Shown here: in pieces, positions 1 to 43,781 of the stretch | How the letters are laid out: the number at the start of each line of letters is the position of its first letter | Numbering within the stretch: position 1 is the first letter of the stretch | DNA from: Candidatus Alistipes intestinipullorum | Lineage (GTDB): Bacteria; Bacteroidota; Bacteroidia; Bacteroidales; Rikenellaceae | Length of the DNA stretch: 43,781 bases | Assembly (NCBI GenBank): GCA_019113885.1 | Contig: DXGO01000030.1 | Location: 1 to 43,781, forward strand | Direction: 5' to 3' | Position numbers and translations under genes: made by a program | The notes under the pieces: model-generated | Database searches by the model: none | The model's input: the letters and a program-made list of their open reading frames with translations, nothing else | What the model was told of the DNA's origin: nothing

Positions 1-1
1 A

Positions 2-82
2 GCTCCTTATATCGCACCGCTACAACCGCATACCCTTGCTCGATTCCTCGCCTGGGGGATTCTGCAGGAGCTGGTCGTATAA
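2..82 (+). CDS. 3' end of a truncated CDS entering from the left edge (frame 2: ...APYIAPLQPHTLARFLAWGILQELVV*), product unknown
   Basis: Open frame from the window edge to TAA at 80-82, with plausible protein composition, upstream of the mltG promoter. Too short to assign. Confidence 0.35.
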   Translation, partial: APYIAPLQPHTLARFLAWGILQELVV

Positions 83-115
83 GACTCACCCGGGTGCAAA
101 AGTAGGAATTTTTTG

Positions 116-123
116 TATCTTTG
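116..123 (+). promoter_or_regulatory. Bacteroidetes -7 box (TATCTTTG) upstream of mltG
   Basis: Exact match to TAnnTTTG, 16 nt upstream of the proposed ATG at 140. Confidence 0.65.
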
Positions 124-139
124 CAAAAAAAATCGCGGA

Positions 140-1153
140 ATGCAGAAAAAAACATTGCTGTATCTCTTTGTGGCTGCCATTGTACTGGGTGGTATTGTCG
201 CTGCGGTGGGCATCATCCAGTTCAAGGGCTCGGCTGTCGTGGCGGAGTCGGAACTCTACGTCAGCTCGAAGGCCTCCTACAGGGCGCTGACTGACTCGCT
301 GATGCCCCGTATCCGCCACCATGCGGCTTTCCGCAGCTATGCCCGCCGCCTCGACCTCGAAAACAGCTTCAAGCCCGGGCACTATGTGCTCAAGCCGGGC
401 ATGAGCGTCATCGAGGTGGCCCGGATGCTCAAACTCGGGTTGCAGACCCCCGTGCGGGTGACGATCAACAACGTGCGCATCCCCGCGCAACTGGCGCAGA
501 AACTCTCGCGGCAGCTCGACGCCGACTCCACGGCCTTCATGCAGGCGTTGACCTCGAAGAGCCTCGCCGAGGAGGTGGGCTTCGACAGCGTGACGCTCTT
601 CTCGATGTTCATTCCCGACACCTACGAGTTCTACTGGACGGTTTCGCCCGAGGAGCTGGTGCGGCGCATGAAGCGTGAATACGACCGCTTCTGGACCGAG
701 GAGCGCGATGCCAAGCGCAAGCGCAGCGGCCTGAGCCGCCTCGAGGTGATGACCCTCGCCTCGATCGTCTACGAGGAGACGCGCAAGAGCGACGAGATGC
801 CCCGTATCGCCGGGGTCTACGTCAACCGCCTGCGCCGGGGCATCCCGCTGCAGGCCGACCCGACGGTCAAGTACGCCATGCAGGACTTCGCCCTGCGCCG
901 CATCCTCTACCGCCACCTGAAGTATCCCTCGCCCTACAATACGTACATCAACAAGGGACTGCCTCCCTCGCCGATCTGCATGCCGGGCAAGAACGCCATC
1001 GAGGCGGTGCTGGACTTCGAGGAGCACGACTACATCTTCTTCTGTGCACGCCCGACGTTCGACGGATACCACAATTTCGCCCGCACGCTGCGTGAGCACA
1101 ACGCCAACGCCCGGGCTTACAGCGCCGAGCTGAACCGGCGTAAAATCCATTAA
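140..1153 (+). CDS. mltG: Endolytic transglycosylase MltG (YceG-like)
   Basis: N-terminal TM segment; YceG-like motifs (LASIVYEETRKSDEMPRIAGVYVNRLRRGIPLQADPTVKYA, SPYNTYINKGLPPSPICMPG). Start moved to the ATG at 140, downstream of the TATCTTTG box. Confidence 0.9.
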   Translation: MQKKTLLYLFVAAIVLGGIVAAVGIIQFKGSAVVAESELYVSSKASYRALTDSLMPRIRHHAAFRSYARRLDLENSFKPGHYVLKPGMSVIEVARMLKLGLQTPVRVTINNVRIPAQLAQKLSRQLDADSTAFMQALTSKSLAEEVGFDSVTLFSMFIPDTYEFYWTVSPEELVRRMKREYDRFWTEERDAKRKRSGLSRLEVMTLASIVYEETRKSDEMPRIAGVYVNRLRRGIPLQADPTVKYAMQDFALRRILYRHLKYPSPYNTYINKGLPPSPICMPGKNAIEAVLDFEEHDYIFFCARPTFDGYHNFARTLREHNANARAYSAELNRRKIH

Positions 1154-1173
1154 GGACCGACAGACCCCCCCCC

Positions 1174-1776
1174 ATGCTGACAAAGATTTACGAACAGAAC
1201 CCTTCGGAGAAGGAGTTGAAACATGTGGTCGAGGCCCTCGAGCACGACGGCATCGTGATTTATCCGACGGACAGCGTCTATGCATTCGGCTGTTCGCTCC
1301 ATTCGGCCAAGGCTGTCGAACGGTTGCGCCGCATGCGTGACAAGTCGACGGCCGATTTCGCGCTTGTCTTCGCCAATATCGCCCAGGTGGCGGAGTATTG
1401 CCGGGTCGACAACGCGGCGTTCCGCATCCTGAAGCGTAACCTTCCCGGGCCTTTCACCTTCTTGCTGCCGGCCTCGTCGCGCATTCCCGACAAGGCGCTC
1501 GAACGGCGCCGCACGATCGGTGTGCGTATCCCGTCGAACGGTGTCGCCCGGGCGGTGGTCGAGACCCTGGGTTGCCCGATGGTCACCGCGTCGGTCAAGG
1601 ATGACGACGAGGTGGTCGAATATACCACAGACCCGGAGTTGATCAACGAGCGTTACGGCCGCGAGGTCGCGCTGGTGATCGACGGCGGCATCGGCGACAA
1701 CGTTCCGACGACGGTCGTCGACCTGACGGGCGACGAACCCGAAATCCTGCGCGAAGGAAAAGGGGAGTTGCAGTGA
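1174..1776 (+). CDS. tsaC: L-threonylcarbamoyladenylate synthase, Sua5/YciO/YrdC family
   Basis: YrdC signature (IVYPTDSVYAFGCSLHSAKAVERLRRMR, LPGPFTFLLPAS, VRIPSN). Confidence 0.85.
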   Translation: MLTKIYEQNPSEKELKHVVEALEHDGIVIYPTDSVYAFGCSLHSAKAVERLRRMRDKSTADFALVFANIAQVAEYCRVDNAAFRILKRNLPGPFTFLLPASSRIPDKALERRRTIGVRIPSNGVARAVVETLGCPMVTASVKDDDEVVEYTTDPELINERYGREVALVIDGGIGDNVPTTVVDLTGDEPEILREGKGELQ

Positions 1777-1838
1777 CCGGAACGGCGGGCAGGGATTCGG
1801 AAACCTCTGGAAATAAAGAGATCAAACATAACATACGC

Positions 1839-2363
1839 ATGAAACGAACGAATTTTTGGAATGAAGCCGCCTCCTGCGGCGTATACCTGGGGCTGCTGGC
1901 CATTGTTTTCGATGTGATCGGATTCTATAAACAGCACGCCCTGTTGTCGTTGCTGTCGCTGGCACTGTTCGTGGTGTTGCTGACGTGGTGCATGAAGACC
2001 CGCGTTGCCCGCCATGCCACGCCGAGCGAAGGGTACAGCTATGGGCGTTGCCTGGGATTCATGGTTGCCGTGATGCTCTGTGCGGGATTTCTCGAAGGGG
2101 CCTTCATGGGCGTATCGGCCAACTGGCTCTTTGCGGAGAAGTACGACGCTTCGATCGGCGAATCGCTCGCCATCCTCGAAGATACCGGATTCTACACCTC
2201 CGAGATGTTGGAGATGATGGCACGGATGCTCCATTCGCCGCTGGTATTGATCTTCTCCACGATGGTCGGTTCGGCCGTCAAGGGCGCCTTTTTCGGTCTG
2301 TTTATTGCAGCCTATACCCGCCAGGAGCCCCGTCCTTTCGCCAACAATGACAACCTCGAATGA
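1839..2363 (+). CDS. DUF4199-like integral membrane protein
   Basis: Four hydrophobic segments and DUF4199-like layout; start taken at MKRTNFWNEA. Overlaps the next gene by ATGA. Confidence 0.7.
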   Translation: MKRTNFWNEAASCGVYLGLLAIVFDVIGFYKQHALLSLLSLALFVVLLTWCMKTRVARHATPSEGYSYGRCLGFMVAVMLCAGFLEGAFMGVSANWLFAEKYDASIGESLAILEDTGFYTSEMLEMMARMLHSPLVLIFSTMVGSAVKGAFFGLFIAAYTRQEPRPFANNDNLE

Positions 2364-3325
2364 TGGATCGTCCGACACTCGACATCTCGGTCGTTGTGCC
2401 TCTCTACAACGAGGCCGAGTCGCTGCCCGAGCTGGTGGCGTGGATCGACCGTGTGGCCCGCGACAACAGCCTGACCTACGAAATCGTCTTGGTCGATGAC
2501 GGGTCGTCCGACGGCTCGTGGGAGACCATCGAGCGGTTGAAACCGCAATATCCGGCCATCCGGGCCATCGGGTTCTCGTGCAACTACGGCAAGTCGGCAG
2601 CGCTCTACTGCGGCTTTGCCGCGGCGGAAGGGGAGGTGGTCTTCACGATGGACGCCGACCTGCAGGACTCGCCCGACGAGATTCCCGCCATGCGCCGTAT
2701 GGTGCTCGAAGAGGGCTACGACCTGGTTTCGGGGTGGAAGAAGAAACGCCACGACCCGATCGGCAAGCGATGGCCGAGCAAGTTCTTCAACTGGACGGCC
2801 CGCAGTGTCTCGGGCATCAAGCTCCATGACTTCAACTGCGGCCTGAAAGCTTACCGCCGCAAGGTGGTGAAGTCGATCGAGGTCTACGGCGAGATGCACC
2901 GCTTCATCCCGATCCTGGCCAAGAAGGCCGGGTTCCGACGCATCGGCGAGAAGGTCGTCGATCACCATGCCCGCAAGTACGGACACTCGAAATTCGGCCT
3001 TGAACGTACGGTCAAAGGGTACCTCGATCTTATCACCGTGCTGTTCATGACCCATTTCGGACGTTCGCCGATGTACTTCTTCGGAGGCCTCGGAACGCTG
3101 ATGTTCCTGCTGGGTGGCGGTACGACGGTGTGGGTCATCGCCGGGAAACTCTGGAAACAGGCCCATGGGTTGCCCCTGCGCGCCGTGACCGACCAGCCGC
3201 TCTTCTACCTGGCTATCCTGGCCGTGATCCTGGGCGTGCAGCTCTTCCTGGCAGGCTTCCTCGGCGAGTTGATCAACCGCGGCTCGTCGGACCGAAACAA
3301 GTATTTGATTGACAAAACACTATAA
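2360..3325 (+). CDS. Glycosyltransferase family 2 (DPM1/GtrB-like) with C-terminal TM helices
   Basis: SVVVPLYNEAESLPEL, DDGSSDGSW and DADLQDSPDEIP motifs; two C-terminal TM segments; start overlaps the upstream stop. Confidence 0.9.
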   Translation: MMDRPTLDISVVVPLYNEAESLPELVAWIDRVARDNSLTYEIVLVDDGSSDGSWETIERLKPQYPAIRAIGFSCNYGKSAALYCGFAAAEGEVVFTMDADLQDSPDEIPAMRRMVLEEGYDLVSGWKKKRHDPIGKRWPSKFFNWTARSVSGIKLHDFNCGLKAYRRKVVKSIEVYGEMHRFIPILAKKAGFRRIGEKVVDHHARKYGHSKFGLERTVKGYLDLITVLFMTHFGRSPMYFFGGLGTLMFLLGGGTTVWVIAGKLWKQAHGLPLRAVTDQPLFYLAILAVILGVQLFLAGFLGELINRGSSDRNKYLIDKTL

Positions 3326-3327
3326 TT

Positions 3328-3792
3328 ATGATACAACGCATCCAATCCCTCTATCTGCTGGTTGTTACGGCGCTGATGGCCGTGACGCTCTTCGCTCCGC
3401 TGGCCTGGTTTGCCGCCGACGGCGAGGAATTCCGCCTCTATGCCTTCTCGCTCCAGACCCTCGAGGGCGAATCGATCCAGCCAACGGTCTATATGGGGCT
3501 GTTGTTGCTGGCTTCGTGCCTTCTGCCGCTGTTGACCATCTTCCTCTACCGCCGCCGGATGTTGCAGATTCGTCTGTGTGTGGTCGAGATGGTGCTGCTG
3601 TTGGGAGCCGTGGCCATGGAAGTCATCTATTATTTCCTGAGCGTGCGTGCCTTCTCCGACCAGACGCTTCATGCCCAGGGATTCAAACCCTCCATTGCCC
3701 TGCCGATTGTCTGCCTTTTCTTCATGTACCTGGCTGTGCGGGCGATTTTCCGTGACGAGTTGATGGTGCGCGCCGCCGACCGTATCCGTTGA
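3328..3792 (+). CDS. DUF4293-like membrane protein
   Basis: MIQRIQSLYLL start and four TM segments, typical of DUF4293; 2 nt after the GT2 stop. Confidence 0.75.
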   Translation: MIQRIQSLYLLVVTALMAVTLFAPLAWFAADGEEFRLYAFSLQTLEGESIQPTVYMGLLLLASCLLPLLTIFLYRRRMLQIRLCVVEMVLLLGAVAMEVIYYFLSVRAFSDQTLHAQGFKPSIALPIVCLFFMYLAVRAIFRDELMVRAADRIR

Positions 3793-3907
3793 GACGTATT
3801 CCGACGTCCGCCGTGTCATACCTTTGCGATCCGAAGAGGCCGGGCCTTTTCGGATCGTTGCGTTGTCAGCCGGCACGTTCTCTTCCTCGCCGATTTCCAC
3901 CCGAACC

Positions 3908-5035
3908 ATGAAACGAATCTTGCGGAACACTCTTCTCCTTTTGGCGGTTGTCGTGGCGTGCTTCGCGCAGCACCCCTCGGCCGCCTCCATGGCGGTCGTT
4001 GCGGACAGTCTCGCGCAAGGGCCTTCGTCAGACTCCTTGACAATCGCCTTCTATAACCTCGAAAATCTCTTCGATACGGTCGACACTCCCGGAGTGCGCG
4101 ACCGGGAGTTCACACCCCGGGGCGCCAAACGTTGGACGTCGGAGCGCTACGAGCGCAAACTGGCCGGTATCGGGCGTGTCCTCTCCGACCTTGCGGCCGC
4201 CGAGGGCGGGTTTCCGGCGGTGATCGGTGTGGCCGAGGTCGAGAACCGCACGGTGATGGAGGCGCTGGCGGCACAATCGGCCCTGGCTCCGGCCCGTTAC
4301 CGCGTCGTGCACTTCGATTCGCCCGATCCGAGGGGCATCGACGTGGGGTTCCTCTACCGTCCTGACCGTTTCGAACTGAAGGGTTGTGCCGCGGTGCGGG
4401 TTGCGTTGCCCGAGGCGCCTGACTTCCGGACGCGCGACCTGGTGACGATGTGGGGCGTAATCAATGCGCAACCCTTCTTCTTTCTCGTATGCCACTGGCC
4501 GTCGCGGGTCGACCGCCGGGGAGACTCGTCTCACCGCCGCCTGGCCGCTGCCCGCGAGGTACGGAGGGTGGTCGATTCGGTGCTGACGGCCGATCCCGAC
4601 ATGCGGGTCGTCGTGATGGGCGACCTGAACGATGATCCCGTCGACCGCAGCGTAACCGAGGGGCTCGGGACCACAGGGCGGATGGAGACGCTCGGCAACG
4701 GCACGTTGTTCAATCCCTTCGAGGCGTTGTACCTTGCCGGTTACGGGTCGTTGGCCTACCGCGGGGAGTGGAACCTTTTCGATCAGATTCTGGTGTCGCG
4801 GCCGTTGACGACGTCCGAGCCCGGGACGTTGCACATTGTGCCGGTCGGCGGCACGGAGTTCTACGGCGGCATCTTCTGCCGCCCCTGCCTGCTTCAGACC
4901 GAAGGCCATTTCCGCGGCTATCCCTTCCGTACCTATGCCGGCGACGAATACCTCGGAGGCGTGAGCGACCACCTGCCGGTCTACATCCGTCTGGAACGGG
5001 CTTCGGCTGCCGGGACCTGCGCCGAACCGGAATAA
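3908..5035 (+). CDS. Secreted endonuclease/exonuclease/phosphatase (EEP) family protein
   Basis: Signal peptide; IAFYNLENLFDT, GVAEVENR, HWPSR, VMGDLNDDP and GVSDHLPVYI motifs. Confidence 0.85.
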   Translation: MKRILRNTLLLLAVVVACFAQHPSAASMAVVADSLAQGPSSDSLTIAFYNLENLFDTVDTPGVRDREFTPRGAKRWTSERYERKLAGIGRVLSDLAAAEGGFPAVIGVAEVENRTVMEALAAQSALAPARYRVVHFDSPDPRGIDVGFLYRPDRFELKGCAAVRVALPEAPDFRTRDLVTMWGVINAQPFFFLVCHWPSRVDRRGDSSHRRLAAAREVRRVVDSVLTADPDMRVVVMGDLNDDPVDRSVTEGLGTTGRMETLGNGTLFNPFEALYLAGYGSLAYRGEWNLFDQILVSRPLTTSEPGTLHIVPVGGTEFYGGIFCRPCLLQTEGHFRGYPFRTYAGDEYLGGVSDHLPVYIRLERASAAGTCAEPE

Positions 5036-5065
5036 GTGCCCTCCGAGCGTCTGTCGGCAGAAAAA

Positions 5066-5098
5066 GAGGGCTGCCATCCGTATTGGATGGCAGCCCTC
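5066..5098. terminator. Intrinsic terminator between convergent EEP and M16 genes
   Basis: Perfect 14-bp stem GAGGGCTGCCATCC/GGATGGCAGCCCTC with an A5 run at 5061-5065 (U-tract for the minus strand). Confidence 0.85.
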
Positions 5099-5142
5099 GT
5101 TCTGTTGCGGGGCTTTTGCGGCTCCGGTCGTGGGGGAGCGGA

Positions 5143-8004
5143 TTACTCGGCAGACGCGGCAGCCTCCGTCTCCGTCTCCGCCGCAGCCGCCTCGGGACGC
5201 ATGACCACCTTCACGAGGTTGCCGTCCGCGAGAATCTTCTTGGCCAGGGCCTGTACGTCGGCGTTGGTCAGCGAGCGCACCGCCTTCTCGTAATTGGCCA
5301 GGTAGTCGAGTCCCTTCTCGTACCTTGTCTGGATGTAGGAGAGCCATCCGGCATTCTGCTCCAGGGAGTTGCTCCACGATTTGAGCAGGAATTCGCGCGT
5401 TTTCTCGATATCCTCGGTCAGCGGGCCCTCCTCGGCGATCTTGCGGATCTCGGCCAGTACGATCTCGCACAGTTCGTCGGCCATCTCGTCGTTGGTGTCG
5501 AACGAGATGTCAAGGCTGTAGCTCTCCTCGGGGAAGTCGCTCGTGCCACCGCTCACGCTTACGCCATAGGTGCCGCCCTTCTCCTCGCGGATCGATACCA
5601 GGTAGCGCGAATCGAGTGCCTGGGTGAGGAAGGTCATGGCGATCTTCTCCTCCAGCGTGTAGGGCATCTCTCCCGAATAGCTGTAATAGACCGAAACCTT
5701 GGGCTGCTGCATCGGGAAGCGGAACTCGTCGTTGATCTCACCCTCGACTACGCGTACCCGATCGTCGATGCGCTTCATGGGCTTCTTCGCGGCGGGAATC
5801 GAGCCGATGTACTTCTCGACCAGAGGTTTCAGCACCTCGGGATCGATGTTGCCCACGAAGACGAAGGTGAAGCTATTGGCAGCAGGGTAGAGCTTGGCGT
5901 GGAGAGCCGGGAACTGCTCGAACTCGAACTTGTCGAGCAACTCTTCATTGAGCGTCAGGCGGCGCGGGTTGTTGCCGAAGGTGATCTCCGCTACGCGTTT
6001 CGACATCTGGTAGTCGGGGTTGGTCTCGACGTTGGCCAGCTGAGCGCGCACCATCTTCATCAGGTTGTCGTAGTCGGTACGGTCGAAGCGCGGCTGAGTG
6101 AAGTTCAGGTAGAGCAGCTGCAGCATTGTCTCGATGTCCTTGGGCGAGCAGGTACCGCCCATGGTGCTGGTGTAGTTCCCCACGCCGGGCATTATCGTGG
6201 CACTTTTGCCCGAAAGCTGCTTGCGGAGCTCCGTCGAGGAGAACCTCCCGATGCCCGACATCGAGATCAGGCTCGGCGTCATGCCGCCCATGTAGACCTC
6301 GTCGTCCGAGAGCAGCGAGATGCCGCCCGGAGCCCAGGCTGTCATGCGTACCTCGTCGGCCTTGTAGGTCGTGGGCTTCACGACGATCCGCGTGCCGTTG
6401 GCCAGTGTCCATTCCGTCGTTCCGTAGGCTTCGTCCACCTTCGTTTTCTTCACTTTCGAACCCTTCAGAGGTGTGCCCTCGGGGATCAGCGGCTCCTTGA
6501 CCACATCGTCCTCATAGGCTTCGATCTCCGAGTTCATCACCCGTTCGCGGATTGCGAGCAGTTCTTCGGCCGTCGGCGTGGCGATTCCCTCCTTTTCGGG
6601 TGCGTTGACCACAATCACTTGGTTCTGGTCGGTGATGGTCTGCTGGGCAAAGGCGTTCACAGCGTCGATGTTGATCATCTTGAGCAACATGCTGTCGAGT
6701 TGCCATTCGGTCTCGGCATCGGGAATCGGCGCGTTTTTCTGGTAGTTGCTCAGGTAGTCGTTGACGAACTGCTCGTTCAGGCGGTCGTTGCGGTTCGTGT
6801 ACGAACGCTCGGCCTGGCGCAGGAGGTTCTCCTGAGCACGCTCGAATTCACTCTGCGTGAACCCGTGGCGGCGGATTTTCTCCATTTCGGTGTAGAGGGC
6901 CTCGAAACCGCGAGCCCAAGCGCCGTCCTGTGTTGCAGCGACGAACGTTGTGGCGTTGAGTGTAGGAATAACGCCCACGACGTCACCCGTGCCCATGCCA
7001 CCGCCCAGAATCGGGGCGTCGGCCTGCATGGCGAGCTCCTGCAGACGGGCGTTGGCCATTGTCGAGACATAGGCTTCGATCACGTTGTTGATCTCGCCCA
7101 TGACGGTGTTGTTGAACTCGGCGGGAACGGCCGGGCGCTTGATGAAGAGCTGTATGCGCGTGCTCTGCATCTCGGGGTCGGTGAAAACGCTCACGATGGG
7201 CTCCTCGTTGTCGGGCACCGTAATGACCTCCTTGGCGGGGGCCCCTGCCTCCGGAGCGGGGATGTCGGCCATCAGGGTTTTGATCTGTGCCTCGACGGCC
7301 TCGGCATCGATGTCACCTACGACGATCACCGCCTGGTAGTCGGGACGGTACCACGTGTGGTAGAACTCCTCCAACTCGTCGTGGTCGAAGCCCTTCAGCC
7401 CGTCGAGATAGCCGATCAGGTTACGGTGTTCGTATTTCGTACCCTTGCCCACAGCCTTGAGCATGTTGATCGATGAACGCCATCCGGCGCCGTCGCGCGT
7501 ACGCAGCTCTTCCATGATTACGCCGCGTTCCGAATCGATCTCTTCAGGTTCGAGGGCAATGAAGTGCGACCAGTCGTGGAGGATCAGCAGTGCCGAGTCG
7601 ATGATTCCCTGGCGAGAGGTCGGCACGTCGCTGATGTTGTAAACCGTGTAGTCCCACGAGGTGCCGGCATTGAGGTTGGCACCGAATTTCACGCCGATCT
7701 TCTCGAGGTACTCGATGAGCATCTTGTCGGGAAGGTTCTTCGTGCCGTTGAAGGCCATATGCTCGAGGAAGTGGGCCAGACCCTGCTGTGCGTCGTTTTC
7801 CTGAATGGCGCCGACGTTGTGCAGGATGTAGAAGTCGGCCTGTCCTTTGGGCTTTTCATTGTGCCGGACGTAGTAGGTCATGCCGTTGGAGAGCTTGCCG
7901 GTGCGGAGTTCCGGGTCCGTCGGGATCGGCGCCATGGGGTCCATCTGCGCCGAGACGCTGGTTACGGCAAAGGCCGCAACGATCAGCAAAAGGAATTTTC
8001 TCAT
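5143..8004 (-). CDS. M16 family zinc metallopeptidase (insulinase/pitrilysin type), two-repeat, secreted
   Basis: Signal peptide; HFLEHMAFNGTKNLP (HxxEH) motif; duplicated M16 architecture, 953 aa. Confidence 0.93.
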   Translation of the reverse strand: MRKFLLLIVAAFAVTSVSAQMDPMAPIPTDPELRTGKLSNGMTYYVRHNEKPKGQADFYILHNVGAIQENDAQQGLAHFLEHMAFNGTKNLPDKMLIEYLEKIGVKFGANLNAGTSWDYTVYNISDVPTSRQGIIDSALLILHDWSHFIALEPEEIDSERGVIMEELRTRDGAGWRSSINMLKAVGKGTKYEHRNLIGYLDGLKGFDHDELEEFYHTWYRPDYQAVIVVGDIDAEAVEAQIKTLMADIPAPEAGAPAKEVITVPDNEEPIVSVFTDPEMQSTRIQLFIKRPAVPAEFNNTVMGEINNVIEAYVSTMANARLQELAMQADAPILGGGMGTGDVVGVIPTLNATTFVAATQDGAWARGFEALYTEMEKIRRHGFTQSEFERAQENLLRQAERSYTNRNDRLNEQFVNDYLSNYQKNAPIPDAETEWQLDSMLLKMINIDAVNAFAQQTITDQNQVIVVNAPEKEGIATPTAEELLAIRERVMNSEIEAYEDDVVKEPLIPEGTPLKGSKVKKTKVDEAYGTTEWTLANGTRIVVKPTTYKADEVRMTAWAPGGISLLSDDEVYMGGMTPSLISMSGIGRFSSTELRKQLSGKSATIMPGVGNYTSTMGGTCSPKDIETMLQLLYLNFTQPRFDRTDYDNLMKMVRAQLANVETNPDYQMSKRVAEITFGNNPRRLTLNEELLDKFEFEQFPALHAKLYPAANSFTFVFVGNIDPEVLKPLVEKYIGSIPAAKKPMKRIDDRVRVVEGEINDEFRFPMQQPKVSVYYSYSGEMPYTLEEKIAMTFLTQALDSRYLVSIREEKGGTYGVSVSGGTSDFPEESYSLDISFDTNDEMADELCEIVLAEIRKIAEEGPLTEDIEKTREFLLKSWSNSLEQNAGWLSYIQTRYEKGLDYLANYEKAVRSLTNADVQALAKKILADGNLVKVVMRPEAAAAETETEAAASAE

Positions 8005-8045
8005 AAGGTTTTACGTTGTGTTTGGTTTTTGTGATTCGTTTTGTC

Positions 8046-8267
8046 CTATTTTTGTTCGTCAATGTCAGGGCGGTATTCGAGCAGGTCGCCGGGCTGGCAC
8101 GCCAGCTCGCGACAGATCGCCTCGAGGGTTGAGAGTCGCACGGCTTTGGCCTTGCCGTTCTTGAGAATCGAGAGGTTCGCGGGCGTGATGTCGATGCGTT
8201 CGGCCAGCTCGCCGAGCGACATCTTCCGTTTGGCCATCATGACATCGATATTGATGATTATTGCCAT
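8046..8267 (-). CDS. XRE/Cro-C1-type HTH transcriptional regulator
   Basis: 73 aa: MSLGELAERIDITPANLSILKNGKAKAVRLSTLEAICRELACQPGDLLEY, a canonical small XRE HTH. Confidence 0.9.
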   Translation of the reverse strand: MAIIINIDVMMAKRKMSLGELAERIDITPANLSILKNGKAKAVRLSTLEAICRELACQPGDLLEYRPDIDEQK

Positions 8268-8278
8268 GGTCGGGAGCG

Positions 8279-8989
8279 TTAGATGGTCAGTTTCTGTTCT
8301 TCGCTGAGGTTCTGGCCGATGGCGAAGACCTCGGCCGAGAAGAGGATCAGCAGCCCCATGATAATGGTGGTGTAGGAAAGGTCGAGCGACGTGTCGACCG
8401 TCAAGCCGCTGTCTGCGAGCAGTTCGGCGGCCCGGAGGTTCATGGCACGGCTCAGCAGACCGTTGATCAGCTCCGTTAGAATGGTGAGCAGGCCGATCAA
8501 GCGCAGGTACCAGACGTTACGGCGGTCGAGCGTGCGCTCTTCGCGGATCGAACGGCGCAGTGAGTGGATGATCATCACCATCAGCACGATGATGGCCAGC
8601 AAGAAGAGGGGGATAAGCAGGGCAAAGGCATAGATCCACGGGCTGCCGCCTACCGAACGGAATGCAATGCCGAGCGGGGAGATGCCCTCGGCGGGTTCGT
8701 CGACGATAAGGTTCATGCGCGTGACGAAGGGTTCGATCTCGATCGCTCCGTTTTGGATTGGAACGCTCTCTCCGTTGCTGTGGAGGATGCGGACGTCGCC
8801 GAGCAGGTAGATCAGCCGGGGATTTCCCTGCTGGAGTTTCTCGGCAATACGGGTACCCATCTCCATACCGTCGGCGGCACCACGGCCGAAATCGCCCAAG
8901 ATACTGTGGACGACGCCCGTAGCGATGACGAGGAACAGGGCGATGTAGAGGAACAGGAGTCGCTTGAGCAGCGATTTTTTGTTCTGCAT
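8279..8989 (-). CDS. DUF2975-like membrane protein
   Basis: 236 aa, four TM segments, immediately upstream of a small XRE regulator (the usual DUF2975 pairing). Confidence 0.8.
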   Translation of the reverse strand: MQNKKSLLKRLLFLYIALFLVIATGVVHSILGDFGRGAADGMEMGTRIAEKLQQGNPRLIYLLGDVRILHSNGESVPIQNGAIEIEPFVTRMNLIVDEPAEGISPLGIAFRSVGGSPWIYAFALLIPLFLLAIIVLMVMIIHSLRRSIREERTLDRRNVWYLRLIGLLTILTELINGLLSRAMNLRAAELLADSGLTVDTSLDLSYTTIIMGLLILFSAEVFAIGQNLSEEQKLTI

Positions 8990-9016
8990 GGTTTCCGATG
9001 GTTTGGTTTACGAGTA

Positions 9017-9068
9017 CAAAGATACGATATATTTTCGAAAAACAAATAATATTTATCGTTTTTCGATA
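9017..9068 (-). promoter_or_regulatory. Promoter and palindromic candidate operators of the DUF2975-XRE operon
   Basis: Minus-strand TATCTTTG at 9024-9017 and TTTG at 9046-9043; palindromes TTTTCGAAAA (9032-9041) and TATCG-N5-CGATA (9054-9068). Confidence 0.6.
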
Positions 9069-9208
9069 TGCGGGTGCATCGGGATCAAAACACATTGTAG
9101 TGAGTCCGCTCCATTGTCCCGCGAAGTTCGGGACAATACCGTTGGGTGTATTTCTCCGCATTTTGCCTTATTCCGGGATGCTTCAAAAGAACGGTAGGGG
9201 AAAATCGT

Positions 9209-9216
9209 TATCTTTG
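9209..9216 (+). promoter_or_regulatory. -7 box (TATCTTTG) for the thioesterase operon
   Basis: Exact TAnnTTTG match 23 nt upstream of the ATG at 9240. Confidence 0.6.
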
Positions 9217-9239
9217 TCGTTGACAAAAAACCGATTCAT

Positions 9240-9986
9240 ATGGCAGATATTTCGAAATATGCCTATCGTGTCGAACCGCAGGAGGTCGACTTTACCTTGC
9301 GGGCGACGTTGGCCGCACTCGGCGCGGCGGTGCTCAATACGGCCGGGATCGACGCCCACGGCAAAGGGTTTGGGGTCGATGCGCTGAATGCCGGAAACCG
9401 CTCGTGGGTGCTTTCGCGCATGGCGCTGGAGATCGATGAACGCCCCCGGCAATATACCGACTATACCGTCGGAACATGGATCAGCGACTATGGTCGGGTG
9501 CTGTCGACCCGCAACTTTGTGCTTGTTGACGCTTCGGGACACGAATTCGGGCGGGCTGTGACGCAATGGGCGATGATCGACCTGGCAACGCGCTCGGCGG
9601 TCGACCTCTCGTGGGTAGGCCGTGAGCACGACGGGGCGGTGGTCCCGGTGCCGCCTCCGACCGATCGGCCGCGCAAAATCCGCTCCGTGACCCCTACGCA
9701 GCGGGCCGAACACCGCGTGGTTTACAGCGACATCGACTTCAACCGCCACGTCAATACGATGCGTTACATCGAGATGATGCTCGACATGTTGCCCGTGGAG
9801 CTGCTGACCTGCGAGGCGCCCGTGCGGCTCGACATCCATTTCCTGAAGGAGTGCCGCTTCGGGCAGACGCTTGCGATCGGCTGCGAGCAGCACGAGCGTT
9901 CGGCACTGTTCGAGGTTTCGGGCGACGGCGAAACGGTCGCCGTGCGGGCCTGCATCGAGTGGAAGGAGAACGGACAAAAAGGATGA
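9240..9986 (+). CDS. Acyl-ACP thioesterase family protein
   Basis: Double-hotdog layout; NRSWVLSRMALEI, DFNRHVNTMRYIEMMLD and the C-terminal domain resemble FatA/FatB-type bacterial thioesterases. Confidence 0.85.
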   Translation: MADISKYAYRVEPQEVDFTLRATLAALGAAVLNTAGIDAHGKGFGVDALNAGNRSWVLSRMALEIDERPRQYTDYTVGTWISDYGRVLSTRNFVLVDASGHEFGRAVTQWAMIDLATRSAVDLSWVGREHDGAVVPVPPPTDRPRKIRSVTPTQRAEHRVVYSDIDFNRHVNTMRYIEMMLDMLPVELLTCEAPVRLDIHFLKECRFGQTLAIGCEQHERSALFEVSGDGETVAVRACIEWKENGQKG

Positions 9987-9993
9987 CGTTCCG

Positions 9994-11133
9994 ATGAAAA
10001 TCACCATTTTGGGTCCGGCGCATCCCTACCGGGGCGGCCTGGCGTCGATCATGCAGATCATGGCCCGCACCTTTGCGCGGCGTGGCCATGAGGTCGACAT
10101 CCGCACCTTCACGTTGCAGTATCCCTCGCTGCTGTTTCCCGGCGAGAGCCAGACCGTCACGACCCCGCCTCCGGCGGACCTGCGGATCACGCGCTGCGTC
10201 AACACCGTGAATCCGTTGAACTGGTGGCGCGTCGGGCGTGCGATCCGTCGCGAGCGGCCCGATTTCGTGCTGCTGAAGTACTGGACGCCCTTCATGGCTC
10301 CCTGCTTCGGCTCCATCGCCCGCCTTGTGCGCCGCAACGGCCACACGAAGGTGCTCTGCCAGATCGACAACGTCGAGCCCCACGAACACCACTTTGTCGA
10401 CCGACCCTTCAACCGTTATTTCCTGCGCTCCGTCGACGGCTTCGTCTACATGTCCGAGCAGGTACACCGTGAACTGGCGGCCTATACCCAGGCCCCGGCG
10501 CTCTTCTCGCCGCATCCGCTCTTCGAGAACTTCGGCGAGCGCCTCGAGCGCTCGGAGGCATGCGTGCGCCTCGGGTTGGACCCCTCCTGCCGCTATGTGC
10601 TCTTCTTCGGACTGATCCGCGACTACAAGGGCCTCGACCTGCTGCTCGACGCCTGGGCGCGACTCAGGCGTGAAGGACAGACGCAAGGCCGGCGGTTGAT
10701 CGTTGCCGGAGAGTTCTACACGGCGAAGGAGCCCTACCTGCGGCAAATTGCCGAGGCCGGCTTGCAGGACGAGGTCGTGCTGCATGACCGGTTTATCCCC
10801 GACGAGGAGGTGCGTTATTACTTCTCGGCGGTCGACTTCGTTGTCCAGCCCTACAAGACCGCCACGCAGAGCGGTGTGACGCAGATCGCCTATCAGTTCT
10901 GCCTGCCGATGGTTGTCACACGCGTCGGTGGGCTTCCCGAGATCGTCCCCGACGGCCGGGTGGGGTATATCTGCGAACCCACGGCCGAGGGGGTTGCCGC
11001 AGCCATCTGCCGGATGTTCGAAGGCGATACGCTCGAGCGGTTCCGGTTGAACTGTGTCGAGGAGCGACGCCGCTTCTCGTGGGAGGAGATGTGCAACCGC
11101 ATCCTGGAGCTTTACGAAGGGTTGGGCCGATAA
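9994..11133 (+). CDS. Glycosyltransferase family 4
   Basis: MKITILGPAHPYRGGLASIMQIMARTFARRGHEV start, FFGLIRDYKGLDLLLDAWARL, YKTATQSGVTQIAYQFCLPMVVTRVGGLPEIV. ORF trimmed to the ATG at 9994. Confidence 0.88.
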   Translation: MKITILGPAHPYRGGLASIMQIMARTFARRGHEVDIRTFTLQYPSLLFPGESQTVTTPPPADLRITRCVNTVNPLNWWRVGRAIRRERPDFVLLKYWTPFMAPCFGSIARLVRRNGHTKVLCQIDNVEPHEHHFVDRPFNRYFLRSVDGFVYMSEQVHRELAAYTQAPALFSPHPLFENFGERLERSEACVRLGLDPSCRYVLFFGLIRDYKGLDLLLDAWARLRREGQTQGRRLIVAGEFYTAKEPYLRQIAEAGLQDEVVLHDRFIPDEEVRYYFSAVDFVVQPYKTATQSGVTQIAYQFCLPMVVTRVGGLPEIVPDGRVGYICEPTAEGVAAAICRMFEGDTLERFRLNCVEERRRFSWEEMCNRILELYEGLGR

Positions 11134-11154
11134 CCTGCCGTGGGCGTGAAACGC

Positions 11155-11185
11155 GAAGGCCTGCCGCATTGCGCGGCAGGCCTTC
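11155..11185. terminator. Bidirectional intrinsic terminator between GT4 and MFS genes
   Basis: Perfect 13-bp stem GAAGGCCTGCCGC/GCGGCAGGCCTTC between convergent genes. Confidence 0.75.
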
Positions 11186-11210
11186 GATATTTTCAGGCGC
11201 GGGTCCGGAA

Positions 11211-12581
11211 CTATTTCTTGACGTTGGGCAGTTCGAGTCCGTATCCCTTCTTGCGGTCCTCGATCTTGAGGTAGAAGCTGAAGATGAAGGCCAGGATGCC
11301 GAATGCCGAGAAGATAATCATCGGTGCGGTGTAGCCGCCCGTGGCATCGAGTACCAGCCCGATGAGCAGGGGCACCAGGCAGAGCCCGACGTTCTGGATC
11401 CAGAAGATCAGGCAGTAGGCCGAGCCGAGTATCTTCGTGTCGATGATCTTCGGGACGGAGGGCCACAGCGCCGCAGGCACAAGCGAGAACGAGACGCCGA
11501 GCGTGACGACGAGCAGCAGGGCGAGCCCCTTCGACGGGAAGGCCGGCAGCAGGAAGGCGAAGCTCAGGTGGCAGGCGATCATGATGATCGAGCCGATCAT
11601 GAGCATCGTGGCGCCCTTGCCGCGGAAATCGAGCATGGCTCCGAGCAGCGGCGTGAGGAGCATGGCCAGGATGGGGAAGCAACTGAAGAGCCGTGCGGCG
11701 GATTCGGCGTCGATGTTGAGGGTCACCTCGAGGAAGTTGGGCGCATAGCGCTGGAAGGGGAAGATGGCCGAATAGTAGAGCACGCAGAGCAGTGCCACGA
11801 GCCAGAACATCTTGCTGCGGAAGATGAGCCCGAGGTCACGGACGTGGAACTCCTCGTCGGAGGATTTCTGTTCCTTCATTTCGCCGGCGGCGATCAGTTG
11901 CCGGTCGAGTTTGCGGTCCATGTAGACGAATACGGTGTAGCAGAGCAGTCCGATGACGAGCAGTGCGGTGCAGAAGGCCACGGGCGCCACGACCGACTTG
12001 TCGAAATGGTTCGAGATCATCGGGGCGAGCCACATCACGGCAAATACGCCCAGTCGTGCGATGGCCATCTCGAGTCCCATGGCCAGGGCCATCTCCTTGC
12101 CTTCAAACCATTTGGCGATCGCCTTCGAGACGGTCGTACCGGCCATTTCACAGCCGCATCCGAAGATCATGAAGCCTAGCGAGGCCATCTTCGCGCTGCC
12201 GGGGAAGGCGACCCACCAGCTGTTGAGCCACGCGCAGAACTCCGTGGTCTGGAACCAGTCGGAGATGCCGATGAACTTGATCGTCGCGCCGATGACCATC
12301 AGCGAAGCCGAAAGGAGTCCGGTGAAACGGATGCCCATCTTGTCGAGGATGATGCCCGCGAAGATCAGGAAGAAGAAGAATACGTTGAGGAAGTATTCCG
12401 ACGAGGCGTAGGTCCCGAAGGTGGCGCTGTCCCAGCCGCGGGCCGATTCGATAAGAGACTTGAGCGGCGACATCACGTCGACGAACATGTAGCCGAAGAA
12501 CATCATCAGGGCGACGAGCACCAGGGCCGTCCATCGGGCCACGGGGGAGTCGTTGAGTTTTCGTTGGATAGTTGCTGTCAT
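11211..12581 (-). CDS. MFS transporter
   Basis: About 12 TM segments; start at MTATIQRKLNDSPVARW after trimming an extension that overlaps the upstream gene. Confidence 0.85.
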   Translation of the reverse strand: MTATIQRKLNDSPVARWTALVLVALMMFFGYMFVDVMSPLKSLIESARGWDSATFGTYASSEYFLNVFFFFLIFAGIILDKMGIRFTGLLSASLMVIGATIKFIGISDWFQTTEFCAWLNSWWVAFPGSAKMASLGFMIFGCGCEMAGTTVSKAIAKWFEGKEMALAMGLEMAIARLGVFAVMWLAPMISNHFDKSVVAPVAFCTALLVIGLLCYTVFVYMDRKLDRQLIAAGEMKEQKSSDEEFHVRDLGLIFRSKMFWLVALLCVLYYSAIFPFQRYAPNFLEVTLNIDAESAARLFSCFPILAMLLTPLLGAMLDFRGKGATMLMIGSIIMIACHLSFAFLLPAFPSKGLALLLVVTLGVSFSLVPAALWPSVPKIIDTKILGSAYCLIFWIQNVGLCLVPLLIGLVLDATGGYTAPMIIFSAFGILAFIFSFYLKIEDRKKGYGLELPNVKK

Positions 12582-12597
12582 GGATATGTGATTTGAG

Positions 12598-14586
12598 TTA
12601 GTTCTCGATCGACGCATAGCGCTTCAACATCTCATAGGCGTCCAGAATGCCCAGTTCGCCGGCTTTCGAGAGGTCGAGGCACCCCTTGCGGGTATCCTTC
12701 ATGAAGATCTGGATCACTCCGCGGTTGTAGTATGCCTCGGCGAACGATGGATTCAGCTCGATGGCCTTCGTGTAGTTCTCGAAGGCTTCGGGAAGGCGTC
12801 CCGACAGTGCTTCGAGGTTTCCGCGGTTGTAGTAGGCGTACGCAAAGTCGGGGAAGAGCTTGATCGCCTTGTTGAGGTCGGCGACGGCCTCGTCGTAGCT
12901 GTATGTGCGCTTTGAATTGTTGTTCAGTCGGTTGGCGGGGTCCGAGTCGATCGTGATCCGTTGGTAGGAGTTGTCGATCGACGAGATGAAGTCGATCATC
13001 TCGGCCCGGGTGGTCGAACGGTTCAGGTAGAGGAACGGGTTCGAGGGGTTTTGTTCGATGGCCGAGGTGAGGGTATTCACCGAACTGGTGTATTGCTTGA
13101 TGAGCAGCTGCGTGATACCCCGTTCGAAAAGCAGCGTCCACGAGGTGTTCCCTGCCGCAAGCTGCCGGGCGTACTCCTTGTCGTACATCACGAGCGAATC
13201 GGGCGTAATGTTGCTTTCGCGGCAGGAGAGCGTCAGGTATCCGTTGTCGATGCGTTTGATGAAATCCTCTACGCGCTGCAGCCGGTAGGTCTTGGGTGCG
13301 GGAACCGAATCCGGGCGCATGAGCGTAAATTTAAACAACGGCAGGAGATGCATCTCCTCGTGTCCGCCCCCGTGTCCCGTAATGCGCTCGAAGCTGCCTC
13401 CCGCGAGGTTGCTGTCGAACGACAGCAGCCGGTCGAAGTGCTGTGTCGTGTCGGCGAAGATCGAATAGGTGCTGTCGCTCAGGCGCGAGCGGTATTCGGC
13501 GATCTTCCGCTGGGCCGTTTCGCGGTCCTGTTTGGCTCCTTTCGGGTCGCGGAGCAGCTCGCGCAGACGTCCGCGGTAGATGTAGGCGTTGGCAAAATCC
13601 GGATAGAGCTTGATGGCCTCGGAGTAGTCGTCGACCGCCTTCTCAATCTCGCCCAGTTGGGTGTGCACGCCGGCGCGGTTGTAGTATACCAGCACGTTGT
13701 TGGGCGAGTAGAGCGCCACCTTGTCGTAATCCTCCAGCGCCCGGTTGTAGTCGCCGATTTGCGTGCGCAGCATGGCTCGGTTGAAGTAGGTCAGCGAACT
13801 GGTCGAGTCCAGCTGGAGCACCTTGTCGAAGTCGGCAAGCGCCAGCATCGGTCGGTGCGTAGCGTTGTAGACCAGCGCGCGGTTGAAATACGATAGCAAG
13901 TACGTGGAGTCGCACTCGATGGCCTTGTTGAAGTCGGCCTCGGCCTCCTCGTAGCGCCCCTGGTCGAGGTAGAGTCCGCCGCGGCGGTTGTAGCCGTTGG
14001 GGTATTCGCGGTTGGTGCGAATGGCAGTGTTGAAGTTCTCGTACGCCTTCGTGGTGTCCTTCAGGTGGAGGTAGCTCAGACCCCGGCAGATGAAGGCGTC
14101 GGCGACCTTGTTCTCCTGGCGGATGAACTTGTCGAAGTCCTCGATGGCCTCCTTGAACTGCTGGTTCAGCAACCGCGTGACGCCCCGGCTGTAGTAGGGG
14201 CCCGGCAGGTCGGGACGCAGCTCGATCGCCTCGCGGAAATCCTGCAGGGCGTCGTCGTAGTTGCCCAGCCGCGAGCGCGTGATGGCGCGGTAGGTGTAGG
14301 CCTGCGTGTAGACGGGATTCAGCCGGATGGCCGTCGAGAAATCTTCCTCGGCACCCAGCAGGTCGTCGAGGTTGTATTTGGCGATGCCGCGCAGGAAGTA
14401 GCCTTCATAGGCCTCGTCGTCGAAGCGTAGCAGGGTGTTCAGCGTGCGGATGGCCTCCTGGTAGTCGTTGTTCATCATACACGAACGGCCCAGCCAGAAA
14501 AAGTACTCCCGGTTGTATTGGGCGTGCGAAGGCGTGGCCCACATGAGGGCGATTCCCGCGATGATTCCGATAATGAACTGACGCAT
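12598..14586 (-). CDS. Exported tetratricopeptide repeat (TPR) protein
   Basis: Signal peptide plus many TPR units (e.g. AYYNRGNLEALSGRLPEAFENYTKAIELNPSFAEAYYNRGVIQ). Confidence 0.92.
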   Translation of the reverse strand: MRQFIIGIIAGIALMWATPSHAQYNREYFFWLGRSCMMNNDYQEAIRTLNTLLRFDDEAYEGYFLRGIAKYNLDDLLGAEEDFSTAIRLNPVYTQAYTYRAITRSRLGNYDDALQDFREAIELRPDLPGPYYSRGVTRLLNQQFKEAIEDFDKFIRQENKVADAFICRGLSYLHLKDTTKAYENFNTAIRTNREYPNGYNRRGGLYLDQGRYEEAEADFNKAIECDSTYLLSYFNRALVYNATHRPMLALADFDKVLQLDSTSSLTYFNRAMLRTQIGDYNRALEDYDKVALYSPNNVLVYYNRAGVHTQLGEIEKAVDDYSEAIKLYPDFANAYIYRGRLRELLRDPKGAKQDRETAQRKIAEYRSRLSDSTYSIFADTTQHFDRLLSFDSNLAGGSFERITGHGGGHEEMHLLPLFKFTLMRPDSVPAPKTYRLQRVEDFIKRIDNGYLTLSCRESNITPDSLVMYDKEYARQLAAGNTSWTLLFERGITQLLIKQYTSSVNTLTSAIEQNPSNPFLYLNRSTTRAEMIDFISSIDNSYQRITIDSDPANRLNNNSKRTYSYDEAVADLNKAIKLFPDFAYAYYNRGNLEALSGRLPEAFENYTKAIELNPSFAEAYYNRGVIQIFMKDTRKGCLDLSKAGELGILDAYEMLKRYASIEN

Positions 14587-14638
14587 TGACTGGAGGTTTC
14601 TTTCTTTAAACGTTGTCCCGGCCGATTTATTATCCCGG

Positions 14639-15520
14639 CTACTCCGGGTCGTATCCGAATTGTCTGAGTTGCCGTTCGTTGTTGCGCCAGTCGTCGCTGA
14701 CCTTGACGAAGAGTTGCAGGAAGACCTTCTTGCCGAGGAACTGCTCGAGGTCTTCGCGTGCGGCCTGTCCCACCTTCTTGAGCCTTTCGCCCTTGTGCCC
14801 GATGAGGATTCCCTTCTGCGAGTCGCGCGAGACGTAGATCGTCGCGGCGATGCGGTCGATCGTCGGCTCTTCCTTGTACGTGTCGATGGCGATTTCGCAG
14901 CAGTAGGGGATCTCCTTGTCGTAGAAGCGCAGGATCTTTTCGCGGATGATCTCCGAGGCGAAGAAACGCAGTGTCTTGTCCGTCAGAGTATCCTTGGGGT
15001 AGAAGGCCGGGCCTTCGGGCAGCAGTTCGAGAATCGTTTTGAAGAGCCCCTCGATGTTGAACTGTTCTTTGGCCGAGACGGGGACGATACGCGCCTCGGG
15101 GAGTGTCTCGTGCCACTTCCCAACCAGTGCGTCGAGCGCCGCGGGGTTCGAGAGGTCGATCTTGTTGATGACGACGACGGTCGGGATGGCGCTGCGGCGG
15201 ATGTTTTCGAGGATGTCGGCCGAACGGTCCGTCTGTTCGACGGTGTCCGTCACGTAGAGGATGACGTCGGCATCGGTGAGCGCTCCGTTGACGAACTTCA
15301 TCATCGACTCCTGCAGCTTGTAGGCGGGTTTCAGGATGCCCGGCGTGTCGGAATAGACGATCTGGAACTCTTCGCCCGAGACGATTCCCATGATACGGTG
15401 GCGGGTGGTCTGGGCCTTGGCGGTGATGATCGAGAGGCGCTCTCCGACGAGTGCGTTCATCAAGGTGGATTTCCCGACGTTGGGATTGCCGATGATGTTT
15501 ACGAAGCCCGATTTGTGCAT
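14639..15520 (-). CDS. era: GTPase Era
   Basis: GNPNVGKS, DTPG and NKID G-motifs plus C-terminal KH-like region (EEPTIDRIAATIYVSRDSQKGILIGHKGERLKKVG). Start at MHKSGFVNIIG because a TATCTTTG box lies inside the longer ORF. Confidence 0.95.
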   Translation of the reverse strand: MHKSGFVNIIGNPNVGKSTLMNALVGERLSIITAKAQTTRHRIMGIVSGEEFQIVYSDTPGILKPAYKLQESMMKFVNGALTDADVILYVTDTVEQTDRSADILENIRRSAIPTVVVINKIDLSNPAALDALVGKWHETLPEARIVPVSAKEQFNIEGLFKTILELLPEGPAFYPKDTLTDKTLRFFASEIIREKILRFYDKEIPYCCEIAIDTYKEEPTIDRIAATIYVSRDSQKGILIGHKGERLKKVGQAAREDLEQFLGKKVFLQLFVKVSDDWRNNERQLRQFGYDPE

Positions 15521-15549
15521 GACGTTTCGGTATAGGAAGAATATCTCCG

Positions 15550-15557
15550 CAAAGATA
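15550..15557 (-). promoter_or_regulatory. -7 box (TATCTTTG) upstream of era
   Basis: Reverse complement of CAAAGATA, 29 nt upstream of the proposed era ATG. Confidence 0.6.
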
Positions 15558-15643
15558 GGGATAAATAGCTCCTCCTGCAAACCTGTAGGTGAATTTTGTC
15601 CGATAAATTTGCCCGCGCGGAGCTGTGGCTGACAGTGGCAACG

Positions 15644-15678
15644 GAAACTCCCCGGGCATTTGTCGCCCGGGGAGTTTC
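15644..15678. terminator. Intrinsic terminator downstream of ffh
   Basis: Perfect 14-bp stem GAAACTCCCCGGGC/GCCCGGGGAGTTTC. Confidence 0.8.
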
Positions 15679-15715
15679 ACTGTATCCTGAGGCCCGGTTC
15701 GAGTCCGGGTATCGT

Positions 15716-17047
15716 TTACCGCCGACGCATCATGCCGGGCATCTTCGGCATCTTCAGGCCGCCGCCCGCCACGGCCTTCATCATCTTGCGCGTGTCGTCG
15801 AACTGCTTCATCAGCCGGTTGACGTCTGCCACGGTGGTGCCCGAACCTTTGGCGATGCGCTCGCGGCGCCGGGCGTTGATGATCTCCGGATGCTCGCGCT
15901 CGGCGGGGGTCATCGACGAGATGATCGCTTCGGTCTGCTTGAAAACGTCGTCCGGGATGTCGACGTTCTTCAGCATCTTGCCCATGCCCGGGAGCATCGA
16001 GGCCAGGTCCTTGATGTTGCCCATCTTCTTGATCTGCTGAATCTGGGCGATGAAGTCATTGAAGTTGAACTGGTCCTTGACGAGTTTTTTCTTGAGCTTG
16101 CGGGCCTCCTCCTCGTCGAACTGCTCCTGCGCGCGTTCGACGAGCGACACGACGTCGCCCATGCCCAGAATCCGGTCGGCCATGCGCTCCGGGTGGAAGA
16201 CCTGCAGGGCGTCCATCTTCTCGCCGCTGGAGATGAATTTCAGTGGCTTGTTCACGACCGAACGGATCGAGATGGCGGCACCGCCGCGCGTATCGCCGTC
16301 GAGCTTCGTGAGCACCACGCCGTCGAAGTCGAGGCGGTCGTTGAACTCCTTGGCCGTGTTCACGGCGTCCTGGCCCGTCATGGCATCGACGACGAACAGA
16401 GTCTCCGAGGGCTTTACGGCCGTCTTGATTGCGGTGATTTCCTGCATCATCGCCTCGTCGACGGCCAGACGTCCTGCCGTATCGACGATCACGACGTTGT
16501 AACTCTTCTGCCGGGCATAGCGGATGGCGTTTTCGGCGATCTCGACGGGGTTCTTGTTGCCCTCCTCGGTGTAGACCTCCACGCCGACCTGCTCTCCGAG
16601 GACCTTCAACTGGTCGATGGCGGCCGGACGGTAGACGTCGCCGGCGACGAGCAGCACCTGACGCCCCTTCTTGCTCTTGAGCATCGAGGCGAGTTTTCCG
16701 GAGAAGGTGGTCTTACCCGAACCCTGCAACCCGGCGATGAGAATCACTGCGGGGGTGCCTTCGAGTCGGATGTCGGTGGCCGTGCCGCCCATGAGCTGGG
16801 CGAGTTCGTCGCGCACGATCTTGGTCATCATCTGACCCGGCTTGACGGCCTTCAGCACGTCCTGCCCCAAGGCCTTCTGCTTCACCTCGTCGGTGAACGA
16901 CTTGGCGACCTTGTAGTTGACGTCGGCATCGATCAGCGCCCGGCGGATCTCCTTGAGCGTCTCAGCGACGTTGATTTCGGTGATGCGGCCTTCGCCCTTG
17001 AGGATTTTGAACGACCGTTCTAATTTGTCGGTAAGGTTTTCGAACAT
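15716..17047 (-). CDS. ffh: Signal recognition particle protein Ffh (SRP54)
   Basis: GLQGSGKTTFSGKLA, DTAGRL, TKLDGDTRGGAA and a methionine-rich M domain (SMLPGMGKML, MPKMPGMMRRR). Confidence 0.97.
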   Translation of the reverse strand: MFENLTDKLERSFKILKGEGRITEINVAETLKEIRRALIDADVNYKVAKSFTDEVKQKALGQDVLKAVKPGQMMTKIVRDELAQLMGGTATDIRLEGTPAVILIAGLQGSGKTTFSGKLASMLKSKKGRQVLLVAGDVYRPAAIDQLKVLGEQVGVEVYTEEGNKNPVEIAENAIRYARQKSYNVVIVDTAGRLAVDEAMMQEITAIKTAVKPSETLFVVDAMTGQDAVNTAKEFNDRLDFDGVVLTKLDGDTRGGAAISIRSVVNKPLKFISSGEKMDALQVFHPERMADRILGMGDVVSLVERAQEQFDEEEARKLKKKLVKDQFNFNDFIAQIQQIKKMGNIKDLASMLPGMGKMLKNVDIPDDVFKQTEAIISSMTPAEREHPEIINARRRERIAKGSGTTVADVNRLMKQFDDTRKMMKAVAGGGLKMPKMPGMMRRR

Positions 17048-17150
17048 AGCTGACCGTATAACGTTTGTTTCAGTTGGCGAAAAGGGTGGAAGAGGAAGCC
17101 GTTCCTTTCGGTCGGCGATGCCTGCCTCTCCCCTTGCCGGATTTTTGCGG

Positions 17151-17158
17151 CAAATATA
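17151..17158 (-). promoter_or_regulatory. -7 box (TATATTTG) upstream of ffh
   Basis: Reverse complement of CAAATATA matches TAnnTTTG. Confidence 0.5.
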
Positions 17159-17220
17159 CGAAACAATTCACAGACTGCCAACCGCGGCACCTCCATTTCG
17201 CCTTCCGGGGCGGAGAAAAA

Positions 17221-17252
17221 ACAGAGCCCCTCGATTCTTCGAAGGGCTCTGT
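17221..17252. terminator. Intrinsic terminator downstream of the BACON lipoprotein
   Basis: Stem ACAGAGCCC/GGGCTCTGT with an adjacent A-run at about 17215-17220 (U-tract on the minus strand). Confidence 0.7.
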
Positions 17253-17276
17253 TGTTGTGTGGTATGGTTTTTCCTC

Positions 17277-19109
17277 CTATTCCGCCGGATGCTCGACGAT
17301 CAGACTGCAGGATATCGATTGGTAGTCGGAGTCCGAAACGGGCGCCTCCTCATTGATCTTGAAGAGATACTCGTGTGTGAAGTTGTACCAGGTGAGGCTT
17401 GAACCGTCGCCGTTCTCCTCGTCGTGGGATTTCTGAATGCTTGGCTCCTTGAGCAGGAAATTTTCTTTTTTGATCGGCAGAATAGGCATCTGGTGCTCCT
17501 CGAACGTGTATGTATCCGCATTGAATACCTGGCAGTAGGGATAGTTGACGTCACAAACCAGATTCACCTCGACGCAGTTGTAGACGAGGGTATAGACGAA
17601 ACGGTGGGGGTTGATGACATTTTCTCCCAGATCCACCTCCTGGAACGATGTCGAGACGATTCCGAACGAGTCGATGTCCTCCTGCGAAACGGTCAGGAAG
17701 GGAGGAAGTGCTCCCTCATCGGACGGCCAGATGACGATCTGCTCATAAAAGGTTTGCTCCTTGGTCGAACCGTCTGACATCTTGCTGCGGACCTTTACGT
17801 AGGAGGTGTAGGCATTGTTGCTGGTGTGGTGCACATCGGGGTTTTCTTCCTCGAACGTGTAGGGGAGCGTCCCTTCGTCCACGATTGTCTGCTCGGTCAG
17901 GTGGGTCAGGTATTCGGGCGTGGGAACCGTCTGGGCTCCGTAGTGGAGTTTGTACTCGCAGGTGTAGCTTCCGTCCGATTCACTGGCGACAATCGTGCTC
18001 ACACGGCCATTTCCGTCGAACGTGTAGGTATAGGTCGTGGCATCTCCGTAATTGTTTTCCCGACGGGCGGGGAGGTTCTTCACATGGATGCCGGTCATCC
18101 CTATGATCATGTCGGTCTCGGTAATATCCGTGATCAGGGAGGCTCCGATGTCGATGCCGTTCCACGAGTTGGAATAGTCGGTATAGGTAAAGGTCTCGCT
18201 TTCACGATCCTTGTCATTGCCGGAGGTGACGATGTTCGTCAGATTACCCTCCTCCCAGGTCAAGGTCGACTGGTAATTGGCTTCAGGATAACCAGGATTG
18301 ACGTTCGTGATGCTTGCCAGGGTACCGTCGGCGTTGTACGAGTAGGTGCGGTTGTCCCCGTCCGGATCGGTGTATCCGGAGAACAGCCCGTCTCCGTTCA
18401 GGAGGTAGTCCATCTCCCAGTTCGATACCTTTGAGGGATAGATCAGGTCGCCGTCCGCAACGGAACCGTTGAGGTCGAAGTCACGGTCGCTCAGCGTTAC
18501 CTTGTCCGAGCCCCATACGACTTCTGTGGTGTAGGAGGAGCGGATTTTATCCTGGATATCGCTGTCGTACGAATAGTATTCGAACTTGGTCAAACGGTTT
18601 TTGTCGTCATAGGACAGGGTTGCATAATTCCTGTACTGATACTCTTCCGAGTCCGTTTCGGTGATCTCGATGTAGGTGAGAAGGTCCTCGGGAGCGACCT
18701 CCGGATATCCGGGCTCCTCGGGCTCTTCGGGTTCTTCTGTCGCATCGCTGCCACGTTGCGTGACGGTCACCGTCACTTTGTCGCTGCCGCTGACGATGGT
18801 GATAACCGCTTCTCGTTCTTCGCTGTCGGTGTTCTCGGCGAGTGTGACCTCAATTTCGTTCGTTCCGGCTTCTCCCGAGGTAGGGTAGATCGATATCCAA
18901 TCTTCAGCGCGGGTCTGCTTGACGGAGGCCGTCCAGCTTTGGGTGGTTTCGAAATGGATCGTGTGGTTGACAGCTTCGGGATCGATCGAAGCTGTGAGCT
19001 CATTGGACGGGATCAGAATGGTTTTCTCCTCATCCGGATCGCTTTCACTGCAATGGGTACTCACGAATGCCATGGCCAACAGAGCCATCAGGGATAAAAT
19101 CTTTTTCAT
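17277..19109 (-). CDS. Lipoprotein with N-terminal BACON domain and DUF4595/YD-like repeat region
   Basis: Lipobox (AFVSTHCSE); BACON-type segment ending VTVTQRGSD; repeats such as YSYNADGTLASITN and YTYTFDGNGRVSTIV. Confidence 0.75.
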   Translation of the reverse strand: MKKILSLMALLAMAFVSTHCSESDPDEEKTILIPSNELTASIDPEAVNHTIHFETTQSWTASVKQTRAEDWISIYPTSGEAGTNEIEVTLAENTDSEEREAVITIVSGSDKVTVTVTQRGSDATEEPEEPEEPGYPEVAPEDLLTYIEITETDSEEYQYRNYATLSYDDKNRLTKFEYYSYDSDIQDKIRSSYTTEVVWGSDKVTLSDRDFDLNGSVADGDLIYPSKVSNWEMDYLLNGDGLFSGYTDPDGDNRTYSYNADGTLASITNVNPGYPEANYQSTLTWEEGNLTNIVTSGNDKDRESETFTYTDYSNSWNGIDIGASLITDITETDMIIGMTGIHVKNLPARRENNYGDATTYTYTFDGNGRVSTIVASESDGSYTCEYKLHYGAQTVPTPEYLTHLTEQTIVDEGTLPYTFEEENPDVHHTSNNAYTSYVKVRSKMSDGSTKEQTFYEQIVIWPSDEGALPPFLTVSQEDIDSFGIVSTSFQEVDLGENVINPHRFVYTLVYNCVEVNLVCDVNYPYCQVFNADTYTFEEHQMPILPIKKENFLLKEPSIQKSHDEENGDGSSLTWYNFTHEYLFKINEEAPVSDSDYQSISCSLIVEHPAE

Positions 19110-19220
19110 GTGGTAAAAATGAGGTTGATATTTATGAATTGTTTCGGGTAGTGAGAGTTTTTTTTAATCCTGGACGATTTGACTCTATGGACATTCTTTT
19201 GAAGGACTTGTATATGAATA

Positions 19221-19228
19221 CAAATATA
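19221..19228 (-). promoter_or_regulatory. -7 box (TATATTTG) upstream of the BACON lipoprotein
   Basis: Reverse complement of CAAATATA matches TAnnTTTG; leader of roughly 100 nt. Confidence 0.45.
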
Positions 19229-19278
19229 TATAATTTTATCTTGAATGGGCAGATTTGGAAATTTATTTTAGCATGAAA

Positions 19279-19310
19279 CCGGGAAGTACATAACTACATG
19301 TACTTCCCGG
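19279..19310. terminator. Intrinsic terminator ending the SusCD/S8 locus
   Basis: Perfect 13-bp stem CCGGGAAGTACAT/ATGTACTTCCCGG followed by AT-rich sequence on the minus strand. Confidence 0.8.
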
Positions 19311-19369
19311 CTTTGCAAATACAGAATGAATGTCGCATCCGGCGATCCGGAAGCGCTGCCGCTGTGTCG

Positions 19370-19867
19370 CTATTCTTCGTCCTTCTCCGAGTCGATTTCC
19401 TCCTTGAACAGGTCGAGAATTTCCTGCGGAACGCCGTCGCAACGCTTGTAGAGCGAGACATTGTCGGCATTGTCCGTAGCAATCCACGTCATCCGGTCCG
19501 TATAGAGGTTGCGGATGACGTAGCGGCTTGTCCAGTCGCCGTTCTCGTAGTCGTACATGCCGCGGATCACCGAACCCAGCGATTCGTCTGTGTAGAGATT
19601 ATAGGAGCCCGTAATGCGTCGCGGGCCGAAGCTGTCGAGGTTCTGGTAGATCGTGAACCTGTTGCCGTCGCGGTACGAGAGCTCGATATACACGTAGCTT
19701 CCTTCGGCCAGAGCTTCGCCGTTGTTCCACGTCTCGAGCTGCCATGTGCCCGAGATGTTGTAGAGCGAGACGTCGAGTCCCGGGTCTACGTAGCTGTTGT
19801 CTTTCTCGCAGCTTGCAAACGTCGTGGCAACCAGCAGCAGGAGGGTGAGTTTCAGTAAATTTTTCAT
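19370..19867 (-). CDS. Small lipoprotein, lipocalin-like
   Basis: Lipobox (TTFASCEKD); beta-rich ISGTWQLETWNNGEAL...; start at MKNLLKLTLLL. Confidence 0.7.
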   Translation of the reverse strand: MKNLLKLTLLLLVATTFASCEKDNSYVDPGLDVSLYNISGTWQLETWNNGEALAEGSYVYIELSYRDGNRFTIYQNLDSFGPRRITGSYNLYTDESLGSVIRGMYDYENGDWTSRYVIRNLYTDRMTWIATDNADNVSLYKRCDGVPQEILDLFKEEIDSEKDEE

Positions 19868-19874
19868 ATCGTTG

Positions 19875-20705
19875 TCAATTTTTGTTCTGTTTCGTGTCGT
19901 CGTTGTCGGGTTGGATGCGGATCGTGATGCTGCTCTGTCCGGGGGAGAGCCCCAATCCCTGCAGGATGAGGGGAACCCGTTGCGGTGCACGTCCGGCGGA
20001 GGGGTCGAAGCGAACGGTCAACTCGCCCAATTCCCCGGCTTTCAACTCTTCGGGCAGGAATTCCGCCTCGATGCACGGGGGCAGGAGCTGTTTGTCGACC
20101 TTGACCCGCAGTGTCGCATCGCCTGCATTCAGGCATTCGATCCGTTCGGTGCGGAGTTCCGTCCCGTCGAAATGAATTTCCTGCTGTTTGAGCAGCAGCG
20201 ATCCTTTCGCATAGGGATAGGCATAGGTCGGGCGTGTCGAGGGGATCACCTGTCCCGAGAGCTCGAGTATTGCCGTAGGGGCATTCGCCGCGAGTTGGGT
20301 AAAGAGGAAGATTTTGCGCAGGAAGTGCCCCGGATGGCCTTTGGGGTGATAGGTCACCACGACTTTGCCGTCTTGCCCGGGATTGACCGGTTGGCGGTCG
20401 TAGGTGGCCACGGCACATCCGCAGGTACTCTTCACGTGCGTGATGACCAGCGGCTCGTCGCCCGTGTTCCGCCATTGGAACGTGTAGCTTTTCGGCCCGC
20501 CGTCCTCATCGATCTCCCCGGTGTCGATCCGGGTCCGCTCGAAAGCCATCGCCTTGCTGCCCGGTGCAAGCCCGGGGTTGGCCAGGCTGTCGAGCAGTGC
20601 TCGCGACACAGTACGTATCTGGCCCTGCACCGGGGCGGCGGTCAGAAGAACCGTCGCCGCCCCGAGCGGGAACAGAAGGTGCCGTATGACGCTTTCGATC
20701 CGCAT
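19875..20705 (-). CDS. DUF1573 domain exported protein with a second Ig-like domain
   Basis: FQWRNTGDEPLVITHVKSTCGCAVATYDRQPVNPGQDGKVVVTYHPKG is a typical DUF1573 motif; signal peptide; start at MRIESVIRHLLFP. Confidence 0.8.
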   Translation of the reverse strand: MRIESVIRHLLFPLGAATVLLTAAPVQGQIRTVSRALLDSLANPGLAPGSKAMAFERTRIDTGEIDEDGGPKSYTFQWRNTGDEPLVITHVKSTCGCAVATYDRQPVNPGQDGKVVVTYHPKGHPGHFLRKIFLFTQLAANAPTAILELSGQVIPSTRPTYAYPYAKGSLLLKQQEIHFDGTELRTERIECLNAGDATLRVKVDKQLLPPCIEAEFLPEELKAGELGELTVRFDPSAGRAPQRVPLILQGLGLSPGQSSITIRIQPDNDDTKQNKN

Positions 20706-20721
20706 GCCCGTCGTGTACCCG

Positions 20722-22821
20722 TCAGAGCCAGCCGCTGCCGTTGGCCGACTTGCGCACGGTAATGTTGAACTTGTGCGTTTCGTTGTTGCTCGAGGTGATC
20801 GAGGCGGTCGTAGCACCCTCCTTCACTCCGGTGAAGATGGCCTTTCCGTCCTTGATCTCGCCCGTGGCGATCGAGGTGTCATCGATCGTGAGGGTGTAAG
20901 TCAGCGACTCTCCGTCGACGAAATAGCGCGACGGGGTTTCGATCACCTTGTTCTCCTCGCCTACGCCGAGGTAGATGTTCGGGAACGAGACTTTCGACCC
21001 GGCATCCTCTCCGGCAATGGCCGCGAGGAGCATCTCGGCATCGGTCATGCCTCCCACGCATCCGTAGTACTGGGACAGCGGAATGCTCGTATAGCGGTTT
21101 TTGCCGATTTCCGTGACGTAGAAGTAGTAGTACTTGGTTCCGACCTGGTAGTCGTCAATCGGCCGGACGCTCTCGACAAGCAATTTGCGGAATTCGGCGG
21201 CCGTGAAGTGTTTGCGGAGTTGCACGGCATAGGAGAGGCCCAGCGCTGCGACGCCCGAAACGTGCGGGCAGGCCATCGAGGTGCCCTCCATGTAGCCGTA
21301 TTCGGTGCCGCTGCTCACCTGCGGGGGCAGTGTCGAGAGGATGCAGCCGACGGCTCCGCGCGGATGGTCGTTGTCGAAGAACTCGAAATAGTAGTCCTGG
21401 TCGCCTCCCGGAGCCGAGATGTCCGTGAACTCTCCGTAGTTCGAGAAGGTCGAGATCGTGTAGTCAGGGGCTGTGGCGTTTACCGAGATGCAGTATTCGG
21501 CAGCTCCGGGGAATCCGCCGGCTGCGGCGTACTCGTTGCCCGAGGCGAAGATCGGAATACCGCCCTCGATCGGCCCGTTGGGCGACCCTGCGTTGTGGAC
21601 GAAGTAGTCGAGAGAAGCCTTCTCCAGCGGGCAATAGGTCTCCCACTCCTCCTCGGTAGCAAAGCCGGGGGTATTCTCATAGCCGTTGGCGGCACTCGAG
21701 GTGTAACCCCAGCTGCACTGCAGGATCACGGCGCCGTTGTCGGCCGCATACTTGATGGCGCGGGCCAGGCTTACCGTGTTGCTCGAAGAGTTGCCCGAGA
21801 ATATCTGGCACGACATGACCTTCACGCCCGGATTCTGCTCCGTACCACCGGCAATCGAGGCGATACCGATACCGTTGTTGTTTCGGGCGGCGATGACACC
21901 GGCTACGTGTGTTCCGTGTCCCGTGTCGGCCGAAGCGTCGCACGAGACGATTCCCGTATTGTTGATGAAGTCATAGCCGTGGTAATCGCCGGCATATCCG
22001 TTTCCGTCGTTGTCCTTGTGCGAGCCGTAGACCTCGTCTTCGTTCACCCAGATGTTGTTGATCAGGTCGGGGTGTCGCCAGTAGATGCCTTCGTCGAGCA
22101 CGGCCACGATGATCGACGGATCACCTGTCGTGCGCTCCCAGGCCTTCTCGCAGTTGACGTCGGCTCCGGCAACGAACTTCGCTTCGCCAACCTCGGTGTC
22201 CTCATCGGCGCCGATGACGTAGTTGGCCTGATAGCCCGAATTGATGATGTTCCACTGCCACTGGAGCAGGTTGTCATTGTAGACGTATCCGTTGGCCCCG
22301 TTGGCGCGTGTGGCAGCCCCGTTGAGCAGGTTTGCCGAGAGTGGAATGGCTTTGCGATCGGTGCGGTAGGCACGTTTGATGGTACGGTTGGGCGCGGCGG
22401 TTTGCACTTCACCGAGTTGCGAAAGTCGTGAGATGACATCCTCTACGGAGTGGTCCTCGCTGAAACGCACGACATACCACAGGTGCAGGCCGGCTTCGCG
22501 TGTCCGCTCTTCGGTGCGTTCGTCGAGCGGGAAGATGCGTTCCACCTCACAATCGCCGAGCAGGTCGAGTACTTCGTCGACCGAGAGGATGCCCGATCGG
22601 GTAGCGGCCGCGCCGCTACGGGTCTTTGCTGCGCCCAACTCATCGAGCATATCGCTGACGTAGGGGGCGAATTTTACAATGACCTCTCCCGACATCTCGA
22701 CCGGTTCGGTCCCTGTTTCGGGGGTCGTTGCAGGTTCGTTAAACTCCTCTGTGGAGCAGGCGCTTAAGGCGATCAGCATAAGGGCGCTGAAGGCCGAAAC
22801 AAGATATTTGTTTATTTTCAT
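20722..22821 (-). CDS. S8 (subtilisin-like) serine peptidase lipoprotein with C-terminal BIG2-like domain
   Basis: Lipobox (LIALSACST); triad motifs VAVLDEGI, GHGTHVAGVIA and GTSMACPHVSG; C-terminal TSIATGEIKDGKAIFTGVKEGATTASIT resembles BIG2. Confidence 0.92.
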   Translation of the reverse strand: MKINKYLVSAFSALMLIALSACSTEEFNEPATTPETGTEPVEMSGEVIVKFAPYVSDMLDELGAAKTRSGAAATRSGILSVDEVLDLLGDCEVERIFPLDERTEERTREAGLHLWYVVRFSEDHSVEDVISRLSQLGEVQTAAPNRTIKRAYRTDRKAIPLSANLLNGAATRANGANGYVYNDNLLQWQWNIINSGYQANYVIGADEDTEVGEAKFVAGADVNCEKAWERTTGDPSIIVAVLDEGIYWRHPDLINNIWVNEDEVYGSHKDNDGNGYAGDYHGYDFINNTGIVSCDASADTGHGTHVAGVIAARNNNGIGIASIAGGTEQNPGVKVMSCQIFSGNSSSNTVSLARAIKYAADNGAVILQCSWGYTSSAANGYENTPGFATEEEWETYCPLEKASLDYFVHNAGSPNGPIEGGIPIFASGNEYAAAGGFPGAAEYCISVNATAPDYTISTFSNYGEFTDISAPGGDQDYYFEFFDNDHPRGAVGCILSTLPPQVSSGTEYGYMEGTSMACPHVSGVAALGLSYAVQLRKHFTAAEFRKLLVESVRPIDDYQVGTKYYYFYVTEIGKNRYTSIPLSQYYGCVGGMTDAEMLLAAIAGEDAGSKVSFPNIYLGVGEENKVIETPSRYFVDGESLTYTLTIDDTSIATGEIKDGKAIFTGVKEGATTASITSSNNETHKFNITVRKSANGSGWL

Positions 22822-22835
22822 GGTGTCTCAGTTCG

Positions 22836-24590
22836 TTATCTGCCCGAAGTGTCCGTGGTATCATCGGTGCTTTCGGAGTCTTCGGACGACGTGTTGGCGA
22901 GTTTTTTCTTGGTGTATATCTTGTAATACTCGTTCAGGTTTGCCGGGACGTTGGTGAAACCTGCAAGATTTCCCAACTTGTCCTTGCCCTCCTGGTTGAA
23001 GACCAGCGCGTAGGGATCCCACCAGTCGAGCGACGGGTGCAGGAGCAACCATTGGGGAAGTTCGCCCGTCAGACGGTTGAGGTTCAGGGCAAGGCTCTTC
23101 AACTGCGGCATTACGCGTTTTACTTCGAGCATCTTCCGTGGAAGCGTATCGTTACTCTTGGCGATGTCCTCCTCGGTGTAGAATCCGATCTCATCGTCAT
23201 CCTCGAACGAGGGAATTTCGCCCTGGAGGTAGTTGACCGAAAGAATCAGCGTATCGAGACCCGTGACCTCTTCACCATTCGTATTGGTTTTGTGCTCCCA
23301 CTTGAACAGCCGTGAGGGGAAAGGTTGGATCTGGTCATCACGGTACGTTTCTTCATAGAGGCCTCCGAAGCCGGTCGAGGTAGTGTTGCTGAGGTCGTAA
23401 ATCAACCTGCGCTGGTTGTTGAGCATTCTCAGCACGTGCAGTTTCGGGAAGTTGTCGGGGTTGATGACTTCCGGAACTTTTTCGAAGTTGTTGCTACCCA
23501 GGTCGAGGTATTCGAGGTTACGGAGGTTCTTGAAGTCCTCATGGAGCGAGGTCAGACCATAGGCGCCGATCGTAAGGCGCTTGAGCTGCGTGAGCTTGCA
23601 GATATACTCGCCTGTATCGAGGTTCAGCAGGAACGTGTTGGTGTTGCTGTAGAACTCCAGCTCCTCGGCGGCGGTCAGGTATTGCACTTCGTAGGGAATT
23701 CCCTCCTTGGTCGAGAACATGAAGAAGCGGGCGGACTTGACACGGCCTTTCAACGATTCATTGTATCCTTCCATGCCCTCTTCCCAAAGGGTCACGCCGT
23801 CCCAGTTGTCCATTTTATCTCCCGAGCTTTCCCAGTCGGAGGCCCAGACGGCGAGCGTGCGGGCAATGCCGAGCAGTGCCACGGAGTCACCGGCACGCGA
23901 ATCCTCTTCGATCTTTTGGGCGGCACTCTGTGTGATGACGAGTTTATCGTTCTGTGCGAGCATGTCGGAGGTCACGCCTTCGGACGTCGGTTCGAAGGTG
24001 ATCTCGGCGATACGGTCTTCGGGAATCGAGTTGATGCCCCAGTTGATGCGAAGATTGACCTCGCGCGGACGCAGTCCGCGATCGAAGACGAGTTCACCCT
24101 TCTCTACGTTGATCCAGCTGGCGACCTCGTCAGGAACCTTGACGTCGAAATTGACGTTGGTCTTGACCTGAACATCCACATAACGCTTGTCGATTGTAGC
24201 ATAGTTTTCGATGCTGACAGCCGATTCATCGAGTGTGATGGCGTAGTCGAAGCCCTCCTGGGTGATCTGTATTTCCTTATAATCAGAGCTGTTTTCAGCT
24301 TTGGCGATACGCACTATGCCGCTGCGGGGCTGCGAGGTGAGGGCCGAGTCGATGATCAGGCTGCACTCCTTGCTGCCTTTTCCGTTTGCGGGAGATACAG
24401 TGACCCAAGGCACGGTGGACGAAGCCACCCAGTTGTCGCTTGAGGACACCTTGATGCGTTGGGTTCCGCCTACAGCCTCGATGGTAATCGTATTGCAGTC
24501 GATGCCGAAGGCAACGGTCTCGTCGTTGGTGCAACCGATCATGACGGTTGCGGCGAGAAGTGACGATGCGATATAATTCAGTATTTTCAT
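22836..24590 (-). CDS. Lipoprotein with BACON-type Ig domains and leucine-rich repeats
   Basis: Lipobox (ATVMIGCTN); BACON-like KVSSSDNWVASSTVPWVTVSPANGKGS...; LRR-like LRNLEYLDLGSNNFEKVPEV. Confidence 0.8.
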   Translation of the reverse strand: MKILNYIASSLLAATVMIGCTNDETVAFGIDCNTITIEAVGGTQRIKVSSSDNWVASSTVPWVTVSPANGKGSKECSLIIDSALTSQPRSGIVRIAKAENSSDYKEIQITQEGFDYAITLDESAVSIENYATIDKRYVDVQVKTNVNFDVKVPDEVASWINVEKGELVFDRGLRPREVNLRINWGINSIPEDRIAEITFEPTSEGVTSDMLAQNDKLVITQSAAQKIEEDSRAGDSVALLGIARTLAVWASDWESSGDKMDNWDGVTLWEEGMEGYNESLKGRVKSARFFMFSTKEGIPYEVQYLTAAEELEFYSNTNTFLLNLDTGEYICKLTQLKRLTIGAYGLTSLHEDFKNLRNLEYLDLGSNNFEKVPEVINPDNFPKLHVLRMLNNQRRLIYDLSNTTSTGFGGLYEETYRDDQIQPFPSRLFKWEHKTNTNGEEVTGLDTLILSVNYLQGEIPSFEDDDEIGFYTEEDIAKSNDTLPRKMLEVKRVMPQLKSLALNLNRLTGELPQWLLLHPSLDWWDPYALVFNQEGKDKLGNLAGFTNVPANLNEYYKIYTKKKLANTSSEDSESTDDTTDTSGR

Positions 24591-24604
24591 GTTTCCGTAG
24601 CTTA

Positions 24605-27349
24605 TTATTCGAGCATAGCGGGGCAGTTGATAATATTCTGCGACTTATCGTAGGTGAGGTTGAATGCACCAGCTTGCCAATAGTAGCAGATGTCCGAAGC
24701 ATCGAACGTGATATTGGGGTTGTCGCTGATGTCGAGGTTGTAGATCAGGTAGGAGATTGTGTCGTCGATCTTTCGCAGGTCGTTCGATCCCAGGAACAGC
24801 CCTCGCAATCCTGTGTGCTTGTAGATACCCGTAGGCCACTCGCGCAGGCAGCGCGAACCGTCGTCGGCACGCTGTCCGCGGACGGCGTAGACGGTCAGGC
24901 TAAGGGCGTCGGTCGGGTTCCAGGGGAACTTCGAGAAGGCGTTGTACGAGAAATCCACTCCGTAGAGATAGGGGAGGTTCCCGGCATGGAAATCATCCGG
25001 TAACTCTGTCAAGCGGTTGTAGGTGAGGTCGATCGAGATGAGATTGGCCAGATTCTCGGGCTTTGTCGGCGTGAAGCAATCCTTTTCGAAGGAGGTCATG
25101 CCGTTTCCGCTGAGGATGATGTAGCTGATCTGCGAATTGCTTTTCACCATGCAGGCGGGATACTCCTTGATCTGGTTCCCTGACAGCGTGAAGGTCGTGA
25201 CATTGATTCCTTGATACTTGCCGTTCTTACCGTTTTCGAATCCTTCGATCTTGTTATAGGCCAGGTTGACACCCGAAAGATAGTAGGGGGTATCGCTGGT
25301 GAAGATGTCGGGCACCTCCGTGAGTTGGTTGTACGAAGCGGAGAAGGTATCAAGGTTATCGGTGTTGCAGAAAATCTGACGTTTCCCGTCGGGAGTTGCA
25401 ACCGTCTTAAATTTCGTGATCTGGTTGTTGTCGAAATAGAGTTCCGAGGGCATAAAGTCGTTGCCGAAAGCCTCGACTTCGCCAGATATCTTGTTGTTCG
25501 ACAGGTCGAGCAGTCCGAGGCGTTCCATGCCGGCGATCTCTTTCGGTATCGAAGTCAGGTTGTTGTCGCGGACATAGAGCATCTGGATCACGTTTTTCGA
25601 GTTTCCGGTTGCAAGGTTCCTGATGGTGCGCTGCAGTTGCTGGTCTTCCCATCCGGGGATGGTGCTGGTACCTGCATTGCAGGAGATATTGACCTGGACA
25701 AGCGCCGGCATGTCCTTGACCTCATCGGGCAGGCCGTTCAGGTAGGGGCAGTTGTAGATTTCGAGCAGCGTGCACGAAGAGAGCTTTCCGATCTCCTTGG
25801 GCAACTCCTTGATCGGGCTGTTGCCGAGGTAGAGGTACTCGAGCTTTGTCAGGTTGCCGATCTCGGCAGGCAGGCTTTCGAGGTTGTTGCAGAAGCGTCC
25901 TGCGATTACATCCTTGGGCTCGATTTCGAGGTGACGTCCGGTTTTGGCGTCAATCAACTCCTGCTCGGTGTATCCCTGCTCGTAGAGGGCCATGGCAGGG
26001 CTGGTGAGCCCGTTCTCCTTGAGCGCCAGCGCACAAGGGTAGGACATCTGAGGCATGGGGTGAATAGCCTGCATGTACTGTTTGTTGTACTCCATGCGGT
26101 TGCGGTTGCGCTCTTCGAGCGACTTCGACTGATCGAGCATCGGATCATACGTCCCGGTATTCGTGTCGTTGTGGGTGCCGAGGTAGAGCTCGACCAGCTC
26201 GGTGAGCTGTCCGAGAGCCTTCGGCATTTTGCCGCTGATACCGAACTCACTCAGCACGAGCTTGGCCACGCGGCCGTTGGAGTGTATCTCCACGCCGGGT
26301 TGGTCGCTCCACAGGTCGGGCGACTTGTTGAAGTCCCAGTTGCAGCCCTTGTTGTAGTCCTGACCGCCGTAGTACCAGTTGGGTCCGTCGAGGGCCAGCC
26401 AGATTTCTCTCAGGGCATAGTTGTCCTTCATGTATTCGTCAGCTTCGTAGAGCTTGATGGAGACATTGGCTTCGGTCGTTTTGTTGTCTTCGACCGTGAA
26501 GTTCCACTTTTCGGGGAGTTTGTCGGAGCACTCTTCGAGCAGGTCTTTGTTGGTGTCGTAGGTTGCGTATCCGACGATCTCGTAGGTCGCTGCGGGCAGC
26601 GAGAAGAGCGAGTCGCAGGAGATCGACGAGGTTTGGTATCCGAACTCGTCGCTTTCGACATCGTCTTCATCGAAATGGATAGAGAAGTCAGCCTTGAGTT
26701 TGGAGTAGGTAATGTTCTCCTTGCTGGTTCCGACCTCGTGTATGATGACGTCGAAATAAGCGATCTCATCGAACATGTATTCGCGTTTCCGGTCGAGGGC
26801 GCGAGTACCGTTACCGGGCATGTTTTTGAATTCGGAGATGTCTTTCAGCACGTTGAAGCGCACTTTGCCGCGGGGGGTTACCTTCGCCGTGAGGTTGTGG
26901 GAGGTAAGGCCTCCGGCCACGACGGTCAACATGTTGTTCTCGGTGGTACCGCGGTAAAGTTCGTTGTCGAGGACATCGTAGAGGATGTATGAGACAATCT
27001 GGTACTCTCCGGCCAGAAGTTGCAGTTTGTCACTGCGGAGGCCGAATTCTGCGCTCTCCTTGTCAGCGTAGTTAAGCGTAAGGGTCTGGGATATCTGAAT
27101 GTCGCCCGAGAGCAGGCGGATTTCCAGTTTGCAGGCGTCCGACAGGTAGTCGAGCTCGTCCACTGCGCGGGTTTTAAGATCGGTGCTCGGATCGACGGGT
27201 TCCAGTCCCTCCTTGTAGAGTTTGAACTGTACGTACCCGTAATCCGATTCGCGGTTGTCGATACCGTCATCGTCGGTGCAGGCGCCGGCAAAGAGGGCCG
27301 CGCAGCAGGCGACGAAGGCGAATATTACGTTGTTTTTGAAAAGTTTCAT
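24605..27349 (-). CDS. Large leucine-rich repeat lipoprotein (DUF4458-like N-terminal region)
   Basis: Lipobox (AALFAGACTD); at least nine LRR units (LTKLEYLYLGNSPIKELPKEIGKL, MERLGLLDLSNNKISG, LISIDLTYNRLTELPDDF). Confidence 0.85.
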   Translation of the reverse strand: MKLFKNNVIFAFVACCAALFAGACTDDDGIDNRESDYGYVQFKLYKEGLEPVDPSTDLKTRAVDELDYLSDACKLEIRLLSGDIQISQTLTLNYADKESAEFGLRSDKLQLLAGEYQIVSYILYDVLDNELYRGTTENNMLTVVAGGLTSHNLTAKVTPRGKVRFNVLKDISEFKNMPGNGTRALDRKREYMFDEIAYFDVIIHEVGTSKENITYSKLKADFSIHFDEDDVESDEFGYQTSSISCDSLFSLPAATYEIVGYATYDTNKDLLEECSDKLPEKWNFTVEDNKTTEANVSIKLYEADEYMKDNYALREIWLALDGPNWYYGGQDYNKGCNWDFNKSPDLWSDQPGVEIHSNGRVAKLVLSEFGISGKMPKALGQLTELVELYLGTHNDTNTGTYDPMLDQSKSLEERNRNRMEYNKQYMQAIHPMPQMSYPCALALKENGLTSPAMALYEQGYTEQELIDAKTGRHLEIEPKDVIAGRFCNNLESLPAEIGNLTKLEYLYLGNSPIKELPKEIGKLSSCTLLEIYNCPYLNGLPDEVKDMPALVQVNISCNAGTSTIPGWEDQQLQRTIRNLATGNSKNVIQMLYVRDNNLTSIPKEIAGMERLGLLDLSNNKISGEVEAFGNDFMPSELYFDNNQITKFKTVATPDGKRQIFCNTDNLDTFSASYNQLTEVPDIFTSDTPYYLSGVNLAYNKIEGFENGKNGKYQGINVTTFTLSGNQIKEYPACMVKSNSQISYIILSGNGMTSFEKDCFTPTKPENLANLISIDLTYNRLTELPDDFHAGNLPYLYGVDFSYNAFSKFPWNPTDALSLTVYAVRGQRADDGSRCLREWPTGIYKHTGLRGLFLGSNDLRKIDDTISYLIYNLDISDNPNITFDASDICYYWQAGAFNLTYDKSQNIINCPAMLE

Positions 27350-27369
27350 AGAAAACCTTGTCTTGTAAA

Positions 27370-27385
27370 CTCTTTAATTATAGTT
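27370..27385 (+). repeat. Left arm of 16-bp inverted repeat (CTCTTTAATTATAGTT)
   Basis: Exact reverse complement occurs at 29148-29163, flanking the DUF5003-like gene. Confidence 0.85.
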
Positions 27386-27391
27386 TTTTTG

Positions 27392-27430
27392 AAAACAGGG
27401 CCCCGCCCCATTCAACGGGGCCCTTGTTTT
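27392..27430. terminator. Strong intra-operon hairpin terminator downstream of the DUF5003-like gene
   Basis: GGGCCCCG (27398-27405)/CGGGGCCC (27416-27423) with AAAACA/TTGTTTT flanks extending the stem. Confidence 0.75.
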
Positions 27431-27455
27431 TCATGCGGTCAATAAGTGCCTCGGA

Positions 27456-29129
27456 TCAATAGTTACGGATGCAGATAACACGTGCAACGACACCATCGCC
27501 GTAGGGGGTCATTCCATAGAAAGCAAGCGATCCTTTGTCTCCCTTTTGGCCGACATCTCCGTATCCCTCCATGGAGATCATGCAGGTACCGTCTTCCATA
27601 TCCATGAACACCAGCCATTCGTTGCCGTAGGGATTGGACATGACTTGAGTGTACTCGCCGCTCAATGTCAGCATCAGCGAACTTTGGCTCATGGAGAGGT
27701 TATTGTAAGTCAGACGATAGAGTTTGGCTCCCATCTCGATCTCGCCGGCAAACTCTGCAACATCCGGATCGGTGTTGGGATCTCCGTCGGTCAGATCCTC
27801 AAATTTGAAGTATCCGTTCTGGAGGTAGTAATTGGTCATGAAATCATTCGGATAGCCGAGCGTGAATCCATCTTCGCCACCTTCATCGCTGTTTCCGGCT
27901 TGCTCGACGGTAGCAAAGATATACTGCTTGTACTCCTCCTTGATGTCCGTGAAACCATCTGCTATGATGTCGGACGGATCTCCTTCGGGAAGTTTGCTTT
28001 GGGGAATGGCGAGCAATATGGCTGTACGGGCGTCTCCATCGTTCTCTGAAACCGTAATCGAGTAGTCGCGTTTCTGGAACAACTCGTCGCTTTCATCATC
28101 CCATTTGTCCTCGAACTTAATCCACGAATTCAAGCCGGATATGATCGTATATGTATCGTCTACAGCATAGAATGAGAGTCCCTTGGTGCTGGATACGGAA
28201 CCATCGAAAGAGTCTCGCTCGACATCCGTTCCTGCCGTTTGGGTAGCGTATTTGCCATTGGCCTGGAAATTCAGCGTCTTATTCTCGGGAATGTCATAAT
28301 GGCGGACAAGATCACGGGTTGCCGGCACCTTGAAGTAATACATGTTGTGCGTATTGTTGCCGGGGTCTTCGTCCTTGCCGACCGAGGCGTCGTAGAAATC
28401 AATTCCGATCGTGGTGCCATCGAGAATCTCCTCGGTGGTAAACTTGATGTCGAAACGGACCTCCTTCGAGTTATTATCCCCGTCAACGTCCACTTCACGG
28501 GCTTTAATGAACCACCCCTCGGCTTCCTCGGGAATGTTGATGAGCCAGGAGAAGTTGCTCGTGGCCTTGAACACATACTCCAGTGCTCCGTTGTACGTCC
28601 AGAACATCTCGATCGGGGAGTCCTGGTTGTTTTTCGCCTCCGGAGTTTCGTTATAGATACCGGGATTGAAGAGTTGTCCGTACTCGTCGAATTCGACCTG
28701 GTAGATATCGAACTGGCGCTCGGTCGTTCCACGGGTGATCGTAGCGATTACCTGCGTCTGGCCGCCCATCGTCAGCGATACTTCGCAACTCGGGGTGGCA
28801 TCGAATTCCACCTGATCGGTCGTGGCGATCGTGACGGTTACGGGGTCCTTGCTTGCTTTGCCCTGGATCGAGGTAACCGAAACTTCGCCGTCGCGCAGTT
28901 CGAACCATTTGGAGGTTTCGGGATCGGTCGGGATGCTGATCGTCCAGTCCATGTTCGGCGTGAACGTTACGGGACACGTGGTCTCACCTGCCGGGATGGT
29001 TAGGCTCTGAGGCTCCGGAAATTCGGGGGTGACAACTTTTTTATCTTCGTTGTCCTCATTGCACGAGGTGGACAATACTGCAACGCTCGCCAACAGAACC
29101 GATGCCCAGTGTAGAATCATTCTTTTCAT
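27456..29129 (-). CDS. Lipoprotein, DUF5003-like, with N-terminal BACON-like Ig region
   Basis: Lipobox (AVLSTSCNED); SLTIPAGETTCPVTFTPNMDWTISIPTDPETSKWFEL; 557 aa from MKRMILHWAS. Confidence 0.7.
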   Translation of the reverse strand: MKRMILHWASVLLASVAVLSTSCNEDNEDKKVVTPEFPEPQSLTIPAGETTCPVTFTPNMDWTISIPTDPETSKWFELRDGEVSVTSIQGKASKDPVTVTIATTDQVEFDATPSCEVSLTMGGQTQVIATITRGTTERQFDIYQVEFDEYGQLFNPGIYNETPEAKNNQDSPIEMFWTYNGALEYVFKATSNFSWLINIPEEAEGWFIKAREVDVDGDNNSKEVRFDIKFTTEEILDGTTIGIDFYDASVGKDEDPGNNTHNMYYFKVPATRDLVRHYDIPENKTLNFQANGKYATQTAGTDVERDSFDGSVSSTKGLSFYAVDDTYTIISGLNSWIKFEDKWDDESDELFQKRDYSITVSENDGDARTAILLAIPQSKLPEGDPSDIIADGFTDIKEEYKQYIFATVEQAGNSDEGGEDGFTLGYPNDFMTNYYLQNGYFKFEDLTDGDPNTDPDVAEFAGEIEMGAKLYRLTYNNLSMSQSSLMLTLSGEYTQVMSNPYGNEWLVFMDMEDGTCMISMEGYGDVGQKGDKGSLAFYGMTPYGDGVVARVICIRNY

Positions 29130-29147
29130 AAGGCTTTGCATTTTTTG

Positions 29148-29163
29148 AACTATAATTAAAGAG
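29148..29163 (-). repeat. Right arm of 16-bp inverted repeat (AACTATAATTAAAGAG on + strand)
   Basis: Exact reverse complement of 27370-27385. Confidence 0.85.
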
Positions 29164-29170
29164 AATGGGA

Positions 29171-30142
29171 TTATTCGTTGCTGTCTTGCGACTCCTCCGG
29201 GGCTTCCGGTATGCGCGCTCCCGACATGTTCTCTTCCTTCTTAAGTCGTATTGCCTCTTCGAGCGAAACCCATTCGAGGATGTTGTAGAAGTTACCTACG
29301 TTTCCGACCATCGTGCCGAGGTCTTTCAGATAGACATACAGCCAAATGGCAGCAAAACGCTGGCAGGTGTTGTAGTAAGAGACGTAGTAGGGGCTTACGG
29401 TTCCCAGAATTTTGTTGTCGGCATTGATCTGTCCGAAAACCATTTGTTCGTCACTCAGCACCTGATCCTCGTCCATCTCGACAAGCGGCTCGGCCGGGTC
29501 GTCCGTATTCAGACGCATCGTTACGTCATACCCGTCGTAAAGGAAGTCGTGCAGGATGATCGTGTTGGGTTCCGTCGGGTGCTTCTCGGTGAGAATCAAC
29601 CGCTGGTAGTTGGTATCCAGCGCACTCGGATACTCGTAGAGCATCAGCGAGGTCACCACGCACCAGCCGGTGAAGGTATCCTCCTCGTACGGGCATCCCT
29701 TATAGAGGATGACTTTCGATGTGTTGTAATCGGAATAGAGTCCTTTCCATTCCAACTGCTCGGGCATCACCAGCTTGAGGATGAAGCCCAATGAGTCGGT
29801 ATCCTGAATGTGGTCGTAATAGCCGGCCACCTCGACATTGGCTGTCCGTTCGCCGGCCTTGATCGTGACGGTGTTGGAACGCAACCGGTAGTGGTAACCC
29901 TCGATGGCCGAGCTGCCCTGATCGATGATTTCGACACCGATCGTGCGGTCGTAGTCGCATGCTACGGTCGAGGCGATCGGAACGTTGAAATACCCTCCGT
30001 CGGCGAAGACCATGTTGGTCGACATCGTGTCGGCGAACATGATATACTCCCCGCCCGAATAGGTGGTTCTCTCCGAGTTACAACCCGTAGCGAGGATTCC
30101 GGCGAATCCGGCCGCTAACAGCAGTGTGGTAATTCGTTTCAT
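29171..30142 (-). CDS. SusD-adjacent lipoprotein, DUF4843/DUF4984-like
   Basis: Lipobox (GILATGCNS); YIMFADTMSTNMVFADGGYFNVPIA plus EGYHYRLRSNTVTIKAGERTANVEV; directly downstream of susD. Confidence 0.65.
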   Translation of the reverse strand: MKRITTLLLAAGFAGILATGCNSERTTYSGGEYIMFADTMSTNMVFADGGYFNVPIASTVACDYDRTIGVEIIDQGSSAIEGYHYRLRSNTVTIKAGERTANVEVAGYYDHIQDTDSLGFILKLVMPEQLEWKGLYSDYNTSKVILYKGCPYEEDTFTGWCVVTSLMLYEYPSALDTNYQRLILTEKHPTEPNTIILHDFLYDGYDVTMRLNTDDPAEPLVEMDEDQVLSDEQMVFGQINADNKILGTVSPYYVSYYNTCQRFAAIWLYVYLKDLGTMVGNVGNFYNILEWVSLEEAIRLKKEENMSGARIPEAPEESQDSNE

Positions 30143-30169
30143 GGTTCGTATCTGTTTGTCGTTGTTTCG

Positions 30170-31684
30170 TTAGATGTTGCTTTCGTTCGGTTCGATTTCC
30201 GATCCGGGCGCTTCGAGTTCGTGGCGAGGAATGGGCCATACGAAGCGCGGGTCGTCGGCTTCGATCTTGAGCGAGCTACCCTCGGGGAGCGAGTTCGTCT
30301 GCGGGGTGCGCTCGAATCCCATCTGCCAGCGCTTGAGGTCGTTGAGGCGGAAACCCTCCATGTAGAGCTCGCGAACGCGTTCCTGGGAGATGGTCTCGAG
30401 CCAGTTGCTCTGGCTGACGGTGATGGCTCCGGCGCCGCCGCTGAAACGTTTCGAGCGCAGCGTGGTGAGGTCCTTGCTTGCGGCCGAGTAGTTCGGCGTC
30501 GGGAGGTTGCAGTAGGCCTCGGCGCGGATCAGGTACTGTTCGGCCAGGCGGAACAGTTTCGGCATCGAGTACATGTACATATTCTTCGCCGAGGAGATGA
30601 GGTTCATGTTGCCGAAGTACTTGTTCAGCAGGGGCCACGTCAGTCCGTTGGCGTATCCGGTTGTGTACTCCTTGAAGTAGATGTCGTTGCGCAGGTCGTT
30701 GCTGACGTACAGGTCGAGTACCCACTGGGCTGGCACATAGTCGGGATAGGTGTACATGTAGTCGCGGTTGGCGTTGAGGAACACCTGCCCGAGGGCGCCT
30801 CCGTAGGAGGTCGTGGTGTAGCCGAGCAGCCAGATGATCTCGAAACTCGAATCGTAGTTCCACATGTAGCTCAGGTAGGTGTCGGTCGAGGTGTAGGAGA
30901 CCGTTCCGTCGGCCAGTGTGAAGGTCTTGTTGCCGATGACCTCCGATGCATAGTCGATGGCCGTCTGCCAGTCCTGCATGTAGAGCGCTACGCGGGCATG
31001 CAGGGCCTGGGCGGCGGCAAGCGTGACGTAGAGCGAATTGTACGTGTTGTCGTCCTCGTCGAGCAGCGATTCGGCCGCTTTCAGGTCATCGATCACAAAC
31101 TGGTAGGAGGCTGCGAGGGAGGCGCGTTTCATGGGCTCCGGCTCGGAGTACTTCGAACGCAGCACGACACCCAACTCATTTTCTGCCGTTGCGGGGTCGT
31201 AGGCCTTGCAGAAGCACTCGAGGAGTTTCGAGTAGCAGAGGGCTCGGATCATGTGTACCTCGCCGGTGTATACGTCGAGGTTGTCGATCTTCTCGACGTC
31301 GGTCTCCTGAGCCTTTACCTGATCGATGCGCTCGAGGAAGAAGTTGCATCGGCTGATGATGGTGTAAAGGGCTGCGTAAACCGATTCTACATCGGAGTCG
31401 GTTGAGAGGATGTTCCACTGCCAGATCGGGCCGTAGACATTCGAGAAGTCCTCGACGGCATAGACAAGGTCGGCCTGGATGTCGGGCATGACGGTGAGGT
31501 TCCCGCTGAAGAGCGAGCTGCTCAGCAAGCCCGCATAGATGCCGGTGACGAGCTGTTCGGCATCGTTGTAGGTCTGCATGGCCTCATCCTCGGGAATGGA
31601 CGATTCGGGGAATTTTTCGAGACACGACGTCGTCCCCGCGAGCAGCAGCAACGCTGCAAGATAGTATTTGATATTTCGTAACAT
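30170..31684 (-). CDS. RagB/SusD family nutrient-binding lipoprotein
   Basis: Lipobox (LLAGTTSCLEKFP); SusD signatures (EQYLIRAEAYC, LRSKRF, ISQERVRELYMEGFRLNDLKRW). Confidence 0.95.
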   Translation of the reverse strand: MLRNIKYYLAALLLLAGTTSCLEKFPESSIPEDEAMQTYNDAEQLVTGIYAGLLSSSLFSGNLTVMPDIQADLVYAVEDFSNVYGPIWQWNILSTDSDVESVYAALYTIISRCNFFLERIDQVKAQETDVEKIDNLDVYTGEVHMIRALCYSKLLECFCKAYDPATAENELGVVLRSKYSEPEPMKRASLAASYQFVIDDLKAAESLLDEDDNTYNSLYVTLAAAQALHARVALYMQDWQTAIDYASEVIGNKTFTLADGTVSYTSTDTYLSYMWNYDSSFEIIWLLGYTTTSYGGALGQVFLNANRDYMYTYPDYVPAQWVLDLYVSNDLRNDIYFKEYTTGYANGLTWPLLNKYFGNMNLISSAKNMYMYSMPKLFRLAEQYLIRAEAYCNLPTPNYSAASKDLTTLRSKRFSGGAGAITVSQSNWLETISQERVRELYMEGFRLNDLKRWQMGFERTPQTNSLPEGSSLKIEADDPRFVWPIPRHELEAPGSEIEPNESNI

Positions 31685-31700
31685 ATTCGTTCGCATTCGT

Positions 31701-34646
31701 TTAGAACATAAGGTCGAGGCCGAAGGTGAATTGCCGCGACATGGGGTACTGAGCCTGGTACATGTTGCCCACGCCTTCGGGGTCGAGTCCCGAGAATCCG
31801 GTGAAGGTCAGCAGGTTCTGGGCCTGGGCATAAATCTTCAGGCCGCTGATGAACCGGGTTTTCCGGATCAGGTTCTCGGGGAACGTGTAGCTGAGCATGA
31901 GGTTTTTCAGACGCATGAACGAGGCATCCTCGAGCAGGCGGTCGTCGAACTCGGTGTAGACGCCGTGGCGCGGGATGTCGGTGATGTCGCCCGGCTGTTT
32001 CCACCGCTCGAGCAGACGACGCGACTGGTTGTAGGTGCTGAAGCGGCCGTTGGACTCATCGAAGTAGCGGTCGTTGTTCATCATCCAGCGGTCGGCCACC
32101 CACGAGAACTGAGCCGAGAGCGAAATGCCCTTCCACGAGAGGGTGGTTCCGAAACCTCCGGTCCAGGGGGCGTTCATGCTTTTGCCGACGAGTACCTTGT
32201 CCTCGTCTCTCATTTCGTTGGTGATTTCGCCATCCTTGGTGTACCACAGGGCGTCTCCGTTGGTGGGGTTGACGCCTGCGAAACGGTTGACGTAGAATTC
32301 GCCCGAGTCATGGCCCACTACGAGTTTCATCGATGTGGAAGCCATTTCGTACTCCTGGACGCCGTTGTAGAGTTCGACGATCTTGTTCTTGTTGTACGAG
32401 AAGTTGGCGTTGACCGTCCAGAAGAACTCCTTCGTGGCGAGAACGGTCCCCGAGAGGTTGAGCTCGGCACCGCGGTTTACCATCACGCCGATATTGCTCC
32501 AGCTGTATCCGTATCCCTTGTTGGCATACGATTCCGGTACGAGCATGAGCATGTCGGAAGTACGCTTGTTGTAGAACTCGAGGTCAACATTCAGGCGGTT
32601 CCAGAATCCGAGGTGGAAGGCGAGGTTCGTTGTCCAGAGTTTCTCCCATCCGAGGTCGTCGCTGCCCGGCTGGCTGGGCGCGATACCTGCGTCCCCGAAG
32701 TAGTTGAGGCCTCCGCTCACGAGGGCGAGGTGCTCGTAGTTGGGGATCGAGGAGTTACCCGAGGTACCGGTGCTGATGGCGATCTGAGCGTTGGTCAGCC
32801 AGCGGCGTGTGCCCTCCATGAAGGCTTCGTCGCGCAGGTTCCACATGAAACTTGCCGACCAGAAGCCTGCCCACCGGCGGTTGGCGCCGAAACGCGACGA
32901 GGCGTCGGCGCGAAGCGAGAAGTCGGCGTAATAACGGTTGTCGTAGTTGTATTCGCCACGGCCGAAGAACGAGAGGTAGGCGTAGTCGTCATCGGTGGTG
33001 TCACTCCACGACGAGACGCGCGTACCGTTGGTGATGTTGACGAGTTTGTCGTTGTTCTGGCCTTCGGCGAGGAGCGTGAAGGCCTCATAATGGTAGTCGA
33101 CGCCCTCCTGTCCGACGAGGAAGTTGAACGAGTGTTTCCCGTTTACGCGGAACTGGTAGTTGGCCGTGTTGGTCACCGAGAGGGTGAGGCCTTCGGTCGA
33201 CATGCGCTGTGCGCTACCCTCTTCGAGGTTGGGGGCGTAACTCGGGGTGGAATTTCCGAAACCTGTCATATGGGAGTAGTCGACATTGAACTGCGACTTG
33301 ATCGTAAGGCCCTCAATAGGAGCCGCTTCCGCGAAGATGCTCGATACGATCTTGTATTTCTTGTATTCGCGGCGGTTGTTTTCAAGCCATTCGAGGGGGT
33401 TCTGGCCGTCACCCTTCCACGAACCGTCGTTGACCGAAGCCAGCGATCCGTCGGGATTGTAGGGATTCCAGTAGGGGAGCATGAAGCGTGCAGCCGAGAT
33501 GGGCGTCACGAGGGTATACTCGCCCTCGTCGGCCTGTTCGATGCCCTGGTAGTTGAGCATCGTGTTGGTGCCGATCTTGAGCCACTTGGCAGCGCGTTGT
33601 TCGATGTTTGCGCGGATGGAATAACGGTCGAAGTTCGAACCCACGGCGATACCATCCTGGCTGTAGTAGCCTCCCGAGACGTAGTAGTTGGTCTTTTCGG
33701 TGGCGCCGGAGATCGAAATCTCGTAATTTTGGAGCATCGCGGCATTGTTGTAGACTTCGTCGAGCCAGCAGACATCGGTTTTGCTCAGCAGGTCGTAGTC
33801 TTTGCCCGAGGTAAGTCCGATCTCCTTTTCATATTGAATGCGCTCGGCGGTGTTCATCAGGTCCCAGTTGCCCTTTGCCAACTGCGAGAATCCCAGCTGC
33901 ATGCGGTAGGTGATGTTGGGTTTCTCGGCCATTTGTCCGCGTTTGGTGGTGATGACCACCACGCCGTTGGCGGCACGTGCGCCATAAATTGAGGTCGAGG
34001 AGGCGTCCTTGAGGACCGAGATCGACTCGATGTCGGCGGGGTTGATGGCGTTGAAGTCGGCGCTGGAGATAGCGATGCCGTCGAGGATGAAGAGCGGTGC
34101 GGTTCCCGAGTTGATGGAGTTGGTACCGCGGATGCTGAGGGTGGCGGCGACGCTGGGCTCACCTGAACTGGAGAGGACGGTCAGACCGGGGACCTGTCCC
34201 TGGAGGGCCTGGTCGAAGGCGGCCGTGGGGGTCGATTCGATCTTTTCGGCCTTCACGGTCGAGACGGACCCGGCGATGGTTCCCTTCTTGCGGACGCCGT
34301 AAGCGATGACCACCACGTCGTCGAGGGCCTGTGCCTCGGGTTGGAGAGCAACGTTGTGGGTCAAGGCCCCGGATCCTTCGGGAACGGTGAACTCGACGGT
34401 TTGGAATCCGATGTAATGATAGGAGAGAATTGTTCCGGGGGTTACCGAGATCGAGTACGATCCGTCGACGAGCGTACTGACACCGGAGGCGTTTCCGGAA
34501 ACCACGTGTACCCCGATCAGAGGTTGATTATCCTCTGCGGAGGTGACGATTCCGCTGACCGTGACGGTTCCCCCCCCCTGAGCCAGGGCAGGTAAGGAAC
34601 ACAGCAGGAAAGCGAATTTCAGGAGTAGAAATTTGGTTTTTTGCAT
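31701..34646 (-). CDS. SusC/RagA family TonB-linked outer membrane protein
   Basis: Carboxypeptidase-regulatory-like N-domain, then ALDDVVVIAYGVRKKGTIAGSVSTVKAEKIES and ASSTSIYGARAANGVVVITTKRG; 981 aa. Confidence 0.96.
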   Translation of the reverse strand: MQKTKFLLLKFAFLLCSLPALAQGGGTVTVSGIVTSAEDNQPLIGVHVVSGNASGVSTLVDGSYSISVTPGTILSYHYIGFQTVEFTVPEGSGALTHNVALQPEAQALDDVVVIAYGVRKKGTIAGSVSTVKAEKIESTPTAAFDQALQGQVPGLTVLSSSGEPSVAATLSIRGTNSINSGTAPLFILDGIAISSADFNAINPADIESISVLKDASSTSIYGARAANGVVVITTKRGQMAEKPNITYRMQLGFSQLAKGNWDLMNTAERIQYEKEIGLTSGKDYDLLSKTDVCWLDEVYNNAAMLQNYEISISGATEKTNYYVSGGYYSQDGIAVGSNFDRYSIRANIEQRAAKWLKIGTNTMLNYQGIEQADEGEYTLVTPISAARFMLPYWNPYNPDGSLASVNDGSWKGDGQNPLEWLENNRREYKKYKIVSSIFAEAAPIEGLTIKSQFNVDYSHMTGFGNSTPSYAPNLEEGSAQRMSTEGLTLSVTNTANYQFRVNGKHSFNFLVGQEGVDYHYEAFTLLAEGQNNDKLVNITNGTRVSSWSDTTDDDYAYLSFFGRGEYNYDNRYYADFSLRADASSRFGANRRWAGFWSASFMWNLRDEAFMEGTRRWLTNAQIAISTGTSGNSSIPNYEHLALVSGGLNYFGDAGIAPSQPGSDDLGWEKLWTTNLAFHLGFWNRLNVDLEFYNKRTSDMLMLVPESYANKGYGYSWSNIGVMVNRGAELNLSGTVLATKEFFWTVNANFSYNKNKIVELYNGVQEYEMASTSMKLVVGHDSGEFYVNRFAGVNPTNGDALWYTKDGEITNEMRDEDKVLVGKSMNAPWTGGFGTTLSWKGISLSAQFSWVADRWMMNNDRYFDESNGRFSTYNQSRRLLERWKQPGDITDIPRHGVYTEFDDRLLEDASFMRLKNLMLSYTFPENLIRKTRFISGLKIYAQAQNLLTFTGFSGLDPEGVGNMYQAQYPMSRQFTFGLDLMF
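34570..34578 (-). repeat. G9 homopolymer in susC coding sequence (C9 on + strand)
   Basis: CAG GGG GGG GGA encoding Q-G-G-G directly after the predicted signal peptide (..LPALAQ|GGGTV). Confidence 0.9.
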
Positions 34647-34758
34647 GATGAAATTACTTTCTGACGCTACAAAAAAAGGGATTATCTATGATTAAAACAA
34701 GTGCGTTTCCCGAACGGAATGTAAGCATCTCGGGGTATCATGTGGTGATATTTTTGTT

Positions 34759-34775
34759 TTTTAAATTATTTAAAA
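34759..34775. promoter_or_regulatory. AT-rich palindrome upstream of susC (candidate operator)
   Basis: TTTTAAATTATTTAAAA, a perfect interrupted palindrome, next to AAAATGTT direct repeats at 34772-34779 and 34787-34794. Confidence 0.3.
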
Positions 34776-35282
34776 TGTTGTTATACAAAATGTTATGTGT
34801 AAATTACGATTTGTAACCAAAAAGGGTGAAAAAAAGTGAAAAAAGTTTGTCAGGCGGGGCTGATACGGGTGTGGATTATCCGTTTTTCGGGATTTTTTGC
34901 TTCGATTCGTCTGCCTGAAGACAGAGCGGAAGTGCGGGTAGGAAAAGCTCTTTGTAAATATGGCTTTTTGGCTTGAAATCGGCCTTACAAGGGCCTCAGG
35001 AGGCGTTTTTGCAGCTTTGGGACATGCCCTTTGTCCGGATCGCAACGTTCTGTAATTGAACTTTTTTGTCGTTGTCGGTATTGGGTTGTGTCGAACAGAT
35101 AGATATTGAATGCTGAAAGTTTCAAACTGTAAGTATATGGCGCGTTGTAGCTATCAAAATGGAAATTTTGGGTGATTTGTTACGGCTCTGTATCCGGAGA
35201 TTTCCCGAGCTGTCCGGAAACGCTCTGAATAAGGATAGTTTTCGTCTCACCCGACTCTTTCAGGGAGGTATTTTGGACCGTA

Positions 35283-35870
35283 TTATCGGAGCAGCCCGGC
35301 CTCGTAGTAGACGACGATCTGCTCGATGATGCGGTCTTCGCCCATACGGTCGTATTCCGACTTGAGGTCCTGGCCGAAAATCTTCGATACACCCTGCCAG
35401 AACCCGGCAATGAATCCGCCGCGGAATTCGCGCAACACTTCGTAGGCGGTGTATTCCGTTTCGCGGTCGATGAGCTTCAGCAGAACCTTCCCTTGGGTGC
35501 GTGTCATGCGTTTCAGCACGGGGGTATATTCGGCCTTGATCTCGTCGTAAACCTTCCGGATATACTCCCTTTGCTCCTTTCTGGTCGGCAGGTGGGCGAG
35601 TTCGCGTTCCATGGTGCGGAGTTTGTCCTGAGCGATCTTGGCAATGGGGTAGACCTTGATCACGGCGTCGACCAGCCGCCGGTAGCGTCGCAGGTCGACC
35701 GGTCGACTGAAAACATAGACCGGAAGGATGTGGATGAGTGCCGTGGAGTCTCCCTCCTCGACGGTCCACTCCTGGAGCATGAAACCCCGGCCTCCCTGCG
35801 CCCGGGCATCGGGCAGCGTGAGGAGGAGGATGAGCGGCAACAGGCGGCGGAGGATTGGGAACAGGCGCAT
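35283..35870 (-). CDS. DUF4294-like exported protein
   Basis: Signal peptide; RRLVDAVIKVYPIAKIAQDKLRTMEREL and GFIAGFWQGVSKIFGQDLKSEYD, typical of DUF4294. Confidence 0.75.
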   Translation of the reverse strand: MRLFPILRRLLPLILLLTLPDARAQGGRGFMLQEWTVEEGDSTALIHILPVYVFSRPVDLRRYRRLVDAVIKVYPIAKIAQDKLRTMERELAHLPTRKEQREYIRKVYDEIKAEYTPVLKRMTRTQGKVLLKLIDRETEYTAYEVLREFRGGFIAGFWQGVSKIFGQDLKSEYDRMGEDRIIEQIVVYYEAGLLR

Positions 35871-36008
35871 GCACAAATGTACGGTTTCTCGGAGATCGGG
35901 CAACGCTTTTTTCGGGAAAAATGTCTTACATTCTCTTATTATTGCCGTTTTTCATGTTTTTCCCCGGTTTGTCGGCATCCGCAGGTTTCGCCGATCGGCC
36001 GAAAAGAT

Positions 36009-36016
36009 TATCTTTG
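36009..36016 (+). promoter_or_regulatory. -7 box (TATCTTTG) for the hotdog thioesterase
   Basis: Exact TAnnTTTG match 48 nt upstream of the ATG at 36065. Confidence 0.55.
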
Positions 36017-36064
36017 TGCCGCGGTTTCTGCCGACAAATGGTATATATTAAAAAAGGAAAAACA

Positions 36065-36439
36065 ATGCTTGAAAAAGGACTTTCGGCCCGGAGCGATACG
36101 ACGGTTTCGGAGCAGAATACGGCCGCTGCGATGGGTTCGGGCGACCTTCCGGTATTTGCCACCCCGGCGATGGTGGCGTTGATGGAGAATGCCGCGATGA
36201 CGGCCGTGGCGCAGCATCTTCCCGAAGGGGCGACGACGGTCGGAGCCGAGATGAACGTCTCGCACATCAAGCCTTCGGCGCTGGGGGCCGCAATTACGGC
36301 CACGGCCGTGTTGACCGAGGTCGAAGGGCGCCGGCTGGTTTTCAACGTCGGGGCGCGCGATGCCGAGGGTATGATCGGCGAGGGGGTACATGTCCGCTAT
36401 GTCGTCGACCGGGAGCGTTTCATGGCCAAACTCCGTTGA
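36065..36439 (+). CDS. Hotdog-fold thioesterase family protein (FlK-like)
   Basis: 124 aa; FATPAMVALMENAAMTAVAQHLPEGATTVGAEMNVSHIKPSALGAAITATA pattern. Confidence 0.8.
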   Translation: MLEKGLSARSDTTVSEQNTAAAMGSGDLPVFATPAMVALMENAAMTAVAQHLPEGATTVGAEMNVSHIKPSALGAAITATAVLTEVEGRRLVFNVGARDAEGMIGEGVHVRYVVDRERFMAKLR

Positions 36440-36460
36440 TGGAACGGTCTCTGTATGACG

Positions 36461-36492
36461 AAGGCGGCACGAACCTGGGTTTGCGCCGCCTT
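36461..36492. terminator. Bidirectional terminator between thioesterase and nhaD
   Basis: Stem AAGGCGGC/GCCGCCTT between convergent genes. Confidence 0.55.
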
Positions 36493-36516
36493 TGCCGTCT
36501 GTGATTGTCTGCCTGG

Positions 36517-37866
36517 TCAGAGCAGCGAGGTGAAGAGGTGCTCGAGGTAGATGACGGCGATACCTGCGAGATACCCGGCCAGTGCGAGCAGCGAAATTCG
36601 TTTGAGGTACCATCCGAAGTTGATCTTTTCGAGCCCCATGGCGACGACGCCGGCCGTCGAACCGATGATAAGCAGACTGCCGCCAACCCCGGCGCAGTAG
36701 GTCAGCAGGTGCCAGAAGAGTCCGTCCTGGATGAATGCCTGGGTGAAGGCCGGGTCGACGCTGGCGGCGACCGATGCCGCGTCGGCAACGGGATACATAC
36801 CCATGCAGGCAGCTACCAGCGGTACGTTGTCGATTACCGACGAGAAGATACCGATCGATCCGGCGATGGTGAATACCTCGTGGATGTTTTTGTCGAGCCA
36901 GTCGGCGATGTCGGTCAGAACGCCTCCGGTCTGGAGCGCTGCGACGGACATCAGAATGCCGAGGAAAAAGAGGATCGTAGGCATGTCGATGTGCTTGAGG
37001 ATTTTTGCCACGCGGGGCTGGATCGACTCCTCGAGGTTGCGGAGGCTGCGTTTGCGGTAATAGATCAGTTCGGAGAGAATCCACATGAATCCGAGCGACA
37101 CCATCATGCCCATGTAGGGCGGCAGTCCGGTGATGCCCTTGAATATCGGGACGAAAAGCAGGCTCAGGATGCCGGCGGCGAGCATGAACTTGCGCAGTCT
37201 CGGGCCGATTCCCGGCGGGCATCCGGTCGCCAGGTTTTCGGCGTTGACCGGTTCGGCGTCCGTGTTCCGGATGTAGCGGCAGGCGATGGCCGTGGGGATG
37301 AGGACCGAGACCAGGCAGGGCAGGAAGAGCGTCGAGACGAGGTTTGCGGCCGTGACGTTGCCGCGCATCCAGAGCATGATGGTCGTGACGTCGCCGATGG
37401 GAGACCAGGCGCCGCCGCTGTTGGCTGCGATGACGATGACGCCGGCGAATATCCAGCGTTCGGTTTTGTCGGCGATGAGCCGGCGGAGCAGCATCACCAT
37501 GATGATGGTCGTGGTCATGTTGTCGAGGGCGGCCGACATGACGAAGGCGATGATTGCGAGCAGCCAAAGCAATTTGTGTTTGTTGCGGGTGGTGATGTGG
37601 TCGGTGATGACGCTGAATCCTCCGTAGCTGTCTATCAGGTCGACGATGGTCATGGCGCAGATCAGGAAGACGAGGATTTCGCACGTGTCGCCGAGGTGGT
37701 CGATCATTTCGTGCTGGATCTGGGGGTCGTTTCCGAGCAGGCTGAAGACCGTCCAGATCGCTCCGGCCATCAACAGGGCGATGGCTGTTTTGTCGATTTT
37801 GGTTTTGTGCTCCAGGGCGATGAAGAGGTATCCCACGACGAAGAGCAGAATCATGGATGTAATCAT
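36517..37866 (-). CDS. nhaD: NhaD-type sodium:proton antiporter
   Basis: GYLFIALEHKTKIDKTAIALLMAG, SAALDNMTTTIIMVMLLRRL, VIAANSGGAWSPIGDVTTIMLW, IDNVPLVAACMGMY. Confidence 0.92.
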   Translation of the reverse strand: MITSMILLFVVGYLFIALEHKTKIDKTAIALLMAGAIWTVFSLLGNDPQIQHEMIDHLGDTCEILVFLICAMTIVDLIDSYGGFSVITDHITTRNKHKLLWLLAIIAFVMSAALDNMTTTIIMVMLLRRLIADKTERWIFAGVIVIAANSGGAWSPIGDVTTIMLWMRGNVTAANLVSTLFLPCLVSVLIPTAIACRYIRNTDAEPVNAENLATGCPPGIGPRLRKFMLAAGILSLLFVPIFKGITGLPPYMGMMVSLGFMWILSELIYYRKRSLRNLEESIQPRVAKILKHIDMPTILFFLGILMSVAALQTGGVLTDIADWLDKNIHEVFTIAGSIGIFSSVIDNVPLVAACMGMYPVADAASVAASVDPAFTQAFIQDGLFWHLLTYCAGVGGSLLIIGSTAGVVAMGLEKINFGWYLKRISLLALAGYLAGIAVIYLEHLFTSLL

Positions 37867-37891
37867 AATTTCATCTCTTTAGATTTGTGTG

Positions 37892-37899
37892 CAAAGATA
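37892..37899 (-). promoter_or_regulatory. -7 box (TATCTTTG) for nhaD
   Basis: Reverse complement of CAAAGATA, 25 nt upstream of the nhaD ATG. Confidence 0.6.
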
Positions 37900-37963
37900 G
37901 CGAAAAACGCAGAGTGTCTTCACATATTTTCAACGGGGAAGTTGCAAATTATGAATTTTTACG

Positions 37964-37971
37964 TATCTTTG
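37964..37971 (+). promoter_or_regulatory. -7 box (TATCTTTG) for tRNA-Gln
   Basis: Exact TAnnTTTG match 22 nt before the tRNA 5' end. Confidence 0.6.
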
Positions 37972-37993
37972 CAGACGCTTTCGAGCGCATGTT

Positions 37994-38064
37994 TGAGCTG
38001 TGGTGTAATGGTAACACAGCAGATTTTGGTTCTGTCGTTCTGGGTTCGAATCCCGGCAGCTCAA
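37994..38064 (+). tRNA. tRNA-Gln (anticodon TTG)
   Basis: Cloverleaf: acceptor TGAGCTG/CAGCTCA, D-stem GTGT/ACAC, anticodon stem GCAGA/TCTGT with loop TTTTGGT, T-arm CTGGG-TTCGAAT-CCCGG. Confidence 0.95.
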
Positions 38065-38069
38065 CACGA

Positions 38070-38101
38070 CGAGGGTGATCCTTTCCAAAGGGTCACCCTC
38101 G
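38070..38101. terminator. Terminator of tRNA-Gln and the convergent small-gene operon
   Basis: CGAGGGTGA...TCACCCTCG with inner CCTTT/AAAGG pairing. Confidence 0.75.
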
Positions 38102-38142
38102 TTCGTTGCATGGGAGAACGCGGCGGGGCATTTCCGTGGCCG

Positions 38143-38370
38143 TCACTCCTGCCGGACCTTTTCGCGGATACGGTCGGCGGTTTTTGTCACTCCCTCTTCT
38201 ATGGTGTCGGTCGCGTGGAGGATCGTCTCCTTGAGGCGGTGTTTGGCCTGCGCATGTTTCTCGCGGGCGCAGCGCGTGGCGGCGTCGATGCGGTCGGAGA
38301 GCAGGTCGACCGTCTCTTTGGCCTCGGCGGCCGCGCGGTCGATCCCGGCGTCGATTTTGTCGCGGTTCAT
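38143..38370 (-). CDS. Small charged helical protein of unknown function (75 aa)
   Basis: ORF directly downstream of the GlsB-like gene on the same strand; amphipathic helical composition. Confidence 0.5.
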   Translation of the reverse strand: MNRDKIDAGIDRAAAEAKETVDLLSDRIDAATRCAREKHAQAKHRLKETILHATDTIEEGVTKTADRIREKVRQE

Positions 38371-38382
38371 ACGGATCGGGAT

Positions 38383-38634
38383 TCAGCGGATTCGACGGTG
38401 GTTGATGATGGCGGCGATCCAGAGCAGGACGACCGAGCCAATGACGGCCGTGGCGAGGCTGCCGAGCGTCCCGACGGCCACCAGTCCGAAGAGCGAGAGG
38501 AGCCAGCCGCCGAGCAGGCCGCCGATGAGCCCCACGATGAGATTGACGAACAGCCCCGAGCTGCCGCCCTTGACGATCAGGTTGGCGAGCCACCCGGCTG
38601 CCAGACCGATCAGAAGATACCAGATGAAATACAT
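38383..38634 (-). CDS. GlsB/YeaQ/YmgE family (transglycosylase-associated) membrane protein
   Basis: LLIGLAAGWLANLIVKG...GLFVNLIVGLIGGLLGGWLLSLFG, the canonical family pattern. Confidence 0.88.
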   Translation of the reverse strand: MYFIWYLLIGLAAGWLANLIVKGGSSGLFVNLIVGLIGGLLGGWLLSLFGLVAVGTLGSLATAVIGSVVLLWIAAIINHRRIR

Positions 38635-38773
38635 GGCTTCGATGTTTTGTTAGACAGGAAGCCATGCGCAAAATCCGTTCCGAAACGATAGTCCGGAGCG
38701 GTGTCCGTGCGAAAACGCGGAAGAGGGGATGTTGACGAGTCCTTGAGGTTCGCGGTCGGGGGGCTGGGCGGGG

Positions 38774-39022
38774 CTATCTGGCCGATTTCAGGGCCTGGGC
38801 CAGTTGGTCGGGGCACGAGGTGCCCTTGCCGTGGCAGTCGATGCCATCGAGCCGGGCGATGGCCTCTTCGACCGGCATGCCGCACACGAGGGCCGCGACG
38901 CCCTGCGTGTTGCCGTGGCAGCCGCCCGTGAAGGCGACATGGCGGATGATGCCCTCTTCGATGTCGATGTCGATCTGCCGCGAGCAGGTGCCCTGGCAGA
39001 GATGGGTGATATGGCGAGTCAT
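38774..39022 (-). CDS. TSCPD domain protein (TIGR03905-like)
   Basis: VAFTGGCHGNTQGVAALVCGMPVEEAIARLDGIDCHGKGTSCPDQLAQAL; TAGCTTTG box (39051-39044, minus) just upstream. Confidence 0.85.
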   Translation of the reverse strand: MTRHITHLCQGTCSRQIDIDIEEGIIRHVAFTGGCHGNTQGVAALVCGMPVEEAIARLDGIDCHGKGTSCPDQLAQALKSAR

Positions 39023-39080
39023 GGTGAATTCGTTTTTCGGCCGCAAAGCTACGAAACCCCGGGCTGAAATGCAAATAAAA

Positions 39081-39109
39081 ACGGGAGCCGTCTGGAAAAC
39101 GGTTCCCGT
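39081..39109. terminator. Terminator downstream of yajC
   Basis: ACGGGAGCCGT/ACGGTTCCCGT stem (one G-T pair) with an A-rich flank (U-tract on minus strand). Confidence 0.7.
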
Positions 39110-39148
39110 CGATGTTTGCCGTGGGTCGCCCCGAAGGCTTCTGCGGGC

Positions 39149-39475
39149 TTACTGGCGCTGCAGGTCCGAGTTGTCGGCCACGACCATGTTCTTGTCGATG
39201 CGCAGCGTGACGTTGCTGTCGACCTCGATCAGCAGGGAGGTCTCCTTGACCTCTTTCACGGTGCCGTAGATACCTCCGGCCGTGATGATCTTGTCGCCTT
39301 TTTTCAGCCCGTCGCGGAATGCCTGCATCTGTTTGCGGCGCTTGGCTTCGGGACGCCACATGAAGAGCCACAGCACGAGCACCATGAGGGCGATCGTGAT
39401 GATGAAGCCGTACTGCTGCATGAAGGTCGGATTCAGCGTGGGGTCCACGGGCGGCGTTTGAAGGAAATTGATCAT
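39149..39475 (-). CDS. yajC: Preprotein translocase subunit YajC
   Basis: Single TM; LWLFMWRPEAKRRKQMQAFRDGLKKGDKIITAGGIYGTVKEV; TATATTTG box at 39532-39525 (minus) upstream. Confidence 0.93.
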   Translation of the reverse strand: MINFLQTPPVDPTLNPTFMQQYGFIITIALMVLVLWLFMWRPEAKRRKQMQAFRDGLKKGDKIITAGGIYGTVKEVKETSLLIEVDSNVTLRIDKNMVVADNSDLQRQ

Positions 39476-39559
39476 AATAGTTATCGGTTTATGTGATTGT
39501 TGTCGTGTTTTTTTCTAAACGTCGCAAATATACGAATTATTGTCGAATATCCAAGGGTT

Positions 39560-39991
39560 TTATTCGATCTCCGCTTCGACGAAGAGCCGCAGGGGGCGCG
39601 AGGCTCCTGCGAGGGATATGTCGAGGGTTTTGAACTGCCAACCGTATTCGCCGCGTGAATCGAAGGTCAGGGTGGCGCACTGTGCGGCGCCCGGGACAAC
39701 GGGTTGAGTGTCAAATTCGAGGCTTGTGCATCCGCAGGAGGTTTCGTAGGAGACGACGGCCGTGGGGCGTGTGGCCCGGTTCTCGATCCAGATACGTTGC
39801 ACGGCGATTTCGCCCGAGCGGAGGCGCCCGAAACGCACGGTATCCGACCCTCCCGCAGTGAGTGTCGTGTCCGTCAATACGATGATCGGGCCTTTGCGCA
39901 CGGCATCCCGAGGCCGGTTTCCGCAGGCGGCGGAGCAGAGACAGAGGCCGGCGGCGAGGCAGAGGCCGAGCGGTTGTCGGAAGGTTCGCAT
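39560..39991 (-). CDS. DUF1573 domain lipoprotein
   Basis: Lipobox (LCLCSAACGN); IWIENRATRPTAVVSYETSCGCTSLEFDTQPVVPGAAQ; start trimmed to MRTFRQPLGL. Confidence 0.8.
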   Translation of the reverse strand: MRTFRQPLGLCLAAGLCLCSAACGNRPRDAVRKGPIIVLTDTTLTAGGSDTVRFGRLRSGEIAVQRIWIENRATRPTAVVSYETSCGCTSLEFDTQPVVPGAAQCATLTFDSRGEYGWQFKTLDISLAGASRPLRLFVEAEIE

Positions 39992-39999
39992 GCCCCGGT

Positions 40000-40935
40000 T
40001 CAGATCAGGCCGCGGCCGCTCTTTTTGATCCGCCCCTCTTCGGTGAGCGAGACGACGATCTTGTCGAGCACGCCGTTGATGAAGGTGCTGCTGCCGGGCG
40101 TGGAGTAGTATTTCGAGATTTCGATCCACTCGTCGAGGGTCACCTTGACGGGAATCGAGGGGAACGACACCAACTCGGTCATGGCGGTCCCGAGGATGAG
40201 GTTGTCCATGAAGACGATGCGTTCGAGGTCCCAGTTGGCGGTGAACTTCTCGATGTAGTCCTGGTTGGCGTCGTAGTTGACCAGCGACTTCTCGAAGAGG
40301 GTCTTGACGAACTCCGGATCCTCCTCGCTCTTGAACTTCGAGGGCACCTTCAGCTCGGTGTGCGAGGCGCGCAGTCCGGAGAGCGAACGCAGGATCATGA
40401 TGACGATGTAGGGGAGGTCGTCGCTCCAGAGCATCGACATCTCCTCGAGCACCTCGTCGAGCGCGTCGCACTCCTGGAGCCCCTTGAAGAACTCCTCGAC
40501 GAGCCGTTTGTCCTCGTCGAACGAACGTTCTCCGTGTTGCATGTACTCCTTGTAAGAGTCGCTCTCGGCAAGTTGCGTGTAGAGCGTGCGGATCAGTTCG
40601 GGATATTGTTTCCACCCCAGGCGGCGGGCGGCGATACGGTCGTTTACGGCGTCGCTGTTGGCGATCGTGCGGATGACGGCGTTGTCGATGAATTTCGTGT
40701 TCGGGTGGAGGTCTTCGTATGAAGGCAGTTTCTTTTGCTTGGCCAGTTCGATGCGCTGTGCGGCGTAGTCGGCGATCTCCACAGGCAGGGTCAGCAGCTG
40801 GAAATAGAGGTCGTATGCCTTGTCGACGGAGGCCATCAGCGTCTTTTCCGAGGCCATCATGTTGTCGGCGCCCGACTTGAGGTGTGCAAACAGGGCCTTG
40901 ATGACCTTGATACGGAGTAATCTTCTGCTCAACAT
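40000..40935 (-). CDS. nusB: Transcription antitermination factor NusB, long Bacteroidetes form
   Basis: 311 aa; MLSRRLLRIKVIKALFAH and C-terminal NusB core (DLERIVFMDNLILGTAMTELVSFPSIPVKVTLDEWIEISKYYSTPGSSTFINGVLDKI). TATCTTTG at 40968-40961 (minus) upstream. Confidence 0.92.
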   Translation of the reverse strand: MLSRRLLRIKVIKALFAHLKSGADNMMASEKTLMASVDKAYDLYFQLLTLPVEIADYAAQRIELAKQKKLPSYEDLHPNTKFIDNAVIRTIANSDAVNDRIAARRLGWKQYPELIRTLYTQLAESDSYKEYMQHGERSFDEDKRLVEEFFKGLQECDALDEVLEEMSMLWSDDLPYIVIMILRSLSGLRASHTELKVPSKFKSEEDPEFVKTLFEKSLVNYDANQDYIEKFTANWDLERIVFMDNLILGTAMTELVSFPSIPVKVTLDEWIEISKYYSTPGSSTFINGVLDKIVVSLTEEGRIKKSGRGLI

Positions 40936-41076
40936 AACTATTAGAACGGTATTTCGGCCGCAAAGATAATGCAACTCGTTCGGACTGCCAAATTTATTTG
41001 GGCGTTTGTCTCGGGCGAAACGGCCGGCCCCGGGGTGCCGGGACGAAAAAAACCGCAAAATGTGGCGAAATAGTTT

Positions 41077-41084
41077 TATCTTTG
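41077..41084 (+). promoter_or_regulatory. -7 box (TATCTTTG) immediately upstream of the flavoprotein gene
   Basis: Exact TAnnTTTG match ending 7 nt before the first ATG at 41092. Confidence 0.6.
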
Positions 41085-41091
41085 CACCCGT

Positions 41092-42399
41092 ATGGAATCC
41101 ATGGAAGAAAAACAACCGACCCGCGCAGAGCGGGAGCCGTTCGACGTCATCGTCGTCGGGGCGGGCGCCGCGGGCCTGATGGCCGCGGGAACGGCGGCCA
41201 ACGCCGGGAAACGGGTGCTGCTGCTCGAAAAGATGGAGAAATCGGGCCGCAAGGTGCGTATTTCGGGCAAGGGGCGCTGCAACGTAACCAACGCCCGGCC
41301 GGCCGGGGAGTTCGCCTCGCAGGTGCGCACGAACGCCGAATTTTTCGCCCCGGCCTTCGCGGGCTTCGACAACCGGGCGACGATGCGCTTTTTCGAACGC
41401 CAGGGCGTGAAACTCGACATTGAGCGCGGCGAGCGGGTCTTCCCGCACAGCGGCAAGGCCTGGGACATCGCCAACGCCCTGCTCGACTACTGCGTCGGCA
41501 ACGGTGTCAAGATCGTCTACGATACGCGTGTAACGGAGATCCTGACCCTCGGGGGGCGGGTTTTCGGTGTGAAATACATCAACAAGCGGGGCTTCGAACG
41601 CAAGGAGGAGTGCCCGCGGGTGATCCTTGCCACGGGCGGGGTGTCATATCCGGCTACCGGATCGACGGGTGACGGCTACGCCTTTGCCGCCGACCTGGGC
41701 CACACGATCGAGCCGCTGCGTCCGTCTCTCACGCCGTTGGTCACGACGCACGCCCAGATTCGCCATCTCGAAAAACTGCTGTTGCGCAACGTCCGTGCAA
41801 CGCTCTGGGTCGACGACGAGGCTGTGCGCGAGGAGTTCGGCGAGGTGGGCTTCTCGTCGCGGGGCATCGAAGGAGCCGTGGCGCTGCGCATGAGCCGCGA
41901 TGCGGTTGACGCCCTGATCGACGGACGCCGCGTGAAACTGGTGCTCGATCTCAAGCCTGCCCTTACGGAAGAGGTCCTGCGCGACCGCATCGCCCGCGAG
42001 CGGGCCGAACTGGCCCCGACGGAGTTCTTCGGCGAACTGCTGCGCAAGCTCGTGCCGCAGCCGCTGGTAATGCCGCTCTGCTACGAGATCGACGTCCACT
42101 CGAAGACCTACCTGTCGAAGATCACCGACGAGCAGGTTACGCGCCTGATCCGCACGCTCAAGGGGCTGACCTTCCCGATTTCGGACTACGCGCCGTTCGA
42201 ATACGCCGTGACGACAGCAGGCGGCGTGCGGTGCGACGAGGTGAACCCCCATACGATGGAGTCGCTGAAGGTGCCGGGGCTCTACTTTGCGGGCGAGGTG
42301 CTCGACATCGATGCCAACACGGGCGGTTACAACCTCCAGATCGCCTTTTCGACGGGACGCCTGGCGGGCCTGCTGCGAAGCGAACGTCAGAACGGATAA
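41092..42399 (+). CDS. NAD(P)/FAD-dependent oxidoreductase, BaiN/RdsA (HI0933-like) family
   Basis: VIVVGAGAAGLMAAGTAANAGKRVLLLEKMEKSGRKVRISGKGRCNVTNA; ATGGVSYPATGSTGDGYAFA; TAGGVRCDEVNPHTMESLKVPGLYFAGEVLDIDANTGGYNLQIAFSTG. Confidence 0.95.
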   Translation: MESMEEKQPTRAEREPFDVIVVGAGAAGLMAAGTAANAGKRVLLLEKMEKSGRKVRISGKGRCNVTNARPAGEFASQVRTNAEFFAPAFAGFDNRATMRFFERQGVKLDIERGERVFPHSGKAWDIANALLDYCVGNGVKIVYDTRVTEILTLGGRVFGVKYINKRGFERKEECPRVILATGGVSYPATGSTGDGYAFAADLGHTIEPLRPSLTPLVTTHAQIRHLEKLLLRNVRATLWVDDEAVREEFGEVGFSSRGIEGAVALRMSRDAVDALIDGRRVKLVLDLKPALTEEVLRDRIARERAELAPTEFFGELLRKLVPQPLVMPLCYEIDVHSKTYLSKITDEQVTRLIRTLKGLTFPISDYAPFEYAVTTAGGVRCDEVNPHTMESLKVPGLYFAGEVLDIDANTGGYNLQIAFSTGRLAGLLRSERQNG

Positions 42400-42404
42400 A
42401 CGCC

Positions 42405-42917
42405 ATGAAACTCGGACACCATCGCATCGCACTGCACCTGCCGGGCCGTATCTCGACCCTTAGCAACCGCCTCTCCCGGGCGCGTTACTTCCGGGGGCAC
42501 GGTGTCCACTCGCCCTTCGTCTATGCCGTCGTGCGCGAGGTCTTCATGCGCCGCGAACTGTTGCCCGGCGACCGGGCGCTCTACGACGCGCTGTGCCGTG
42601 CGGGGATTCCGCGACGGCGCGCCGTGCAGCTGCAGAACCTTGCCATCCATTGCGGCTATGCCGATTGCGGACTGAATCGCGCTGACGCCGAACTGTGTGT
42701 GGTGACGGCCGATGTGCCGCGGGCCGAGACGCTGGCGCTGGTGCGTGCGGCGGCGCTTGCGAAGCATACCGTGGCACTGATGGCTCCCTACGCCGGACGT
42801 GAGCGCCATGCGTTGTGCGCACAGATCGTCGCGGAACACTGCTCGACGACGGTCGACAACCGGGGCTACCTGCTCGTATTCAATAACCACCTTCCGAAAC
42901 AACACTTCAAGTTATGA
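42405..42917 (+). CDS. Reduced protein related to the ends of Bacteroidetes 'GVHSPFVY' class I SAM methyltransferases (function uncertain)
   Basis: N-terminal RARYFRGHGVHSPFVYAVVREVF and C-terminal STTVDNRGYLLVFNNHLPKQHFKL resemble the termini of that family; no glycine-rich SAM-binding motif seen. Confidence 0.55.
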   Translation: MKLGHHRIALHLPGRISTLSNRLSRARYFRGHGVHSPFVYAVVREVFMRRELLPGDRALYDALCRAGIPRRRAVQLQNLAIHCGYADCGLNRADAELCVVTADVPRAETLALVRAAALAKHTVALMAPYAGRERHALCAQIVAEHCSTTVDNRGYLLVFNNHLPKQHFKL

Positions 42918-43465
42918 AAATCTATACCAAAACGGGCGATAAGGGAATGACCTCGCTCATTGGCGGCGAGCGTGTCCCGAAAAGTGACGAACGGGTCGAG
43001 GCCTACGGGACGGTTGATGAACTGACGGCTTTCACGGCCCTGCTGGCCGACGAACTGCGCGCCGACGCCACGGCGGCGGGGTATGTCGACGACCTGAACC
43101 GGATTTTGTCGCGTCTGATGACCGTTGAGGCCTTGTTGGCGATGGGCCCTTCGGGAAGCGACAAGGTGATGCCGTTGGCTCCCGAGACGGTTGCGTGGCT
43201 CGAAGGGCGGATCGACGCGTTGCAGTCCGCCCTGAAACCCATCGACAAGTTCACGCTGCCGGGCGGTCACCGTGCTGTTTCGCTGAGCCACGTCTGCCGG
43301 ACGGTTTGCCGCCGTGCGGAACGTGCCGCCCTGCGCGCCGACGCGAAATACGGGGTCGACGCTACGGCGCTCATGTGGCTGAACCGCCTTTCGGACTATT
43401 TTTATACGCTCGGACGCACGCTAACGGCTCATTTCGGGGTGGAGGAGACGCTTTGGATTCCTTAA
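42914..43465 (+). CDS. Cob(I)yrinic acid a,c-diamide adenosyltransferase (PduO-type)
   Basis: MKIYTKTGDKGMTSLIGGERVPKSDERVEAYGTVDELTAF; LPGGHRAVSLSHVCRTVCRRAER; ATGA overlap with upstream gene. Confidence 0.94.
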   Translation: MKIYTKTGDKGMTSLIGGERVPKSDERVEAYGTVDELTAFTALLADELRADATAAGYVDDLNRILSRLMTVEALLAMGPSGSDKVMPLAPETVAWLEGRIDALQSALKPIDKFTLPGGHRAVSLSHVCRTVCRRAERAALRADAKYGVDATALMWLNRLSDYFYTLGRTLTAHFGVEETLWIP

Positions 43466-43519
43466 AATCCTGAAATTCAGTATATTTATTTGTTCGGAGG
43501 TATATTTTTTGTTTTTTTC

Positions 43520-43549
43520 TTTGTACTTCTCTTTTTTTTTATACTTTTG
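43520..43549 (+). promoter_or_regulatory. Promoter of DUF2795 gene: TTTG (43520-43523) and TACTTTTG (43542-43549)
   Basis: Both elements of the Bacteroidetes consensus with a T9 run in the spacer. Confidence 0.6.
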
Positions 43550-43626
43550 CACATCAGTCATGACGGTGCGACTTCCTGGTTAGGTTGGTAATCCGTTGTT
43601 ATTTAGGAACTTAAAACTTTGTGACT

Positions 43627-43781
43627 ATGTATTGGACGCTTGAGTTGGCTTCGAAGCTCGAAGATGCTCCGTGGCCTGCGACGAAAGAGGAGTTGATTGA
43701 TTATGCGGTACGTTCGGGCGCTCCCCTGGAAGTTTTGGAGAATTTGCAGGAGATTGAGGACGAAGGAGATATTTACGAATC
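43627..43781 (+). CDS. DUF2795-like small protein, truncated at window edge
   Basis: MYWTLELASKLEDAPWPATKEELIDYAVRSGAPLEVLENLQEIEDEGDIYES, open to the edge. Confidence 0.85.
   Translation, partial: MYWTLELASKLEDAPWPATKEELIDYAVRSGAPLEVLENLQEIEDEGDIYE

Follow-up and report, generated by a model that had tools for sequence, protein, structure and literature searches.

We analyzed a cluster of nine genes in contig DXGO01000030.1 of Candidatus Alistipes intestinipullorum; the whole stretch of 43,781 nucleotides is referred to here as the window. The cluster comprises nine open frames that run along the minus strand from 34646 to 19370 (Table 1), exactly where a sequence-only reading had placed nine co-directional genes. 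The families named in that reading were recovered for SusC, SusD, DUF4984, LRR, BACON+LRR, S8 and DUF1573; the DUF5003-like assignment did not hold. The translations place the likely starts of the DUF1573 and small lipoprotein genes at 20705 and 19867, respectively. The hairpin described at the end of the cluster is present, but the gaps between genes, put at mostly 7-41 nt, include one of 106 nt (27350-27455) that lies outside this range. Pfam and NCBIfam searches of the nine products detected no glycoside hydrolase, polysaccharide lyase or sulfatase domain, and the S8 serine peptidase was the sole recognizable enzyme among these products, both as previously proposed. Sus-like polysaccharide utilization loci have a similar layout, in which surface lipoproteins and an enzyme come after the SusCD pair. 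Here, however, the enzyme is a peptidase, and the carbohydrate-active enzyme encoded with SusCD by which such loci are recognized is absent from the nine genes.

Table 1. Genes, hairpins and repeats of the nine-gene locus (window coordinates)
Feature	Position	Strand	Basis
SusC/RagA-type TonB-dependent transporter, 981 aa	31701..34646	-	TIGR04056; best solved relative RagA
SusD/RagB-type lid lipoprotein, 508 aa	30170..31696	-	PF07980, PF14322; RagB and other SusD-like structures
DUF4843/DUF4984 lipoprotein, 323 aa	29171..30142	-	DUF4984 1.8e-40
Inverted repeat copy 1, before BACON/Ig gene	29148..29163	+	AACTATAATTAAAGAG on + strand
Variable multi-Ig/BACON-like lipoprotein, 561 aa	27456..29141	-	BACON in homologues; all-beta model
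Terminator-like hairpin inside operon	27392..27430	-	-25.8 kcal/mol; core CCCCGTTGAATGGGGCGGGG at 27401-27420
Inverted repeat copy 2, between hairpin and LRR gene	27370..27385	-	16-nt perfect pair
DUF4458 + LRR_10 + LRR lipoprotein, 914 aa	24605..27349	-	Pfam; solved LRR relatives
BACON + LRR lipoprotein, 584 aa	22836..24590	-	Pfam
S8 (subtilisin-like) peptidase lipoprotein with prodomain, 699 aa	20722..22821	-	PF00082, PF16361 (Peptidase_S8_N)
DUF1573 protein, probably exported, not lipoprotein	19875..20705	-	PF07610
Small lipocalin-4-like lipoprotein, 165 aa	19370..19867	-	PF13648 0.0038, below Pfam cut-off
Hairpin closing gene cluster	19276..19313	-	94% complementary 16-nt arms, 6-nt loop

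Neither an ECF/anti-sigma pair nor a hybrid sensor was found among the flanking genes scanned, which make up part of the genes in the window. Just past the final hairpin and on the same strand lies a gene for a BACON and RHS/YD-like lipoprotein (17277-19109). The SRP54 (Ffh) gene is at 15716-17047. The minus strand of positions 1-98 encodes the Bacteroidales small SRP RNA, cut at the window end. Upstream of the locus, on the opposite strand, is a FlK-type (fluoroacetyl-CoA thioesterase-like) gene (36065-36439).

Most homologues of the SusD, DUF4984, BACON/Ig, LRR, BACON/LRR, S8 and small lipocalin-4-like proteins (65/70 for the last) carry a lipobox, which is rare in the DUF1573 family (8/71 homologues). 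Acidic residues often follow the lipobox cysteine in these lipoproteins; such residues resemble the surface-export signal of Bacteroidota lipoproteins, and display at the cell surface is predicted. The 914-aa LRR protein matches two solved LRR proteins, 4eco (E 5e-109) and 4ecn (E 1e-153), the latter of which we take to be BT_0210. The predicted structure of the DUF4984 protein (pLDDT 81) has as its nearest folds nutrient-binding and putative carbohydrate-binding lipoproteins of Bacteroides, BT3507 and a DUF1735 protein among them. The model resembles two-domain auxiliary nutrient-binding lipoproteins, a resemblance of kind only because the TM-scores are low.

The 561-aa product, the one called DUF5003-like, matches no Pfam or NCBIfam family, and BACON was the only Pfam family found among its homologues (4 of 16 aligned), so the DUF5003 label is unsupported. 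Its model is all-beta, a string of beta domains. A fold search with this model gave nothing beyond generic tandem-Ig matches (TM about 0.2), and neither this protein nor the DUF4984 protein has significant sequence relatives in the PDB. The 561-aa protein is encoded by the most variable of the nine genes, with 24-52% identity in relatives, and is a fast-evolving BACON/Ig-type lipoprotein.

A genome scan recovered 80 loci from Alistipes, other Rikenellaceae, Tidjanibacter, Cryptobacteroides and further Bacteroidales. All nine genes occur in order in 53 of the 57 loci with room for every gene; one exception, L054, fails because another SusC was matched downstream. The BACON/LRR, S8, DUF1573 and small lipoprotein genes are each present in 68/68 loci that extend far enough downstream, SusD and DUF4984 each in 62/62, SusC in 61/62 and the variable BACON/Ig gene in 59/62. 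Since the order is kept in dozens of species, it is not due to chance, and the nine-gene locus is real and widespread in Alistipes-like gut bacteria. The LRR protein was present in 91 of 200 genomes of the family and in 6 of 295 sampled genomes of the order, the window's own included. Of these six genomes of the order, G008 and G258 keep all nine genes, and in G008 (L009) an additional 888-aa lipoprotein-like gene directly follows them. G121, G078 and G182, which are from other families, have SusC-SusD-DUF4984-LRR-BACON/LRR without a local S8 gene.

The 106-nt gap, between the BACON/Ig and LRR genes, contains a strong hairpin and a T-run. Co-transcription of the nine genes without a break therefore cannot be assumed. 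The core of this hairpin (CCCCGTT-loop-GGGGCGGGG) is conserved while its lower stem varies, compensatory changes were seen at 5 of 11 pairs across 22 loci, and the core was found once in the genome. No known RNA family matched it at the gathering threshold. Its terminator-like form suggests attenuation or a break in the transcript.

A perfect 16-nt inverted repeat flanks the BACON/Ig gene, as would be expected of an invertible segment, and no further copy was found in the genome, even allowing two mismatches. The pair is kept at both places with ≤2 mismatches in 9 of the 10 closest relatives, the tenth ending at a contig edge. Some more distant loci have a related motif at both ends, and many loci are without the repeat motif. 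Repeats combined from different loci of that distant group match each other about as closely as those from a single locus; therefore, a conserved motif explains the repeats as well as strict covariation does. None of the 69 loci compared had the BACON/Ig gene inverted. With no inverted state and no other copy of the repeat, we rejected DNA inversion as the main reading; the repeats may serve in inversion, in forming an mRNA duplex or as paired binding sites. The BACON/Ig gene and the hairpin might form a discrete switchable module bounded by the inverted sites, which would permit DNA inversion or a long-range mRNA duplex for message cutting, so that one surface receptor could be swapped or tuned apart from the transporter and protease; we regard this as unlikely.

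Upstream of susC, a dyad (RTTAC-N5-RTAAY) was considered and set aside, as it occurs in only 4 of 61 relatives. Palindromes like TTTGTACTTTAGTACAAA or TTTTACATAGTAAAA occur upstream of susC in several other loci (L048, L057, L058 and L062, and also L041, L060 and L080) and in many relatives directly precede a TAnnTTTG promoter-like box. They were not seen in the window's own clade, and are a possible operator for an unlinked regulator.

We compared the SusC protein with solved transporters. It belongs to the SusC/RagA family (TIGR04056, 786.6 bits against a cut-off of 368.25), and RagA of Porphyromonas gingivalis (PDB 6sli and related) is by far its nearest solved relative (594 bits, followed by the SusC homolog 8aa4 at 388 bits). 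As controls we took three further SusC proteins, from about 26 encoded in this genome; they adjoin putative nucleoside- or sugar-utilization genes, as judged from the starts of the sequences. All three favored glycan transporters, with scores to 8aa4 and RagA of 534 and 311, 500 and 221, and 433 and 259 bits. Therefore, affinity to RagA is not general to the SusC proteins of this genome. The locus SusC, which ranks RagA above the glycan SusC proteins, is specifically RagA-like, a sequence affinity that is no proof of substrate. RagB is among the best matches of the SusD protein to solved structures.

RagAB takes up peptides cleaved by gingipains (PMC11817032), and a SusC clade of polypeptide type, with P. 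gingivalis among its members, has been reported (PMC7661554). The locus differs from RagAB in its nine genes, which add LRR and BACON lipoproteins and an S8 peptidase, whereas in P. gingivalis the peptides come from the gingipains. Of the two precedents for peptide import cited in the sequence-only reading, RagAB thus proved near. The other, the SusCD pair BT2263-BT2264 of Bacteroides thetaiotaomicron, is discussed as a peptide carrier in work cited in PMC11817032, but a score of 130.7 bits led us to reject close kinship of the locus SusC to BT_2264.

The S8 domain of the peptidase (PF00082, 144 bits) contains the Asp-His-Ser triad, and the catalytic positions in the motifs VLDEG, GHGTH and GTSM are invariant in 19 sequences; the enzyme looks active. 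It is encoded by the sole S8 gene detected in the genome, which is 84.5% complete. Separation of the S8 and LRR genes from SusCD in close relatives would have counted against the original proposal: they are linked within the family, where the S8 gene is locked into the locus, but in G121, G182 and G078 no S8 gene is local. Because the transporter/LRR core persists there, S8 may be an accessory of it.

As an annotation the locus was already known, since B. thetaiotaomicron has orthologues at BT0207-BT0213, where a published table lists SusD, DUF4984, BACON, S8 and DUF1573 (PMC10434189) in the same order, compared here by annotation alone. We found no functional study of BT0207-BT0213 in the literature searched. 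A role in iron was considered from the same source and rejected, as P values for the orthologues (0.08-0.57) were not significant and no substrate was indicated. A B. thetaiotaomicron mutant of BT_0212, the S8 orthologue by annotation, still cleaved EspB, the one proteolytic activity assayed in it (PMC6282197). Redundancy is likely, given 35 putative secreted proteases in that species (PMC6282197). The mutant demonstrates that EspB cleavage does not depend on this enzyme alone, and is silent on nutrition.

Taken together, a protein- or peptide-utilization locus built on a RagAB-type SusCD transporter seems the probable identity of these genes. The RagA control comparison strengthens this sequence-based reading, and the invariant S8 triad and the lipoboxes also favor it, while the S8-less core of distant relatives, the distance to BT_2264 and the retained EspB cleavage of the BT_0212 mutant count against it. 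BACON and DUF4984-like domains also occur widely in glycan loci. SusCD could import a glycan or glycopeptide with carbohydrate enzymes encoded elsewhere, S8 only stripping protein off a glycoconjugate such as mucin. The putative carbohydrate-binding lipoproteins among the nearest folds of the DUF4984 protein would fit such a role, but the lack of a carbohydrate enzyme among the nine genes and a SusC that sides with RagA, unlike the control transporters, make it somewhat improbable.

The tight linkage of S8 with the LRR and BACON/LRR genes, together with the occurrence of the transporter/LRR core without local S8 in distant relatives, would also be consistent with a processing role for S8, in which it trims the surface lipoproteins encoded beside it while SusCD imports some other small ligand. 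However, there is no cleavage-site evidence for such trimming, and the LRR proteins stay recognizably similar in loci with and without S8; we consider this account quite improbable. Least credible, with only a slight chance of being correct, is a locus that is chiefly an adhesin set, whose LRR lipoproteins bind host or microbial surfaces with nutrient import secondary. It would draw on the two LRR products, on LRR domains as binding modules and on an NCBIfam match, far below cut-off, to a fibronectin-binding leptospiral LRR family, but LRR similarity is generic and the SusCD genes head the cluster in nearly all relatives.

Under the peptide-utilization reading, the LRR, BACON/LRR and BACON/Ig lipoproteins would grip a protein, or a matrix made of protein, on the outer surface, and the S8 peptidase, a lipoprotein that would become active once its prodomain is lost, would cut it there. 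The RagB-like lid and RagA-like barrel would then import the oligopeptides with TonB energy, and the DUF1573 protein and small lipoprotein may assist in or near the outer membrane. A further matter, prompted by the conserved internal hairpin and the inverted sites, is how operons of this kind balance transporter against receptor. Glycan foraging is what gut Bacteroidales are mainly known for. If this reading is true, a conserved locus that couples a RagA-like transporter to a surface protease and LRR receptors of its own would open protein foraging at the cell surface to direct testing in B. thetaiotaomicron.
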